From: a bacterium
GTDB lineage: Bacteria > Campylobacterota > Campylobacteria > Campylobacterales > Sulfurimonadaceae
Assembly (NCBI GenBank): GCA_018822665.1
Contig: JAHJJX010000009.1
Span: forward strand, 1-64,000
Direction: 5' to 3'
DNA length: 64,000 nt
Below the pieces are notes generated by a model. It did not search any database. It saw only the letters and a program-made list of their open reading frames with translations, and had not been told where the DNA came from. The position numbers and the translations under genes are program-made. Shown here piece after piece: positions 1 to 64,000 of the stretch. Within the stretch, counting starts at the first letter, position 1; every line of letters begins with the position of its first letter.

Positions 1-119
1 AAAATATATATCAAATTGAAATTGAATTGCCAAACTCTAAACATAAAGAAAAAGTACTCCTGAATATGGATGAAGAACAGCAGCTTTTACTTCATATCGT
101 CCAATCTGAAATTGGGTGA
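1..119 (+). CDS. 3' end of an unrecognised protein
   Basis: An open frame runs from the window edge (codons in phase from base 3) to a TGA at 117-119, giving the last 38 residues of a protein that begins outside the window. The tail is rich in E, K and L and ends in Q-S-E-I-G. No motif is visible and I do not recognise the family. It lies tail-to-tail with the methylase gene at 205-1059, so it belongs to a rightward unit upstream of the accessory region. Bases 120-204 between them hold only a weak inverted repeat (AAGAGG...CCTCTT). Confidence 0.5.
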   Translation, partial: NIYQIEIELPNSKHKEKVLLNMDEEQQLLLHIVQSEIG

Positions 120-204
120 CCCAGCGACGAAGTCAGGAAAATATACCAAGTGATTAATGGATAAGAGGTGGGTTTACACAGTTTATTTTACGGCCTCTTT
201 TTAA

Positions 205-1059
205 CTATGGTAGATGATGTAAATTACTGGCAAGAAATTCTTTTTTTCTTGGTCTATTTGAATGAGATGTACTTGTATAAGTTATGTCAAAAAGACCTTT
301 ATTAAAAATTGATGTGTCACTATATAAATCCTCTATTGAAGGTGCATAATCATAACTCAACAACCAATTGTATTTTAATGACTTAATGAAGTCACGAAGT
401 TCTATATGATTTGTATCGTTAAAATAAAAATTATATAGTCCTTGTGCTTTATTAACATATGGTGGGTCAAAGTAAATAAATGTTTTATCATTAAAATTCA
501 CTAATTCTTTTTTTAATACATCTAAGTAATTACCTTCTTCAATAAATGATATCCTTTCTTTATATGTCGAAAGTATTTCAATTTGATATGTCAATTGTTT
601 TTTATTAAATCTACAATCAATTTTATACTCAGATTTCTGTTGCTGTCCTCCAATTGGACCTGCTTTTAAAATGCCTGAAAAGTTTGTTCTATTTAAAAAT
701 AAACATTTTAAAGCCTTTGTTCTTGTCGTTCTTGGTTTATAATTTTTATAAAAATTCCATTTTTCAATATTTACATCAATTTTTTTAACTTCTCTAATTA
801 ACCAAGCAGAATCAAAAAAAACTGTCTTCCAAAAAGAGGCAAGAAGTGGGTCTCGCTCTATTAAAGCAATTTTATCAACAAAATCATTTTGTAGTAAAAA
901 TAATGAAAGACTTGCCCCACCAGCAAAAGGTTCAATAAACAGTTCAGGTTTCACCTCATTTTTATTCAAAATTTGAATAAATGCATGAGTGAACTTTTGT
1001 TTTGAACCTGGATACCGCAAAGGGCTTTTTACTATTTTTTTACTATTTTTTTGCATCAT
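205..1059 (-). CDS. dam: Dam/DpnM-type DNA adenine N6-methyltransferase
   Basis: This 284-residue protein has the layout of the D12-class (alpha-group) adenine methyltransferases. RYPGSK near residue 17 and EPFAGG near 43-48 form the S-adenosylmethionine site, and the catalytic DPPY lies near residue 197, followed by the usual C-terminal aromatic-rich region. Family knowledge says such enzymes methylate the N6 of adenine, usually in GATC; the target here cannot be read from sequence. No restriction endonuclease is adjacent, so it is either a solitary regulatory or protective methylase or the remains of a restriction-modification pair whose other half lies left of the window. It is divergent from the HIT gene at 1189, with an AT-rich promoter gap between them. 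Confidence 0.9.
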   Translation of the reverse strand: MMQKNSKKIVKSPLRYPGSKQKFTHAFIQILNKNEVKPELFIEPFAGGASLSLFLLQNDFVDKIALIERDPLLASFWKTVFFDSAWLIREVKKIDVNIEKWNFYKNYKPRTTRTKALKCLFLNRTNFSGILKAGPIGGQQQKSEYKIDCRFNKKQLTYQIEILSTYKERISFIEEGNYLDVLKKELVNFNDKTFIYFDPPYVNKAQGLYNFYFNDTNHIELRDFIKSLKYNWLLSYDYAPSIEDLYSDTSIFNKGLFDITYTSTSHSNRPRKKEFLASNLHHLP

Positions 1060-1188
1060 CGATATTATAGAGAAATAAAGAAAAAATGGCCAGATTTTTC
1101 TAAAGAATTTTCAAGTCTGCTATAGTAAATAGCATTATTTATTATATTTTTAGTATAATGCATAATAAATATACTCTTGGGGTTGAGA

Positions 1189-1812
1189 ATGAAATGTAGA
1201 TTTTGCGACATCGTAAATGGCAATTATAAATATCAAGATGTAGATAAGCCGTTCAGTGAAAATGATGACTTTTTTGCAATAGCTTCAATAGGTTCAATGG
1301 TTGAAGGTTGGTCTCTGATTATTCCAAAAAAACACCAACTTTCAATGAGAAATGTATATTCACATAAAAATTTTAAAAAAATAATAAATGAAATATTACC
1401 TTTGATGTCAGATGAGTATGGCAATATTATTAGTTTTGAGCATGGATCGAATGAAGAGGGCTCTATTACTGCATGTGGAACTGACCATGCACATTTACAT
1501 TTGGTACCATACAAGAGTAGTTTAGTTAATGACCTAAAAGAATCAGGTCTTAAATGGGAACAATGTTTAAGTTCAGAAATAAAAAATAAAACTGCTAACC
1601 AAGAGTATCTATTTTACTCTGATATAAATTCAACTACAAATTGGGAAGATCCAGTTGGTTATCTGCACATATTAGAACATCCTATTTCACAATACTTTAG
1701 ACATTTACTAGCAAAAAAAATAGATAAAGTAGAAGAGTCAGATTATAAAATATTCCCATTTTTAGAAAATGCAGTGCAAACCAGACTGACATTTAATAGA
1801 CTTATAGCTTGA
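1189..1812 (+). CDS. HIT-family nucleotide hydrolase/transferase
   Basis: The protein starts M-K-C-R-F-C and carries the histidine-triad signature HAHLHLVP near residues 100-107, with an N-terminal C-x-x-C that may bind zinc. A TTG at 1177 is in frame, but the ATG at 1189 gives the usual HIT N-terminus (KCRFCDIV), so I start there. HIT enzymes hydrolyse or transfer nucleotidyl groups, for example from AppppA or adenylylated substrates. At about 207 residues it is longer than plain HIT proteins, with an unrecognised C-terminal extension. It is first in a tight three-gene unit with the membrane protein at 1825 and the large PEP-synthase-like/MazG protein at 2336, which suggests a nucleotide-handling system. 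Confidence 0.85.
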   Translation: MKCRFCDIVNGNYKYQDVDKPFSENDDFFAIASIGSMVEGWSLIIPKKHQLSMRNVYSHKNFKKIINEILPLMSDEYGNIISFEHGSNEEGSITACGTDHAHLHLVPYKSSLVNDLKESGLKWEQCLSSEIKNKTANQEYLFYSDINSTTNWEDPVGYLHILEHPISQYFRHLLAKKIDKVEESDYKIFPFLENAVQTRLTFNRLIA

Positions 1813-1824
1813 TAAGGTTTTTAA

Positions 1825-2367
1825 ATGCCTGATAAAACTATTGATAATACTGACTTTCAAGATGAAACCGATGGTAGAAAAGCATATGATTATAAGAGCA
1901 AATATGATTCAACAGCAAGAACTGAAATAAGGTATGAAGCTATATTTTTAATGATTCTACTTTTATTTTCAATATTCATCCTTTTTTATACTTGGAAAGG
2001 TGGTATATACTCTTTTCTGGATATTGGTGCCTCCCAAGAACTTATAGCAAAAAAATATATTTACTACTCAGCTGCTGGAATGCTAGGTGGAATAATCTTT
2101 GGGATGAAATTTTTTTATCGTGCAGTAGCTAGAGGCTTATGGCACCAGGATAGGCGAGTATGGAGACTATTATCTCCTTTGATTTCTGCAATAGTTGCTC
2201 TTATAACCGGTGTTCTTATTGATGCAAGCTTATTAAAGACAGAAGAAGTGACAAGTGGAGCGGCAATTGTGTCCATAGGTTTTTTAGCTGGTTATTTTGC
2301 TGATGAAGCTGTTGGTAAAATGTATGAAATAGCGAATGTTATTTTTGGAGCTAATAAAAACAAGTAA
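1825..2367 (+). CDS. small membrane protein of the HIT/MazG unit
   Basis: This 180-residue protein has a charged soluble N-terminus of about 45 residues and then hydrophobic stretches near 47-65, 88-105, 118-138 and 147-160, consistent with four membrane spans. No enzyme motif is visible and I do not recognise the family. It begins 12 bases after the HIT gene (TAAGG ribosome site), and its last 32 bases overlap the start of the next gene, so the three genes are almost certainly co-transcribed and translationally coupled. Membrane proteins paired with nucleotide-processing enzymes are common in abortive-infection and effector systems; assigning that role here is inference. Confidence 0.75.
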   Translation: MPDKTIDNTDFQDETDGRKAYDYKSKYDSTARTEIRYEAIFLMILLLFSIFILFYTWKGGIYSFLDIGASQELIAKKYIYYSAAGMLGGIIFGMKFFYRAVARGLWHQDRRVWRLLSPLISAIVALITGVLIDASLLKTEEVTSGAAIVSIGFLAGYFADEAVGKMYEIANVIFGANKNK

Positions 2368-4936
2368 GGATATTAAAATAGAAGAAAATTTATTTAAACC
2401 CATACATAATATCATATATGTAACTAATAAATCTATTGACACCCTACATCCTGATGATATTACAATAGACTTTGTTGGTGAAAAAGCTTTTGGTTTATCA
2501 TGCATACCAGAAAATTGGACACTTCCTTTCATTGTTGTTTCTGATACCTTTATCAAAGAAGGGGAAGTCTTATCTGAAGCTTGGACAAAAAATATTTACA
2601 ATGCCTTAAATTTATTAAATATATCTGACGATGATGATATCATAGTGAGATCTTCAAGTACTACTGAGGGCTTAAATGATAGAGGTGAATTGTATTCATT
2701 CCCTGGCAAAGTAAATAATTTAAATAACCTCTTAAGTAAATGTTTTCAAAAAATATCATCTGACAATTCAATTAAAAATCATAAACTACCATTAATAATA
2801 CAAAAATATATAGTTGCACATAGTGAAAAAGGTCATCTTTCTAATGAACGGAGACTAAATAAAGATAAAAGAGATTGGAAATATGAATTAGAAGGAATAA
2901 AACACTTTAATAAAGGCTATTCCGCTCTTTCTATTAGAACCTGGCGAAAAGAATTTGATATAGATAAATATAAAAAGAATACATTATTTTGTAATGTATT
3001 TGAGAATCTAAAGGAAATATTGAAAATACCAGCTAGTTGGATTACTGACAAGAGGTTAAGAATACATTTTGAATGGGTATGGGATGGGACAAATATATAC
3101 CTTGTCCAAGCTGATGAAGAGTGTAATAAAGAAGGTATCAAACCAACAGATATTAGTAATTATAACGAATTAACAGATTTCAATCCTCAAGTTTTAATTA
3201 AAATCAACCAAGAATATGCTGAAAAGTATTCTAAAATAAAAAATGTACTTATATATCAAAAATTAAACCTACCAATTGCTCCACTATATATCCTTGATAA
3301 TATTGAAATAATAAAACAATTGGCAGAAGAAACTATATCAGAAGATTTACATGATGATATTAAAGCGTTAATGCAAAGTTCTTTAATTATTAGGATGGAT
3401 GTTGATACAAACTCTAAAATTATTAGACAATCATTACCAAGAAAAGAATTTTATGATTTAACAACCGCTTTAAATTGGTTAATAAAACAATGTGTCAAAA
3501 TCAAAGAGGAAGGATTAGAAGATAAAATAATTTTTATCTTTCATAATTTTATTCCAGCTATTTCTTCTGCATTTGCATATGCATCTCCAAATGAAAGAAA
3601 AGTTCAAATTGAAGCACTATGGGGTCTGCCGGAAGGCTTATATTTTAATGCACATGATAAATATATAGTAGATACAAAAAATACGGAAAATATTGATAAT
3701 TTCGATATTCACAGAAAAATAATATATAAACATTATTTAGTTTCTGCAGATGCGGATGGGAACTGGTCTACTAATGTTCTTCAAGCACCATTTGATTGGA
3801 AAGATTCGGTAGGAAATGATAAATGGCTTAAACAAATAGCTTTAGACTCCAAAAGGATAGCTATTGAAGAAAATAAATCATTAAGTATTATGTGGTTCGT
3901 TAATGTACCAAAAGAAGTATGCATTACTCAAGTCTTTCCTTGGCACCATGAAGATATTGACCTAAACACAACCAATATGACACATAAATATCGCAAAAAA
4001 ACTCACCATGATAGGTCATTTACAATCTACACTAATGATGATTTAGAATATCTGAGAAATGAAGCTAAAAATGAAATCTCTTCTATAACGCGTATTCATA
4101 TTCAGCCAAAAGAAGATAGTTTGCTTAGAAATAAACATATCTTACAGGAAATAGGTGAGTTAAGTAAAAAGATTGATGCAGTTATCGTGTTAGAAGGGGG
4201 GACATTGTCTCATGCTTATTATCAATTAATGAAAACGGATGCAATTATAGAACTATCTCATTCATTTGGTGATTTTGAAGATAAGCAGGAGTTTAATAAA
4301 TTAGTTAGGGATAAAATTCCTGAGAATATAGAAAGTGGCGGCGAAGTTGTAAATACGGCTAAATTAACCAAAATCTCCATGCTTCGTGCATTAAAAGATA
4401 AATTAATAGAGGAAGCATTTGAAGTGTTTGATTCAGATGAAGATTCATTGTTAGGAGAACTTGCAGATGTAAGTGAAGTCATTGATGGGATTTTACATCA
4501 TTTAAATATTGATAAAAAAGAATTACTAGAAAAACAAAAACAAAAATATGAAAAAGTAGGTGGATTTAAAGAAGGGCTTATTTTATTAGATACTGAAAAC
4601 CCTATACCGACACTAAAAGAAGATGTACCTAATTCACTATTTAAAGATGATATATATCATGAACATTCAAGTATAGATTATGAAGATTTACCAACAAAAA
4701 AAATTCATTCATACAAGGATAAACGAGAGTTAATTGGTGAAGATGAAAATCTTATTAGACTAACGATACCAATGACACAAGATTCTTGGAATACTACAGT
4801 GATGGATTTAGATTTATCTAAAAAACAAAAAACAAAATTACAACTATCCGGTAAAAGAATCGATTCATCATATCAAGTAGAACTTTCTGTTTTTACCAAA
4901 AAAGAAAATAAGCAATTAGTTATAGAGTTTGAATAG
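2336..4936 (+). CDS. tandem PEP-synthase-like ATP-binding protein fused to a MazG-like NTP pyrophosphohydrolase
   Basis: The 866-residue protein is multi-domain. Residues of about 40-270 resemble the ATP-grasp domain of PEP synthase/pyruvate phosphate dikinase (GEKAFGLS, VRSSSTTEG, a FPGKVNN stretch, and a final LVQADEE). Residues of about 300-560 look like a second, diverged copy (IIRMD, FIPAISSAFAYASP, EALWGLPEG). Residues of about 650-760 form a MazG/phosphoribosyl-ATP pyrophosphohydrolase-like module (KLVRDKIPE, then EEAFE and ELADVSEVID acidic helices that bind magnesium). The last 100 residues are unassigned. The phosphohistidine swivel and TIM-barrel domains of true PEP synthase are absent, so this is not central metabolism. 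The ATG at 2336 overlaps the previous gene by 32 bases. An anti-phage or nucleotide-signal function is inferred from domain make-up and location. Confidence 0.7.
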   Translation: MLFLELIKTSKDIKIEENLFKPIHNIIYVTNKSIDTLHPDDITIDFVGEKAFGLSCIPENWTLPFIVVSDTFIKEGEVLSEAWTKNIYNALNLLNISDDDDIIVRSSSTTEGLNDRGELYSFPGKVNNLNNLLSKCFQKISSDNSIKNHKLPLIIQKYIVAHSEKGHLSNERRLNKDKRDWKYELEGIKHFNKGYSALSIRTWRKEFDIDKYKKNTLFCNVFENLKEILKIPASWITDKRLRIHFEWVWDGTNIYLVQADEECNKEGIKPTDISNYNELTDFNPQVLIKINQEYAEKYSKIKNVLIYQKLNLPIAPLYILDNIEIIKQLAEETISEDLHDDIKALMQSSLIIRMDVDTNSKIIRQSLPRKEFYDLTTALNWLIKQCVKIKEEGLEDKIIFIFHNFIPAISSAFAYASPNERKVQIEALWGLPEGLYFNAHDKYIVDTKNTENIDNFDIHRKIIYKHYLVSADADGNWSTNVLQAPFDWKDSVGNDKWLKQIALDSKRIAIEENKSLSIMWFVNVPKEVCITQVFPWHHEDIDLNTTNMTHKYRKKTHHDRSFTIYTNDDLEYLRNEAKNEISSITRIHIQPKEDSLLRNKHILQEIGELSKKIDAVIVLEGGTLSHAYYQLMKTDAIIELSHSFGDFEDKQEFNKLVRDKIPENIESGGEVVNTAKLTKISMLRALKDKLIEEAFEVFDSDEDSLLGELADVSEVIDGILHHLNIDKKELLEKQKQKYEKVGGFKEGLILLDTENPIPTLKEDVPNSLFKDDIYHEHSSIDYEDLPTKKIHSYKDKRELIGEDENLIRLTIPMTQDSWNTTVMDLDLSKKQKTKLQLSGKRIDSSYQVELSVFTKKENKQLVIEFE

Positions 4937-5326
4937 TTATATTTCTTTAGTACCATTAATCAGCTTTAACTCTCTATATTTCGCTAAAAGGAGCAGTCCT
5001 GAACCAATAATAAAAAATATTCCAACAATATAGCTAATTATTTCAGTTTGGTTAGATGTCATTTTAAAACTAGTATCATCCTCTGCTTTTGTGTATTCTC
5101 TAAATGAAATAGGATTTGTCCAAATATTTACTTCTGTTACTTCAGGGTGTAGTTTTTGATAGTTGGAAATACTCGCATTATATATCATATCAATCTTTTT
5201 TTCAATTTTATAACGAATAGAATTATTGGTAATCGTTGAAGATAAATTCAGTAAAAATAATTGTGAAAATGAGGAAATCAATATTAATATTAAACCGGTT
5301 AATTCCAATCGTTTGATAATTTTCAT
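4937..5326 (-). CDS. small two-span membrane protein, unknown
   Basis: This 129-residue protein has a hydrophobic segment near residues 11-30 and another near 97-115, with a hydrophilic loop of about 65 residues between them. No catalytic motif or recognised family. It converges on the large MazG-fusion gene with no spare bases: that gene's TAG ends at 4936 and this gene's stop begins at 4937. It may be an unrelated accessory gene or the fourth member of the neighbouring system read from the other strand; the sequence does not decide. Confidence 0.55.
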   Translation of the reverse strand: MKIIKRLELTGLILILISSFSQLFLLNLSSTITNNSIRYKIEKKIDMIYNASISNYQKLHPEVTEVNIWTNPISFREYTKAEDDTSFKMTSNQTEIISYIVGIFFIIGSGLLLLAKYRELKLINGTKEI

Positions 5327-5469
5327 ATCAATATCCCCACTCTACTAAATACATTCTAACACTATACAGTAAAGTTAATTAAAATTATTTTTTCAAAATA
5401 TATCCATTTTATCAGTAATCTCAACAAAAATACTAAAAACTCCTATAAATAAAATAAAAAGGAGTTCTC

Positions 5470-5519
5470 ATGAACAAATCCGATTTAATCAATCAAGTAA
5501 GCCAATCAACAGGTCAATC
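5470..5519 (+). pseudogene. 5' remnant of an HU-type DNA-binding protein gene
   Basis: A good ribosome site (AAGGAG) is followed by an ATG and 17 codons, MNKSDLINQVSQSTGQS, which match the usual N-terminus of HU/IHF-type histone-like proteins. The frame stops matching at about 5520, where the IS21-family element begins. The remaining ~75 residues of an HU protein are found nowhere in the window, so the gene was cut by insertion and its 3' part lost. The ribosome site can pair with an upstream AACTCC at 5438-5443. Confidence 0.6.
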
Positions 5520-5526
5520 TGTACGC

Positions 5527-5614
5527 GCGCATCTCATTTGGCCACCCCGCGCATTTGCATTTGGCCAGCTGACGCATCAACACTTGGCCACCTCGCGCAT
5601 TGATTATTTGGCCG
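5527..5614 (+). repeat. four direct repeats at the IS21 left end
   Basis: Four imperfect repeats with the pattern GCGCAT or CGCAT, 6-7 bases, then TTGGCC(A) start at 5527, 5549, 5573 and 5595, spaced 22-24 bases apart. IS21-family elements are known to carry multiple terminal repeats bound by IstA, which fits their position between the element tip and istA. Confidence 0.7.
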
Positions 5615-5697
5615 GCTAAATGAGTGTGATGCGCGGCTAAGCTAGAGTTAAGTTAAAGAATATTCTTCACTATAATACACCTAAAAAGGTGTGATAA

Positions 5698-7287
5698 ATG
5701 AGGAAAGTATGTATGAGTAAAATCAAAGAGGTGTTAAGATTAAAATATCTTAACCAACTATCCAACAGACAGATTCAATCTATCACTGGAGTATCACGAA
5801 ACAGTGTTGCCAACTATGTAAAAAGTTTCATAGAACTATCCGCTCCACTTGAAGATGTACTCGAACTAAAAGAGACAGATTTAGAACAGCTATTCCATCC
5901 AAATAAACCGACACACACCACTAAGCAAGTCAAACTAGCCCTTATTCACCCAGATTGGAATCATGTAAGAGAAGAGCTTACTAAAAAAGGGATGACGAGG
6001 GCTCTACTGTATGAAGAGTATAAAAGTGCCCAACCAGATTTATATAGCTATAGCCAGTTTAATCGTTATTATGCAAAATTCTTAAAGAGTGTTAATCCAT
6101 CTATGCGTCAAGTACATTATGCGGGTAACAAACTCTTTATCGACTATAGCGGACTAACAATGCCCATAGTAGACCAAAAAACAGGAGAGATATCAAAAGC
6201 TCAAATATTTGTATGCGTTTTAGGAGCAAGTGGATACACATTTGTTCACGCCACACCTTCACAGAGCACCAAAGATTTCATCAATTCTCATGTCTTAGCC
6301 TTTAGTTTTTATGGTGGTGTTCCAAATATCTTAGTACCTGACAATCTAAAAGCAGCAGTCATCTCTCATAAAAAAGGAGTTGTAAAACTCAATGAAAGTT
6401 ATGCGGATATGGCAAGACACTATGGCGTTGCAATAGAGCCGGCACGCCCCTATAAACCACAGGACAAATCTAAAGTTGAACTAGGTGTAAAAGCCATACA
6501 GCGATGGATACTGATGAAACTGCGTCATCATACCTTCTTTAGCGTAGATGAACTTAACCAGCAGATAAACTTACTTCTTGATGGCTACAACAATAAAGTC
6601 ATACGAAGATTAGGTAAAAGTAGAACAGAGTTGTTTGAGATGCTTGACAGGCCTTTACTGCATCCGCTCAGAGCAAACAACTACATCTATAAAGAGTTTA
6701 AAACTGCCACAGTAGGAATGGATTATCATGTGGAACTTGATGGCAGTGGTTATTCGGTTCCTTATAAATATCTCGGTAAAAAAGTAGATGTGACATACTC
6801 CTCAACCTCTCTTACCATTGCATTTGGAGGAGAAGTCATAGCACACCACCCAAAACTCTCAAAACCCTATCATGATTCGACGCTACTAGAGCATATGCCC
6901 AAAGAGCATGAGTACCAGCATGAGAAGTGGAATCCAAGAAGAATACTTGGTTGGGCAAATACAATAGGTGCCAATACAACAGCGCTTGTCCAAAGTATTA
7001 TGGACAAGCGCTCTCATCAGGTCAGAGGATATAAATCTTGTATGGCTATTCTTAGTTTTTCAAAAACATACGGTGCTGATGCACTAGAGATGGCATCACA
7101 AGCAGCATATGAATTAAACATTCATAAAGTTGCATCTATAGAATCAATGCTAAAAACAAAAAGTTATTTGCTTCATAACCCACAAACCAGTGCAAATAAT
7201 AATATATTTCTCAACAACCATAAAAACATCAGAGGCAGTGAGTATTACTCACAGATAGACAATAAAAATACAAAGGCAAAAATATAA
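5698..7287 (+). CDS. istA: IS21-family transposase IstA
   Basis: The 529-residue transposase has an N-terminal helix-turn-helix (LSNRQIQSITGVSRNSVANY, about residues 21-40). The DDE/RNase-H-fold catalytic core is residues 125-300: GNKLFIDYSG with the first Asp, VPDNLKAAV with the second Asp, and KPQDKSKVELGVK with the Glu. Length matches IstA. A second in-frame ATG at 5713 follows a better ribosome site (GAGGAAAG) and may be the real start. It ends on the first base of the istB start codon, the usual coupling in this family. The catalytic residues look intact, but the element lacks a working IstB and a right end. Confidence 0.92.
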   Translation: MRKVCMSKIKEVLRLKYLNQLSNRQIQSITGVSRNSVANYVKSFIELSAPLEDVLELKETDLEQLFHPNKPTHTTKQVKLALIHPDWNHVREELTKKGMTRALLYEEYKSAQPDLYSYSQFNRYYAKFLKSVNPSMRQVHYAGNKLFIDYSGLTMPIVDQKTGEISKAQIFVCVLGASGYTFVHATPSQSTKDFINSHVLAFSFYGGVPNILVPDNLKAAVISHKKGVVKLNESYADMARHYGVAIEPARPYKPQDKSKVELGVKAIQRWILMKLRHHTFFSVDELNQQINLLLDGYNNKVIRRLGKSRTELFEMLDRPLLHPLRANNYIYKEFKTATVGMDYHVELDGSGYSVPYKYLGKKVDVTYSSTSLTIAFGGEVIAHHPKLSKPYHDSTLLEHMPKEHEYQHEKWNPRRILGWANTIGANTTALVQSIMDKRSHQVRGYKSCMAILSFSKTYGADALEMASQAAYELNIHKVASIESMLKTKSYLLHNPQTSANNNIFLNNHKNIRGSEYYSQIDNKNTKAKI

Positions 7288-7637
7288 TGATTACAACATC
7301 AACACTACTAGAGCAAACCACAGCACTGAGTCTCTCAGGTTTTAAACAATCACTCCTGCTCCAATCCGAAGATACAAAGTATCACTCGCTCTCATTCGAA
7401 GAAAGGCTCTTTCATCTCTTTGAAGCAGAGATAAACCAAAGACAGGATAAACGAATCAAACGGATGCTCACGCAAGCTAATTTCAAAGATAAGACTGCTT
7501 CACTCGAACAGATACAATATCTTCCAAAAAGAAAGCTAGATAAGTCACTGATTCTCTCTTTAGCCAATGGAGACTTTATCAACAAAAATCAAAATATTCT
7601 TCTCAACGGTGCTACAGGTACAGGTTATGTAAAGTAA
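7287..7637 (+). pseudogene. istB: istB ATPase, truncated at the Walker A motif
   Basis: About 112 residues of a normal IstB helper ATPase (usually about 250) are present: the N-terminal LSFEERLFHLFEAE region and the start of the P-loop, GATGTG. The invariant Lys and everything after it are replaced by Y-V-K-stop, encoded by the start of the next element. AAA+ activity is therefore lost. Confidence 0.88.
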
Positions 7638-7704
7638 ATTGATATGTAAAGTTTTTGGCAATAGTCCCATAAATCGGTTCTTCTTGCTTTAAAAACTTTA
7701 CATA
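7626..7704. repeat. recombinase-type repeat cluster at the tyrosine-recombinase element's end
   Basis: TATGTAAAGT occurs at 7626-7635 and again at 7643-7652, 17 bases apart. The second copy extends to TATGTAAAGTTTTT (7643-7656) and is matched by a perfect inverted copy, AAAAACTTTACATA, at 7691-7704. The cluster starts exactly where istB is interrupted and just precedes the recombinase genes, so it probably marks the element tip and recombinase binding sites. Confidence 0.55.
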
Positions 7705-7772
7705 TATTTTTCAACATAGATTCTATAATGAACTGCCTAGCAATTGCTAGAGTATGTATCAAAGGATTTATT

Positions 7773-9035
7773 GTGGAAGCAAAACAAAGAGTTATAGAGG
7801 TTAAAGACCTTATCGACCAAACACTTCAGTCTATGTTGAATATTGGATATTCAGAGAAATATCTTAAGCAGTTTAGATACTCATATAAACTATTTTTGGA
7901 GTATTCACTAAAAAATAGTTGTCAATATTACAATGAAAAACTCGCACTGACATTTTTAGAAGAATACTGTAGTATCTTCTCTAATAAAGATGTGCAAAAA
8001 AACACTTATAAAAAAAGAAAAAATGCTATATCTAAACTTGATGAAATGCATAAATATAATAACATAAGTTCAAGAAAGCAGTTTTCCAGAAAAAAGTATC
8101 AATTTTATGGGGCTTTACAAAGCAGTATAGAAAAATATCTAATCTTCAAAGCAACTATTGTATCAGAAGCCAGAATAAGATCAATAAAACTATATCTTGA
8201 AAGATTTAGTCTATTTATTTCAAAGATAGATACAATTAAACAAGTCACAGATTTAACAAATGAACATATAATCAAATTTATTGAGTCTTGTTCAATTTAT
8301 AGCGATCATACAATTTATGCCACAGTTACATCTGTACGTCAATACATTGCTTACCTTGAAAAGAATGAGTACATTCGAGAAAAGTTATCTGCAAGAATCC
8401 CTAAAATAGCTAAAAAAAGAGAAAAATCTTATCCCAGTGCTTTTACAAAAGATGAAACAGAAGCACTCTTAAATAGCATAAAAAGAGAGAACCCTAAAGA
8501 GCGAAGAGATTATGCTATGTTGCTTTTAGCTGCAAGGATCGGATTAAGAGCTTCCGATATTGCTAATTTAGAGTTTAGAAATATTGATTGGGATAGGAAT
8601 CAAATAAATATAGTGCAACAAAAAACCAAGACACCGCTTACTCTTCCACTACTAAATGATGTTGGTAAAGCGATTATTGATTATATAAAAAATGGTAGAC
8701 CAAAAGTTGATGAACCACATATCTTTATTAGAGAAAACAAACCCTACATAAAAATAAATGGATCTTCTTTACATATGATAGTTGATGAATATTTAAAACG
8801 TGCAAATATAAAAGTACCAATAGGTAAGAAACATGGCCCACATGCTTTAAGACACTCTATTGCAACACTTCTACTTGAAAATAACATTCCAATATCCACC
8901 ATTAAAGAGATTTTAGCACATAAAAGCAGTGAGACCACAAAAGTCTATCTCAAAGTTGCTCAAAAGCAATTGCTTGAATGTGCTTTAGATGTTGATTTTT
9001 CAGCTAATAATGGAGATAAATCATGTATTCAATGA
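7773..9035 (+). CDS. tyrosine recombinase, first of a tandem pair (RIT/Tn554-like)
   Basis: This protein has an N-terminal SAM-like core-binding region and a C-terminal tyrosine recombinase domain. The catalytic set is visible: Arg in AARIGLRASDIANL, Lys in QQKTKTPLTL, H-x-x-R in HALRHSIATLL, His in LAHKSS and the nucleophile Tyr in TKVYLKVA. I prefer the GTG at 7773, 6 bases after AAAGGA, over the upstream ATG at 7728, which lacks a ribosome site. It overlaps the next recombinase gene by 13 bases. Back-to-back recombinases of this kind occur in RIT (recombinase in trio) and Tn554-like elements; here the second is broken and no third is seen. Confidence 0.85.
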   Translation: MEAKQRVIEVKDLIDQTLQSMLNIGYSEKYLKQFRYSYKLFLEYSLKNSCQYYNEKLALTFLEEYCSIFSNKDVQKNTYKKRKNAISKLDEMHKYNNISSRKQFSRKKYQFYGALQSSIEKYLIFKATIVSEARIRSIKLYLERFSLFISKIDTIKQVTDLTNEHIIKFIESCSIYSDHTIYATVTSVRQYIAYLEKNEYIREKLSARIPKIAKKREKSYPSAFTKDETEALLNSIKRENPKERRDYAMLLLAARIGLRASDIANLEFRNIDWDRNQINIVQQKTKTPLTLPLLNDVGKAIIDYIKNGRPKVDEPHIFIRENKPYIKINGSSLHMIVDEYLKRANIKVPIGKKHGPHALRHSIATLLLENNIPISTIKEILAHKSSETTKVYLKVAQKQLLECALDVDFSANNGDKSCIQ

Positions 9036-9524
9036 ATCTAAATTATAAACTACTTATAGATGATTTTTTAAAATTTAAACGATCTTGTGGATATAAATAT
9101 ATATGTGAGCAAACTACGCTCAGAGCCTTTTATATTTATACGACAGATAACTCAGATTCAAAACTTGGTCTTAGTAAAAGTTTTTTAGAAAAGTGGAGTA
9201 TGCCCAATGTCAAAGAGTCTAGAAAAAGCTTATCAAATAGAGTAAGCGTAATTAGAGAATTTAGTATCTACTTGAATCAGGTAGGGTATAAAACATATGT
9301 CCTAAAAGCTATTAAAAATAGCACAAACAAATCTTTTATTCCTTATGTTTTTACACGTGTACAAATGAAGCAAATTTTTACAATAATAGACACTTGGCCA
9401 AAATCTAGTAGAAATAGCTATAACAGTAATGAAGTGTACCCTATACTATTTCGTCTACTATATGGATGTGGATTGAGAATATCTGAAACTTTAAATTTGA
9501 AAATAAATAATGTTGACACTGAGA
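9023..9524 (+). pseudogene. second tyrosine recombinase, truncated by an IS3-family element
   Basis: About 167 residues remain, starting at an ATG after GGAGATAAATC. The core-binding domain and the first catalytic Arg (LLYGCGLRISETLNL) are present, but the frame runs into the IS3-family terminal repeat at 9525 and ends at 9529. The H-x-x-R and Tyr parts are absent from the window, so it is inactive. Confidence 0.85.
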
Positions 9525-9592
9525 TGTAAGCCTCCCCAAAAACTGTACCACTGAAAACGGAATAATTCTGATAAAATAAATCAGGAGTATTC

Positions 9593-9859
9593 ATGCGAAG
9601 AAGTAAGTTTAGCGAGAAGCAAATCATAGAGATTTTAAAAGAGATAGAAGATGGTGCACCAGTTGTTGAGACCTTGCGAGCTAAGGGTGTAAGTAAAGAC
9701 ACATACTACAAGTGGAAACGTAAATACAGTGGTATGGAAACTGGTGATGTAAAACGCATGCGAGAACTAGAAAAAGAGAATGCCAAACTTAAAAAGCTTT
9801 ATGCAGAGATGGCATTGATAAATGATGCACTTAAAGATGTCATTGAAAAAAAGCTCTAA
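9593..9859 (+). CDS. IS3-family OrfA
   Basis: This 88-residue protein has the IS3 OrfA layout: a helix-turn-helix (FSEKQIIEILKEI... then GVSKDTYYKWKRKY) followed by a leucine-zipper-like coiled coil (about residues 50-75, RELEKENAKLKKL). It binds the terminal repeats and is normally also made as a fusion with OrfB by ribosomal frameshifting at the A-run near its 3' end. Confidence 0.92.
   Translation: MRRSKFSEKQIIEILKEIEDGAPVVETLRAKGVSKDTYYKWKRKYSGMETGDVKRMRELEKENAKLKKLYAEMALINDALKDVIEKKL
9847..9853 (+). other. -1 programmed frameshift heptamer A AAA AAG
   Basis: In the orfA frame the codons read GAA AAA AAG, so the heptamer A AAA AAG sits just before the orfA stop at 9857. The orfB frame is open from 9847 onward, so a -1 slip here would fuse OrfA to OrfB. 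This is the standard way IS3-family elements make active transposase. Confidence 0.75.
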
Positions 9860-9909
9860 AGCCTGATGATAAACGAGAGCTCGTAAAATATGTAGTTCAG
9901 CATTGTTCT

Positions 9910-10695
9910 TTGAGTATCAATCAGGCTTGCCAAGCACTCATTTTAAGTAAATCATCATACTACTATGAGAAAAAGTTCAAAGATGATGGAGTCATTATTG
10001 ATGCTCTAAACACACTTATTGAAGAACATCCAAGGAACGGTTTCTGGCTGCTATTTAATCGTTTGAGGAAGCGTGGATTGCATTGGAATCATAAACGGGT
10101 ATATCGAGTCTACAAGGCACTAGGACTTAATTTTAAAAAGAGAACAAAGAAAAGAATTCCAGCAAGAGTACAACATCCGCTACAAGAGCTGTTTGAACCC
10201 AATGAGCAGTGGTCTATGGATTTTATGTCTAATACTCTTTTTGGTGGTAAGCGCTACCGTATCCTAAATATCATGGATGAATTTAATCGTGAGTTTATAG
10301 AGTTTGAGGTTGGAGTTTCATTACCTGCAATAAAAGTCATACAAGCACTACAACGAGCAGTGGAGTTTCGAGGTAAACCAAAATCTATACGAGTAGATAA
10401 TGGGCCGGAGTTTATCTCTCATAAACTTGAACAGTGGTGTTATATTCATTCGATTGAGTTAAAATTTATTCAACCTGGATCTCCAACTCAAAATTCTCGA
10501 ATGGAGAGACTTAATGGATCTATGAGAAGAGAGTTTTTCGATGCTTATCTGTTTGACACATTATCTGAAGTAAAAATAATGACCCAAGAGTGGGTCTATG
10601 ACTATAATAACTATAGACCTCACTCAATTTTAGGAAAATTAAGTCCTATTGAATATTTAGATAAGTACAATTTAGAGAAGAATTATTCCGTTTAA
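9910..10695 (+). CDS. IS3-family OrfB (DDE transposase catalytic part)
   Basis: The 261-residue frame carries the integrase-type core: first Asp in EQWSMDFMS, second in RVDNGPEFIS, and Glu in NSRMERLNGSMRREF, followed by the conserved YNNYRPHSILG. The nominal start is a TTG at 9910, but the open frame extends upstream to 9847 and the active product is expected to be the OrfAB fusion. All three catalytic acids are present, so the element may still be mobile. Confidence 0.92.
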   Translation: MSINQACQALILSKSSYYYEKKFKDDGVIIDALNTLIEEHPRNGFWLLFNRLRKRGLHWNHKRVYRVYKALGLNFKKRTKKRIPARVQHPLQELFEPNEQWSMDFMSNTLFGGKRYRILNIMDEFNREFIEFEVGVSLPAIKVIQALQRAVEFRGKPKSIRVDNGPEFISHKLEQWCYIHSIELKFIQPGSPTQNSRMERLNGSMRREFFDAYLFDTLSEVKIMTQEWVYDYNNYRPHSILGKLSPIEYLDKYNLEKNYSV

Positions 10696-10723
10696 GCTGG
10701 TTCTAGTTTAGGGGAGGCTTACA

Positions 10724-11022
10724 ATAGAGGAAGCCAATATGCATCCTATGAGCATAAAGATTTACTACAAAAACATGGGATTATACAAAGCATGAGCAGA
10801 AAAGGAAATTGCTGGGACAATGCAGTAGCAGAAAGCTTTTTTCATTCCTTAAAAACTGAACTTGTTTACCATGAAATATTTGAAACCAGAGCACAAGCAA
10901 ATCAAAAGATATTTGAATACATTGAAGTGTTTTACAATAGACAAAGAATGCACTCATCCAATGGTAATCTCTCACCGGTTGAGTATGAAGAAAAAATGTT
11001 ACTTAGAGAAACGGCTGCTTAG
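10724..11022 (+). pseudogene. C-terminal fragment of a second IS3-family transposase
   Basis: Directly after the intact element the frame reads R-G-S-Q-Y-A-S and continues through [27 protein letters not shown] and LSPVEYE to a TAG at 11020-11022. This is the last ~98 residues of an IS3/IS150-type OrfB, beginning inside the HSDRGSQ motif. The N-terminal two thirds, with the first catalytic Asp, are missing. It differs in sequence from the intact neighbour, so it is a different IS. Confidence 0.85.
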
Positions 11023-11058
11023 AATGTTGTATTCTGAGTATGATATAGGGTTGACAGA

Positions 11059-12492
11059 TCAATTACTATCATCTTTAAAATCCTTTTTGATTTTTTCAAT
11101 AAATGCAACAATTTCTTCAGTAGGTGAAGTAAAATTTATAGGAACTAGAAATGTATTCTTATCTATAAGATGCAAATTAAATGTTTGTCTAATAACACTC
11201 ACATCAAATACGTCATCTCCTTCAAATACTCCCATACTAATAGTATAATCATCAAACTGTTTCTCTTCATACCTATATTTAAGTTCTTGCTGATTACTTG
11301 GATACCACCTCATTTTTTTAGGATCAATTGAATTATGGGTAATTCGTTGCATTAATATTCTGCTTGATTCAGGTGTCACAATTTTATTATCTTTTGGAAC
11401 AATAAGATATGCTTTTCGCAACTCATCTTCAAAATCGTCAATCATACTATTAATGTTATAAATGCCAGTAGATATGTAATACTGGTGTACTTGTATAGAT
11501 AAGAAATTTGGAAACCTAGAGTGTAGCTTTTGTATAGCGCTTTCCTTATACTCTGTATTTGTCATGAATTGAAAATTTTTTTTGAGATATTTTAAATACT
11601 TTAATGCATAAAGTATCTTTTTTACCACTTCGTTTCTAATAGCCATCTCATAAGCCAAAGAATAAGTATGCTTATATGGAATTTCAATATTTTTATAGAT
11701 TTGATCATCTCTACTTGGCATTCTTAATATTTCACATTCTTCAGAATATGATTGAATTAACATATTTTTCAAGCTATCATACTCTAGCTGAAACTTTTTC
11801 TTTTTATCCTCAGCAAGATATGTATCTAATGTACTATTGGGAGATAATTTAAATGGATTTTCATATTCCATAATAGATTTTTTTGGAGTAAATCTTCCTT
11901 CCTGGAATGTTAGAATAATAAACTTCTTGTGAGACTGATTTTTCTGCAACACCATTTTAGGTCTAATTTGTTCATCCACTAAACGAGAGAAGCTTTCTTC
12001 ATCACGCTCGTGAATATTCACTAATTGATCTTTTTTTAAATCTTTAGGTATTTGAAGCATATTGTGCTTCCATCTGATAGTAGTGCTTATAGTGTTCTTT
12101 CTAGGTATAGTGTTATATTTTCTATCATGTTCAATATCAAAATGAAGCCATACTTCTATATTCTTTAATGCCTGTTTATATCTAAATCTTTGATTACGTT
12201 TTATAGATTCTTTACGTAATAGGTGCGCAATAGAACTTCTGCTTAGAATATTAAACTCTTTTCTACATTGCTCACATTTAAATTTATAAAGATGTGACTG
12301 TGCATCCATCTTATAAAAGTCTTGAGAATTACAGTAGGGACAATGAGACATATAGCCCAATGCCTGATTTAATTCTTCTTGAGTGCAATTGTTACTTATG
12401 TAGTTGATTAACTGTTGAACTTGTTTGTTTGTAAGTTTATAAAATGAAGGTTTATTTTTATAGAATTGACTAATATGAAGTTTATTACTCAT
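11059..12492 (-). CDS. unknown protein with an N-terminal zinc ribbon
   Basis: This 477-residue protein has two C-x-x-C pairs near residues 52-55 (CPYC) and 73-76 (CEQCRKEF), the spacing of the zinc ribbon found at the N-terminus of some IS1595-type transposases. The rest (residues 90-477) shows no DDE motif I can identify, is rich in K, Y, I and N, and I do not recognise it. It is read leftward, with its promoter gap next to the tRNA-Ser repeat. Its position between IS debris and an integration site suggests it is cargo or a degenerate transposition protein. Confidence 0.6.
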   Translation of the reverse strand: MSNKLHISQFYKNKPSFYKLTNKQVQQLINYISNNCTQEELNQALGYMSHCPYCNSQDFYKMDAQSHLYKFKCEQCRKEFNILSRSSIAHLLRKESIKRNQRFRYKQALKNIEVWLHFDIEHDRKYNTIPRKNTISTTIRWKHNMLQIPKDLKKDQLVNIHERDEESFSRLVDEQIRPKMVLQKNQSHKKFIILTFQEGRFTPKKSIMEYENPFKLSPNSTLDTYLAEDKKKKFQLEYDSLKNMLIQSYSEECEILRMPSRDDQIYKNIEIPYKHTYSLAYEMAIRNEVVKKILYALKYLKYLKKNFQFMTNTEYKESAIQKLHSRFPNFLSIQVHQYYISTGIYNINSMIDDFEDELRKAYLIVPKDNKIVTPESSRILMQRITHNSIDPKKMRWYPSNQQELKYRYEEKQFDDYTISMGVFEGDDVFDVSVIRQTFNLHLIDKNTFLVPINFTSPTEEIVAFIEKIKKDFKDDSN

Positions 12493-12613
12493 TTATTATG
12501 TATCGTAAAATATTAATAAACATTTTCTCTCCGTTATTTGAAGTGATTATAACATTATTAGTGATTTTTTTAATAAATTGTATAAGTTTTAAAACGTATT
12601 CAGAATGTAAAAG

Positions 12614-12635
12614 TGAGACCTAAGATGAGACCTAA
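12614..12635. repeat. 12-bp-spaced direct repeat TGAGACCTAA
   Basis: TGAGACCTAA occurs at 12614-12623 and 12626-12635, 12 bases apart, just outside the left tRNA repeat. The spacing equals that of the arm-type repeats at the two ends of the adjacent integrated element, but the sequence differs. It may be an arm site of another, older element lying to the left. Confidence 0.4.
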
Positions 12636-12678
12636 TGATTTCTTAAAGCTTGAAAGTATTTGTTTTAGGGGATTTGAA

Positions 12679-12759
12679 TGGTGGACCCTCAGAGATTCGA
12701 ACTCTGGGAGGTATAACCCTCGCCGGTTTTCAAGACCGGTGCATTCGACCAACTCTGCC
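12679..12759 (-). repeat. left attachment repeat: 81-bp copy of the tRNA-Ser 3' portion
   Basis: This stretch is identical over 81 bases to 17182-17262, the 3' part of the intact tRNA-Ser gene including the CCA end. The copy lacks the 5' acceptor strand (the intact gene has GGATCTTT, replaced here by unrelated bases), so it cannot fold as a full tRNA. It is the att site made when the element integrated. Confidence 0.92.
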
Positions 12760-12796
12760 CCAAAAGTACGCTGTTTTTATCCGCTTTGATAAAAAA

Positions 12797-12816
12797 GGTA
12801 CACAAAAAGGTACACA
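12797..12816. repeat. left arm-type integrase sites
   Basis: GGTACACA occurs at 12797-12804 and 12809-12816, 12 bases apart. The same octamer, with the same spacing, recurs at 17040-17059 near the other end. Paired direct repeats flanking the core att site are typical tyrosine-integrase arm sites. They overlap the first codons of the longest reading of the integrase frame, which supports a downstream start for that gene. Confidence 0.65.
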
Positions 12817-12824
12817 TCGACTTT

Positions 12825-14060
12825 ATGAGTTCACCTAAAAGGGCACTCATGCAAATCCAATATCTAACTCAAAATAGCAGTGGTATATACACCTATAGAA
12901 GAAGAACTCCCACTGAGCTACAAGAGATTCTTCAAAAAGACACGATAAAAGTTTCTATTGGCAAAGATTTATCTTTAGCTATCTCCAAGACAAACCAATT
13001 CACACAAGCCATTCAGCAGTCTATACAAGTTCTTCAAATGCAAACGCAGTCTAAGGACAAAAACGAACTCATAAAGAACATCTTAGAGCCTATTGGCTTT
13101 AAAACATCTATTAAAGAAGTTGTTACACCTCTTTGGGAGCTTATATGTAAAGATTATCTAAAATCTGTTGATGTTTCAGCAGATGAACTTAGAGATAGAA
13201 GTTATTTTTTCTTTACCATAGCCCCTATAATCTTTAAAGCTGTCCTTAAAATTGATAATCCAAATATAAATGAGATAAGCTTTAATAATATTTTAGATTT
13301 TCAACACCTCATCGCTACATTGCCAAAAAGAAACATTCAAAAGTATAGAGATATGAACTTTTCACTTTTAGTATTAGGCATCAAGCAGAACAAAATCAGC
13401 ATCAAAGATGATGAACTTCTCTCAACCCGTACCAAAAACAAATATATCAAATGGCTCAAAGCTATATTCAGCTTTGCAGATGTTAGAGATTTAATAACAA
13501 AAAATGTTACAAAGTCTATAGTCTTAAAAAATACAACCAAACAAAGAGAAGAACGAGAAGCACTCAGCAAAGATGAGCTCAAAATATTATTTACTGCAAT
13601 TCAAAATAATGAAATTTCATACCTTTTTAGAATTTTACAACTAACTGGCATGAGACGCTCAGAGCTCTATAAGTGTTCTATCAAGCATTATGACGGTGTG
13701 GCATGTTTCGACCTCTCAGCGAGCTCCGAGAAGCTTAAAACAGCCAGTTCATACAGATTGATTCCTATCCATTCAAGCCTTTTGGCGGATATTGAGAAGT
13801 TTGAAGCTATCAGAAAAAAATATAGTGGCAATTATCTCAGTCAGTATTTTGCAAGATTAATTAAACTCACTTTAGATGAAGCAGAAAATAAATCGCTCTA
13901 TTCTCTTCGTCATACATTCGCAACTCAGCTTATAGCAAAAAGTGTTGCTCCTGAAATTGTAAGTGAGTTAATGGGTCATGCTCACGCAACGATGACAATG
14001 AGCAGATATGTCAAAAGTTACCCCGTTGAGATTTTGAGGGAGGCGGTTGAGAAATTGTAG
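12825..14060 (+). CDS. int: tyrosine integrase of the tRNA-Ser element
   Basis: The protein (411 residues from the ATG at 12825) has an N-terminal arm-binding segment, a SAM-like core-binding domain and a C-terminal recombinase domain. Catalytic residues visible are Arg in LTGMRRSELYK, Arg/His in YSLRHTFATQL, His in LMGHAH and Tyr in MSRYVKSYP. The frame is open from 12786, but those codons cover the arm-type repeats, so 12825 or 12849 is more likely. The first position of the usual H-x-x-R box is Tyr rather than His, a variation seen in active enzymes. It integrates the element into, and probably excises it from, the tRNA-Ser gene. Confidence 0.9.
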   Translation: MSSPKRALMQIQYLTQNSSGIYTYRRRTPTELQEILQKDTIKVSIGKDLSLAISKTNQFTQAIQQSIQVLQMQTQSKDKNELIKNILEPIGFKTSIKEVVTPLWELICKDYLKSVDVSADELRDRSYFFFTIAPIIFKAVLKIDNPNINEISFNNILDFQHLIATLPKRNIQKYRDMNFSLLVLGIKQNKISIKDDELLSTRTKNKYIKWLKAIFSFADVRDLITKNVTKSIVLKNTTKQREEREALSKDELKILFTAIQNNEISYLFRILQLTGMRRSELYKCSIKHYDGVACFDLSASSEKLKTASSYRLIPIHSSLLADIEKFEAIRKKYSGNYLSQYFARLIKLTLDEAENKSLYSLRHTFATQLIAKSVAPEIVSELMGHAHATMTMSRYVKSYPVEILREAVEKL

Positions 14061-14164
14061 GTAACCAATCATAACAATTGTGGTTATGGTAAATTAAGCT
14101 AAAGGTATGTACAATCAGAAGCATATTATCATTATAATAGAAAACTTATATTTTAGGAAACAAA

Positions 14165-14929
14165 ATGTCACAAATTGGAAAAATTACAAGTTTGGATACA
14201 AATAATGGCACAGGAACAATAATCCTTGAAAGTGGAGATACTAAAGATTTTAGCATGAAGGATTGGATTGATTTTAATAAGATGCCTGAATATGGATTGA
14301 AAGTTCAAATAAATGATGAGTATAAGTTATTTGCAGTTCAAGAAGAAGTCAAAATCCAAGAAAATGATTCGAGTAACTATAAAGAACGAGCAGAGCAATT
14401 TATAATAAAGTATATTAAAGATGGTTGGAAACTAGAATACAATAATGGCACTTCATTTTCAATGTCACGAAAACAAAATATTAATATTTTGAAATTGCTA
14501 TTTCATACTTTTTGGATATCAATTATATTAATTATGATTTTTGGTCCATCTGGAATTATAGTCGCCTTAGTTATCGTGGTAATGATAACAATGAATAATT
14601 CTTCTGATGTTCTAGTAAGTAGCTATGATAAAGACAGAAACAAAATTCTTATAACTATCAATAATGAAACGCCCTTTGTTATTCAAGACAAGTTTGAGCT
14701 AGATAAGAAAAAAGCAGATAAATATCATAAAAATGGTGGTTTTAATGAATTATTTCATAAAGAGTTGTTAGATAAAGGCTATCAAATAGAAAGCAACATT
14801 GAATTATCTAAGCAAATTGGGCCATTGGTAGTTGATAGATATACTACAATAATGGACTATGATAACTACTTATTCCTTGTTGTTGATAAAGCAGGGAATA
14901 AAGTTGATAGTTTTAAGTATGAGTTTTAG
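14165..14929 (+). CDS. cargo protein with cold-shock-like N-terminus and membrane pair, unknown
   Basis: This 254-residue protein begins GKITSLDTNNGTGTI, which looks like the first strands of a cold-shock/OB fold, though the RNA-binding aromatic residues are not obvious. Residues of about 110-145 form one or two hydrophobic spans. The remainder is hydrophilic with no motif I recognise. It has a good ribosome site (AGGAAA) and sits alone between the integrase and the polymerase-like gene. As the only apparent cargo it could provide defence, exclusion or a fitness trait; nothing in the sequence shows which. Confidence 0.55.
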   Translation: MSQIGKITSLDTNNGTGTIILESGDTKDFSMKDWIDFNKMPEYGLKVQINDEYKLFAVQEEVKIQENDSSNYKERAEQFIIKYIKDGWKLEYNNGTSFSMSRKQNINILKLLFHTFWISIILIMIFGPSGIIVALVIVVMITMNNSSDVLVSSYDKDRNKILITINNETPFVIQDKFELDKKKADKYHKNGGFNELFHKELLDKGYQIESNIELSKQIGPLVVDRYTTIMDYDNYLFLVVDKAGNKVDSFKYEF

Positions 14930-15128
14930 AAATTATATAGTCATTAATGATTGTTTAATATACTTCTCTGCTCCTATGCAAAGAATGAGAGTACAGATTA
15001 CAGTCATCTTTTCAAATACATGACGTACGGGTGTTTTAGTAAGTAAGTCGGCAGAAAAGCCGCAAAACAGATTTAAAGCATACTTATACTAAGCTATGAG
15101 CGTGTTTTAAAAATATAGTCGTATCTTG

Positions 15129-16742
15129 CTAAAGTATTTCTTCTTCATACTTCACCATAAGCCCTAGCTCTTGCTCAATTGTTCGCTCAAGGTTATGATA
15201 ATCTAAGCTTTGCTCAATTATGAATCCATCATGCACAAGTAATAATATATTTGGAAACTGTCGTATTGCTATGTTTAAAATTTGTCGCTCATGATAGAAA
15301 TAAATCTCAGACAATACAGAGGCTTTACTTCTTTTTATTTTTTTGCCTTTTGTATCTAGCTTTTTTTTATATGGGTCTATTTTAATGCTGTCATATAAAA
15401 TATTTCCACCTGCATCTATATTTTTTGCAATGACTTCGTAAAGCTTATCAAACATTTCTTTGGCTTCCTCTGCAAGTGCTTTGAACCCTGTATTATTTTG
15501 CATGAGAGATACTCTTGTTGTGTAAAACATTTCTACATTGCTTTGCTTATTGAGTGGATTTCCTCCGTAAAATATTGCCGTAATAAGCTCTTTCACATCG
15601 GTTTTAGCCTTGTTAAAATCTTTGTAAGCCTCTGCATGGTTTCTTAAAAGATGGTTCGCACAATCGCCTCTGAGACTATTCCTATCGGCTATATAAGCTT
15701 TAATCGCAGGGAGTTTCTTCTTGTCACATAGCTTTTCGTAAAGCTGATGCAATATAGTAGGTGCAGCGGCTGTCAAGTCATACTGATAAAACCCCGTAAA
15801 GAGTTTTTTGCGCGTTTCCTTTAGAAGTCCTTGTAGTAGTGGTGCAGTGTTAATTTTTGCTGTAGCATAAAGGCGATGTTTTTTTTCTTCATAGAATAGA
15901 TAATTGCTATTGCCTGAGTAATGTATTTTTATCGCACATAATATATAAGCATCAAGTCCAACGGCGGCTGCCAACATTTTGTCAAGCTCTATGTTGTTGA
16001 TGCGGATATGTGTGTTGATAGTCTCTTTTCGTTGTTTCGCAGTTGGAATCTTTGGCTTATAGGGTTGCGTTTTACCCAGTCGCTTTACCTCAAAGGTATA
16101 TATTTTTTTATCTTCTGGGAGGTCTCGTATTTGCCTAGCCGATAATCCATGTTCGTAATAGCTGAGGTCTTGCTTGTTTGTGAGTAAAACGGATGATTGA
16201 GCTGTTTTATCTATAAAAGCGTATTGAGCTTCTTGAACTCCAACTTTGTCTATAAAATTCTTAAAAAAAATTTTATCCAATATTGTTGATGTTTTAAAAG
16301 GAACCGAACATACTTTTATTTTCTGAGGATTTACAAGGTTAATTTTTAATGGTTTAAAGCAGTTTTTTTGTCCTAGCTTTTCAATGAGTAGCACTTGAGC
16401 ATCTAAAATAAATTGTTTCAAGAAAATATAGGTTTTATGTTCCATTATTTTTCTTTTATCACGCTCATGGTTAGCTATAAAAAAGCTGTTTATATAGCTT
16501 TTGTAATGTTCGGCACTTCCAAACTCAGCAAACTCTTTTTTAGATATTGGAATGTATATATGCGGATTAGTATCATCATGTTTAAATTTACTTGTAATGA
16601 GAAAGTCGAGCAGCTGTAAAAATTGCCCTAAGCCGTTAAACTCATGGTGCGTTTTTGCTTGAAGAAATGGCAGATGTTGATGCAAAAATAATATGAGTTC
16701 CCCGTTTTGTAATGTAACCCAATTGTTGACCGTTTTTGCCAA
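15129..16742 (-). CDS. putative replication protein with family A/T7-RNA-polymerase-like palm motifs
   Basis: The 537-residue protein carries three motifs in the order of single-subunit polymerases: motif A near residue 320 (YQYDLTAAAPTIL, with the metal-binding Asp), a motif B-like helix near 385-395 (DVKELITAIFYGGN, matching the Lys...Tyr-Gly pattern of family A enzymes), and motif C near 502 (LLVHDGFIIE, with the second Asp after His). I see no exonuclease domain. I infer a nucleotide polymerase, probably the element's replication or primer-synthesis protein. It is read toward the cargo gene, away from the hairpin region at 16812. Exact family and template preference cannot be read by eye. 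Confidence 0.6.
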   Translation of the reverse strand: MAKTVNNWVTLQNGELILFLHQHLPFLQAKTHHEFNGLGQFLQLLDFLITSKFKHDDTNPHIYIPISKKEFAEFGSAEHYKSYINSFFIANHERDKRKIMEHKTYIFLKQFILDAQVLLIEKLGQKNCFKPLKINLVNPQKIKVCSVPFKTSTILDKIFFKNFIDKVGVQEAQYAFIDKTAQSSVLLTNKQDLSYYEHGLSARQIRDLPEDKKIYTFEVKRLGKTQPYKPKIPTAKQRKETINTHIRINNIELDKMLAAAVGLDAYILCAIKIHYSGNSNYLFYEEKKHRLYATAKINTAPLLQGLLKETRKKLFTGFYQYDLTAAAPTILHQLYEKLCDKKKLPAIKAYIADRNSLRGDCANHLLRNHAEAYKDFNKAKTDVKELITAIFYGGNPLNKQSNVEMFYTTRVSLMQNNTGFKALAEEAKEMFDKLYEVIAKNIDAGGNILYDSIKIDPYKKKLDTKGKKIKRSKASVLSEIYFYHERQILNIAIRQFPNILLLVHDGFIIEQSLDYHNLERTIEQELGLMVKYEEEIL

Positions 16743-16811
16743 ATCGTCCCCTTTAGTATATATCTATATATGGTATATATTATCATAATATCTCTCTATA
16801 ATATAAGTAAA

Positions 16812-16844
16812 AACAATCTCGTATACCACGTGGGGGAGATTGTT
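16812..16844. other. nested hairpin, possible replication origin
   Basis: AACAATCTC at 16812-16820 pairs perfectly with GAGATTGTT at 16836-16844. The 15-base loop contains the palindrome CCACGTGG (16826-16833). There is no T-tract on either side, so it is a poor terminator. It lies in an AT-rich gap upstream of the polymerase-like gene, as a plasmid or element origin might. Confidence 0.4.
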
Positions 16845-17039
16845 ATAGAAAAAACATATATAAACCCATAGAATAGGAGTTTGAAGCGTACAAAAATTTC
16901 ATCATAATTTAAATCTGTCAGTAAATGACTTATGATTATGTACGTACACGTTGGTAAAAGTGACACATAAACTATAAGGGAGAGAAGAGATATAAATTAC
17001 TTTGGGCTCTAGTTTAACCCACCCCATTAATAAAAAAGA

Positions 17040-17059
17040 GGTACACAAAGAGGTACACA
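17040..17059. repeat. right arm-type integrase sites
   Basis: GGTACACA occurs at 17040-17047 and 17052-17059, 12 bases apart, mirroring the pair at 12797-12816. Together they place integrase-binding arms inside both ends of the element. Confidence 0.65.
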
Positions 17060-17181
17060 AAAACAAGTAAAATGTAAAAATAAATGCTGATTTTGAAGAG
17101 TATTTAATGTGTGTTTTGGTATAATCAGTGACCATAAAGTTGTTGTAAGTATCGTAAAATAAGGAGGTTGTGTAAGATAGG

Positions 17182-17270
17182 TGGTGGACCCTCAGAGATT
17201 CGAACTCTGGGAGGTATAACCCTCGCCGGTTTTCAAGACCGGTGCATTCGACCAACTCTGCCAAAGATCC
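17182..17270 (-). tRNA. tRNA-Ser(UGA)
   Basis: A complete class II tRNA of 89 bases: acceptor GGATCTT pairs with AGGGTCC, the anticodon loop reads CTTGAAA (anticodon UGA), there is a long variable arm, T-loop TTCGAAT and an encoded CCA end. It is the last tRNA of a four-gene leftward cluster and the integration target of the element to its left, which keeps the gene intact. Confidence 0.95.
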
Positions 17271-17301
17271 ACGTTTGTTGTAATAAAAGTAATTATAAAA
17301 T

Positions 17302-17375
17302 TGGAGGTGCCACCCAGATTTGAACTGGGGATAGCAGCTTTGCAGGCTGCGGCCTTACCACTTGGCGATGGCACC
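17302..17375 (-). tRNA. tRNA-Cys(GCA)
   Basis: A 74-base tRNA with acceptor GGTGCCA, anticodon GCA in the loop CTGCAAA, T-loop TTCAAAT and an encoded CCA end. It is third in the Gly-Leu-Cys-Ser cluster. Confidence 0.95.
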
Positions 17376-17392
17376 AGTCAATCAATTACCAA

Positions 17393-17479
17393 TGGTGCCC
17401 GAGGCCGGACTTGAACCGGCACAGTATTACTACCGGGGGATTTTAAGTCCCCTGTGTCTACCGATTTCACCACCCGGGC
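17393..17479 (-). tRNA. tRNA-Leu(UAA)
   Basis: An 87-base class II tRNA: acceptor GCCCGGG, anticodon UAA in the loop CTTAAAA, long variable arm, T-loop TTCAAGT, encoded CCA. It is second in the cluster. Confidence 0.95.
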
Positions 17480-17511
17480 ATCGGGGGATTTTCAACAATT
17501 TATAATTTTAA

Positions 17512-17586
17512 TGGAGCGGGAAACGAGGTTCGAACTCGCGACCCCAACCTTGGCAAGGTTGTGCTCTACCACTGAGCTATTCCCGC
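17512..17586 (-). tRNA. tRNA-Gly(GCC)
   Basis: A 75-base tRNA: acceptor GCGGGAA, anticodon GCC in the loop TTGCCAA, T-loop TTCGAAC, encoded CCA. It is first in the cluster, directly downstream of the promoter at 17621-17649. Confidence 0.95.
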
Positions 17587-17620
17587 AGTTTTAGACGTAC
17601 TTAATATTTAAGTGAGCGGA

Positions 17621-17649
17621 ATTATAGCGGGTTTATTTTCATTTGTAAA
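17621..17649 (-). promoter_or_regulatory. sigma70-type promoter of the tRNA cluster
   Basis: On the minus strand TTTACA (17644-17649) is followed after exactly 17 bases by a perfect TATAAT (17621-17626). Transcription would start near 17614 and read tRNA-Gly, Leu, Cys and Ser. The upstream side faces the ilvD gene, which is divergent. Confidence 0.8.
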
Positions 17650-17719
17650 GGGGTTTTAGGATAAAAATGAAAATAAATGATACAATTGCACTTATGATTT
17701 AAAGTAGAAAAGGATTTTT

Positions 17720-19405
17720 ATGAGAAGTGATACTATTAAAAGAGGATTTGACAAAACTCCTCACCGTTCTCTACTTAGGGCTACCGGATTAAAAGATGAA
17801 GATTTTGATAAACCGTTTATTGGGATTGCAAATAGTTATATAGATATTATTCCTGGACACTTTTTTTTGCATGAGTATGGTGAAATAGTTAAAGCAGCTA
17901 TTCGTGAAGCGGGGGGCGTTCCTTTCGTATTTAACACGATTGGTGTGGATGATGGAATAGCTATGGGGCATGATGGTATGCTTTATTCTTTGCCGAGCCG
18001 TGAAATAATCGCAGACTCAATAGAAACTGTTATGAACGCACATAAACTTGATGCGATGATTTGCATCCCAAATTGTGACAAAATTGTTCCAGGTATGATT
18101 ATGGGTGCTTTGAGAGTAAATGTTCCAACCGTATTTGTTTCAGGCGGACCTATGCAAGCAGGACATAAAAAAGATGGAACTCCGATAGATTTGGCAACTG
18201 CTTTTGAGGCGGTCGGACAACACTCTGAAGGTAAAATGAGTGATGAAGAACTTTACGAAATAGAATGTGAAGCTTGTCCCTCGGGAGGAAGTTGTTCAGG
18301 TATGTTTACTGCAAACTCAATGAATACGCTCTGTGAAGCCATGGGCATCGCACTCCCTGGAAACGGAACAGTTCTGGCGATGACTCCGGCACGTATAGAG
18401 ATGGTTAAAAAAGCTGCCAAAAGAGTTGTTGAAATGGCTAAGGCGGATGACAGCAAGTACAACCTTCGCAATGTTTTAAATGAAAAAGCTATTCATAATG
18501 CTTTTGTTGTAGACATGGCAATGGGCGGAAGTTCAAATACTGTTTTGCACATGTTAGCTATTGCAAAAGAGGCAGAAGTTGATTTTCCAATAGAAAAAAT
18601 AAATGACATTGCAGATAATGTAGCCCATATTGCAAAAATATCTCCATCATTAACAACAGTTCATATGGATGACATAGATAAAGCAGGCGGTGTGAATGCT
18701 GTTATGAAAGAGGTAAGCCGCAGGGGAGGATTGCTTTATCTTGATAATCCTACCGTAACGGGAGAAACGCTTGGCGAGAGAATAAAAGACGCTAAGATTT
18801 TAGATGAGACTATTATTCATACAAATGAAAATGCTTACTCGAAGGTGGGTGGATTGTCTGTCTTGTTTGGTAATCTTGCCGCTGAGGGCGCGGTCGTAAA
18901 AACAGCCGGCATTACAGGAAATATGAGACAGTTTAAAGGAAAAGCAATTTGCTTTAACTCCCAACCGCAGGCAATTGCCGGAATCGTATCTCACAAGGTA
19001 AAATCCGGCGATGTTGTAGTTATCCGTTATGAAGGCCCAAAAGGCGGTCCTGGCATGCAGGAAATGCTAGCACCCACTTCGCTCATCATGGGAATGGGAC
19101 TTGGTGAAAGTGTTGCGCTTATCACAGACGGCAGATTCAGTGGCGCTACGCGCGGGGCAAGCATCGGACATGTTTCTCCTGAAGCTGCTGAGGGTGGGCT
19201 CATCGCTCTTATCGAAAACGGAGATGAAATAGAGATAGATGTGGATACGCATTTATTGCAATTGAATGTAAGTGAGGATATTCTTGCTATTAGACGTGCT
19301 GCATGGAAACCTCATAAAAATGAAGTGAAATCTAAATGGCTGAAGCGTTATTCTTTACTGGTTTCTAATGCTTCAAGTGGAGCAGTTTTAAAAACTGAAC
19401 TTTAA
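17720..19405 (+). CDS. ilvD: dihydroxy-acid dehydratase
   Basis: The 561-residue protein matches IlvD in length and motifs: the iron-sulfur cysteines in [12 protein letters not shown] (near residue 120) and [20 protein letters not shown] (near 190), and the C-terminal [11 protein letters not shown] and [11 protein letters not shown]. It dehydrates 2,3-dihydroxy-isovalerate and 2,3-dihydroxy-3-methylvalerate in valine and isoleucine synthesis, in the cytoplasm. It appears to be a single-gene unit, with AAAAGG before the ATG, divergent from the tRNA cluster and followed by a hairpin at 19431. Confidence 0.97.
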
Positions 19406-19430
19406 TATTTCATACATATTAAAGAAAAAA

Positions 19431-19447
19431 TTGGGCATCATGCCCAA
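19431..19447. terminator. hairpin after ilvD
   Basis: TTGGGCA and TGCCCAA form a 7-bp stem with a 3-base loop, flanked by an A-run on the left and an A-run on the right. It lies 25 bases after the ilvD stop and before thrS, so it probably ends the ilvD transcript, although the T-tract would only be ideal on the other strand. Confidence 0.5.
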
Positions 19448-19481
19448 AAATGATATAAAAAAAGAGATAGGATAATTATAC

Positions 19482-21290
19482 GTGGACGCAATCGCAATAA
19501 AACACAATGACGAGATTATTGATTTACAAACTGCTAAAGAGATAGGTTTTGAGGGAGAAAAGATACTTCTAGACAACTCTGTTGACTCTTTAAAAGTTCT
19601 TCGTCACTCTACGGCTCACCTTATGGCTCAGGCTATAAAATCACTTTATTCAGATGCAGAATTTTATGTTGGACCAACAGTCAAAGAGGGGTTTTATTAT
19701 GATTTTAAAACTTCTCATGTCATTGGTGAAGGCGATTTGAAAACAATAGAGAAGCAGATGCTTTCTTTTGCAAAGAAAAAATATGAAATAGAAAAATATG
19801 AAATATCTATGGATGAGGCAAAAGAGAAATTTAAAAATGATCATTTAAAACTTGCTGTCATGGAGCGTATCCCAGGGGATAGAATTTCTATTTATAAACA
19901 AGGTGAATTTGAAGATTTGTGTCGTGGACCACATTTGCCAAATATAGGACTGATTCGATACTTTAAACTTACGAAAATATCTGGCGCTTATCTTGGAGGA
20001 GACTCTAAAAATGAAGTGCTAACTCGCATATATGGTATAGCATTTGCAGATAAAGAAGCTCTAAAAGCACATTTGGACATGATTGCAGAAGCTGAAAAAA
20101 GAGACCATAGAAAAATTGGTAACGAGATGAAGCTATTTACTTTTCGTGAGGAAGTTGGAGCCGGCTTTCCTATCTGGCTTCCAGCCGGCGGAAGACTTCG
20201 CGCAAGATTAGAATCTCTTTTATTTAAAGCGCATCGTAAACGCGGTTATGAGCCTGTACGCGGACCTGAAATGCTTCGTTCGGATCTTTGGAAAACATCA
20301 GGACATTATCAAAACTACGGCGAAAATATGTATTTCACAAAGATTGACGATATCGAATTTGGTGTAAAGCCAATGAATTGTGTTGGGCATATTAAAGTTT
20401 ATGAGGAAGATTTACATTCTTACCGTGATTTACCACTTAAATATTTTGAATATGGAGTAGTTCACCGTCATGAATTCACAGGAGCTCTTCATGGGCTTTT
20501 CCGTGTTCGTGAGTTCACGCAAGATGATGCCCATATTTTTTGTACATCCGATCAAATCGAAGAGCAAATTATTGAAGTAGTAGATTTTGTAGATAAAATC
20601 ATGAGCAGTTTTGAGTTTAATTATAAAATGATGATTTCAACGAAACCTGAAAAAGCTGTTGGAAATGATGAAGTGTGGGAAATATCTACACAGGCATTAA
20701 AAAATGCCATGGATAAAAATAAATTACCTTATGAGATAGATGAAGGCGGCGGGGCTTTTTATGGACCGAAGATAGATATTAAGATAACAGATGCAATCGG
20801 ACGTGAATGGCAATGTGGAACAATTCAGTTGGATTTTAACTTACCTGCGCGTTTTGAACTTGAATATAATGATGAAAGTAACGATAAAATTCAGCCAGTT
20901 ATGATTCACAGAGCAATTTTAGGTTCGTTTGAGCGTTTTATTGGTATATTGACGGAACATTATGCTGGTGAGTTTCCAATGTTTATCGCTCCGACACAAG
21001 TTGCGATAGTCCCTATAGCAGAAACACATAATGGATATGCTAAGGAATTATTCGATAAACTTATGGACATTGGTGCTGACAGTGAGATATACTCTAAAAA
21101 TGATTCTTTAAATAAAAGAATCAGAACAGCAGAAAAGGCGCGTGTTCCTATGATTATTGTCTTAGGGGATGAAGAAGTTTCCGGAAGAACAATAGCAGTG
21201 AGAGATCGTAGAACGAGAGAACAATATAACTTAAGCGAAGAGGATTTTTTAACGCTTATTAAAACTAAAATAAATGAGGTAAATTTTTGA
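19482..21290 (+). CDS. thrS: threonyl-tRNA synthetase
   Basis: This class II synthetase charges tRNA-Thr. Its 602 residues include the editing-domain motif [10 protein letters not shown] near residue 43, motif 2 ([18 protein letters not shown]), the zinc-binding Cys in KPMNCVGH, motif 3 ([15 protein letters not shown]) and a C-terminal anticodon-binding domain. It starts at a GTG and lacks most of the N-terminal TGS domain, as is usual for thrS in this group. The stop overlaps the infC start by 3 bases, so the two are co-translated. Confidence 0.97.
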
Positions 21291-21805
21291 TTAAAAAAGC
21301 AGACCGCGTCATAATGAATGACGATATCCGTGTTTCAGAGGTGCGTTGTAACGTAGATGGAGCGGAATCCTTAGGTATTATATCTACTGATGAAGCTATG
21401 GAAAAAGCAAATGAAATGGGGTTAGACTTAGTTTTAATCGCTCCGGATGCCAAACCGCCTGTTGCAAAAATCATGGATTATGGTAAGTATAAGTACCAAG
21501 AAGAGAAAAAATTAAAAGAACAAAGAAAAAATCAGACTAAAGTGGATATAAAAGAGATTAAGCTTTCTATTAAAATAGCTGAGAACGATATAAGCTATAA
21601 AGTAAAGCATGCAAGGGAATTTTTATCTGAAGGTAAGCATGTAAAATTTCGTGTTTTCTTAAGAGGTCGTGAAATGGCGAACCCTGATGCTGCGAGAGAT
21701 GTCCTTTTAAAAATTTGGCCAATGGTTGAAGACCTTGGAACAATGGATAAACCGCCCCGTTTTGAAGGCCGTTATTACAATATGTACATTATTCCAAATA
21801 AATAG
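21287..21805 (+). CDS. infC: translation initiation factor IF-3
   Basis: A 172-residue IF-3 with the N-terminal [11 protein letters not shown] region, the basic linker ([14 protein letters not shown]) and the C-terminal [17 protein letters not shown] domain. It binds the 30S subunit and checks the start codon. The start is unusual: a TTG at 21287, 7 bases after GAGG and overlapping the thrS stop, with an in-frame ATT as the next codon. Either would be a rare start. In E. coli infC uses AUU so that IF-3 represses its own translation, and the same logic may apply here. rpmI and rplT do not follow. Confidence 0.95.
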
Positions 21806-21807
21806 TA

Positions 21808-22179
21808 CTATTTAATATCTTCGCACTTGAAGATGATTTCTCTTATGATTTCATCTTCATTATCTCTTCCTTTGCCTTTTTCGCTTATGTACTTCAGATA
21901 AATCGCACCGTATTTTTTTGCTATCATATTCTCATCGCCGGCGAAAGCTTTAAAAGGGTCAATCAGAGTTTTATAAAGCTCATAATCTCTCGGTAAAGTT
22001 TCAAATAAAAAAATCAAATCCTTAACTTTTAATTTGGAATGACATGAATAAATAAAAATAGTTTTGATCGCATCTACGTGCCTATCTATTGCATTGTAGT
22101 TTTTCGTATGCACAACATTGCAAGCATACGAAAAATCTTCTTCAGCTTTTTTAATATAGTCTTGTACTATTTCATTCAT
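21808..22179 (-). CDS. small helical protein, possibly HEPN-like
   Basis: This 123-residue, mostly helical protein begins NEIVQDYIKKAEEDFSYAC, which resembles the first helix of HEPN-type proteins. The R-x4-6-H catalytic motif of HEPN ribonucleases is not clear (RHVDAIK lies near residue 33). It is convergent with infC, only two bases apart, with a shared palindrome AAATAGTACTATTT over the stops. Function unknown. Confidence 0.6.
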   Translation of the reverse strand: MNEIVQDYIKKAEEDFSYACNVVHTKNYNAIDRHVDAIKTIFIYSCHSKLKVKDLIFLFETLPRDYELYKTLIDPFKAFAGDENMIAKKYGAIYLKYISEKGKGRDNEDEIIREIIFKCEDIK

Positions 22180-22234
22180 AAGCTTTCCTTAATAAAGCTA
22201 AGTCTATGAAAATAAAATGTGAAATATATGTAGA

Positions 22235-22272
22235 TTCCACATGCCATCAAAAAATACCTTGGCATGTGGGAA
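22235..22272. repeat. inverted pair of the CCACATGCC motif
   Basis: TTCCACATGCCA (22235-22246) and TGGCATGTGGGAA (22260-22272) form a stem with one bulge and a 13-base loop, between the MFS gene's stop and the next leftward gene. It could end the MFS transcript. Further single copies of CCACATGCC or GGCATGTGG lie at 37496, 38415, 38516, 45596, 45834, 46068, 50063, 54306, 54398, 55398, 56103, 56432, 56744, 57089 and 59095. Pairing as an intergenic hairpin is typical of DNA uptake signal sequences in Neisseria and Haemophilus. Confidence 0.8.
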
Positions 22273-22292
22273 TAGATTTTTGCAGAGAAGAT

Positions 22293-23615
22293 TTATTTAG
22301 CTATTTGTGCTTTTAAATCATCTTCATTTATTGCTTTTGTAACGTATTTTATAACAATAAGATTTTCTGTTTCATTTATGTACCATTCCGCGATATGTTC
22401 GTGTTCTAGTGATTCGAGTTTATTTAAATCTACAATTTCTTGTTGAAGATAAAGATGAGAATATTTTGTAGGGTTTTGTAATTTTAAAGTCCAAAGCAAC
22501 CATACCGTAGCGATAATTGCCAATACTATACCGATGCTCTCTCTATCACTAATATCTAAAAATAAACCAGCGAGAGTACCCCCTATAAATGTAGCAAAAT
22601 AAGCAACAGAATTTGACATGCCAAGGGCAGCGCCTTTTTGGTGCACTTTAGCAAATTTTGTTATCATTGATTGGACAAGCGGCTCCATCATATTAAAAGC
22701 AACAAAAAATAAAACAACGCCGATTATAAAAACCGTATCTGAAGTAGTAAGCCCCATAATTAAAAAAGAACCTATGAAAAGTACAATAGAAAGCAAAAAT
22801 ATTTCTTTAGGTTTATTCTTTTTTTCTCCAAATACAGCAGCTGGTCCCATTGCAATTAGACCAAAAATCATTGCAGGAAGATATGCTTTATAAAGCTCTG
22901 CCTTTTCCCATGAAAATCCATACTGTTCATTTGTTAAAATAATTGGAATCAGTACAAAAGCAACCGTCATAAGACCTTTTTGCATCGCATTAATAATAAT
23001 CATATTTAAAAGATTTGAATCTTTTAGTATGTCTGAAGTTTTTGATTTTGCATGATAAATGTGTTTAATTCTTGGAGGTGTAGGAACTTTTGTAAAAAGA
23101 ATAATCATGGCAAGTATGGACAATACCGCTGTAATTATAAATAAGGTGTCTACTCCGTAGTGCGCTCCTATAACAGGACCAACTCCCATGGCAATAGCAA
23201 AGCTTATTCCTATAGAAGCACCCATGATTGCCATAGCTTTACCTCTGACTTCCTCTTCTACTAAATCAGAAATCATCGCAGTAATTACTGAGCCTATTGC
23301 ACCGGCACCCTGAAGAAATCTTCCAATCATCAGAGTGTAAATATCTACGGCAAATGCAGAAATTATGGAACCAATGAGGAAAATTATTAGACCGATTAAA
23401 AGAGTTGGTTTTCTGCCAATTTTATCACTCAAAGTTCCAAACGGAACTTGAAAAATTGCTTGAGTTAAGGCATATCCTCCAACAATTACACCGACTAAAA
23501 ATGGAGTAGCACCCTCAAGTTCTAAAGCATAAACAGACAGAACAGGCAAAACAAGAAACAGACCTAAAAATCTAAGTGAAAGAATAGTGGAGAGGGGAAA
23601 AACTTTTTTAAACAT
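22293..23615 (-). CDS. MFS exporter with C-terminal cytoplasmic domain (YajR-like)
   Basis: The 440-residue protein has twelve hydrophobic segments in residues 1-375. The motif A loop between spans 2 and 3 is clear (GTLSDKIGRKPTLLIG, near residue 60), and a further conserved stretch is ALTQAIFQVPFG. A soluble tail of about 60 residues (EHIAEWYINETENLIVIKY) resembles the extra domain of YajR-type exporters. It sits in the inner membrane and probably exports drugs or metabolites by proton antiport; the substrate cannot be predicted. It is divergent from rdgB. Confidence 0.88.
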   Translation of the reverse strand: MFKKVFPLSTILSLRFLGLFLVLPVLSVYALELEGATPFLVGVIVGGYALTQAIFQVPFGTLSDKIGRKPTLLIGLIIFLIGSIISAFAVDIYTLMIGRFLQGAGAIGSVITAMISDLVEEEVRGKAMAIMGASIGISFAIAMGVGPVIGAHYGVDTLFIITAVLSILAMIILFTKVPTPPRIKHIYHAKSKTSDILKDSNLLNMIIINAMQKGLMTVAFVLIPIILTNEQYGFSWEKAELYKAYLPAMIFGLIAMGPAAVFGEKKNKPKEIFLLSIVLFIGSFLIMGLTTSDTVFIIGVVLFFVAFNMMEPLVQSMITKFAKVHQKGAALGMSNSVAYFATFIGGTLAGLFLDISDRESIGIVLAIIATVWLLWTLKLQNPTKYSHLYLQQEIVDLNKLESLEHEHIAEWYINETENLIVIKYVTKAINEDDLKAQIAK

Positions 23616-23728
23616 AAGGTACCCTAAATTTTAGTATATAATGTCAGAATTATAGTAAAAAGAATGTTTATAGAAACTTTGTGCGCTATAAAGTTAAATG
23701 TTTAAAGATAAGTATAAGGAATGTGATT

Positions 23729-24316
23729 TTGAAATTAGTTTTAGCAACATCAAATAAGGGAAAAGTCAGAGAGATTAAAGCACTGTGCAAAGATTATGAA
23801 GTTGTTGCCTATAGTGAACTTATAGATGAATTTGAGATTATCGAGGATGGAAAAACATTTCAAGAAAATGCGCTCATTAAAGCAAGAGCAGTTTATAAAG
23901 CTTTAGGAAATGACACTTTTATTGTTTTAGCTGATGACAGTGGAATCAGTGTTGATATTTTAGGCGGAAAACCTGGAATTTACAGTGCTAGATATGCAGG
24001 TAGTGAGGCTGATGATAAAGATAATTTATATAAATTAATAAACGATATCAGAGAAAAAAATGTGGATTCTTCTCCTGCGCATTATACTGCTGCGATTGCT
24101 ATTGTGACAAAAGATGGTGAATACTGTGTTCATGGCTGGATGTATGGAACCGCTTTGACAGAAGTTATCGGAATTGGCGGCTTTGGTTACGACCCTATGT
24201 TCATACCTAAAAACCACACTCAAACCTTAGGTGAATTGGATGATGAGATAAAGCAGAAATTATCTCATCGGGCAAAAGCGTTAGGCTTGGCTAAAATCAT
24301 TTTACAAACCTTATAA
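23729..24316 (+). CDS. rdgB: XTP/dITP pyrophosphatase (RdgB/HAM1)
   Basis: This enzyme removes non-canonical purine nucleotides (ITP, XTP and their deoxy forms) by cutting them to monophosphates. Motifs seen: KLVLATSNKGKVREI at the start, TFQENALIKA, LADDSGISVDILGGKPGIYSAR, GGFGYDPMF and SHRAKAL near the end. I choose the TTG at 23729, 8 bases after AAGGA, which gives the family's usual N-terminus and 195 residues; a GTG at 23723 is too close to that ribosome site. It converges on uppP, with a terminator between. Confidence 0.95.
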   Translation: MKLVLATSNKGKVREIKALCKDYEVVAYSELIDEFEIIEDGKTFQENALIKARAVYKALGNDTFIVLADDSGISVDILGGKPGIYSARYAGSEADDKDNLYKLINDIREKNVDSSPAHYTAAIAIVTKDGEYCVHGWMYGTALTEVIGIGGFGYDPMFIPKNHTQTLGELDDEIKQKLSHRAKALGLAKIILQTL

Positions 24317-24394
24317 AAATTTACGACTCAGATTATAAAAAGATTGTTCTATTCTTCCAAGGAAAATGTTTAATTTATTAATAGTTCGCACAGG

Positions 24395-24422
24395 CTACCC
24401 TTTAAATCATTTACAAGGGTAG
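24395..24422. terminator. hairpin between convergent rdgB and uppP
   Basis: CTACCCTT at 24395-24402 pairs with AAGGGTAG at 24415-24422 across a 12-base loop. Its place between two convergent genes suits a shared terminator, although no strong T-tract follows. Confidence 0.5.
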
Positions 24423-24442
24423 GAGCAAATTATATACCAAAG

Positions 24443-25210
24443 TTAAAATATATAAAGTAAAACAGCCCCAAAAAGAATTCTATATACCCCAAATGCGACA
24501 AATGTAAATTTCTCCAAAAACTTTAAAAATAGTTTGATAGTCAGGTAAGCCACTAAAAAAGAGACTATAAATCCAACGGCCAAAGTGATAAGGTTTGCAT
24601 CGTTAAATTCATGGTAATGTTTTAATAAGTCATACGCCGTAACGGCACTCATCACCGGAAAAGCAAGTAAAAAGCTAAATTCTGCACTCGCTTTTCTGTT
24701 TAAGCCAACAAGCAAAGCGCCGATGATTGTCGAACCGGCCCGGCTCGTTCCTGGGATGAGAGCAAATATTTGAGCTACTCCTATGATGAGTGATTGTTTG
24801 AAACTTATTTTTTCGACATCATCTATTAATTTTGATTCATCTTTTATAAAAAACTTCTCAACCACAAGAAAAATAATCCCGCCAACAATAAACATTATAG
24901 CTACTATTTGTATGCTAAAAAGCATTTTTATTTGATTTGAGAAAATGTATCCAACTGCCCCAATAGGAATAAAAGCTAAAAAAACTTTACTCCATAAATC
25001 TATCTTTTTTATACTAAACTTATCTTTGTAGTTAAATATAACCGCAAGAATAGCGGCAAATTGTATGATAACCTCATACGCTTTTGTAACACTACTTTGA
25101 TCAATTCCAAGTAATTCGCTTGCTACAATTAAATGTCCAGTCGAAGATATTGGTAAAAACTCCGTAAAACCTTCGATAATTCCTAAAAATATTGAATCGA
25201 CTATTGTCAT
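24443..25210 (-). CDS. uppP: undecaprenyl-diphosphatase
   Basis: A 255-residue membrane protein with the BacA/UppP signatures [15 protein letters not shown] (residues 11-25) and [10 protein letters not shown] (near 153). It dephosphorylates undecaprenyl pyrophosphate so that the lipid carrier can be reused for peptidoglycan and other envelope polymers. It has seven to eight hydrophobic spans and a length normal for the family, and is read leftward as a single gene. Confidence 0.97.
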
Positions 25211-25456
25211 TGAAACCCTTGTATTATTTTATAAAATCATAAGGAAAGCCGAATTTTTTGCAGCGAACCTATTTTCATAATTTTAACACACTAAACTCGG
25301 AATCAATTACAAATAAGTTAAAAATCATGATTGCCTCAAAGAGCCATTGATAGTTATACAAGAGAGTATTCAAGTTTTTTAGATATAATACCAGCATTTT
25401 AAAAAAATATAATCTTTAAGATGGAACAAACTTAAAGACACATAGGAACTGATTTT

Positions 25457-26563
25457 ATGTTACTTTTCACCCCAGGCCCAACTCCGGTGCCGCAAAATGT
25501 TCGTAATGCGATGTCTGAGGAGACAATGCACCATCGCACTCCAGAATTTGAAGCAATTTTTGAAAAAACTAGAAAACATCTTTTTAGCCTTTTTAAAAGC
25601 GATGAAGTAGTAATGTTGTCTTCGAGCGGAACAGGCGCGATGGAGGCAGCTGTTATCAATTTATGCCACAACACGCTTTTGAATGTTAACTCAGGTAAAT
25701 TTGGTGAGCGCTTTGGCAAAATTGCTGTGGCAAATGGACTTTCCAGTGTTGAAATTAAAAATGAGTGGGACACGACAGCAAGTGTTGCATCTATAATTGA
25801 AGCTGTGAAAAATAATAGTAATATTGATGCTATCGCAGTTCAAATAAGTGAATCGGCAGGAGGGCTTCGTCATCCGGTGGAGGAGATTGCAAAAGCAGTT
25901 AAAGAGATTAATCCAAATATAATGATTATAGCGGATGGAATTACTGCTGTTGGTGTCGAAAAAATTGATATGACAAATATAGATTGTCTTATCGCAGGAA
26001 GTCAAAAAGCGCTTATGCTTCCTCCAGGATTATCAATTTTAGGTCTTAGCAATAGAGCATTAGAAAAGATAGGAAGCGGAAAAGGTTACTATTTTAATTT
26101 GGCAACAGAGATAAAATCTCAAAGAAAAAATACGACAGCTTGGACTGCAGCTACAACTTTAATTATCGGTTTATTAGAAATTTTTGAAACAATTGAAAAA
26201 AACGGCGGGCTAGAGAAACTCTATGATGAAACAGCGCTTAGAGCAAAAGCAGTACAGTTTTCTCTTGAAGCGATAGGGTTACATATTTATCCAAAGTCAC
26301 CTGCAAAATCTATGACTACCGTTGATGACGCAGATGCTTCAAAAATTAGAAAGATGCTTAAAAATGAATTTAGTGTAAATGTGGCTGGCGGACAAGATCA
26401 TTTAGAAGGTAAAATCTTTCGTATAAATCAGATGGGACTGATTCCGGTTTATGAGATGGCGTGGGTTGTAAATAGTGTAGAGTTGGTGCTTGCTAATCTG
26501 GGGCGTAGAAAATACGATGGAACTGCAAATAGAGTTTTTAACGAAATATTTTTTGATAAATAA
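25457..26563 (+). CDS. class V aminotransferase (serine/alanine-glyoxylate type)
   Basis: This 368-residue PLP enzyme starts LLFTPGPTPVPQNVR, as serine- and alanine-glyoxylate aminotransferases do. It has the cofactor-binding SSSGTGAMEAAV near residue 55 and the Schiff-base Lys in AGSQKALMLPPGL near 190. The substrate pair is not certain; serine, alanine or phosphoserine with a 2-oxo acid are all possible in this family. It lies upstream of hisZ and purA with short gaps, so it may share their transcript. Confidence 0.88.
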   Translation: MLLFTPGPTPVPQNVRNAMSEETMHHRTPEFEAIFEKTRKHLFSLFKSDEVVMLSSSGTGAMEAAVINLCHNTLLNVNSGKFGERFGKIAVANGLSSVEIKNEWDTTASVASIIEAVKNNSNIDAIAVQISESAGGLRHPVEEIAKAVKEINPNIMIIADGITAVGVEKIDMTNIDCLIAGSQKALMLPPGLSILGLSNRALEKIGSGKGYYFNLATEIKSQRKNTTAWTAATTLIIGLLEIFETIEKNGGLEKLYDETALRAKAVQFSLEAIGLHIYPKSPAKSMTTVDDADASKIRKMLKNEFSVNVAGGQDHLEGKIFRINQMGLIPVYEMAWVVNSVELVLANLGRRKYDGTANRVFNEIFFDK

Positions 26564-26572
26564 AGAAGCATT

Positions 26573-26623
26573 ATGATACTTGAACAAACGCTTTCTTATG
26601 AGCTAGTAAAGGTTGGTATATAG
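26573..26623 (+). CDS. 16-residue open frame, possible leader peptide or duplicated start
   Basis: ATGATACTTGAACA at 26573-26586 is repeated exactly at 26624-26637, where hisZ begins. The first copy opens a short frame, MILEQTLSYELVKVGI, whose TAG directly abuts the hisZ ATG. It may be a translated leader coupled to hisZ or a small tandem duplication. It has no run of histidine codons, so a classical his attenuator is unlikely. Confidence 0.3.
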   Translation: MILEQTLSYELVKVGI

Positions 26624-27469
26624 ATGATACTTGAACATGAAATTCCAAATGGCAGTAAACTTTATTTCGGTGATGCTGCTAAAAAGAAAAGAGAGATAGA
26701 AAAGGTTGCTAGTGATATTCTGTACAGCTGCGGCTTTGAAGAAATCGTAACCCCGATATTTTCATATCATCAACACCAAAGCATTGCTGATGAAAAAGAG
26801 CTTGTGAGGGTGAATGATGAAAAAAACAATAACATTAGTCTTCGTGCAGATTCTACGATTGATGTTGTCAGAATAATAGATAAAAGATTAGGGCAAAATA
26901 CAGAGCATAAAAAATGGTTTTATATTCAGCCAGTTTTTCGCTATCCAACACATGAATATTATCAAGTTGGAGTAGAGTACATTGGTGAAAAAAAGCTTTC
27001 TAGCGTTTTAAATATAGCTGTAAATATTTTTGACAATCTTGATGTAAAACCTTTGATTCAAATATCAAATATTAAAATACCTCAAATTCTGACAACAATT
27101 TTTGATTTAACTTTGGATGATTTTCGTCATATCAATATTGAAAAGTTTTTAAATTTAAAAGTTGATTGGCTGGAAAAGCTAGTTTATCTTCAGTATGTAG
27201 AACAAATTGAGGAACTCCTCGAGATTGTTCCATCCGAGATAAAAACAGAACTAATTAAGATGAAAGAATTGTGCTCTGAAATGTCATGTAAAAATAGTGT
27301 ATTAGCACCTTTATATTATGCTGAAATGCTTTATTATGACGAACTGTTTTTTAGAATAATAGATAAGAACGAAGTATATGCACGAGGCGGAAGATATAAA
27401 AATATTGAATTAACATCTGTTGGTTTCGCTATTTATACAGACGTTTTATGTGAAACTTTAACTAATTAA
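26624..27469 (+). CDS. hisZ: ATP phosphoribosyltransferase regulatory subunit
   Basis: The 281-residue protein looks like a catalytically dead class II histidyl-tRNA synthetase: EIPNGSKLYFGDAAKKKREIE at the start, a motif 2-like FRYPTHEYYQVGVEYIG, and a late ARGGRYKN. There is no anticodon-binding domain. HisZ forms a complex with short-form HisG in the first step of histidine synthesis. It is shorter than typical HisZ (about 300-390). It precedes purA by a few bases, an arrangement that joins histidine and purine synthesis genes. Confidence 0.85.
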   Translation: MILEHEIPNGSKLYFGDAAKKKREIEKVASDILYSCGFEEIVTPIFSYHQHQSIADEKELVRVNDEKNNNISLRADSTIDVVRIIDKRLGQNTEHKKWFYIQPVFRYPTHEYYQVGVEYIGEKKLSSVLNIAVNIFDNLDVKPLIQISNIKIPQILTTIFDLTLDDFRHINIEKFLNLKVDWLEKLVYLQYVEQIEELLEIVPSEIKTELIKMKELCSEMSCKNSVLAPLYYAEMLYYDELFFRIIDKNEVYARGGRYKNIELTSVGFAIYTDVLCETLTN

Positions 27470-27493
27470 AGATTGAAAGTGAAAGAGGGAAAA

Positions 27494-28744
27494 ATGAAAG
27501 CAGATTTAATAGTAGGTATCCAATGGGGAGACGAAGGAAAAGGCAAGATAGTAGATAGGCTTGCTCAGCAATATGATATGGTTTGTAGATCTCAAGGTGG
27601 ACACAATGCAGGGCATACCATCTGGGTTAACGGCGTCAGATACGCACTGCACCTTATCCCATCCGGTGTTTTAAACCCGAAAGCTATAAATGTTATAGGA
27701 AATGGTGTTGTATTGTCTCCAGAATCTATAATAAAAGAGATGATACAGTTTGATAATTTAGAGGGCAGACTTTTTATATCAGATAAAGCACATCTCAATC
27801 TTTCTTATCATTCTTTAATTGATCAGGCTCGTGAAAAACTCAAAGGTGATAAAGCTATCGGTACAACAGGTAAGGGTATCGGACCTGCGTATTCAGATAA
27901 AATAAATCGTATCGGAGTGAGAGTTGGAGAACTTTTAAACCCACCAAAACTTTGCGCATCCATAATGGAATATTTTGAACAAAACAAATCTATTTTTGAT
28001 GTGCTTGAAATATCCACGCCAAATGAATCTGAACTTTTAGTTGAATTAGAATCATATAAAGACAAGCTTGGTTCTTATATCATCAATACGACAAATATGA
28101 TTTGGAAAGCGCTGGACGAGGAAAATAAAAAAGTTTTATTGGAGGGTGCGCAGGGAACGATGCTCGATATTGACCATGGCACGTATCCGTATGTGACTTC
28201 ATCATCAACCGTAAGTGCGGGAGCATGCACAGGGTTAGGGATTAATCCTAAAGATATTGGGAAAGTGACAGGAATCGTAAAAGCGTATTGCACTCGTGTC
28301 GGCAACGGACCATTTCCTAGTGAAGATTTAGGCGAAGACGGTAAAAGGCTTGGCAAACAAGGGCATGAATTTGGTACGACAACAGGTCGTGCTCGCCGTT
28401 GCGGTTGGTTTGATGCCGTCGCATGTAGATATGCAAGTCGTTTAAACGGATGTGATGAACTAGCGCTTATGAAGTTAGATGTTCTTGATGGATTTAAAGA
28501 GATTAAAGTTTGTGTTGCTTATGAAATAGACGGCAAAGAGATAGACTATTTACCAGAAAACTTAGATGATGTAAGACCTGTGTACAAAACATTTAAAGGT
28601 TGGGAAAAATCTGTTGGTGCAAGAACTATGGAAGAATTGCCGGTTGAAGCAAGGGAATATATCTCTTATTTGGAAGAAATAACTAAAACAAAAGTAGGTA
28701 TCATTTCTACTTCTCCAGAGAGAGATGACACAATAATTCTTTAG
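27494..28744 (+). CDS. purA: adenylosuccinate synthetase
   Basis: It converts IMP and aspartate to adenylosuccinate using GTP, the first committed step to AMP. Motifs: [21 protein letters not shown] at the N-terminus with the GDEGKGK loop, [35 protein letters not shown] and [12 protein letters not shown]. The ATG at 27494 follows GAGGGAAAA and gives 416 residues, better than an in-frame TTG at 27473. The FliJ-like gene follows 9 bases after its stop. Confidence 0.97.
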
Positions 28745-28753
28745 GAAAACAGA

Positions 28754-29176
28754 ATGAAAACTCGTTTTAGCTCTTTAGTAAGTTTGAAAAAAAGTACTAT
28801 GCAACAGAGTGAACGAGCTGTTCAAAAAGCAAATGCAAATCTAAATAGTGCCGCTTTGGCTCTTGAAATTTCTTATACTTCTTTAAAAAATATACAATCC
28901 CCGCAAAGTGGAAGCATGGCAGAAATGTTGGCTGCGAGAACACTTTTAAAATCACAAAGAAATATGATAAACGATAATAAAGAATGGATAGATTTTGCTA
29001 GAAGTCAGGTAAATGAAGCGAAAGAGCAACTTAAATCCGATATGATTGAGCACGAGAAATTTAAATATTTAGAGTTAGACGAGATAAAGAAAATACTCAA
29101 AAAAAGAAAACTTCAAGAAACAAAAGAGCTGGATGAAGTGGCTTTAATGACTTATGGGACAAAGGATAGAAAATGA
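28754..29176 (+). CDS. fliJ: FliJ-like flagellar export chaperone
   Basis: This 140-residue, almost wholly helical protein starts MKTRFSSLVSLKK and is rich in A, Q, K and E in a coiled-coil pattern, like FliJ. FliJ works at the flagellar type III export gate with the FliI ATPase. The order purA, FliJ-like, MotE-like is the same as in Helicobacter pylori, which supports the assignment. It overlaps the next gene by four bases (ATGA). Confidence 0.8.
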   Translation: MKTRFSSLVSLKKSTMQQSERAVQKANANLNSAALALEISYTSLKNIQSPQSGSMAEMLAARTLLKSQRNMINDNKEWIDFARSQVNEAKEQLKSDMIEHEKFKYLELDEIKKILKKRKLQETKELDEVALMTYGTKDRK

Positions 29177-29682
29177 AGCTATTTTTGCTATGTGTTTTTA
29201 TTACATCTTCCCTTTTTTCTTTGCAAACTAGCGATAAACTCTTTGAGTGTACGGCAATTTTCAAAGAAAGAAAAAGTGAATTATTGGTAGAACTTGAAAG
29301 AATAGATGAACAAAAACAGGCATTAAGCGCTCTTAAAACGGCAACGGAAGAGTTGCTGAGGAAAAAAGAAAGTGCATTGGCCGCTAAAGAGGAAGCTATT
29401 GAAGGAAAATTGGCTGAAATTTCCGAGAAAGAAAATTCAATCAAAACAAACCTTAAAAAAAATGAAGAAATTTTAAAAGAAATCAAAGAAATTAAAATGA
29501 ACAAAACTGCTCAAACATTTGCAAAAATGAAACCAGCTGCAGCATCAAAAATATTGTCCGACATGAATACGGATGAAGCAGCTGATATACTTAGCTCGTT
29601 AAAGCCAAAAACAGTCGGTCAAATACTCACAAAAATGGATGCAAAAAAAGCATCTGAACTGACATCTATTTTGAGTAAATAG
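29173..29682 (+). CDS. MotE-like periplasmic motility protein
   Basis: The 169-residue protein has a signal peptide (residues 1-18), a long coiled coil (about 28-112) and a C-terminal MgtE-N-like helical domain with repeated degenerate units (FAKMKPAAASKILSDMNTDEAADILSSLKPK). This is the layout of MotE/PDP proteins, which in Campylobacterota help build or position the flagellar motor in the periplasm. It is coupled to the FliJ-like gene. Confidence 0.78.
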   Translation: MKLFLLCVFITSSLFSLQTSDKLFECTAIFKERKSELLVELERIDEQKQALSALKTATEELLRKKESALAAKEEAIEGKLAEISEKENSIKTNLKKNEEILKEIKEIKMNKTAQTFAKMKPAAASKILSDMNTDEAADILSSLKPKTVGQILTKMDAKKASELTSILSK

Positions 29683-29755
29683 CTAAGCTCTAATCGTATC
29701 TTTACCTTAACTATTGTAAAATATCTGAATTTATTTTAACACTTAGGGCCCATCA

Positions 29756-30307
29756 ATGAAAATATCATTAAAGACAATACCTCACATAGCAAGCAAAATA
29801 GCAATCGATTTAAATCTTAGTGGTGCGGTAACGATGACAAAAGGGCTTGAAGCTGTAGCGCATGAAGCAGAATTAATATTAGTTGATAATGTGAAAAGAG
29901 AGATGGCTCTTGAAGAAAAAGCTCATGAAATATGTGATGAGAATGAAGAAGAGATAGATTTTATGCTAGCAGATGAGAGACAATTATTTTTTATGATTAA
30001 AAAGAAGCTGGCACCTGAGTATGGAGTGATTTTAAATTATGAAGATAGATTTTCAGATATTTCACATAAAATTTTAGATGAACTCTATGAAGAAGATTTA
30101 ATCCATTTTGAAGTAACAGAAAATAGAATAAAAAATATAATTTACAATGCAATTACATCGTTTATAGCAGATGATTCACAAATTCAAAATGCTGTTATTG
30201 ATAAAATTAAAACATATAAAAGGAAATTTATTCCCGGAACTGATGATTTTGAAATTTTATATGAAAAACTTTACAAAGAAGAATTGACTAAAAGAGGGAT
30301 GGAATGA
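29756..30307 (+). CDS. DUF507 family protein
   Basis: A 183-residue soluble protein with the two-lobe acidic pattern of DUF507, seen as DENEEEIDFMLADERQLFFMIKKKLA near the middle and a KRKFIPGTDDFEILYEKLY end. Function is unknown in the family. It overlaps carA by four bases (ATGA). A DUF507 gene upstream of carA is common in Campylobacterota. Confidence 0.88.
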   Translation: MKISLKTIPHIASKIAIDLNLSGAVTMTKGLEAVAHEAELILVDNVKREMALEEKAHEICDENEEEIDFMLADERQLFFMIKKKLAPEYGVILNYEDRFSDISHKILDELYEEDLIHFEVTENRIKNIIYNAITSFIADDSQIQNAVIDKIKTYKRKFIPGTDDFEILYEKLYKEELTKRGME

Positions 30308-31446
30308 TGAAAACAGAAATGAATAAAGTTTGGATTTATCTTGAAAACGGCACATTTCTAGAGGCTAATAGCTTCGGAGCAGAAGATACAAGCGTAGGTG
30401 AAATAGTTTTTAATACATCTCTCAGCGGGTATCAGGAAATTATGTCAGATCCATCGTATGCAGGTCAATTTGTAACATTCACAATGCCGGAAATTGGTAA
30501 TGTTGGCGTGAATGACCAAGATATGGAAAGCTCTAAAGCACATGCGAAAGGGATGATTGTCCGAAATTATCAGCCTAGATATTCAAGTTTCAGAGCGCAA
30601 GAATCATTAGAGAGTTTTTTAAGAGAACATAATATTATGGGTATATGCGATTTAGATACTAGATATTTAACAAAAATGATAAGAACACAAGGCGCTATGA
30701 TGATGGTAGCCTCTACGAAAATCAGCGATAAAAATGAACTTAAAAAGATTTTAGAAAATTCTCCGAGAATAGAAGATATAAACTACATTGAACAAGTGAG
30801 CACAAAAGTATCCTATAAACATATTTCAGGGACTTACAGTCAAAGTAAATTTGAATATGAAGAGTCTCCAAAAGCAGAAGCTAAAATAGCAGTGATTGAC
30901 TTTGGAGTTAAAAGAAATATTTTAAATGAGCTTGTGAGTGCAAAAATGGATGTTGAGGTTCTTCCAAATAATTTTGATGCGGACAAGTTGATAAGCCGTT
31001 ACAAGGCAAAAGAATTAGATGGTGTATTTTTATCTAATGGACCAGGGGATCCTTTAGTTTTAAAAAAAGAGCAAGAGCAAATAAAAAAACTCATCAGCGC
31101 TAAAGTCCCGATGTTTGGAATTTGTTTAGGGCATCAATTATTATCTATATCGCATGGTTATGATACGTATAAGTTAAAATTTGGACACCACGGCGGAAAT
31201 CATCCTGTAAAAAATGCTAAAACCGGTCTCGTTGAGATTACGGCACAAAATCACAATTACAATGTTCCGGATAATATTATTGAAATTGCAGAAGTAACAC
31301 ATACTAATCTTTTTGATAATACTATTGAAGGACTAAAATATAACAATTCACCAATTTTTTCTGTACAACATCATCCCGAATCAAGTCCTGGACCAAAAGA
31401 AAGCAGATATATATTTAATGAATTTCTGTCTTTGATAAAAAGATAA
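30304..31446 (+). CDS. carA: carbamoyl-phosphate synthase small subunit
   Basis: The 380-residue glutaminase subunit supplies ammonia to CarB for carbamoyl phosphate, feeding arginine and pyrimidine synthesis. The N-terminal domain includes EIVFNTSLSGYQEIMSDPSY. The class I amidotransferase domain has the catalytic Cys in MFGICLGHQLLS (near 270), and His/Glu in FSVQHHPESSPGP near 355. carB is not in the window. ATGs at 30304, 30307 and 30319 are all in frame; the overlap with DUF507 favours the first. Confidence 0.96.
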   Translation: MMKTEMNKVWIYLENGTFLEANSFGAEDTSVGEIVFNTSLSGYQEIMSDPSYAGQFVTFTMPEIGNVGVNDQDMESSKAHAKGMIVRNYQPRYSSFRAQESLESFLREHNIMGICDLDTRYLTKMIRTQGAMMMVASTKISDKNELKKILENSPRIEDINYIEQVSTKVSYKHISGTYSQSKFEYEESPKAEAKIAVIDFGVKRNILNELVSAKMDVEVLPNNFDADKLISRYKAKELDGVFLSNGPGDPLVLKKEQEQIKKLISAKVPMFGICLGHQLLSISHGYDTYKLKFGHHGGNHPVKNAKTGLVEITAQNHNYNVPDNIIEIAEVTHTNLFDNTIEGLKYNNSPIFSVQHHPESSPGPKESRYIFNEFLSLIKR

Positions 31447-31450
31447 TCAA

Positions 31451-31472
31451 GATACCTTTTTTAAAAGGTATC
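31451..31472 (+). terminator. palindromic hairpin after carA
   Basis: GATACCTTTT and AAAAGGTATC form a 10-bp stem around two T bases, a few bases after the carA stop. It separates carA from the cbb3 oxidase operon. Confidence 0.6.
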
Positions 31473-31561
31473 AATAAACTGCGTAAAAAGAGTAAAAAGC
31501 ACTTTCTTAATTTTTTTTTAAATATTAAAAGTAAACAAAAAGATAATAAAAATTAAATTTT

Positions 31562-31581
31562 GTCACGAATCCGTCACGAAT
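31562..31581. promoter_or_regulatory. direct repeat GTCACGAAT upstream of ccoN
   Basis: GTCACGAAT occurs at 31562-31570 and 31573-31581, 11 bases apart (about one helical turn), 108 bases before the ccoN start. Tandem repeats at this spacing are typical of response-regulator operators, so this may control the oxidase operon. The regulator is unknown. Confidence 0.35.
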
Positions 31582-31688
31582 TAAGATTATTTAAACAAAT
31601 GTATTGATATTATGACAACGTTAATTAGTCTAATATTTTATTTTAAGATGTTGGTCTTAATTGCTTTGAATCTTTAAGGAGGCTATAT

Positions 31689-33182
31689 ATGGAGAATCGT
31701 CCATTAGAGTACGACTATACAGTTGCAAAGATGTTCATGTTCACAACGGTTGTATTAGGAATCGTTGGTATGCTCGTCGGTGTAATATTAGCATTTCAAC
31801 TTGCTTATCCAGAGGTTAATACAATCTTGGGAGAAGGTCTTGCTGAATATACAAATTTTAGTCGTCTTCGTCCACTGCATACTGATGCAGTTATTTTTGG
31901 TTTTACTTTTAGTGGTATTTGGGCTACTTGGTATTATGTTGGTCAACGTGTATTAAAAGTGTCAATGGCAGAGTCAGCTCTGTTGATGTTTTTGGGTAAA
32001 TTACACTTTTGGTTATATTTAGTTGGTGTTGCAGCTGTTGTAGTTTCATTGCTTATGGGTATTACTACTTCAAAAGAGTATGCTGAGTTTGAATGGCCAA
32101 TTGACATCGCGATTGTTGTTGTGTGGGTAATATGGGGATTAGGTTTATTTGGTCTTATAGGTATTCGCCGTGAGAAGTCATTATATATCTCTATTTGGTA
32201 TTATATTGCTACATTCTTAGGTATAGCTATGCTTTATCTTTTCAATAACATGGAAATACCTACGATGCTAGCTACAAATGCGGCGGGTGAGTCTGGTATT
32301 GGCGCATGGTATCATTCGGTTTCAATGTATTCTGGTACGAATGACGCTCTTGTGCAATGGTGGTACGGACACAATGCTGTTGCCTTTGGTTTTACTGTTC
32401 CTATTGTTGCAATGATTTACTATTTCTTACCAAAAGAATCAGGGCAGGCTATTTACTCATATAAACTATCATTGCTTTCTTTCTGGGGACTAATGTTTGT
32501 ATATTTATGGGCTGGCGGACACCACTTGTTATATTCAACTGTTCCAGATTGGATGCAAACAATGGGTTCAATTTTCTCTGTAATTCTGATTTTGCCTTCT
32601 TGGGGTTCAGCAATTAACATGCTTTTAACAATGAAGGGTGAGTGGCAACAAGTTGCAGCTTCTCCATTAATTAAATTTATGGTTCTTGGTTCAACTTTCT
32701 ATATGTTCTCAACACTAGAGGGTCCAATTCAAGCTATTAAATCAGTTAATGCTATCGCTCACTTTACCGACTGGATTGTTGGTCACGTGCATGACGGTGT
32801 TCTTGGATGGGTTGGCTTTATGATTATGGCTGCGCTTTTCCACATGGCTCCTCGTGTATTTAAGAGAGAAATTTATTCTAAGTCTCTTATGGCTACACAA
32901 TTCTGGATTCAAACATTAGGTGTTGTTTTGTACTTCACTTCTATGTGGATTGCAGGTATTACTCAAGGAATGATGTGGCGTGCTCACGATGAATTTGGTA
33001 ACTTAGCTTACTCATTTATCGATACTGTTACTGTACTTCACCCTTACTATACTATTCGTGGTGTAGGCGGTCTACTGTATTTGGTTGGTTTCTTAATGTT
33101 TGCTTATAACATGTATAAAACTATGTCTGCTCGCCCTGTTGAAGAGAGCGAACTACAGTCTGCTTCGCCTATGGGCGCTTAA
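31689..33182 (+). CDS. ccoN: cbb3-type cytochrome c oxidase subunit I
   Basis: The 497-residue catalytic subunit has about twelve membrane spans and the haem-copper ligands: an early His in RPLHTDAVIFGF, the copper-site WWYGHNAVAFGFTVP, GGHHLLYSTVPDW, and the late VGHVHDGVLGWVG. It reduces oxygen to water with high affinity in the inner membrane. It heads the ccoNOQP operon, with a strong ribosome site (AAGGAGG) and an AT-rich promoter region of about 240 bases. Confidence 0.97.
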   Translation: MENRPLEYDYTVAKMFMFTTVVLGIVGMLVGVILAFQLAYPEVNTILGEGLAEYTNFSRLRPLHTDAVIFGFTFSGIWATWYYVGQRVLKVSMAESALLMFLGKLHFWLYLVGVAAVVVSLLMGITTSKEYAEFEWPIDIAIVVVWVIWGLGLFGLIGIRREKSLYISIWYYIATFLGIAMLYLFNNMEIPTMLATNAAGESGIGAWYHSVSMYSGTNDALVQWWYGHNAVAFGFTVPIVAMIYYFLPKESGQAIYSYKLSLLSFWGLMFVYLWAGGHHLLYSTVPDWMQTMGSIFSVILILPSWGSAINMLLTMKGEWQQVAASPLIKFMVLGSTFYMFSTLEGPIQAIKSVNAIAHFTDWIVGHVHDGVLGWVGFMIMAALFHMAPRVFKREIYSKSLMATQFWIQTLGVVLYFTSMWIAGITQGMMWRAHDEFGNLAYSFIDTVTVLHPYYTIRGVGGLLYLVGFLMFAYNMYKTMSARPVEESELQSASPMGA

Positions 33183-33197
33183 TAGAAAGGATTTAAT

Positions 33198-33890
33198 ATG
33201 TTTCATTGGTTAGAAAAACATCCGTTCTTTTTTGCGGTAGGTGTATTCTTAGTAATTTCGTTTGCGGGTTTGATTGAAATTCTTCCAAACTTTGCTCAAG
33301 CGTCTCGTCCGGTAATCGGTACTGCTCCTTACTCTACATTAGAGTTAACGGGTCGTCACGTTTATATTAAAAATAGTTGTAACGCTTGTCACTCACAGCT
33401 AGTTCGTCCATTTAAATCAGAAACTGACCGTTACGGTCACTATTCTTTAAGTGGTGAGTATGCTTATGATCGTCCATTCCTTTGGGGTTCAAAAAGAACT
33501 GGTCCAGATTTGTGGCGTGTAGGTAACTACCGTACTACAGATTGGCATGAAAACCACATGAAAGATCCAGCTGGTGTTGTTCCGGGTTCAATTATGCCTG
33601 CATACACTTGGATGTTCACGAATAAAGCTGATGTTGACACTGCTTATGCAGAACAGTTAACAGTTGCGCAGTTCTTTTCAGTTCCTTACAACAAGCCAGT
33701 TCCTATGAAAGATGGGTCTGCTAAAGTTGTTAAAATGGGAAATAGTGTTGCAGAAGCAAACGCCTTAGCATTAGCTGAAGCACAAGTAATTGCGGCAGAT
33801 ATGAAAGATCAAAATGTTAAAGATGCAGTGGCACGTGGTGAAATACCAGAAATCGTAGCTTTAATTGCATATTTAAACAGTCTTAAATAA
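33198..33890 (+). CDS. ccoO: cbb3 oxidase subunit II, mono-haem cytochrome c
   Basis: This 230-residue protein is anchored by one N-terminal span (residues 9-29) and has a single haem c site, CNACHS, near residue 60, with the distal Met probably in PGSIMPAYTWM near 135. It passes electrons from CcoP to CcoN on the periplasmic side. It follows ccoN by 15 bases. Confidence 0.96.
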   Translation: MFHWLEKHPFFFAVGVFLVISFAGLIEILPNFAQASRPVIGTAPYSTLELTGRHVYIKNSCNACHSQLVRPFKSETDRYGHYSLSGEYAYDRPFLWGSKRTGPDLWRVGNYRTTDWHENHMKDPAGVVPGSIMPAYTWMFTNKADVDTAYAEQLTVAQFFSVPYNKPVPMKDGSAKVVKMGNSVAEANALALAEAQVIAADMKDQNVKDAVARGEIPEIVALIAYLNSLK

Positions 33891-33902
33891 TAAGGGTTTG
33901 TA

Positions 33903-34106
33903 GTGGGTATTGCTGAATATCAAGCTTATGGTTACTTTGGGCTTACGGCTTTTTTAGTGTTTGCACTTTATAGTTATATATATCATTTGTATAGCACTGA
34001 TAAAAAAGATGGTGGCCATGATTACGAAAATTATAGCAATATAGCACTGAATGATGATATTAGTGATGCGCCTGTATCACCAATATCAGATGATAAAGAG
34101 AAATAG
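33903..34106 (+). CDS. ccoQ: cbb3 oxidase small subunit CcoQ
   Basis: A 67-residue protein with one N-terminal membrane span (about residues 9-28) and an acidic tail, matching CcoQ in size and place between ccoO and ccoP. It starts at a GTG after AAGGG. CcoQ stabilises the CcoP-CcoNO assembly. Confidence 0.88.
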   Translation: MGIAEYQAYGYFGLTAFLVFALYSYIYHLYSTDKKDGGHDYENYSNIALNDDISDAPVSPISDDKEK

Positions 34107-34115
34107 GAGAGATAT

Positions 34116-35039
34116 ATGAATAAGCTTTATCTTTGGGGAATTATCATTGCCGCTCTAATGTTACTGTTCACGTACATGTCAGTAGCGGGGTCTGAGGGTG
34201 GTTTAAATGGTGATATCGTCAATATACTTGCAGTTGCAGGTGCTGTGGCGCTTGTAATTATAACAGTATTTGTTGTAATCAAGTATGTTCGTCAAATGCA
34301 AACAGATACTGCTGATGGTCAGTTAGCTGATGAGCAGTGGGACGGTATAGGTGAGTATTTAAATAATGTTCCAACGGGTTGGGCAATTATGTTTTTACTT
34401 ACAATGGTTTGGGGTATGTGGTACTTTATTATAGGTTACCCTGTAAACGCATACTCACAAATAGGTGAGTATAATGAAGATACTCAAGCGCATAATGAAA
34501 AATTTGAAACACAATATGCTTCTATTACTGGTAGTAGACTTATAGAAATGGGTGAATCTGTTTTCTTGGCTGAGTGTAAAATTTGTCACGGTATTAGTGC
34601 GGATGGTATTGATGGAAAAGCTGCAAATCTTAACAAAAGATTAGAAGCTAAGGTTGTGAAGCATGTTGTCGAAAATGGTTCAAACAATCATTTATTAGGC
34701 ACTGAAATGCCAATGCCTGATCGTAACGGTTTGTTTAACAATAATACCGGTGCTTTAATTACAGATGCTGAAATTGACGCTGTATCTGCGTATGTTGCTA
34801 ATGGTATGCGTGGAGCAGGTGCTGATGTTTTTGCTGGTGCGTGTGCTGCTTGTCATGGTGAAGATGGTAAAGGTATGGAATATGTAGCTCCGAATGTTGC
34901 TGCATTTACTACTGAACTTGTTGCAAACGTTCTTACTCACGGTAAAAAAGGTGCAATTGGACAAATGCCTAAATTTGATAGACTTAATGCTAAGCAAAAA
35001 GAAGCTGTTGGTGCTTATATCACTAGCTTAAGTAAATAA
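34116..35039 (+). CDS. ccoP: cbb3 oxidase subunit III, di-haem cytochrome c
   Basis: The 307-residue protein has two N-terminal spans, a conserved WDGIGEYLNNVPTGW region and two haem c sites, CKICHG near residue 153 and CAACHG near 244. Matching Met ligands are probably in EMPMPDR and GQMPKFD. It accepts electrons from soluble cytochromes and feeds CcoO. Confidence 0.96.
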   Translation: MNKLYLWGIIIAALMLLFTYMSVAGSEGGLNGDIVNILAVAGAVALVIITVFVVIKYVRQMQTDTADGQLADEQWDGIGEYLNNVPTGWAIMFLLTMVWGMWYFIIGYPVNAYSQIGEYNEDTQAHNEKFETQYASITGSRLIEMGESVFLAECKICHGISADGIDGKAANLNKRLEAKVVKHVVENGSNNHLLGTEMPMPDRNGLFNNNTGALITDAEIDAVSAYVANGMRGAGADVFAGACAACHGEDGKGMEYVAPNVAAFTTELVANVLTHGKKGAIGQMPKFDRLNAKQKEAVGAYITSLSK

Positions 35040-35049
35040 GGAGACAGGT

Positions 35050-35259
35050 ATGAATGAAAATAGAAGTATATTTGCTCTTGATGGTATAACGGGTATGTTG
35101 ATTGCAACGGTTTTGTTACTTATTATCTTAGCTGTACTTACAGTTTGGGGACTTGGAGTGCAAAACGCAAGTGCAACTAATTTTTATGACATTAAAGATG
35201 AGCAATCAATCAAAATGTTTAGCACTGAAAATGCTAAACATGTTGTTGATGTGAAGTAA
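35050..35259 (+). CDS. DUF4006 family small membrane protein
   Basis: A 69-residue protein with one membrane span (about residues 15-36) and a short hydrophilic tail. DUF4006 proteins sit directly after ccoP in Campylobacterota and are presumed oxidase assembly or accessory subunits. The gap to ccoP is 10 bases with AGGAGA as ribosome site, so it is part of the operon. Confidence 0.82.
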   Translation: MNENRSIFALDGITGMLIATVLLLIILAVLTVWGLGVQNASATNFYDIKDEQSIKMFSTENAKHVVDVK

Positions 35260-35270
35260 AGGGATACGCA

Positions 35271-35360
35271 ATGGAAAAAATAATTTCTTGGGGCCTAGTC
35301 GTTATGGCACTTTATACACTTTACGCGGTTGTAACACCAAATCATCTTTTTGTCGGTTAG
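35271..35360 (+). CDS. 29-residue single-span membrane peptide of the cbb3 operon
   Basis: An ATG at 35271, 11 bases after the DUF4006 stop, opens a frame of 29 codons ending in TAG. The product has a nearly continuous hydrophobic stretch (SWGLVVMALYTLYAVV) and the end TPNHLFVG. Its size, spacing and hydrophobicity fit a tiny oxidase accessory subunit that routine length cut-offs would miss. Confidence 0.6.
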   Translation: MEKIISWGLVVMALYTLYAVVTPNHLFVG

Positions 35361-35369
35361 GAAATTTCA

Positions 35370-36074
35370 TTGAAATTTTCACGAGGGCTTGCGGCCCTCA
35401 TCCTCGCAGTATTTTTTCAAACAAGTTTAGTAGCAGAATATTTATATAAAGACGAAGTGATTTCAAATCCTGATTTTACGGTAGAAGTTGAAAAACTTGG
35501 GCTTGAACTCTATGAAAAAACCGGTATATCTTTAAGGCTTATAATGCTTAGAGAATTGCCCTTAGGCAAAAGTATCGTAGAATATGAAAAAGAGTTAATG
35601 AAAAACTTTAGTGAGCCGACTATATTGCTTACTTTTTCAGAGCTTGATTCAAAAGTGGACATTTTGGCACATCCAGCTTCTTTATATGAGTATTTTGACA
35701 AAAAACAAGTACTAAGCCCTGTAGCATCTCCAATCCAAGCATTTTTAATGGCACTCTTTTATAGTAGCAGTTTTGAAAGTTTTAAAGAAATTGCAAGCAG
35801 CTCAGGAGGCACGATATTACCGTTATTATCTCAAAAAGCCAAAGATAACCAACAGTTAGGCAAGTACTCAGGCTCGATGTATAATGGTTATGTTGATATA
35901 GCAGAACAAGTTGCGGCATATAAAAATGTAGTGCTGGATAACGCCGCAGGCAATGCGAATAAGAACAGCATATTTATTGTGAAGTTATTCTTCTACGGTT
36001 TTATAATGTATGGTATATTTCTGTATATAAAAAGAAGATTATATATCAGAAGGCAAAAAAATGAAAAAGAGTAG
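35370..36074 (+). CDS. TPM-like exported and membrane-anchored protein
   Basis: The 234-residue protein starts at a TTG after AGGAAA. It has a signal peptide (about residues 5-22), a soluble domain with a pattern like TPM proteins (a strand-rich GISLRLIMLRELP, then ILLTFSELDSKVDIL), and a C-terminal span near 205-222. It overlaps the CcoH-like gene by 14 bases and so belongs to the oxidase operon. Its role is unproven; quality control or assembly is possible. Confidence 0.6.
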   Translation: MKFSRGLAALILAVFFQTSLVAEYLYKDEVISNPDFTVEVEKLGLELYEKTGISLRLIMLRELPLGKSIVEYEKELMKNFSEPTILLTFSELDSKVDILAHPASLYEYFDKKQVLSPVASPIQAFLMALFYSSSFESFKEIASSSGGTILPLLSQKAKDNQQLGKYSGSMYNGYVDIAEQVAAYKNVVLDNAAGNANKNSIFIVKLFFYGFIMYGIFLYIKRRLYIRRQKNEKE

Positions 36075-36567
36075 CGGAAGAATTTGGCCATACGCAATAG
36101 GTGCTTCAATTGTGTTAGTTTTTGGTGCATGTGTAGCTACAATAATTGTGGCAAATACATTGCCGGTTGAACCAAGTGATACGTATATGATGAATTATCA
36201 TGATGCTGATGCTCAGGCAAATGAATTGATAGAGTCGAAGATAGCTTTTGATAAGAACTATAAAATATCCTATATCACGGATGGTTTAAGCAGAGAAAAG
36301 AGTGTCATAAAATATAAAGTAACGGATAGCGGCTCAAACACTGTGAATAATGCTCAAATAAAGGTTGTGATTACCAGACCTAACAATCATAAATATGATA
36401 AAGAATTAGTGAATCCAACAATACAAGACGGAATCTATACATTTGAGAGCGTAACACTTCCAATAGATGGCAGATGGGATGTTATGGCTAAAGTAAATAT
36501 TGGCGAATTTAATAGATTTTACAATGTGAAGGCCGATACCAGAGCTAAAGAGGCGTTTGAATATTGA
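36061..36567 (+). CDS. ccoH: FixH/CcoH-like cbb3 oxidase assembly protein
   Basis: A 168-residue protein with one N-terminal span (about 10-32) and a periplasmic beta-rich domain containing the family pattern of a YxxxYHDADAQANE-like segment (here MMNYHDADAQANELIESK) and a final GRWDVMAKV. FixH/CcoH proteins assist maturation of the oxidase, probably with its copper or subunits. Its place at the end of the cco cluster supports this. Confidence 0.8.
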   Translation: MKKSSGRIWPYAIGASIVLVFGACVATIIVANTLPVEPSDTYMMNYHDADAQANELIESKIAFDKNYKISYITDGLSREKSVIKYKVTDSGSNTVNNAQIKVVITRPNNHKYDKELVNPTIQDGIYTFESVTLPIDGRWDVMAKVNIGEFNRFYNVKADTRAKEAFEY

Positions 36568-36573
36568 TTCATC

Positions 36574-38919
36574 ATGAATGAAACAACTATAGTCCTCCCC
36601 TCCGCTCGTGCAATCAGACACGAGCAATTAAAACTCAGCTCTTCAACTCTTTTCTTACCAAACTATATCACGATGTCGGAGTTTGTCAGCAAGCTTTGTG
36701 TCGTCAAAGATTTTTCATACGCAGATGACGATACCAGAGTCCTTTTACTTCTTGAAGCATCTCATTTTAACTCCTTTGCAAAACTGCAAATAGAGAGAAA
36801 CTTTTTCACATTTACAAAAAATTCAACGTATATTTTTAAATTTTTTGAAGAATTAAGCGCTGAGATGTATGACATTGAGAAGCTCGATACCTCTGATATT
36901 TATGCAGAATATGAAGAACATATCATTATATTAAAAGAGCTCTATAAAAGATACGAACAAATCTGCTCTGAAAGAAAACTGCTAGATAAAATATTTTTAC
37001 CAAAGCTTTATACATTCAATTTCAATTATGTCAAAAGACTCAAAAAGATTTGTATTCAGGTTGACGGACATCTCACAAATTTTGAACTCGAACTATTGGA
37101 AAAATGCTGCATGGAAGCAGATGTAACTTTGATATTTAATACCACGAAGTTCAATACTAAAATGCAAAATAAACTTCTCAATTTAGGAATAGAATTAGAA
37201 AAAAATTATCAATATGAAATATCTTTAAATGATAAAAATGTAATTGATAAAAAAAAGATAATTCAACAGCAAAATATCGTTTGCGAACCTTTTAGCGAGC
37301 CGATTTTGCAGGCTGCATTTATAAAAGCAAAAGTTTATGAATACGTAAAAAAAGGGTACAACCCTGAAAAGATAGCTGTTGTTTTGCCTGATGAAAATAG
37401 GGCTGAAGTGTTGAAAATTTTTGACGATAAGGCAAATTTCAACTTTGCAATGGGTGAACCGTTTGTCAATACGAAGTCCTATGAAAAACTTTATTCCACA
37501 TGCCAGACTATTGAGCAAGACAGTAAAGAAAACAACAGCAGGTTGCTGCGAGTCGGAGATGATTTATATCACTTTCTTTTTTCAATTTATTATAAAACTA
37601 TTGAAGAGGCAGATGTTGTAAATTTTTTGAAAATATACAAAGAGACCCTTTTAAATAAGGCAGAGATTAAAATATTTGATGAAGAGATTTACAATTTTAA
37701 AAATATTTTACCCTATATGAAAGAGATGTCTGTAAAATCGCTTTTAGCCTTGTTCATGCAAAGATTGGCTGCAAGAACGATTGATGATGTTCGAGGAGGA
37801 AAAATAACGGTTATGGGCGTACTAGAAACGCGTTCAATGGAATTTGACGCTGTTATCATCGTTGACTTTAATGATTCCAATGTTCCAAAGAGAAGTGATA
37901 AAGACATGTTTTTAAATACGCAAATAAGAGAAATCGCTTCTTTACCGACAATGAATGACAGAGAAAATTTACAAAAACATTACTACGAGATGCTTATCAA
38001 CAAAAGCAAAGAGGTAGCTATCTCTTTTGTAAAGTCCAATCAAAGCAGCGCCTCAAGATTTTTAAAACAGCTAAATATCAAAGAAAAGAGTCTTCATTGG
38101 GAATTGGATTATGCAGCGATTCTTTTTGAGAGAAAAAAGCATACTTTCTTGAACGAAAAAGAGATAATTTTAGATTACAGTTTTAAAGATAAAAAATTAT
38201 CTGCAACAAAGTTAAAAACTTTTTTAATATGCAAAAGAAAATATTATTACAAATATATCCAACAGATAAATTCGCATGAAATACCAAAAGAGATGCCGCA
38301 GGAGTGGGAAATCGGAATCGATGTACACACCGCTCTCAAAGAGCTTTATACTAAAAAGAACAGTTATAGAGAGAGAATGGAATTAAAAAAAGACCTGCAT
38401 TATGAACTTGACATGGCATGTGGAAACAGCGAACTTGAGAAGTATCTTATCAGCATGCAAAAGAGAAGAATGGATATTTTTTGTGAAGAAGAGATACAAA
38501 GGTTTAAAGACGGCTGGCATGTGGAAGTATGCGAAAAAAATCTCAATTGTGAATTCGCGGGTATTACGCTTACGGGCATTATTGACAGAGTAGATAAAAG
38601 AGGGGATGAAATATTTGTGTTAGACTATAAGACAGGTAATTATCCGATATACACGGCAAAAAATTTTACACAAGCGACGGACTTTCAATTAGAGTTTTAT
38701 TACTTATTGGCGCAAAGCTTGGGCAAAGTCACGGCATGCGGATATTACGATTTAAAAGAATCTAAAATAGTCCATGAAGCATTTCTGCAAGAGAAACTTG
38801 CAGTTTTAGAATCCAACATAAAAGATTTACTTCTAAATGACGAATTTGATTTTAAGAAATGTGAAGATGTGAAAAACTGCCTGTTTTGCGAGTATAAAAT
38901 TATTTGTGGCAGGGAATAG
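36574..38919 (+). CDS. addB: AddB-type helicase/exonuclease subunit
   Basis: The 781-residue protein has a degenerate helicase N-terminus and a C-terminal PD-(D/E)xK nuclease (GIIDRVDK, then VLDYKTGNY, then QLEFYYLLA, about residues 660-715). It also carries cysteines consistent with the AddB iron-sulfur nuclease fold: one at CKRKYYYKY near 552 and three in the end CEDVKNCLFCEYKIICG. With AddA it processes double-strand breaks for recombination. Its partner addA lies 4.5 kb downstream, separated by accessory genes. The CCACATGCC motif occurs three times inside it. Confidence 0.85.
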   Translation: MNETTIVLPSARAIRHEQLKLSSSTLFLPNYITMSEFVSKLCVVKDFSYADDDTRVLLLLEASHFNSFAKLQIERNFFTFTKNSTYIFKFFEELSAEMYDIEKLDTSDIYAEYEEHIIILKELYKRYEQICSERKLLDKIFLPKLYTFNFNYVKRLKKICIQVDGHLTNFELELLEKCCMEADVTLIFNTTKFNTKMQNKLLNLGIELEKNYQYEISLNDKNVIDKKKIIQQQNIVCEPFSEPILQAAFIKAKVYEYVKKGYNPEKIAVVLPDENRAEVLKIFDDKANFNFAMGEPFVNTKSYEKLYSTCQTIEQDSKENNSRLLRVGDDLYHFLFSIYYKTIEEADVVNFLKIYKETLLNKAEIKIFDEEIYNFKNILPYMKEMSVKSLLALFMQRLAARTIDDVRGGKITVMGVLETRSMEFDAVIIVDFNDSNVPKRSDKDMFLNTQIREIASLPTMNDRENLQKHYYEMLINKSKEVAISFVKSNQSSASRFLKQLNIKEKSLHWELDYAAILFERKKHTFLNEKEIILDYSFKDKKLSATKLKTFLICKRKYYYKYIQQINSHEIPKEMPQEWEIGIDVHTALKELYTKKNSYRERMELKKDLHYELDMACGNSELEKYLISMQKRRMDIFCEEEIQRFKDGWHVEVCEKNLNCEFAGITLTGIIDRVDKRGDEIFVLDYKTGNYPIYTAKNFTQATDFQLEFYYLLAQSLGKVTACGYYDLKESKIVHEAFLQEKLAVLESNIKDLLLNDEFDFKKCEDVKNCLFCEYKIICGRE

Positions 38920-39082
38920 AAAATTAATATTTCAATACATAGTAAAAAATATGCTACAAATATTTTAATCAATTGAAAAGAATAGGTTATTGCAAATTCT
39001 TTCATATTTAAATAAGTCTATTATAATGGACTTATATAAATATTTATAGTATAATACAAAAAACCAATTAAGGTTGTGTTGC

Positions 39083-40288
39083 ATGCTAAAACTTCTTGAA
39101 AATGCAAAAAGACTCTCTGCTCTAAAAGCAAATCAGAAACTCCCAAATTATAAAAGGTATATTTTTGATTCTCTTTATAGTTCACCGGCGAAAATAACGG
39201 CTATTTACGGAAGCAGAGGCATTGGTAAAACAACAACTCTGATGCAGTTGTTGCAAAGTTCAGATTTACTAAGCAGTTCTAAACTATACATCTCATGTGA
39301 CCATGCGATGTTTCAAGATGTGTCATTGTTCGATTTTGTAGATGAGTTCAGCAAGAGAGGCGGCGAGCTTATTTGTATAGACGAAGTGCATGAGGCTTCT
39401 AATTTTGAAAAAGAGTTAAAGTCAATCTATGATTTTTTAGATATCAAAGTCTATTTTACAGGCTCTTCTGCCCTGCATCTTACAAATCCTGATTTTGCAA
39501 GAAGATACTCTATGTACCATCTTTATCCGCTTAGCCTCAAAGAGTATCTTGAACTTACTCATAATATTTTATTAAAAGCATACACCCTTGAAGAGATATT
39601 GAAAAATCATGAAAACATAGCAAATGAAGTAATAGCATCTTTGCCAAACAAAAAAATACTGAAGTTTTATGATGAGTTTTTAAAAGTCGGAACTTACCCG
39701 TTTTATTTTGAAGACAAGAGCAAATATATTGATAGAATCATAGAGACAATCAATACTATTTTACACACTGATTTAAGCAAAATATTTTCAATTCAACCAG
39801 ATAAAGTAGACACTTTAAAAAAACTTTTGCTCACCATTTGTGTATCTAAACCGCTTGAGTTCAGTATAGACAAATTAGCCGCAACAGTCGGCATCACAAA
39901 AACCACACTTTACAAGTACATGGGCTATCTCGACGATGCTGAACTTATCAAGCAAATAACACATGAAGGCAAAAGATTTGCAGCGATACGAAAATCTGAC
40001 AAACTTTACCTTGCAAACACAAATCTTTTTGAAGCACTGTGTGTAAATCAAGATATTGGAACCCTTAGAGAAACATATTTTGTAAGCCATGTATCAACTA
40101 AACATAAACTACACTATGTGGATAAGGGTGATTTTCTGATTGATGAAAAATACACAGTTGAAATAGGCGGAAAAAACAAAGGGTTTGAACAAATAAAAGA
40201 TATCCCAAACTCTTATATAGTAGCGGATGATATTGAAGTGGGATTTGGTAATAAGATACCGCTCTGGCTGTTTGGATTTTTGTATTAG
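39083..40288 (+). CDS. AAA-type ATPase with C-terminal DUF4143-like region
   Basis: The protein (401 residues from the ATG at 39083, preceded by TTAAGG) has a Walker A GSRGIGKTT near residue 44, Walker B LICIDEVHE near 100, and a sensor TGSSAL near 133. A winged-helix-like segment follows (LAATVGITKTTLYKYM, near 280) and a C-terminal part with a VEIGGKNKG nuclease-like strand. This is the layout of the archaeal-type ATPase/DUF4143 family, linked to mobile and defence regions. It opens the accessory block between addB and addA. Confidence 0.78.
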   Translation: MLKLLENAKRLSALKANQKLPNYKRYIFDSLYSSPAKITAIYGSRGIGKTTTLMQLLQSSDLLSSSKLYISCDHAMFQDVSLFDFVDEFSKRGGELICIDEVHEASNFEKELKSIYDFLDIKVYFTGSSALHLTNPDFARRYSMYHLYPLSLKEYLELTHNILLKAYTLEEILKNHENIANEVIASLPNKKILKFYDEFLKVGTYPFYFEDKSKYIDRIIETINTILHTDLSKIFSIQPDKVDTLKKLLLTICVSKPLEFSIDKLAATVGITKTTLYKYMGYLDDAELIKQITHEGKRFAAIRKSDKLYLANTNLFEALCVNQDIGTLRETYFVSHVSTKHKLHYVDKGDFLIDEKYTVEIGGKNKGFEQIKDIPNSYIVADDIEVGFGNKIPLWLFGFLY

Positions 40289-40290
40289 TC

Positions 40291-40455
40291 ATGATAAATA
40301 TCCTATACGAATATAGCCAAATCAGAGATGAAGATTTAAAGCAATATATTTTCGATACTCCGAAACTTCACAAATATTTCAAAGAAGATTGGGGTGTTTT
40401 TGTGATTTTAGTAAAGATACGGCAAAATGAAATATTTTTGTGGGCTTGGTATTAG
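40291..40455 (+). CDS. 54-residue open frame, unknown
   Basis: An ATG three bases after the ATPase stop opens a frame of 54 codons (MINILYEYSQIRDED... ending in AWY). Composition looks coding, but no family is recognised. It could be a small partner of the ATPase or a gene remnant. Bases 40456-40519 hold the promoter region of the next gene. Confidence 0.35.
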   Translation: MINILYEYSQIRDEDLKQYIFDTPKLHKYFKEDWGVFVILVKIRQNEIFLWAWY

Positions 40456-40519
40456 ATTGTGTTATTATTTTGCAACAAAAAGAATGAATTATTAATTAAA
40501 CAGAGATTGAAGGATTAAA

Positions 40520-42217
40520 ATGAAAGCAAGTGAAATCAGATTTGAAGAGTTTTTGTCACAGCCTAAAACAAGTTTTTTAATACCTGTTTATCAAAGAAAT
40601 TATGATTGGCAAGAAGAGCAATGCAGGGAGTTTTTAAAAGATATTGAGTTATTGGCTTCACGAGAGCGAGATTCTCATTTTATGGGTTCTAGTGTTTACA
40701 TAAAAGGCGATGACATAGAAGCCTTAGAATCTGGCTTAAAAGAGTATATTGTTATAGATGGACAACAAAGAATTACAACTAGTATTTTATTTCTAAAAGC
40801 AATATATGATTTAAGTGATGATGAATTTGATAAAAAAGAAATTTTCCAACATTATCTAATTAATGAGATAAGAGGTGGCAATAAGCTTAAATTAAAACCA
40901 ATCAAAGATGATAATGACATTTTCGAAAAGTTACTAAGAAATATTGATATTAATGCAGATAATTATTCAAAAATATATTTAAATTATCAATTTTTTAAAC
41001 ATCACTTGTCAGTATCAAATATAAAGATAGATAAATATTTTAAAGCATTTAAGCAACTGTGGATTGTTTATATTGAACTTGATAGAACAAAAGATGACCC
41101 ACAACTTATATTTGAAAGTATTAATTCAACTGGTCTGAGCCTTAGCGAAGCCGATTTGATTAGAAACTTCATCTTAATGGATAAAAAACACGATGTACAG
41201 AACTATTTATTTGAAGAGTATTGGTCACGAATAGAAAAGTTACTTTTAAGTGAAAATATATCTGCATTTATTAGAGACTATTTAACTATGAAAGAGGGTG
41301 TTATTCCAAATCAAAACAGAGTTTATAGTGCGTTTAAAGCCTTTGTATTTAAATCTAAAATCCAAACAGAAGCATTGTTGGAAGATTTACTTTACTTTGC
41401 AAAAATCTATTCTAAATTTATATTTTTGGATTTTGAAAACAAAGAGATTGAAAAATTACTAAAAGAACTTAAAGAGTTAAAAGTTACGGTTGTTTATCCA
41501 TATCTTTTAAATCTCTTTTGTGATTATGAGAAAAATGTAATTTCAATAGATATTTTAAAAAAAACACTTAAACTGATAAGAAGTTATATTTTTAGAAGAT
41601 TAGTCTGTGAATACAATACAAATGCACTCAATAAGGTATTTATGTCCTTACACAAAGAATTGATAAGCATAAAAGATTATGAACAAAATTATTTTGAATG
41701 CTTGTTGAGTGTGCTCAGCAACAAAAGAGGGACAGCAATGTTTCCAAGAGATGATGAATTTAAGGAATATTTTACAACAAAAGATATTTATAAATTTAAG
41801 AATAAAAACTATTTATTATACACACTTGAAAGTTTTGATAACAAAGAACTTGTAACATTTAAGGAGTTGACAATTGAGCATATAATGCCTCAAACATTAA
41901 CGCCAAAATGGAATATTGAATTAGGGGATAAATGCACGCAAGTGCATGAAAAATATCTCAATAATATTGGTAATTTAACTTTAAGCGGTTACAACTCTGA
42001 GCTATCAAATAAAAGTTTTTTTGATAAAAAAGATATTTTGAAAACTAGCGGAATAAAACTCAATAGATATTTTGAAAATCTTCAATCATGGAATAAAGAA
42101 GAGATAGAAAAAAGAGCATTAAACCTCTTTCAAAAAATTGCTTTAAATATTTGGGATTTTCCTGATATTGAAGAGTCGGTTTATATCAAACTCAAAAACA
42201 GGACTATTTTACTTTAG
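40520..42217 (+). CDS. GmrSD-like DUF262/DUF1524 restriction protein, frameshifted at its 3' end
   Basis: The 565-residue frame has a DUF262 (ParB/GmrS-like) domain with IPVYQRNYDW near residue 21 and VIDGQQRITT near 79, and a DUF1524 (GmrD-like HNH nuclease) domain with LTIEHIMPQ near 453 and NNIGNLTLSGYN near 488. Such proteins are type IV enzymes that use NTP to cut modified phage DNA. It ends early: a one-base loss in the A-run at 42194-42198 moves the reading frame, and the C-terminal domain continues in another phase to 42564. The catalytic domains are intact, so partial activity is possible. Confidence 0.85.
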   Translation: MKASEIRFEEFLSQPKTSFLIPVYQRNYDWQEEQCREFLKDIELLASRERDSHFMGSSVYIKGDDIEALESGLKEYIVIDGQQRITTSILFLKAIYDLSDDEFDKKEIFQHYLINEIRGGNKLKLKPIKDDNDIFEKLLRNIDINADNYSKIYLNYQFFKHHLSVSNIKIDKYFKAFKQLWIVYIELDRTKDDPQLIFESINSTGLSLSEADLIRNFILMDKKHDVQNYLFEEYWSRIEKLLLSENISAFIRDYLTMKEGVIPNQNRVYSAFKAFVFKSKIQTEALLEDLLYFAKIYSKFIFLDFENKEIEKLLKELKELKVTVVYPYLLNLFCDYEKNVISIDILKKTLKLIRSYIFRRLVCEYNTNALNKVFMSLHKELISIKDYEQNYFECLLSVLSNKRGTAMFPRDDEFKEYFTTKDIYKFKNKNYLLYTLESFDNKELVTFKELTIEHIMPQTLTPKWNIELGDKCTQVHEKYLNNIGNLTLSGYNSELSNKSFFDKKDILKTSGIKLNRYFENLQSWNKEEIEKRALNLFQKIALNIWDFPDIEESVYIKLKNRTILL

Positions 42218-42564
42218 ATGATAATTTTGATGCAACCGGCAGTAAAATAAAAAAATTAAGCGTTTTAAACAATATCGCAGTTACAAGTAGTTGGATAAAT
42301 TGTTTTGTAGAGTTTTCAAAAATTTTATATAACTTTGATGAAGCTATGTTTAAAAGTTTTATTTCAGATGATGATTTTCAAGGAAGAGTGCAAAGAATAA
42401 TAACCGACAATCCAGAGTTGTGTAGAAAGCCTATTCAATTTTATGAACATGTAGAGATATATTTAGAAAGTAATCTAAGTGCAAATGGAATCTTAAATTA
42501 TTTAAAATTAATAGCAGAAAAATATGAGCTAGAAGGCGATGATGTTATTTTCTATATTAGCTAA
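42199..42564 (+). pseudogene. out-of-frame C-terminal domain of the DUF262/DUF1524 protein
   Basis: In the -1 phase the sequence continues as QDYFTLDDNFDATGSKIKK, then TSSWINCFVEFSKILY, and ends FYIS before TAA. The YTLDD...TG.K...F pattern is the usual C-terminal extension of DUF262/DUF1524 proteins, so this is not a separate gene. Adding one A to the run at 42194-42198 (AAAAA to AAAAAA) joins the two parts into one protein of about 681 residues. Confidence 0.75.
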
Positions 42565-42705
42565 AATTAACCCCAGATTCTTCACTGTAAAGATACAGAA
42601 TAGGAGTTGTCTATGGACTACGGCAGAATTATACTTTGAAATATTAAAAAAATCCAAGGAATATAAAGTGAATAAAACAGAATATGCTCAACAGGATAAA
42701 GCAAC

Positions 42706-42828
42706 ATGAACAACATTGTAATCGACAACCAAACTATCCAAAACAAAATCTTTACTATCAGAGATTTACAAGTAATGCTTGATGTAGAAGATGAAATCTT
42801 GAAGTCGAAAATTTCGACCTTTAAATAA
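42706..42828 (+). pseudogene. ORF6N-type N-terminal remnant
   Basis: A 40-codon frame begins MNNIVIDNQTIQNKIFTIR and continues LQVMLDVE, matching the start of ORF6N-domain (phage antirepressor-like) proteins, then diverges and stops. The end overlaps a hairpin (GTCGAAA/TTTCGAC, 42804-42818). It is a decayed gene. Bases 42565-42705 hold another short coding-like relic (WTTAELYFEILKKSKEYK) of unknown origin. Confidence 0.45.
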
Positions 42829-42836
42829 GGCTAAAA

Positions 42837-43463
42837 ATGGAACAATCATTAAATTTAAAAACTCTTGATGAAAATAAAAATAATATTGTAATTTATGAAG
42901 ATGGCGAATTTGAGCTGAAAATTGAATTTGATGGTAATAATGTTTGGCTAAGACAAAATGAGATTGCCGAGATATTTAGTAAAGATAGAACTGTTATAAC
43001 GAAGCAAATAAATAATATTTTAAAAGATAAAGAGATTGATGAAAAAAGCAATGTGCAAAAAATGCATATTGCAAATTCTGACAAACTTGTAAATTTTTAC
43101 AGCCTAGATATTATACTGGCAGTTGGATATAGAACGAACTCTTCAAAAGCTATAAAGTTCAGACAATGGGCTACAAAAATACTAAAACAATACCTGATAA
43201 ACGGTTATGTGGTAAATAAAGAGAATCTGCAGCAGCAAAAGTTTTATGAGTTAACACAAACTTTAGAACTTATAAAACAAAGTATAGAAAATAGAGAATT
43301 GGATATGAGAGAGTCCAAAGGCTTTGTAGAGATAATATCGAAATATGCGAGAAGCTGGGCACTGCTTCAAGGGTATGATGAACAAAGTTTAGAAGAGATT
43401 GTAGAGCAGAAAGACATAATCATCAAGCTTATCATGAACATGCTCTATGATGGAGACAAATAG
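42837..43463 (+). CDS. RhuM/Bro-type protein, probably 3'-truncated
   Basis: The 208-residue protein has the RhuM (virulence protein) domain: VIYEDGEFELKIEFDGNNVWLRQNEIAE..., then RTVITKQINNI, VNFYSLDIILAVGYR and SKAIKFRQWATKILKQYL. Longer relatives continue into a Fic/Doc-like or other C-terminal domain; here, after FVEIISKYARSWALLQGYD, the frame ends at 43463, exactly one base before addA. Truncation at the join with addA is likely. Such genes are common cargo of mobile and defence islands. Confidence 0.78.
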   Translation: MEQSLNLKTLDENKNNIVIYEDGEFELKIEFDGNNVWLRQNEIAEIFSKDRTVITKQINNILKDKEIDEKSNVQKMHIANSDKLVNFYSLDIILAVGYRTNSSKAIKFRQWATKILKQYLINGYVVNKENLQQQKFYELTQTLELIKQSIENRELDMRESKGFVEIISKYARSWALLQGYDEQSLEEIVEQKDIIIKLIMNMLYDGDK

Positions 43464-46232
43464 ATGTCTTTTGTAAACAATCTAGCCTACGAAGCAAGTG
43501 CCGGCAGCGGTAAGACTTTTATGCTTGTTGTGCGTTATCTCAGTCTTCTTTTTAAGGGTGCGTCGCCTTCTAAAATTCTGGCGCTCACTTTTACCAACAA
43601 AGCGGCGTATGAGATGCAAGAGAGGATAGTTCTTACTCTTGAAGAGCTGGAGAGTCGTGGTGAGTTGGATGAGATAGTTCACGTCACGGGTTTATCAAAA
43701 GAGTACCTTCTTCAAAACCGTCAAAAGATTTTAGATTTGTTTTTAAGCTCCAATACTAAAATCATGACCATTGATAAATTTTTTACCCAGATACTCCGAA
43801 AGTTTTCTTTGTATGCCGGTTTGATGCCGGATTTTTCTATTATGAGCTCCCAGCATGAGCTGAAATTGCTTTCACGATTTTTAAAAGAGGTGAGTGTGGC
43901 GGGTAAAAGGGAAACGCTTATTGCCCTTTCTTTGCAGTCAAAAAAAAGGCTTGGAGATATCTTTGAACTGCTTGATGAATTCTACACAAAACAAAAAGAG
44001 CTGAGTCATCTTAGCTTTTTAAAAGTAGATTTTTGGCAGTACGAACAAGAGGCAATGGATAGTTTTGAAGCCCTTAAAAACTTAGTAGAAAACTGTACGG
44101 ACGCTTCTTCAACTGTAAAAAATGCTGTTACGGCAGAGAGTTTTAACGATTTGCTGACGAAGAGCTGGATTGGCAGGGAGTCGTTAAATTACAGAACTTT
44201 TTCAAAATGTTTCTCTCCTGAGATGGATATACATCTTTCAAAAATCAATGAAGCGATAAAAAATCAAAACCGCGCCAAAGAGCAAAACTTTTTTTATGCG
44301 CTAAATGCACTTGTAGATATCTATGTGAAAGCGAAACAGGCGCTTTATACGGATGATGGCGAATTAAGTTTTAACGATGTTACGGTGCTTGTATATTACC
44401 TTTTAAAAGAGCGCATTGACAGCGAGTTTTTGTATTTTAGGCTCGATTCGCAGATAGAACACATGCTGCTCGATGAGTTTCAAGACACAAGCATCTTGCA
44501 GTATGAGATTTTAAAACCGCTTATAGAAGAGATAGTTTCGGGCGAGGGGGTTTTTAATGATGGAAGCTTCTTTTTTGTGGGAGATGTAAAGCAGTCTATT
44601 TACAGGTTTCGCGGCGGAGTGAGTGCTCTTTTTGCAAGCGTTGCAAAAGAGTGTAACACCCATGTGGAACCGCTTCTTACAAATTACCGTTCACAAAAAG
44701 AGATTATAGAATTTGTCAATAAAGTTTTTAAGCAGAAAATTAAAAATTATACCCCTCAAAAAGTAAGGGAAGATGCGAGCGGCGGTTATGTTGAGGTTAT
44801 CGGCAGTGAAGAGGTTTTGCAAGAGTGTGTTGGGCAGGTTCAAAGATTGCTGTCTCTTGGAGCGAATATCAATGAGATAGCAATTTTATGCGCTACGAAC
44901 GGCGATGGCGAAGAGATAAAACAAAAACTCCAAGAAGAGAAGATAGAAGTTGTAACGGAGACAACAACAAAGCTCATAAACCAAAAAAGCATCAAAGCAA
45001 TTTTGGAGTATTTAAAATATTTATACTTTTTGGAAGATATATACAAATACAATTTTTTCGCACTTATCAATCAAGAGGTAAAAGAGATAGAAAAAGTTGA
45101 TTTTAATAAAGTAAAACTTTTAGATATTGTAAAAAAAGCAATACAAAAGTATGCCCTCTTTAGCGATGATTTTCACCTCATAAGGTTTTTAGATGCACTT
45201 TCCAAGTACCCGAATATAGAGGCACTTCTTTTTGAATATGAAAGGCTTGATGCCAGCGCCGCCGCTTCAGATTTGAGCGGTGTGCGCGTGCTTACGGTTC
45301 ATAAATCAAAAGGTTTAGAGTACGAACATGTCATCGTGATGGACAGACTGAAAAAAGCTCCTCCGGCGCGCGATGCGATAATCTACGAATACGATGACAT
45401 CACTTTAAAAAATGTATATCTGCGAATAAAGGGAAGAGAAGAGCTTGAGGGTGATTATGCAAATGCTCTCAAAAAAGAAAAAATACTTGCAACAGAAGAT
45501 AGTCTCAATGCTTTATATGTTGCATTTACAAGGGCAAAAGAGAGCCTGTTTGTTATCTTAAAGCCAAAAGATTCTTCGTTTGATATTTTAGACTTGGCAT
45601 GTGGAACCGATGGGCATTTAATATCTCTCAAGCACCTTGGCAATCAGACAAATGGGAAACATGAAGAGCGAGAAAACTATCAGCCAATAGAGTACAAACC
45701 GTTTTATTACGGAACCCAAAGCGATATTTTAGCGCTTGAAGAGATCCAAGAGGAAGATTTAAAATCCATAAACTTTGGTTTGGCGATGCACTACATGCTT
45801 GAAATGCTTGGTGAGTTTACATCTTTAAACATTCCACATGCCAAAGATATGATGATAAACAAGTATGGTTATATCTTAGAAAAGAGCGAAATTGAAGAGA
45901 TAGAAAAAAGGGTGTCTCTGCTTTTAAAATCAGAAGAGTTTATGGCTTTGGTAGAGGGTGAATGTTATAGAGAAAAGGCAATACGATATAAAAATAATCT
46001 TCGCTATATTGACCTTCTTGTGGAATGCAATACACAAAAAGCCGACCCGCTCTCTTTGTTTTCGCAGGGCATGTGGAATATTATTGACTATAAAAGTTCT
46101 TTAGCCTTTTCAAAACACCATCTTAAGCAGGTTCGATATTACATAAAAGCTATTCAAGAGATTACCGGCGATGAGGTTCACGGATACATCTGTTATCTGC
46201 TTGAAGACGAAGTGAAAATAGTCAAAATATAA
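43464..46232 (+). CDS. addA: AddA-type UvrD-like helicase/nuclease
   Basis: The 922-residue protein starts with a Walker A ASAGSGKTFML (residues 9-19), followed by motif Ia ALTFTNKAAYEM, Walker B LLDEFQDTS near 330, KQSIYRFRGG, motif V VLTVHKSKGLEYEHV near 610, and motif VI ALYVAFTRAKESL near 682. The C-terminal nuclease has RYIDLLVE and WNIIDYKSS. It unwinds and trims broken DNA ends together with AddB. The start abuts the stop of the RhuM-type gene. Three copies of CCACATGCC/GGCATGTGG lie in its second half. Confidence 0.92.
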   Translation: MSFVNNLAYEASAGSGKTFMLVVRYLSLLFKGASPSKILALTFTNKAAYEMQERIVLTLEELESRGELDEIVHVTGLSKEYLLQNRQKILDLFLSSNTKIMTIDKFFTQILRKFSLYAGLMPDFSIMSSQHELKLLSRFLKEVSVAGKRETLIALSLQSKKRLGDIFELLDEFYTKQKELSHLSFLKVDFWQYEQEAMDSFEALKNLVENCTDASSTVKNAVTAESFNDLLTKSWIGRESLNYRTFSKCFSPEMDIHLSKINEAIKNQNRAKEQNFFYALNALVDIYVKAKQALYTDDGELSFNDVTVLVYYLLKERIDSEFLYFRLDSQIEHMLLDEFQDTSILQYEILKPLIEEIVSGEGVFNDGSFFFVGDVKQSIYRFRGGVSALFASVAKECNTHVEPLLTNYRSQKEIIEFVNKVFKQKIKNYTPQKVREDASGGYVEVIGSEEVLQECVGQVQRLLSLGANINEIAILCATNGDGEEIKQKLQEEKIEVVTETTTKLINQKSIKAILEYLKYLYFLEDIYKYNFFALINQEVKEIEKVDFNKVKLLDIVKKAIQKYALFSDDFHLIRFLDALSKYPNIEALLFEYERLDASAAASDLSGVRVLTVHKSKGLEYEHVIVMDRLKKAPPARDAIIYEYDDITLKNVYLRIKGREELEGDYANALKKEKILATEDSLNALYVAFTRAKESLFVILKPKDSSFDILDLACGTDGHLISLKHLGNQTNGKHEERENYQPIEYKPFYYGTQSDILALEEIQEEDLKSINFGLAMHYMLEMLGEFTSLNIPHAKDMMINKYGYILEKSEIEEIEKRVSLLLKSEEFMALVEGECYREKAIRYKNNLRYIDLLVECNTQKADPLSLFSQGMWNIIDYKSSLAFSKHHLKQVRYYIKAIQEITGDEVHGYICYLLEDEVKIVKI

Positions 46233-46344
46233 ACCTTAAATAAACCAAAAATTAAGTTAATTATAAGCTTATATAGATATACTTTCGCCACTAAAACAAA
46301 CATTCAAAATGTTTATTTAAAATTAAAAGATGAAGGGTTCAAGA

Positions 46345-46767
46345 ATGAAATTTACGAAAATTGCAACTCCTGAACAAATCGATCAAAAATGGGTTTTGAT
46401 TGATGCGGAAGGTAAAACATTCGGTCGTATGATTACAGAAGTAGCTACTTTGCTTCGTGGTAAAAATAAAACATGTTACACATCAAATATTGATTGTGGT
46501 GACTTTGTTGTTATCGTTAATGCTTCTAAAGCAAAATTTAACGGTCTTGGCAAAATTGCTAACAAAGAATACTTTTCATACTCTGGTTACTTCGGTAGCA
46601 CAAAAAGTATCAAAATGACTGAGTTATTAGCGAAAAATCCTGAAAAGCTTTACAAATTGGCTGTTCGCGGTATGCTTCCTAAAACTAAGCTTGGTGCTAA
46701 AATGATTAAAAAATTAAAAATTTATGCAAGTGCTGAACACCCTCACACTGCACAACTTGCTAAGTAA
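46345..46767 (+). CDS. rplM: 50S ribosomal protein L13
   Basis: From the ATG at 46345 (after GAAGGG) the protein has 140 residues, the normal L13 length, with WVLIDAEGKTFGRM, LRGKNKTCYTSNIDCGDFVV and MLPKTKLGAKM. An in-frame ATG at 46330 would add five residues and is less likely. It forms an operon with rpsI, as in most bacteria. Confidence 0.97.
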   Translation: MKFTKIATPEQIDQKWVLIDAEGKTFGRMITEVATLLRGKNKTCYTSNIDCGDFVVIVNASKAKFNGLGKIANKEYFSYSGYFGSTKSIKMTELLAKNPEKLYKLAVRGMLPKTKLGAKMIKKLKIYASAEHPHTAQLAK

Positions 46768-46777
46768 GGATTGACAT

Positions 46778-47167
46778 ATGGCAAAAATATACGCAACAGG
46801 TCGTCGTAAAGCTTCAATAGCAAAAGTATGGTTGACTCCAGGAACAGGTAACATCACAATCAACGGTCTTTCTTTAGACGCTTGGTTAGGTGGTTTAGAG
46901 GCTAAAAAACTTCGTGTTAAGCAACCTCTTGCATTAACAAAACAAGATACTTCGGTAGATATCGTAGCAAGCACAATGGGTGGTGGTTTCGGTGGTCAAG
47001 CGGATGCACTTCGTCATGGTATTTCTCGTGCACTTGTTGCATTCAACCCTTCATTAAGAGCTATCTTAAAACCAGAAGGCATGATGACTCGTGATTCACG
47101 TATTGTTGAACGTAAAAAGCCGGGCCGTCGTAAAGCACGTCGTTCTCGTCAGTTCTCTAAGCGTTAA
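46778..47167 (+). CDS. rpsI: 30S ribosomal protein S9
   Basis: The 129-residue protein has [14 protein letters not shown] at the start, [19 protein letters not shown] in the middle and the basic tail ending FSKR that reaches the decoding site. It follows rplM by 10 bases. Confidence 0.97.
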
Positions 47168-47189
47168 TCTCAAGATTTTCTCTTTTTTT

Positions 47190-47209
47190 CCAGTGCTTTT
47201 TGGCACCGG
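47190..47209 (+). terminator. hairpin after rpsI
   Basis: CCAGTGC and GGCACCGG form a short GC-containing stem around a run of T, about 23 bases after the rpsI stop. It probably ends the rplM-rpsI transcript. Confidence 0.5.
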
Positions 47210-47304
47210 GAAAACTCCTCTTTTCTACAAAAAACAACAACTGCTGATTTTAACTTTAGAATATTTGTATATAATTATACAAATTTACTTTAAGGTTTCA
47301 AAGA

Positions 47305-48684
47305 ATGAAAAAATTACTTATATTCCTATCTACTATTGTCGGAGCAGTTTTACTTCTTCCTGTTTTGGGGAATAAGGTTACGGAAAATGAACTTAAAAAC
47401 AAGATAGAAGTTTTAACTTCCTATGGAGTGGAAGTAAGTAAAAGCGACACCGATTCAAGCTATTTTCGCACAAAAAAACATTATGAATTTTTACTTCGCG
47501 ATGCGGATAAATTTGTTGTCTACATCAACCAATTTTCCGGCAGTCAGCTTCCTCCGTATGTAAATGCAATGCTTGGAGGCGTTATGGTTGGTGTGGATAT
47601 TGAATATAGTAATTTTCCATTGAGTGAAGCAGTTCAAATAGACATATATCCTCTCTCTTTGTCAACAAGCATGATGAATGACATTCAAGCATCGGATATA
47701 AAATTTTACAAGTATTTAAAAGAATTGTTTCAAAGCAAAGGGATTTTGTATCACATAAATTACAACATGCTCAGCAGAGAGTTTGACGGATATATGAAAA
47801 ATATTTCCAAAGAACATATTTCTAAAGACAACACAAAAATCACTTTTAAACTATCCAATGCACTTTTTGACGGTTCCGGACTTCTTATCGCGCCAGATAC
47901 TTTAAATACTAATATCGAGTCAATTTTTTTACAAGTTGAAAAAGAGAAGGAGATATTTACGCTGAATATAAAAAAAATGCTCTCAAGCGCAATTTTCGAG
48001 TCGCACAGTACGCATGCGTCAAGCATTAAATTGCAAACTTTTGATTTGCGCATGAGCGGTACGAAAGCAGATGATATTATCTTAAACGTAAATGACATAA
48101 GCATTAACATCTCTTTAAATACGCAGGGCAGCAAAGCGGAGTTTTATACTAAAAGCACATTTGGAGATGTAAAAATCATATCCAATGCATTAAATTTAAT
48201 GGCATCAAATTTTAATTATGACATTGCTCTAGATGGGATAGATAAAGACAGTTATGAAGAGTTTCGTTTATTGGTTTCCAAAACAAAAACCCAGCAGGCA
48301 GATGATGTTTTGCAAAAAGAGATATTAGATAGTATGATTAAAATTTTATCCAAAGGTTTAATCCTCAGCATTGCAGATTTTTCACTTGATACGGTGATAT
48401 TAAATAATAGACAAGATTTGGACGGCTTTGCTTTAAAGGCAAAACTTACTTTAAAAGAAGATGCAGACTTTGGTAAAAAAATGAATTCATCCCCTTTGGA
48501 AATGGCAAAAAATATTGATTTTGAGTTAGTTCTTAAACTTTCAAAAACTATGTACGGTGCTATAACTGAAATTGTTCCGGCAGCTGTTTTAATAAAAGGA
48601 TATGCCAAAGAAGATGCAAAAAACGTGGTTTTTGATGTTAAATTGAATAATGGGCAATTAAGAGTTAATGACAAAGCATTGTAA
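47305..48684 (+). CDS. DUF945 family exported protein
   Basis: The 459-residue protein has an N-terminal signal/anchor (residues 3-20) and a long beta-rich region with repeated amphipathic strands, as in DUF945 (YdgA-like) proteins. These are thought to sit in the periplasm attached to the inner membrane; function is unknown. It precedes the peptide-binding protein gene by about 37 bases. Confidence 0.72.
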   Translation: MKKLLIFLSTIVGAVLLLPVLGNKVTENELKNKIEVLTSYGVEVSKSDTDSSYFRTKKHYEFLLRDADKFVVYINQFSGSQLPPYVNAMLGGVMVGVDIEYSNFPLSEAVQIDIYPLSLSTSMMNDIQASDIKFYKYLKELFQSKGILYHINYNMLSREFDGYMKNISKEHISKDNTKITFKLSNALFDGSGLLIAPDTLNTNIESIFLQVEKEKEIFTLNIKKMLSSAIFESHSTHASSIKLQTFDLRMSGTKADDIILNVNDISINISLNTQGSKAEFYTKSTFGDVKIISNALNLMASNFNYDIALDGIDKDSYEEFRLLVSKTKTQQADDVLQKEILDSMIKILSKGLILSIADFSLDTVILNNRQDLDGFALKAKLTLKEDADFGKKMNSSPLEMAKNIDFELVLKLSKTMYGAITEIVPAAVLIKGYAKEDAKNVVFDVKLNNGQLRVNDKAL

Positions 48685-48721
48685 ATCTAGGATATAATCA
48701 CTCTTAAAAAAAAGAGTGGTT

Positions 48722-50242
48722 GTGCGATATATATTATTTTTATTTCTTTCTTTAAATCTATTTTCCTCTACGCTTCATTTAGCAACTTCTGCCAATCCCT
48801 CACGGCTCAATCCAATTTTAGCAACAGATTCAAGTTCCTCTGAAATAGCAGGTTTTTTATTTAACGGGCTTGTAAAATACGATAAAGATTCATCCACGAT
48901 TATAGGTGATTTGGCAACAGATTTTTTTTATGAAAATAATACAACTTTGATTTTTAAGCTCCATCCCCATGTCACGTGGCATGATGGTGTGAAATTTACC
49001 TCAAAAGATGTTGTTTTTACCTATGAAACACTAATTTCTCCCAAAATATCCTCCCCTTACAGTGCTAATTTCAGATTTGTAAAAAGCGTTGAAGCAATAG
49101 ACGCATACACAATAAAAGTAAGCTATATAAAACCCTATTTTAAAGCGCTTGAGACGTGGATGATGGGGATATTACCGCATCATATTTTAAAAGATGAAAA
49201 AAATCTTATGAACTCCGGTTTTAATACAAACCCAATAGGAACGGGAGCCTATAAACTTTACCAGTTGGAACACTCTAAAAATATAATTTTAATCGCAAAT
49301 GATGATTATTTTGAAGGAAGAGCAAAAATAGACAGAATATCTTTTCATGTCATTGCAGATCCAATGACAAGATTTATGATGCTAAAGTCCTCCGCTTTGG
49401 ACATAGGAGGAATTGAAGCCATGCAATATGAAAGACAATTAAATGACGATTTTTTTAAAAAATTTAACGTCTATGAGGAGATATCGCATTCATACACATA
49501 CCTTGGATTGAATTTAAGACTGGAGAAATTTAAAAATCCAAAAGTGAGACAAGCTCTTTCTTTGGCAATAGACAGAGAAGAGTTGGTAAAAATCTTATTT
49601 TTCAATCATGCACAAGTTTGCACAGGTCCTTTTCTCCCTCGAACTAGCGCTTATAATTCAAATGTAAAGGCACCAAAACAAAATATTAATGAGGCAAAAA
49701 AACTTCTAAAAGAAGTCGGATATGATGAAAACAACCCTTTTTGTTTTGAAATTGTAACCTCAAACTCTAGCGAAATAAGACCCTATGCGGCACAAATACT
49801 TCAGCATCAGCTCAAGCACGCAGGAGTGATTGTTACCCTAAGAGTTATGGAGTGGCAGGCCTTTTTAAATATGGTAGTTTTTCCTAAAAATTTTGATTCG
49901 GTTCTTCTTGGATGGGGTTTGTCCCCAACTCCGGACCCCTATCTTTTTTGGCATAGCGAGAGTGATAAAAAAGGCGGATTTAATTTAGTTGGATACAAAA
50001 ATGACAAAATTGACAAATTGATAGAAGACTCACAAAGTATCATCGATGCAGATATATTATCTGGCATGTGGAAAGAGATGTTTGAAACGATAGTTGAAGA
50101 CAATCCGTATTTGTTTTTATATATTCCAAGTTCGATTACAGCCGTAAATAAAAATATGAGAAATATTGAACCCGGTTTGAGCGGTATATGGCATAACTAT
50201 ATCCAGTGGGAAAAAAATTCAAAAATAGAGGATAATGAATGA
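48722..50242 (+). CDS. extracellular solute-binding protein family 5 (peptide/oligopeptide)
   Basis: The protein (506 residues from the GTG at 48722) has a signal peptide (about 1-18) and the family signatures NPSRLNPILATDSSS, WHDGVKFTSKDVVFTYE, NPIGTGAYKLYQ, LGLNLR...NPKVRQALSLAIDREELV and WGLSPTPDPYLFWHS. It binds peptides or similar solutes for an ABC importer. No permease or ATPase genes follow, so it may serve a transporter encoded elsewhere. It overlaps the HAD phosphatase gene by four bases. Confidence 0.9.
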   Translation: MRYILFLFLSLNLFSSTLHLATSANPSRLNPILATDSSSSEIAGFLFNGLVKYDKDSSTIIGDLATDFFYENNTTLIFKLHPHVTWHDGVKFTSKDVVFTYETLISPKISSPYSANFRFVKSVEAIDAYTIKVSYIKPYFKALETWMMGILPHHILKDEKNLMNSGFNTNPIGTGAYKLYQLEHSKNIILIANDDYFEGRAKIDRISFHVIADPMTRFMMLKSSALDIGGIEAMQYERQLNDDFFKKFNVYEEISHSYTYLGLNLRLEKFKNPKVRQALSLAIDREELVKILFFNHAQVCTGPFLPRTSAYNSNVKAPKQNINEAKKLLKEVGYDENNPFCFEIVTSNSSEIRPYAAQILQHQLKHAGVIVTLRVMEWQAFLNMVVFPKNFDSVLLGWGLSPTPDPYLFWHSESDKKGGFNLVGYKNDKIDKLIEDSQSIIDADILSGMWKEMFETIVEDNPYLFLYIPSSITAVNKNMRNIEPGLSGIWHNYIQWEKNSKIEDNE

Positions 50243-50907
50243 TTATACTTTTTGATTTAGACGGAACACTGATAGACTCGACTGAGGCAATTTTGGAGAG
50301 TTTTCATCATGCTTTGGATACGCACGATTATCCAAGGCAGCCAGATGAAGATATCAAGGCATTAATAGGTTATCCTTTAGATATTATGTTTACAGAAGTA
50401 GGAGTAAATGAGAAAAATGTATGGGATTTTGTAGCAACATATAAAAATCATTATCGTGATATTTCAACACAAAAAACTATTCTTTTGGATTGCGCCAGAG
50501 AAGCGGTGCTTAAGGCAAAAGATTTTGCAACACTAGGAATTGTCACAACAAAAACAGGTTTATATTCTAGAATATTAATGGAACATTTTGAATTGATGGA
50601 ACACTTCGATGTTTTAATCGGCAGAGAAGATGTAAAACACCCAAAACCGCATGCTGAACCGATTTTAAAAGCTATTGAGGCTTTGAATCTGGATTCAAAA
50701 GATATTTGGATGATAGGTGATACGAAATTGGATTTAATTTCTGCAAAAAATGCAGGGATAAATTCGGTGGCGGTATTGAGTGGATATGACAGTTATGATA
50801 CACTAAAAGAATTTTCAAATATTATTTTTAGTGATGTGCTTGAAGCTGTGGGTTATATTTATGAGAGGAAAATATCACACAACAAACTTAGTAATACAAT
50901 TGTGTAG
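50239..50907 (+). CDS. gph: HAD-family phosphatase (phosphoglycolate phosphatase-like)
   Basis: The 222-residue protein has HAD motif I FDLDGTLIDST (residues 4-14), motif II LGIVTTKTG, motif III Lys near KHPKPHAEP, and motif IV IGDTKLDLISAKNAG. Phosphoglycolate phosphatase is the closest named function; substrates in this family are hard to predict. It is coupled to the preceding binding-protein gene. Confidence 0.85.
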   Translation: MIILFDLDGTLIDSTEAILESFHHALDTHDYPRQPDEDIKALIGYPLDIMFTEVGVNEKNVWDFVATYKNHYRDISTQKTILLDCAREAVLKAKDFATLGIVTTKTGLYSRILMEHFELMEHFDVLIGREDVKHPKPHAEPILKAIEALNLDSKDIWMIGDTKLDLISAKNAGINSVAVLSGYDSYDTLKEFSNIIFSDVLEAVGYIYERKISHNKLSNTIV

Positions 50908-50997
50908 TATGTTTCAAGCTTTATTTAAGAGCAAGTTGCATAAAATACAAAGATATAGAATTTCAGGATTCTTTTGTAAAAAATTGAAGGAGAATTT

Positions 50998-51555
50998 ATG
51001 CTAGAAATTAGATGGCATAGTCGTGCTGGACAAGGCGCTGTAACAGGGGCAAAAGGGTTGGCAGATGTTATTTCTACAACCGGTAAACATGTACAGGCTT
51101 TTGCGTTCTACGGATCGGCTAAGCGTGGAGCTGCCATGACGGCATATAATCGTGTTGATGATAAAATGATTATGAATCATGAAAAATACATGAGACCTGA
51201 TTATGTTTTTGTTATAGATCCTGCATTGGTCCACACTACTGATGTTACTATTAATGATAAAGAAAATACAGTATATATTATCACAACTCACTTGAGTACA
51301 GAAGAGCTTGTAGCTGCTCAACCGAGATTGGTTGGAAAGAAAGTTTTTACGGTTGATTGTATTAAAATAGCGCAAGAAACTATCGGACGTCCTATTCCAA
51401 ATACACCGATGCTTGGTGCATTTATGAAAGTTTCCAAAATGTATGAAATGGACTTTTTCAAAGAGAGTATGCAAAGAATTCTTGCAAAACTACCGCAGAA
51501 GATTGTTGATGCAAATATGATTGCTATTCAACGTGCTTTCGACGAAGTGAAATAA
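50998..51555 (+). CDS. porC: pyruvate:acceptor oxidoreductase gamma subunit
   Basis: The 185-residue subunit has the gamma-domain patterns IRWHSRAGQGAVTGAKGLAD and FYGSAKRGAAMTAYNR. The gene order gamma-delta-alpha-beta matches the Helicobacter pylori porCDAB operon. The complex oxidises pyruvate to acetyl-CoA, passing electrons to ferredoxin or flavodoxin. A ribosome site AAGGAGAA precedes the ATG. Confidence 0.93.
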   Translation: MLEIRWHSRAGQGAVTGAKGLADVISTTGKHVQAFAFYGSAKRGAAMTAYNRVDDKMIMNHEKYMRPDYVFVIDPALVHTTDVTINDKENTVYIITTHLSTEELVAAQPRLVGKKVFTVDCIKIAQETIGRPIPNTPMLGAFMKVSKMYEMDFFKESMQRILAKLPQKIVDANMIAIQRAFDEVK

Positions 51556-51562
51556 GGAGCTG

Positions 51563-51961
51563 ATGATGGCAAATAAAGGATGGAATGAGTTTGAAATCGG
51601 AGCTATGCTTCGTACTTTTGACGGCAAGATAGATGATATTGCTGGAACTCGACAGGAAGACCGTGCATATTCAGAAAATAGCTCTTTTGTCGCAAGTGTT
51701 GCTGACTGGAGAATTGAAAAACCAATTTTTAGTAAAGATTTTTGTATAGATTGTCAATTTTGTTGGATTTATTGTCCGGATATGTCTATTATTGCAAGAG
51801 ATAAAAAAATGATTGGTGTAGATATGGATCACTGTAAGGGTTGCGGTATCTGTGTTGAGGTTTGTCCAACAAATCCAAAATCACTCTTAATGTTCCCGGA
51901 GCAGGCAGATGAAGAAACAGAGCTAGCACAATGGCCTGCAAAAGATGAGGAGAAGAAATAA
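51563..51961 (+). CDS. porD: pyruvate:acceptor oxidoreductase delta subunit (2x[4Fe-4S])
   Basis: A 132-residue ferredoxin-like subunit with two cluster motifs, CIDCQFCWIYCPD and CKGCGICVEVCP, near residues 53-66 and 92-104. It carries electrons out of the enzyme. Its stop overlaps the porA start by one base. Confidence 0.93.
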   Translation: MMANKGWNEFEIGAMLRTFDGKIDDIAGTRQEDRAYSENSSFVASVADWRIEKPIFSKDFCIDCQFCWIYCPDMSIIARDKKMIGVDMDHCKGCGICVEVCPTNPKSLLMFPEQADEETELAQWPAKDEEKK

Positions 51962-53184
51962 TGGCATTTGATAAAATGGAGTTAAGAGACATAGAAGTAT
52001 GGGATGGAAATTTTGCAGCTGCACAAGCTTTAAGGCAGTGTCAGATTGATGTTGTTGCTGCTTATCCTATTACTCCATCAACACCGATTGTTGAAGGTTA
52101 TGCGAAATTCTTGGCAGATGGTTATATTGAAGGTGAATTCGTAATGGTTGAATCTGAGCATGCTGCAATGAGTGGCTGTATTGGTGCTGCTGCTGCGGGT
52201 GGACGTGTTGCAACTGCTACTTCTTCTCAGGGTTTTGCACTTATGGTTGAAACTCTTTATCAAGCTTCAGGTATGCGTTTGCCGATTGTACTTAATGTTG
52301 TAAATCGTGCTTTAGCTGCTCCTCTTAATGTAAATGGCGATCATTCAGATATGTATCTTGGACGTGATAGCGGTTGGATTCAGTTTGATGCTTATTGCCC
52401 TCAAAATGCGTATGATTTAAATTTTATCGCTTTTAAAGTTTCTGAAGATCATGATGTAAGACTTCCGGCTATGGTTCATCAAGATGGTTTCATGACTTCT
52501 CATACAGCCCAAGGTGTAAATACATTAACGGATGATGAGGCATATGGATTTGTCGGTGACTTTAAACCAATGAACGATATGCTAGATTTTGAACATCCTG
52601 TAACGCATGGTGTACAAACTGAAGAAGACTGGCATTTTGAGCATAAGGCGCGTCAACATAATGATTTAATGACTAAAGTTATGCCTAAAATCCAAGCTGC
52701 ATTTGATGATTTTGAAAAATTAAGCGGTCGTAAATATAATATAGTTGAAAGCTATGATATGGCTGATGCGGATGTTGCTGTTATCTGTATGGGTACTTCA
52801 GTTGAAACTGCTCGTGAGGTTGCTACTGAAATGAGAGCAAAAGGAATTAAGGCAGGCGTGGTTGGACTTCGTGTAATCCGTCCGTTCCCATTCTTTCAAA
52901 TTGCAGAAGCGCTGAAGGGTGTAAAAGCTATTGCTACACTTGACCGTTCATCACCAAATGGTGCTCCAGGCATGTTATTTAACGAAATTGCGGGCGCACT
53001 TTATAATACGGGAGACAGAGCACTACTTTCTGGTTATGTTTACGGTCTAGGCGGACGTGACTTAACTAAAGCACATTTAGTGTCTCTTTACAATGAGCTT
53101 CAAGCAAATGTGGATGCTGGCAAAGTAACAACTCCATTACAACAGTTTATCGGTGTTCGTGGACCGAAACTATCATTTTTATAA
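51961..53184 (+). CDS. porA: pyruvate:acceptor oxidoreductase alpha subunit
   Basis: The 407-residue subunit has AAYPITPSTPIVE near residue 35, SEHAAMSGCIGAAAAGGR, TATSSQGFALM and VVNRALAAPLNVNGDHSD, as in alpha subunits of 2-oxoacid:ferredoxin oxidoreductases. The RPFPF stretch and domain III (ICMGTSVETAREV) are present. It is third in the por operon. Confidence 0.95.
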   Translation: MAFDKMELRDIEVWDGNFAAAQALRQCQIDVVAAYPITPSTPIVEGYAKFLADGYIEGEFVMVESEHAAMSGCIGAAAAGGRVATATSSQGFALMVETLYQASGMRLPIVLNVVNRALAAPLNVNGDHSDMYLGRDSGWIQFDAYCPQNAYDLNFIAFKVSEDHDVRLPAMVHQDGFMTSHTAQGVNTLTDDEAYGFVGDFKPMNDMLDFEHPVTHGVQTEEDWHFEHKARQHNDLMTKVMPKIQAAFDDFEKLSGRKYNIVESYDMADADVAVICMGTSVETAREVATEMRAKGIKAGVVGLRVIRPFPFFQIAEALKGVKAIATLDRSSPNGAPGMLFNEIAGALYNTGDRALLSGYVYGLGGRDLTKAHLVSLYNELQANVDAGKVTTPLQQFIGVRGPKLSFL

Positions 53185-53194
53185 GGAGAAAACT

Positions 53195-54151
53195 ATGAGT
53201 GAAATGAAAAAAATTAAAAACTTAAAAGAGTTTTCAACATCAGCTGACCGTTTTGAAGGCGCTAATCTTTTATGTCCGGGTTGTGCTCACTCAATTATTG
53301 TTCGTGAAGTATTAAATGCTACGAATGATGATTTAGTTCTTTCAGCTTCAACTGGTTGTTTGGAAGTATGTACAGCTGTTTATCCTTATACTTCATGGGA
53401 TGCTTCTTGGATTCATATCGGATTTGAGAATGGTTCAACCGCAGTAGCAGGTGCTGAGGCTATGTATAACGCACTTAGAAATAAAGGTCGCCTCAAGCAG
53501 CCTGACCGCAATCCTAAATTTATTTCTTTTGCAGGTGATGGTGCATCTTACGATATTGGTTTTCAGTGGATTTCAGGTTGTATGGAGCGTGGTCATAATA
53601 TGATGCATGTTGTTCTTGACAATGAAGTATACGCAAATACTGGTGGTCAAAGATCATCTTCTACTCCAATCGGTTCAAGCTCAACAACAGCTCCAGCCGG
53701 TCGTGTGAGTTATGGTGAGAAAAAAAATAAAAAAGACATGGTGTCTATAATGGCTTCTCATGGTATTCCTTATTCAGCGCAAGTTGCTCCAAATAAATGG
53801 AAAGACATGGTTAAGAAAATACAACATGGTTTTTCAGTAGATGGGCCTGTATTTATTAATGCTGTTTCACCTTGTACGACTGAGTGGAAGTTTGACCCTA
53901 AAGATACAATGATGTTATCAGACCTCTCTACAGATTCTTTGGTATTCCCACTTTATGAAATCATTGACGGACATGAGTTAAACATTACTTATAGACCTAA
54001 AAATGTTGTTCCTGTAGAAGAATATTTAGCTGCTCAAGGCCGTTTTAAGCACCTGTTTAAAGATCAGTATAAATATTTGATAAAAGAATGGCAAGAAAGA
54101 GTAGACGCGAAATGGGCTTACTTGAACCGCCGTGAAGAAGCGAGAGTTTAA
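53195..54151 (+). CDS. porB: pyruvate:acceptor oxidoreductase beta subunit (TPP-binding)
   Basis: From the ATG at 53195 (318 residues) it shows the cluster cysteines LLCPGCAHS and STGCLEV, and the thiamine diphosphate site AGDGASYDIG...LDNEVYANTGGQRS (near residues 115-155). It starts 10 bases after porA with AAGGAGAA. An upstream in-frame start would overlap porA and is not needed. Confidence 0.95.
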   Translation: MSEMKKIKNLKEFSTSADRFEGANLLCPGCAHSIIVREVLNATNDDLVLSASTGCLEVCTAVYPYTSWDASWIHIGFENGSTAVAGAEAMYNALRNKGRLKQPDRNPKFISFAGDGASYDIGFQWISGCMERGHNMMHVVLDNEVYANTGGQRSSSTPIGSSSTTAPAGRVSYGEKKNKKDMVSIMASHGIPYSAQVAPNKWKDMVKKIQHGFSVDGPVFINAVSPCTTEWKFDPKDTMMLSDLSTDSLVFPLYEIIDGHELNITYRPKNVVPVEEYLAAQGRFKHLFKDQYKYLIKEWQERVDAKWAYLNRREEARV

Positions 54152-54174
54152 AAGATTCTAGCTTTACCGCGTCT

Positions 54175-54230
54175 TGCACTGAACTTAAGTCACGGCATAC
54201 TATGAGTATAGCCTTAGACTGAGTTCAGCA
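54175..54230. repeat. long imperfect inverted repeat after porB
   Basis: Arms containing CACTGAACTTAAG and CTGAGTTCAGCA, with inner GGCATACT and AGTATAGCC, fold into a hairpin of about 56 bases. A second small hairpin, AAAACTTTTGAAGTTTT, lies at 54247-54263. The pair probably ends the por transcript; the long stem could also be a dispersed repeat. The rest of the 54152-54401 gap holds two CCACATGCC motifs and the luxS promoter. Confidence 0.5.
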
Positions 54231-54401
54231 CAATCTACACCAACTCTAAAACTTTTGAAGTTTTAGTAGATTTCTGATTTTCTCTTTCTTGAATCAAAAT
54301 AGTTTCCACATGCCAAGATGATTTTTTCATTTAATCTTTCAGCTTCAACATTTTTACAATTTAAAACGCTAAAATACTTTAATTATTAAAAGGATTTCCA
54401 C

Positions 54402-54908
54402 ATGCCATTATTAGACAGTTTTACAGTTGACCATACCATCATGCCGGCACCTGCTGTTCGTCGTGCAAAAAGTATGAAAACACCAAAAGGTGATAATATT
54501 ACTGTTTTTGATTTAAGATTTGTTAGGCCCAATGAAGAGATTTTATCTGAAAAGGGAATACATACTTTAGAGCATCTATTTGCCGGATTTATGAGGAAGC
54601 ATTTGAACTCAAAAACTACGGAAATTATAGATATCTCACCTATGGGTTGCAGAACAGGATTTTATATGAGCGTTGTTGGGACACCAAGTGAAGAAGTTGT
54701 TGCGCAGGCATGGGAGGATTCTATGCAAGACGTACTGAATGTTAAAGAGCAAAATGATATACCTGAGTTAAATATATATCAATGCGGAACATATAAAATG
54801 CATTCACTCGATGAAGCAAAAGAAATAGCTTCTACGGTTCTTCGCCGTGATATCGATATTATGGATAATGACGCGTTAAAACTTGATTTGAAAAAAGTGG
54901 GTGCATAG
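54402..54908 (+). CDS. luxS: S-ribosylhomocysteine lyase (AI-2 synthesis)
   Basis: The 168-residue enzyme has the zinc site [12 protein letters not shown] (His-x3-His near residue 53) and the Cys in QCGTYKMHS (near 128), and the substrate loop [10 protein letters not shown]. It cleaves S-ribosylhomocysteine to homocysteine and DPD, the autoinducer-2 precursor, in the methyl cycle. The start codon lies inside a CCACATGCC motif copy (54398-54406), with AAAGGA as ribosome site. Confidence 0.97.
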
Positions 54909-55210
54909 TGTATTTATTAGTACCGATGGATTGTGAGGATATTCAAGAAGCCAAGTTGACAAAAGTGTATGATGCGAAAGTATGGGCTCAGATTTTTATA
55001 GAAGAGGGCAAGATTGTTGAGATTTTACATAATGAACACTATAACGGTTTTGATAAATACTCTGAAGCAGTTGTTTTAATGGACGATGCAGAAAATCCTA
55101 TGCCTTTTATAGAAATGAGCATGATGCCTCTCGTTGCGCATACACAAAGAAACATTGATGATATAGTAGAAGCTTATCTCTTTAGAGAGCTTCACGATAT
55201 GGCATATTAA
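54908..55210 (+). CDS. small protein, possibly NifX-like fold
   Basis: A 100-residue protein starting at a GTG that overlaps the luxS stop by one base. It opens MYLLVPMDCE and alternates strands and helices like the dinitrogenase cofactor (NifX/NifB C-terminal) fold, but no metal motif is clear. It is translationally coupled to luxS. Function unknown. Confidence 0.6.
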   Translation: MYLLVPMDCEDIQEAKLTKVYDAKVWAQIFIEEGKIVEILHNEHYNGFDKYSEAVVLMDDAENPMPFIEMSMMPLVAHTQRNIDDIVEAYLFRELHDMAY

Positions 55211-55220
55211 GAGTAGATTT

Positions 55221-55712
55221 ATGGAGTTAAAACAATTTTTACAGCTTTTTAATCCATTGCCGGGAAATAGGTATTTGCAAGTCACTACATCTATCGATGA
55301 AACAACAAAAGCGCTTTACGATCTATTGGAAAATAAAGACGGTGAGCTTAGAATAGCCTACTATGCAGATGAAGAATTAGATATCAGCGAACAGTTTCCA
55401 CATGCCAAGATACAGTATGTGAAAAATTTTATTCATCCCTTTCGTGCTATGCCCCGTGACCATGACATGGTAATTATTAAAGACCTTTTTTCTTTGCACC
55501 ATAACCCCGAGATACTATTAAAAACGGCATATACAACGCTCGCAAATACTGCCGAAATAATTATTATGGAAAAAAAGGGAACAATGAATGTCGAGGCTAT
55601 CAAAGAGTTACTGGAAAAGCTTGAATATCGCGTAGGAAACTATATAGATGTATTGCCTGAATATGATTTAGTTATTGCTAAAAAAATGCACATGTGGGGT
55701 AATGGGTTATAG
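55221..55712 (+). CDS. unknown Rossmann-like protein upstream of mnmC
   Basis: A 163-residue soluble protein with alternating strands and helices (ELRIAYYADEELD, DMVIIKDLFSLHH, AEIIIMEKKG, YDLVIAKK). This looks like a methyltransferase-type Rossmann domain but lacks the glycine-rich SAM loop, so it is probably not an active methyltransferase. It overlaps mnmC by one base and may work with it. It contains a CCACATGCC copy at 55398. Confidence 0.6.
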   Translation: MELKQFLQLFNPLPGNRYLQVTTSIDETTKALYDLLENKDGELRIAYYADEELDISEQFPHAKIQYVKNFIHPFRAMPRDHDMVIIKDLFSLHHNPEILLKTAYTTLANTAEIIIMEKKGTMNVEAIKELLEKLEYRVGNYIDVLPEYDLVIAKKMHMWGNGL

Positions 55713-56458
55713 TGTTTGATGATGCGTTGCACACAATGACTTTGAGTGAAGACGGGAGTTACACCGCCTACTCAAAAGAGTATAATGAACATTACCACTC
55801 TACAAAAGACGGAGCTCTTCATGAATCGCTTGTGAAGCATGTTGTTCCTGCATTTAAAATCAAGCAAATACAAGATGAGGTTAATATCTTAGATATATGT
55901 TTTGGTTTGGGTTTTAATACTTTGGCTACTTTATATTTTCACAAAAAAAATAATTTTAATTCAAAACTCAATATTTATTCCCCGGAACTTGACGCTTCGC
56001 TTGTTAAATCTTTGAAAAATTTTACATATCCAAAAGAATTTGATGCACTTGAACATATCATTTTAGAGTTGGCAGAAAATGGAGTTTACGACGATGATTT
56101 GTGGCATGTGGAAATCTTTTTGGGTGATGCAAGAGAGTACATTAAAAAGTTTGAAAATAAGTTTGACATAGTTTATCAAGATGCTTTTTCACCCTCTTCA
56201 AATCCAATGTTATGGACCAAAGAGTATTTTGCAGATATAAAAAAAGCCGCCAAAAAAGATGCAATTTTAACAACATATTCAATATCTCTCTCAACAAGGC
56301 TTGCTTTGCATGAAAACAGTTTTAACATCTATTTAAACAGCGGGGAGAACTTTAGAAGCTCTACGGTTGCTTCTTTTGAAATATTGCCGGAATTTGAGAA
56401 AGTAGATATGCTTCACAAAATCTCATGCAATCCACATGCCAAGCCTTTGCGGGATTAG
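55712..56458 (+). CDS. mnmC: MnmC-type tRNA methyltransferase (single domain)
   Basis: The 248-residue protein starts at a GTG and opens like MnmC (TMTLSEDGSYTAYSKEYNEHYHS). It has the SAM site LDICFGLGFNTLATLYF near residue 61 and the DUF752 end with YQDAFSPSSNPMLW, TYSISLSTRLAL. In E. coli MnmC's methyltransferase half completes mnm5s2U at the tRNA wobble base; the FAD oxidase half is absent here, as in several Campylobacterota. MnmG, which acts earlier in this pathway, is encoded at 58534. Confidence 0.88.
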   Translation: MFDDALHTMTLSEDGSYTAYSKEYNEHYHSTKDGALHESLVKHVVPAFKIKQIQDEVNILDICFGLGFNTLATLYFHKKNNFNSKLNIYSPELDASLVKSLKNFTYPKEFDALEHIILELAENGVYDDDLWHVEIFLGDAREYIKKFENKFDIVYQDAFSPSSNPMLWTKEYFADIKKAAKKDAILTTYSISLSTRLALHENSFNIYLNSGENFRSSTVASFEILPEFEKVDMLHKISCNPHAKPLRD

Positions 56459-56748
56459 GTTCTGAATTCTTTTTCATTTTTCATAAGCCATATAAACACA
56501 TCTGCAACTGCTTGATAAAGTTTATGCGGTATTTCATGCTCTATTTCTAAATCTATGAGTGAGTTTACCAATTGTTCATTTGCAAATATGGGAACATTAA
56601 ATTCATTTGCTTTTTGCAGAATTTTTTTTGCCAATTCGCCTTTGCCAGATGCTACAACTTTTGGAGCACCGGTTTTTTCTTTGTCATATTGCAGAGCAAC
56701 GGCTTTGCTCTGAGAGGTAAGAGTGTTTTTTTGTTTTACATCCGGCAT
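56455..56748 (-). CDS. flhX: FlhB C-terminal-domain paralogue
   Basis: The 97-residue protein matches only the cytoplasmic C-terminal part of FlhB/YscU (SKAVALQYDKEKTGAPKVVASGKGE..., IFANEQLVNSLIDLEIEHEIP). The NPTH self-cleavage site region is absent. In H. pylori the same stand-alone domain (FlhX) can replace the cleaved FlhB tail in the flagellar export gate. It overlaps the mnmC end by four bases on the opposite strand. Confidence 0.85.
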   Translation of the reverse strand: MPDVKQKNTLTSQSKAVALQYDKEKTGAPKVVASGKGELAKKILQKANEFNVPIFANEQLVNSLIDLEIEHEIPHKLYQAVADVFIWLMKNEKEFRT

Positions 56749-56756
56749 GTGGAAAT

Positions 56757-57368
56757 CTAGTATCTCGCAGAAATGGAATCAATGTCATCCCATGAGAGCG
56801 CATTTTTTTGGTGAGAAATAATATGTGAAACATATCTTGCGAACATGTCCGTTTCAACATTCACTTTTGAACCTTTACGATAGTTTTTAAAAAGAGTTTC
56901 TTTCATTGTGTGAGGAATAATAGTCAATCTAAAACTATTTGTGCGCACATCATTTACAGTCAAGCTAACTCCGTCTATGGTAATCGAACCCTTTGGAACG
57001 ATGTAGGGAATAAACTTAGCATCAACTTCTATAAAAACATCAAAAGAGTTGCCATTGTTTTTAATCTCTTTGATGGTGCCGATAGCGTCCACATGCCCTT
57101 GAACAACATGACCCTCAAATCTGTCTCCCATCATCATAGCCGGTTCAATATGCACCTCATTTTTATAGTTTTCTATAGCAAGGAGTTTTTGGCTCTCCGG
57201 CGAGAGTTCAACGCTAAATCCATTTCCAGATACTTTAATAACAGTTAAGCAAGCACCGTTTATTGCAATGGAATCGCCAAGTTTTGCCTTATGTTTCGCA
57301 CGAATCGTAAGCGTACTTCCTGAGAAGCTTTGAACGTTTGCGATTTCCCTTATGAGTCCTGTAAACAT
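56757..57368 (-). CDS. ribE: riboflavin synthase alpha chain
   Basis: The 203-residue enzyme has two similar barrel halves, each with a lumazine-binding pattern: MFTGLIREI...GDSIAINGACLTV in the first and HVVQGHVDAIGTI...GSITIDGVSLTVN in the second. It makes riboflavin from two molecules of 6,7-dimethyl-8-ribityllumazine. It is downstream of the Sel1 gene on the same strand, with a 12-base gap. Confidence 0.96.
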   Translation of the reverse strand: MFTGLIREIANVQSFSGSTLTIRAKHKAKLGDSIAINGACLTVIKVSGNGFSVELSPESQKLLAIENYKNEVHIEPAMMMGDRFEGHVVQGHVDAIGTIKEIKNNGNSFDVFIEVDAKFIPYIVPKGSITIDGVSLTVNDVRTNSFRLTIIPHTMKETLFKNYRKGSKVNVETDMFARYVSHIISHQKNALSWDDIDSISARY

Positions 57369-57380
57369 TATGCCCTTCTC

Positions 57381-58067
57381 CTAAAAAACAATTTTGCCAT
57401 CTTCTTGCAATCCTTTAATAATTGCTTTTGCTTTTTCATGCCCTTTGTAAGCTGCTTTTCTGCATAAATCGAGCGCTTTGTCATGGTCCGCCTCACAGCC
57501 TATTCCCTGGTCGTAAAGTTGACCAAGATTGTAAAGTCCCTCGGCAAGGCCTCCGTCTGCTGCACGTGAGAAACAGATAAAACATCGCGCATCATCCACG
57601 TTTACTCCATGCCCCTCTTTGTAAAGAACACCAAGATTATTGAAACACTCCAAGTGACCTCTTTTGGCTCCCTCTTCATACCAAAAGGCTGCCTCAGAGT
57701 AGTTTTGAAGACAGCCTAGGCCGCGTTCTAGCATAAGCGCAACCTCATACATAGCAGGCGGAACTTCTCTGAGTGCTGCTTCCATAAAAAGATGATGGGC
57801 TTCAAATTGGTCATGGGCAACTCCGCCCAATCCATTTGCATAAAGAATTGCTAAGTTAAAAAGGGCATAAGGTTGTTTTGTTTGACTTGCTTTTGTATAT
57901 AATTCAAGCGCCCTCGCTTCATCTTTTTCGCAGCCTTGAGCATTCTGGTACATGAAGGCAAGCGATGTTTGGGCATCTGCATCTTCCATGTCTGAGAGTT
58001 GTATATACAGCCCTAGTGCAGTTTGAAAATCTCCTGCATTATAGGCCTTATGTGCTTTTTTTATCAT
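57381..58067 (-). CDS. Sel1-repeat protein
   Basis: The 228-residue protein consists of about six Sel1-like repeats of 36 residues (A-x-x-x-L-x-x-x-Y...G pattern, for example GVAHDQFEAHHLF, GCLQNYSEAAFWYEEGAKRG, GVNVDDARCFICFSRAADGG, GCEADHDKALDLCRKAAYKG). No signal peptide, so it is cytoplasmic. Several repeats carry extra Cys, as in Helicobacter cysteine-rich proteins. Such repeats bind proteins or peptides. It overlaps the preceding 124-residue gene by four bases. Confidence 0.88.
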   Translation of the reverse strand: MIKKAHKAYNAGDFQTALGLYIQLSDMEDADAQTSLAFMYQNAQGCEKDEARALELYTKASQTKQPYALFNLAILYANGLGGVAHDQFEAHHLFMEAALREVPPAMYEVALMLERGLGCLQNYSEAAFWYEEGAKRGHLECFNNLGVLYKEGHGVNVDDARCFICFSRAADGGLAEGLYNLGQLYDQGIGCEADHDKALDLCRKAAYKGHEKAKAIIKGLQEDGKIVF

Positions 58068-58438
58068 TGTGTTTCATTTTCCGTTCTTATGGGTTGTCTA
58101 AATGTCGTTTTGTTGGATTTCCTCGCAGCTTTGGCTTTTCTTATTTTTTCGAGCAAAGCTTCTTTTACGCTCAGGTGATTCTCTCTCACCTGATATTCAT
58201 CCGTTCCGTCCACATCTTCATCATATTCCAAAACCTCCGGAACATAAGCTTTTAAATCTTCTTTTGTATATTCTTTGGCCGTAATTTGTATTTGAGCATC
58301 AAGGCTTTCTTTCTTCTTTGTTTTTGTTCTCTTCGTTTTGTGTAAAATTTTTGAATCTTCTTTTACGTCATACTCTAAAATCTCAGGCTTATATTCTTTA
58401 AATAGCTCTTTTGCTGAAATTTTTTTATCTTCGGGCAT
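58064..58438 (-). CDS. charged low-complexity protein with an internal repeat
   Basis: A 124-residue, highly charged protein. Two similar segments, KELFKEYKPEILEYD (near residue 10) and EDLKAYVPEVLEYDED (near 60), are separated by a lysine-rich linker (KTKRTKTKKKES). No known family. It overlaps the Sel1 gene by four bases, so the two are coupled; a scaffold or client relation with the Sel1 protein is possible. Confidence 0.65.
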   Translation of the reverse strand: MPEDKKISAKELFKEYKPEILEYDVKEDSKILHKTKRTKTKKKESLDAQIQITAKEYTKEDLKAYVPEVLEYDEDVDGTDEYQVRENHLSVKEALLEKIRKAKAARKSNKTTFRQPIRTENETQ

Positions 58439-58533
58439 CTTAAAAACCTTTGGTTAATTTTATATATTTTATGCAAACTATACTTAAAAATGATAAAATC
58501 CGCTTTAAATAAAAGTGTAACATGGGAAATGTA

Positions 58534-60414
58534 ATGAATTATGATGTAATCGTTGTCGGTGGCGGTCATGCAGGGGTAGAAGCCGCATTGTCCTCTGCAA
58601 GAATGGGCAGTAAAACTTTAATGATATCTATGCTTGCAGAGAATGTTGGCGCTACGAGTTGTAACCCTGCTGTGGGCGGTTTGGCAAAAGGGCATTTGGT
58701 ACGCGAACTTGACGCTTTAGGCGGAGAGATGGGTCTTATCACCGATGAAGCAGGGATACAGTTTCGTATATTAAACCACACAAAAGGACCGGCTGTTAGG
58801 GGTTCAAGAGCTCAAATAGATATGGATAAATACCGTATCATAGCCAGAAACACAATCCTTAGCACTCCAAATCTAGATTTAGTTCAAGAGATGGTGGATT
58901 CACTTATCGTTGAAGATAATATTGTCAAGGGTGTAAAAACCAACCTCTTAAATGTGTACGGAGCAACCTGTGTGATTATTACAACCGGAACATTTTTAAA
59001 GGGTGTTATCCATATAGGCGAGATTAAGCAAGAGGGCGGCCGTTTTGGAGAACAGAGCAGTATCGGTCTTAGTAACTCTTTGGCGGCATGTGGACTTGAA
59101 ATGGGAAGACTCAAAACGGGTACGTGCGCTAGAATTGACAGTTCTTCGATAGATTTTTCTCTCATGGAGGAACAAGCCGGAGATGTGCTTCCAAACCCTT
59201 TTAGCTTTAGAACAGACAAAGAAAAATTTGCCAAAACAAAAAAACAGCTGCCATGTTTTATTGCTTACACAAACGAAAATACGCATGACATTATTGAGGG
59301 TAACTTTTACAGAGCGCCACTTTTTACGGGTCAAATAGAAGGAACCGGACCGAGATATTGTCCAAGTATAGAAGATAAAATAAACCGTTTTCGTGACAAA
59401 GACAGACATCATCTTTTTATAGAACCACAAACGATGGAGAACACGGAATGCTATATAAACGGTATGAGCACTTCCCTCCCGCCTGATGTTCAACAGCAGA
59501 TGATTCATTCTGTCAAAGGTCTGGAAAATGCAAAAATTGTTCGTTACGGGTATGCAATCGAGTATGATTTTGTGGACCCAAGAGAGTTAAAACACTCTCT
59601 TGAGACTAAAAAAATCAAACATCTTTTTTTAGCCGGACAGATAAACGGAACAACGGGTTATGAAGAAGCGGCAGCACAAGGTTTGATGGCAGGTATAAAC
59701 GCCTCTCTTCTTATTCAAGCAAAAGAACCTCTTGTTTTAAGACGTGATGAAGCGTACATAGGTGTTTTAATAGATGACTTGGTAACAAAAGGAACAAAAG
59801 AACCCTACCGTATGTTCACCTCACGTGCAGAGTACAGACTTCTTTTACGCGAAGAATCGGCAGATACAAGGTTGAGCCATTATGGGCATGCACTCGGGCT
59901 TATAAGTGATGAGGTACATAAAAAAGTTCAACAAAAAGATATTCAGATAAAAGAAGGTGCAAAACTTCTTGAAGATACAAAGTTTACCCCAAACAAAGAG
60001 TTTATAGCATTTTTAGATGCAATGGAAGAGTTGCCAATAAAAGATATTTCTACGGCGCAGCAATTGATTGCACGAAAAACTTTTGATGTTAAGAAAATGC
60101 TAAAGTTGATTCCTGAGTTAGGCAAATATGATTCTTATATACAAGAAGAGATTTTAGTAGAGGGAAAATACGCCCGCTACATTGACAAACAATCAGAAGA
60201 AATAGAGAGAATGAAGAAATATCTTAAAGTTGAAATTCCTGCAGATTTTGATTTTAAAATAGTGAGCGGATTGTCTAAAGAGATAATTGAAAAACTAGAA
60301 AAATTTAATCCTCCTACCCTGCAGGCAGCTTCACAAATCAGCGGAATTACTCCAGCCGCAATTGAGATAATGCACATCTATATAAGAATGGCTGTCAAAA
60401 ACAAGAAAGTTTGA
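58534..60414 (+). CDS. mnmG: tRNA uridine 5-carboxymethylaminomethyl modification enzyme MnmG/GidA
   Basis: The FAD-binding enzyme (626 residues from the ATG at 58534) starts [18 protein letters not shown] and has [58 protein letters not shown] and the late [13 protein letters not shown]. With MnmE it adds the cmnm group to wobble U34 of several tRNAs. A start at 58522 is also in frame but gives an atypical N-terminus. One motif copy (GGCATGTGG) is at 59095. Confidence 0.97.
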
Positions 60415-60749
60415 TAACGGCTAACAAAGATTGATAATATGAGACATAAAGTTTGAGAATGGATTTGTAAAGGATGGAAATCTAAAAATAGATGCAAATA
60501 TATTGTAAAGATTTTTAAATCATTACATAGATGAAAATATATTGATAAATGATATAACAAATAAGTATAATAGCAATGATGACATAAAGTTTAAAACTAA
60601 AAATTATGAACGGGGTAGTGAATAAACTCAAGCTATTTTAGTAAGATGGCTAGTTGGGATTTTATGTATAATTAATTTCAAATACGCTGTTCTGGATTTT
60701 TTAGAATAGTTTTTGTTATGCTTATAGCTTTAAAGTAAGGAGAATTATA
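60415..60749. other. non-coding gap with decayed sequence
   Basis: About 335 AT-rich bases with stops in all frames. A short coding-like run (NGFVKDGNLKIDANIL) near 60450-60510 hints at a decayed gene. The 3' end carries the ribosome site (AAGGAG) of the methyltransferase gene. It marks the join between core genes and the next accessory block. Confidence 0.5.
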
Positions 60750-61946
60750 GTGAATATACAACATTACATTGATCTGTTCTCAGGTTGTGGTGGTTTGGCG
60801 TTAGGACTACATAATGCTGGGTGGAAAGGTTTATTTGCTGTTGAAAAAAGTAAAGATGCATTCTCAACTTTGAAACATAATCTTATAGATAATAACTCAA
60901 ATTTTGATTGGCCAGATTGGCTACCAAAACAAAATCATGATATAAACAATATTATTGAAGAACATGAAGAAAAATTAAAATTATTAAGAGGTAAAATTTC
61001 TCTTATAGCAGGTGGACCACCTTGTCAAGGTTTCTCAATGGCAGGAAGAAGAAGAGAAAAAGATGATAGAAACAAGCTTATAGATTCGTATATTAAATTT
61101 ATAGAGCTTGTGCAACCAGAAGTTCTGTTTTTTGAAAATGTAAAAGGTTTTACGATTGGTTTTAAAAAAGGCAATGAAAGAGGAGAAGCCTATTCTGTTT
61201 ATGTTGTGAAAAAATTACGAGAGTTAGGTTACAACATACATGGAAAGATTGTTGATTTTTCTGAATACGGAGTGCCGCAAAAAAGACAAAGATATATTTT
61301 AGTCGGTATGAAAAATGGAGAATCAAAAGAGTTTTTTGAAGCTATAACTCAAAATAGAGCAAAGTTTTTTAAATCAAAAAATTTAGAAAAAGATACTACA
61401 TCCTTAAATGACGCTATATCAGATTTGCTCCAATCCAACGGAACAAAAGAATCACCAGATACAAAAAATTTTCAAGCAGGTGTCTATGCTAATGCTACAA
61501 GCTCTTATCAAAAGCTGATGAGACAAAATAGACCTTTAACAAATCAGATTGCAGATAGTCACAGGTTCGCCAAACATAAAGTAGAAACTGTAGAAAAATT
61601 TCAATATATTTTAGATAATGGTATCGCAAATAAAAATATATCTGATGATATAAAAGAAAAATACAGCATGAAAAAAAGAACAGTTGTTCCACTTTGTAAA
61701 ATTTCAGCCACACCAACGCTTACAACTTTACCAGACGATTATATCCACTACTGCGAACCTAGAATTTTGACAGTAAGAGAATACGCAAGAATACAATCTT
61801 TCCCGGATAGTTACGAATTTAAAGGTGGCTACACAACAGGTGGTGAGCGAAGAAAAGTCGATGTTCCTAGATATACGCAAATAGGAAATGCGATTCCTCC
61901 TCTTTTTGCTGAGCAAGCTGGGATTGTTTTGAAGGATATGATTTAG
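60750..61946 (+). CDS. dcm: C5 cytosine DNA methyltransferase
   Basis: The 398-residue enzyme has all main motifs: I, IDLFSGCGGLALGLHNAGW (residues 8-26); IV, AGGPPCQGFSMAGRRRE with the catalytic Cys (near 92); VI, FFENVKG; VIII, PQKRQRYILVG; IX, LTVREYARIQSFPD; and X, YTQIGNAIPPL. The target sequence, set by the region of about 225-320, cannot be read. The GTG start has AAGGAG upstream. A GHKL ATPase gene starts at the next base after its stop, which points to a restriction-modification-type pair. Confidence 0.95.
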   Translation: MNIQHYIDLFSGCGGLALGLHNAGWKGLFAVEKSKDAFSTLKHNLIDNNSNFDWPDWLPKQNHDINNIIEEHEEKLKLLRGKISLIAGGPPCQGFSMAGRRREKDDRNKLIDSYIKFIELVQPEVLFFENVKGFTIGFKKGNERGEAYSVYVVKKLRELGYNIHGKIVDFSEYGVPQKRQRYILVGMKNGESKEFFEAITQNRAKFFKSKNLEKDTTSLNDAISDLLQSNGTKESPDTKNFQAGVYANATSSYQKLMRQNRPLTNQIADSHRFAKHKVETVEKFQYILDNGIANKNISDDIKEKYSMKKRTVVPLCKISATPTLTTLPDDYIHYCEPRILTVREYARIQSFPDSYEFKGGYTTGGERRKVDVPRYTQIGNAIPPLFAEQAGIVLKDMI

Positions 61947-64000
61947 ATGAATACTGAGTGGGAAAATGTATATTTTTTATCACATGTAAATATTAAAAAT
62001 ATTATAGGTAAAGAGCTTATCAATAATGATAATGTTGCCGTCATGGAACTTGTAAAAAATTCTTATGATGCAGGTGCTAAAGAAGTAACTGTAGAATTTA
62101 AAAAATTAAAAAGCCAAGATAGAAAACTTCATGAAATTATAATAGCAGATGATGGAATTGGTATGTCTAAAGAAGATATATTGCATAAGTGGCTCAATCT
62201 TGCTTACTCCATCAAAAGAGTGCAAAATGCACAAAATAATAGACTTCAGGCTGGAAATAAAGGTATAGGGCGATTTTCTTGTGATAGACTTGGTAAAAAG
62301 TTAGATATATATACAAAAAAAGATTCTAAAGCATATCATTTGAAAATAGATTGGGAAGATTTTGAAAATGTACAAGATTATAATGTACAGATTAATCAAA
62401 TTCCTATGAAGTTAAAAGAAGTATCTGATGATGAGATATATCAAGATACCTCTTGTAACATTGGCAAAAATGGGACAATAATCAAAATATCTTACTTGAG
62501 AACAAGGTGGATAAAATTTAATGAAAATAGTTTATTTAATGAAGTGTTGAACTATCAAAAATTTGTTTCACTCAAATCTACATTAGAAAAATTAATTAAC
62601 AAAAGTCAAGTTGAAAGTGATAATTTTAAAATCTTTCTTAAAGTGCAAGAGATAGATGATGATAATGAAGATTCTTATAGTAAAAAGATAAATGGAGAGA
62701 TAGAAAATAAGTTTTTTGAAAAGTTGGATTTTGATACAACATATATTCATTCCGCGATTAGTAAAGATGGTAAATATATCATCACAAAGTTAAAGGATAG
62801 AGATAAAATTATTTTTAAAACAATTGAGCGAAATAGAGAATTTCCTGATTTAAAAAATATTAAAATCATTTTAATGCACCTAAACTTTTATGGAAAAGCT
62901 TATTTCATGAAACAAATGGGTGTGAGAAGTGTAGATTTTGGTTCTGTCTATCTTTTTATTAATGGTTTTAGAATACCACCTTATGGAGAAATTGATAATG
63001 ATTCATTTGGGATGGAAATGAGAAAAGGACAAGGACAAAGAAGATATTTAGGTGGCAGGGAAATTATTGGCAGAATAGAAATAGAAGATAGAACAGAACA
63101 GTACCCAATAATTTCAAGCAGAGAAGGAATTGTTCAAAATGAAGCATTTCGTCAGTTAATTCATAAGTCTACAAAATCTACAAAATCTCAAATTAAAAAT
63201 AATGGTTTTTTTTATAAAACACTTAAAAGACTTGAAAGATATGTGGTAGAGGGACTTAAATGGGATAGTGTTCCAAGGAGTGTGACAGAAGTTACAATAA
63301 ATAAGATGATAAAACAAAAAAATTGGAATGTGGATAAAGAAATCTATCTTATAAACAGAGAAGAAAAACTAAATAATGTTAGTAAAAAAATTTTTCAAAT
63401 AATGAGTATTGATTCTGCTGGCATAGTAGATTTAAATATTAATGATGAAGTTTTATCACACTTGATTGAAAAAGACACTCTAAAAACCCAGAAAAATATC
63501 ACACAATTTTTAAAAGATTTTAGCAAAGTTCCAAATTATGCTGTCGATGAAAAAACTAAGCAATTTGTAAAAAAAGCAATTGAAAATATTGGGGATGAAA
63601 CTTTATTGAAAAAAGTTGATTTTGTTTTGAATAATAATGTGAATAAAATTGATAATTTATTAAATAAAGAAGAAACATACAATCAGCTAGATAAAAAAAT
63701 AAAGATTTTGGAAAGTGAACAAGAAAATTTAAAAAAAGAGTTAGAACAAAGTGAAGAAAAAAATAAAAATTTAAAGCAAGAATTAGAAAAAATAAATTTA
63801 GACTTAGAACAAAAAAAGAAACATAACGCTTTTCAAGGTTCAATACTAGGTACAGAAAAAAAGTATATTATGGGACTTCAACATCAAATTAAACATTCAA
63901 CCAGTAGAATAATCAATAACTTACAATTATTTTTAGAGGAGAAAGGGGTTGATAATTTAAACAATGATGAAAAATCTTTTTTAAAAGTTATTTCAATGGA
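61947..64000 (+). CDS. GHKL ATPase (MORC/MutL-like), 5' part, runs off the window
   Basis: An ATG one base after the dcm stop opens a frame with no stop to the window end (more than 680 residues). The N-terminus has the GHKL ATP site: ELVKNSYDAGA (N box, near residue 36), IADDGIGMS (G1, near 70) and GNKGIGRFS (G2, near 105). Residues of about 180-460 form a transducer-like region, followed by a strong coiled coil near 585-625 and then LQHQIKHSTSRIINN, which resembles a histidine-kinase dimerisation helix. ATPases of this kind beside C5 methyltransferases occur in MORC-like restriction systems. Confidence 0.78.
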   Translation, partial: MNTEWENVYFLSHVNIKNIIGKELINNDNVAVMELVKNSYDAGAKEVTVEFKKLKSQDRKLHEIIIADDGIGMSKEDILHKWLNLAYSIKRVQNAQNNRLQAGNKGIGRFSCDRLGKKLDIYTKKDSKAYHLKIDWEDFENVQDYNVQINQIPMKLKEVSDDEIYQDTSCNIGKNGTIIKISYLRTRWIKFNENSLFNEVLNYQKFVSLKSTLEKLINKSQVESDNFKIFLKVQEIDDDNEDSYSKKINGEIENKFFEKLDFDTTYIHSAISKDGKYIITKLKDRDKIIFKTIERNREFPDLKNIKIILMHLNFYGKAYFMKQMGVRSVDFGSVYLFINGFRIPPYGEIDNDSFGMEMRKGQGQRRYLGGREIIGRIEIEDRTEQYPIISSREGIVQNEAFRQLIHKSTKSTKSQIKNNGFFYKTLKRLERYVVEGLKWDSVPRSVTEVTINKMIKQKNWNVDKEIYLINREEKLNNVSKKIFQIMSIDSAGIVDLNINDEVLSHLIEKDTLKTQKNITQFLKDFSKVPNYAVDEKTKQFVKKAIENIGDETLLKKVDFVLNNNVNKIDNLLNKEETYNQLDKKIKILESEQENLKKELEQSEEKNKNLKQELEKINLDLEQKKKHNAFQGSILGTEKKYIMGLQHQIKHSTSRIINNLQLFLEEKGVDNLNNDEKSFLKVISM

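Follow-up and report, generated by a model that had tools for sequence, protein, structure and literature searches.

A small integrated element at a tRNA-Ser gene in Campylobacterota with a predicted TV-Pol family polymerase

What does a polymerase do in a mobile element that has only two other genes? The question is raised by a 64,000-nucleotide stretch of DNA from a member of the Sulfurimonadaceae (GCA_018822665.1, contig JAHJJX010000009.1, positions 1 to 64,000), here called the window. Between two tRNA-Ser repeats the window holds a 4503-bp element (12760-17262) with three genes, and the product of one of them is a protein of 537 aa. We identified this protein by stepwise homology as a TV-Pol. 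Iyer, Abhiman and Aravind (PMC2579912) defined the TV-Pols in 2008 as small family A polymerases found in transposons and viruses. TV-Pols were predicted at that time to be primase-polymerases, and CCPol-MP is the only branch tested in the cited literature. With three genes and no recognisable helicase, initiator or SSB among them, the element is about the smallest natural setting for asking what a TV-Pol does.

The direct repeats at 12679-12759 and 17182-17262 are 81 bp each and 100% identical, with a spacing of 4503 bp. ARAGORN called tRNA-Ser(TGA) at both element ends and, past the right repeat, tRNA-Cys, tRNA-Leu and tRNA-Gly, which gives a Gly-Leu-Cys-Ser array. Since the right tRNA-Ser copy scored 55 bits with Rfam versus 33 bits for the left, we take the right copy (17182-17270, minus strand, in which 17182-17262 is the right attachment repeat) as the working gene and the left attachment repeat (minus strand) as its displaced 3′ part. 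The outer flank of the left repeat (12604-12678) is collinear with the tRNA-Ser loci of three relatives (L102, L110 and L100), and by this alignment it lay downstream of the tRNA in the ancestral arrangement. To reconstruct the empty site, we joined the two flanks across a single repeat and aligned the result to the congener loci. The joined flanks aligned unbroken to L102, L100 and L110 over 555, 526 and 558 columns, respectively, at 87-91% identity, and these alignments extend 37 to 75 bp past the tRNA 3′ end. Because the joined flanks correspond to an unbroken site in the relatives, 12760-17262 is an insertion relative to the empty site, and this comparison is the strongest evidence of insertion that the sequences offer.

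Three sizeable ORFs lie between the repeats, for an integrase (plus strand), a protein of 254 aa (plus strand) and the protein of 537 aa (minus strand). An integrase, direct repeats over a tRNA 3′ end and an empty site in relatives, the marks of an integrative element, were thus all found. The first-pass annotation had described a 4.5-kb element within identical 81-bp tRNA repeats, which the repeats and the empty sites bear out. It had listed only an integrase, one cargo gene and a 537-residue protein, in agreement with the ORF content.

The tyrosine integrase (12786-14060, plus strand, 424 aa) has a DUF6538 N-terminal domain and matches Pfam PF00589 at 3e-12, PF20172 at 9e-7 and a PHROG integrase family at 2e-35. 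Its relatives, 30-46% identical, are found in other Campylobacterota islands. One of them, matching at E 5e-86, lies in an island of 9.6 kb in genome G006 (L125) that has inserted at the same tRNA-Ser. Small elements with related integrases and no polymerase also exist, so mobility needs no polymerase activity. Beside the integrase start lie two tandem 12-bp direct repeats, AAAAAGGTACAC x2 (12792-12816, an exact tandem repeat), and a second tandem pair, AAAGAGGTACAC, lies at the tRNA end of the element (17035-17058). Tandem repeats with GGTACAC near both element ends compare with a chance expectation of none. In genome G010, a related integrase that shares this tRNA-Ser site has a similar pair, GGTACACACAAGGGTACAC, next to it (L127). 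These repeats are probably arm-type integrase-binding sites.

The cargo gene (14165-14929, plus strand) lies on the strand opposite to the polymerase gene. Its 254-aa protein has an N-terminal module of ~60 aa, a hydrophobic segment that is likely a membrane segment, and a C-terminus without family. No family match to it was found in Pfam, PHROG, NCBIfam or PADLOC. The N-terminal module is common to chromosomal proteins of the genus (28-37% identity). We had considered the protein as an SSB partner resembling MP; since its N-terminal module is also in chromosomal proteins, it was treated as cargo. The largest noncoding stretch of the element (16743-17181) is upstream of the polymerase gene and has no notable ORF. 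It contains an inverted repeat (16812-16820/16836-16844) and is a candidate regulatory or origin region. A repeat search of the element showed no clear iterons.

In the collection searched, the window-type element was found in one of 135 genomes of the genus. Most congeners searched have the same tRNA array, and in several of them the tRNA 3′ end recurs as an incomplete second copy several kb away. From these comparisons the tRNA-Ser site is an insertion hotspot. Three other islands of the genus (L125 in G006, L126 in G012 and L127 in G010) use the same tRNA-Ser 3′ end as the window element; they are 7 to 17 kb in size and have no TV-Pol, whereas the integrases of L125 and L127 are related to that of the window. 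The 7-kb island in L126 (G012:C1:1783500-1792500, 639-7669) encodes a Rep3 initiator, a RepB-type primase, a different integrase and a 730-aa protein without known family, and it is an apparent integrating plasmid. The Rep3 initiator and RepB-type primase indicate that small replicons use the tRNA-Ser site, which in this genus therefore also hosts integrating replicons whose primase is entirely different. In L124 (G029:C16:9800-19500), three copies of the tRNA-Ser 3′ end are spaced by about 3.8-3.9 kb, apparently as two tandem small islands; these islands gave neither a window-like integrase nor a TV-Pol match. Another small element (L035, G010:C9:74000-88000, 3061-7197) lies between two copies of a tRNA-Met/tRNA-Asn pair separated by about 4 kb, and its related integrase is interrupted by a stop codon.

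The window has further features to the left of the element. Two overlapping tyrosine recombinase genes (7728-9035 and 9023-9529, plus strand) are followed immediately downstream by IS3-type ORFs (9593-10695), and the second recombinase is seemingly truncated at the start of the IS3-type insertion. The layout is suggestive of recombinase-trio (RIT) elements. Just left of the element, a 477-aa protein (11059-12492, minus strand) has an N-terminal zinc ribbon (Pfam Zn_ribbon_8 at 4e-4, below the family cut-off) and matches no other family.

The gene for the 537-aa protein (15129-16742, minus strand) starts with TTG, downstream of an AAGGGG ribosome-binding site. The protein matched no family in Pfam, PHROG, NCBIfam or PADLOC. 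Searches with its sequence alone were without result against the PDB (phmmer), plasmids and phages (tblastn) and viral contigs, and a profile search of PDB sequences retrieved no polymerase. Weak tblastn matches in 399 genomes of the order were judged to be chance, the proteins being MBOAT-, RNase R- and Lrp-like by eye, and on visual inspection a motif match in L006 belonged to MurG. Alignments with artificially varied copies of the query, made to broaden the peptide patterns, gave empty scans and were excluded from all conclusions.

Since no library recognised the protein, we took the Microcystis phage Ma-LMM01 as a stepping stone. According to Iyer et al. (PMC2579912), a TV-Pol element is present in this phage. 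Its protein MAP_030 has the same three motifs as the 537-aa protein and is the only match to the TV profile within Ma-LMM01; we infer that it is the gene meant by Iyer et al. MAP_030 led to a protein of the Polaromonas plasmid pH8NP1 (PHROG link, 1e-5), which aligned with the 537-aa protein across the entire catalytic core (BLASTP E 1e-7, 25% identity). More members were found on plasmid pW9NP1, in a Comamonadaceae MAG, on virus-like contigs and in L063 of the same order, the last being the one clear distant TV-Pol in a profile search of 397 genomes sampled across the phylum. A profile of eight plasmid, phage and MAG relatives, with the window protein left out, found the 537-aa protein at 7e-23 (about 1e-22). 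With L063 left out as well, hmmsearch found it at 1.8e-18 as the sole match among the 78 window ORFs. Identity to the relatives found is about 17-23% over the full length. The homology to a published TV-Pol thus runs via the Polaromonas protein to MAP_030, and a structural match to virophage proteins, described below, is added to it. On this stepwise homology, the 537-aa protein is a TV-Pol.

Two of the relatives have contexts of their own. In L063 (G421:C1:568000-586000, 1302-13329), the region with the TV-Pol, integrase, resolvase and IS genes is surrounded by six palindromic 26-bp repeats (of the ATAGAATTCCAATAATTGGAATTCTA type) and by two large inverted repeats, 778 and 495 bp long; it is a composite of nested mobile elements. 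L054 (IMGVR_UViG_3300020048_001266, 10.9 kb; 3687-4328 and 5232-6698) is a virus-like contig with a TV-Pol and ParA and with genes that are terminase-, capsid- and portal-like by eye. It is possibly a phage-plasmid that replicates with its TV-Pol.

Nine residues are invariant in nine TV-Pols: R290, Y292, Y321, D322, K384, G393, E485, H504 and D505. R290 (15873-15875, minus strand) is the equivalent of the Arg in the Pol I TGR motif, located in the beta-hairpin before the palm; hhalign aligned it with TGRLSS, and the model of a relative has two strands at the hairpin position. D322 (15777-15779, minus strand), in YDLTAAAP, is the catalytic Asp of motif A (Pol I D705). Motif B, VKELITAIFYGG, holds K384 (15591-15593, minus strand; Pol I K758), Y392 and G393, and Y392-G393 match Pol I Y766-G767. 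The spacing of eight residues from K384 to Y392-G393 is equal in PolA and T7 DNA polymerase. H504-D505 (15228-15233, minus strand), in VHDG, form motif C (Pol I H881-D882). The three motifs therefore lie where the first-pass annotation had placed them and its Asp near 322 is D322, but its second Asp, given near 504, is D505, and residue 504 is His. In the RxxxK fingers motif the Lys is the invariant K384, whereas the Arg position is K380 and varies among the relatives. The protein has ~240 additional N-terminal residues, and no family match to a nuclease or helicase domain was found in it with Pfam and PHROG.

The position of Pol I E710, the steric gate, is Ala (A327) in the window protein and in L063, and His in the other relatives. 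The position of Pol I F762 is Thr (T388) in the window protein, and Thr or Leu across the branch. In contrast, CCPol keeps the equivalents of both residues and strongly prefers dNTPs (PMC7581432). The branch of the window protein may therefore select less strongly against ribonucleotides.

Compared with a profile of Campylobacterota PolA, the TV-Pol profile is collinear, starting at the TGR...LQN hairpin and continuing across motifs A and B. The hhalign value was 57% (E 1e-4, score 43.6), while 40 column-shuffled decoys scored at most 21.4 and the reversed profile 17.3. The window sequence alone gave only 0.4% against PolA, and the link to PolA as read from these profiles runs via the family and not via the window sequence by itself. 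The first-pass annotation had proposed a fold search on a predicted structure as a check, to be failed if the fold were unrelated to polymerases or if the two Asp did not cluster in a palm. For the window protein itself the check gave little, since its full-length AlphaFold model was poor (pLDDT 41.5) and yielded no usable match. At the family level it succeeded. We modelled the core of a homologue (L055), with the window protein included in the alignment, and obtained pLDDT 78.4 and pTM 0.76. This core matched Klenow, Pol theta and Taq (Foldseek E 3e-7 and up, probability 1.0) as well as replication proteins of the Zamilon and Qinghai Lake virophages (BFVD); the related protein of virophage Sputnik helped to define the TV-Pols (PMC2579912). 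In the model, motif A closes a strand ahead of a helix, and motif C has its HD in the loop of a strand-strand hairpin, both as in Pol I. The TV-Pol core of the relative is thus modelled as a Klenow palm and fingers fold, with the palm carrying two Asp at the family level.

The earlier proposal of a single-subunit polymerase is upheld by the motifs and by the Pol I-like core of the homologue. It had left the choice between family A and a T7-type RNA polymerase, of which family A stands, via the TV-Pol branch. A T7-type single-subunit RNA polymerase, serving transcription or RNA priming, would have the identical layout of motifs A-C, and the replacement of E710 and F762 by Ala and Thr would give room for ribonucleotide use. 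However, hhalign gave 1.3% for T7 RNA polymerase against 57% for PolA, and the fold matches were to Pol I, Pol theta and TV-Pols; the L055 core reached T7-like RNA polymerases only at E of at least 4e-3 (BFVD). We regard a T7-type enzyme as extremely improbable.

For the function, we consider it probable that this is a site-specific integrative element whose TV-Pol primase-polymerase acts on the excised circle together with the helicase and replicase of the host. The tyrosine integrase would recombine the tRNA-Ser 3′ end, as the repeats and empty sites suggest, and the element would be excised to a circle. The TV-Pol would then prime and extend DNA on this circle or on incoming single-stranded DNA, to judge from the biochemistry of CCPol-MP and from the contexts of the relatives. 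The host would supply helicase and replicase, and the element would be copied before reintegration or transfer. CCPol-MP is a proven primase-polymerase with de novo priming (PMC7581432). In pW9NP1 the TV-Pol gene adjoins that of a RepA_C initiator, and in L054 a TV-Pol occurs together with ParA and phage head genes; such neighbours of Rep or ParA type point to replication. The Rep3 initiator and RepB-type primase of L126, at the same tRNA-Ser, add to this support. On the other side, CCPol needs MP to prime (PMC7581432) and the RepA_C plasmids have their own initiator, while the ORFs and family searches revealed no initiator, helicase or SSB partner for the window element. Together with the lack of clear iterons this counts against a stand-alone replicon. 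If the N-terminal ~240 residues bound an origin of the element itself and the gate-less core started strands de novo with no partner, a 4.5-kb integrating element would copy itself with a single protein; this we hold to be very unlikely.

The main rival to replication on the excised circle is a role in replicative transposition, in which the TV-Pol would support transposition or integration by filling gaps or copying the element during recombination, with no replication of a circle. 'Replicative transposons' were proposed for TV-Pols linked to resolvases or integrases (Iyer et al., PMC2579912). In its favour, neither an initiator nor a helicase nor a clear origin was recognised in the element, and L063, the closest relative within the order, has resolvase, integrase and IS genes as its neighbours and not a Rep gene. 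Tyrosine integrases at tRNA genes, however, are conservative and do not require synthesis, and the plasmid relatives adjoin Rep or ParA genes, so that we think this role unlikely, if worth keeping in view. The polymerase could also be cargo directed at the host, for example in defence or repair, or it could be disused, with the integrase alone spreading the element. Its sporadic and rare occurrence (1/135 genomes of the genus), its high divergence from its relatives (about 20% identity) and the existence of small integrase-only elements would fit. On the other hand, the ORF is intact and retains all catalytic residues, which argues for selection, and for defence there was no PADLOC match. We find cargo or a decayed remnant quite doubtful and continue to favour priming and copying of the excised circle.

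Among known systems, the closest are the TV-Pol elements themselves. TV-Pols have a palm with two Asp, a conserved Arg in a beta-hairpin, an RxxxK motif in the fingers and no fused nuclease, and they are linked either to a D5 helicase or to an N-terminal domain plus a recombinase of the integrase or resolvase type (PMC2579912). The window protein is like those of Brucella and Ma-LMM01 in its family A palm with two Asp, its hairpin Arg and its motif B Lys, and like the second subset in the absence of a nuclease domain, the N-terminal extension and the linked site-specific recombinase. It differs in that the Arg of RxxxK is Lys. The published element of Brucella melitensis (PMC2579912) and the window element are alike in size (~4 kb), in having three genes, a recombinase gene among them, and in their flanking direct repeats. 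Unlike the Brucella element, the window element has a tyrosine integrase at tRNA-Ser in place of a resolvase, a different third gene and a host in the Campylobacterota.

CCPol-MP and the PolA-SSB primases of SCCmec and other Bacillota islands (PMC7581432, PMC10061031) also combine a family A polymerase on an island with a site-specific recombinase, and CCPol is counted among the TV-Pols (PMC7581432, PMC10061031). However, the CCPol operon encodes the SSB-like partner MP and a helicase, neither of which is seen among the three genes of the window element, and CCPol keeps the E710 and F762 equivalents that are A327 and T388 here. Of the OB-fold SSB partner and helicase that characterise PolA-SSB primases, neither was recognised; beside the polymerase the element encodes only an integrase and one cargo protein. 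The Polaromonas plasmids pH8NP1 and pW9NP1, the two RepA_C plasmids in the published set (PMC6015842), carry the closest named TV-Pol homologue. Both exist as free plasmids, encode a RepA_C initiator and ParA, and show no tRNA integration, whereas the window element is integrated. With relatives beside different initiators (RepA_C) and recombinases, the idea of an 'exchangeable primase' would become testable.

The first-pass annotation had suggested a new replicon or satellite class. Among the three ORFs, Pfam and PHROG showed no packaging or helper-interference gene of the kind that marks a phage satellite. TV-Pol elements of ~4 kb with a recombinase and one more gene are already known (PMC2579912), so the window element joins the kind described for Brucella in 2008 and does not found a new class. 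What is new here is an unusually small, tRNA-targeted and very divergent TV-Pol element in Campylobacterota.
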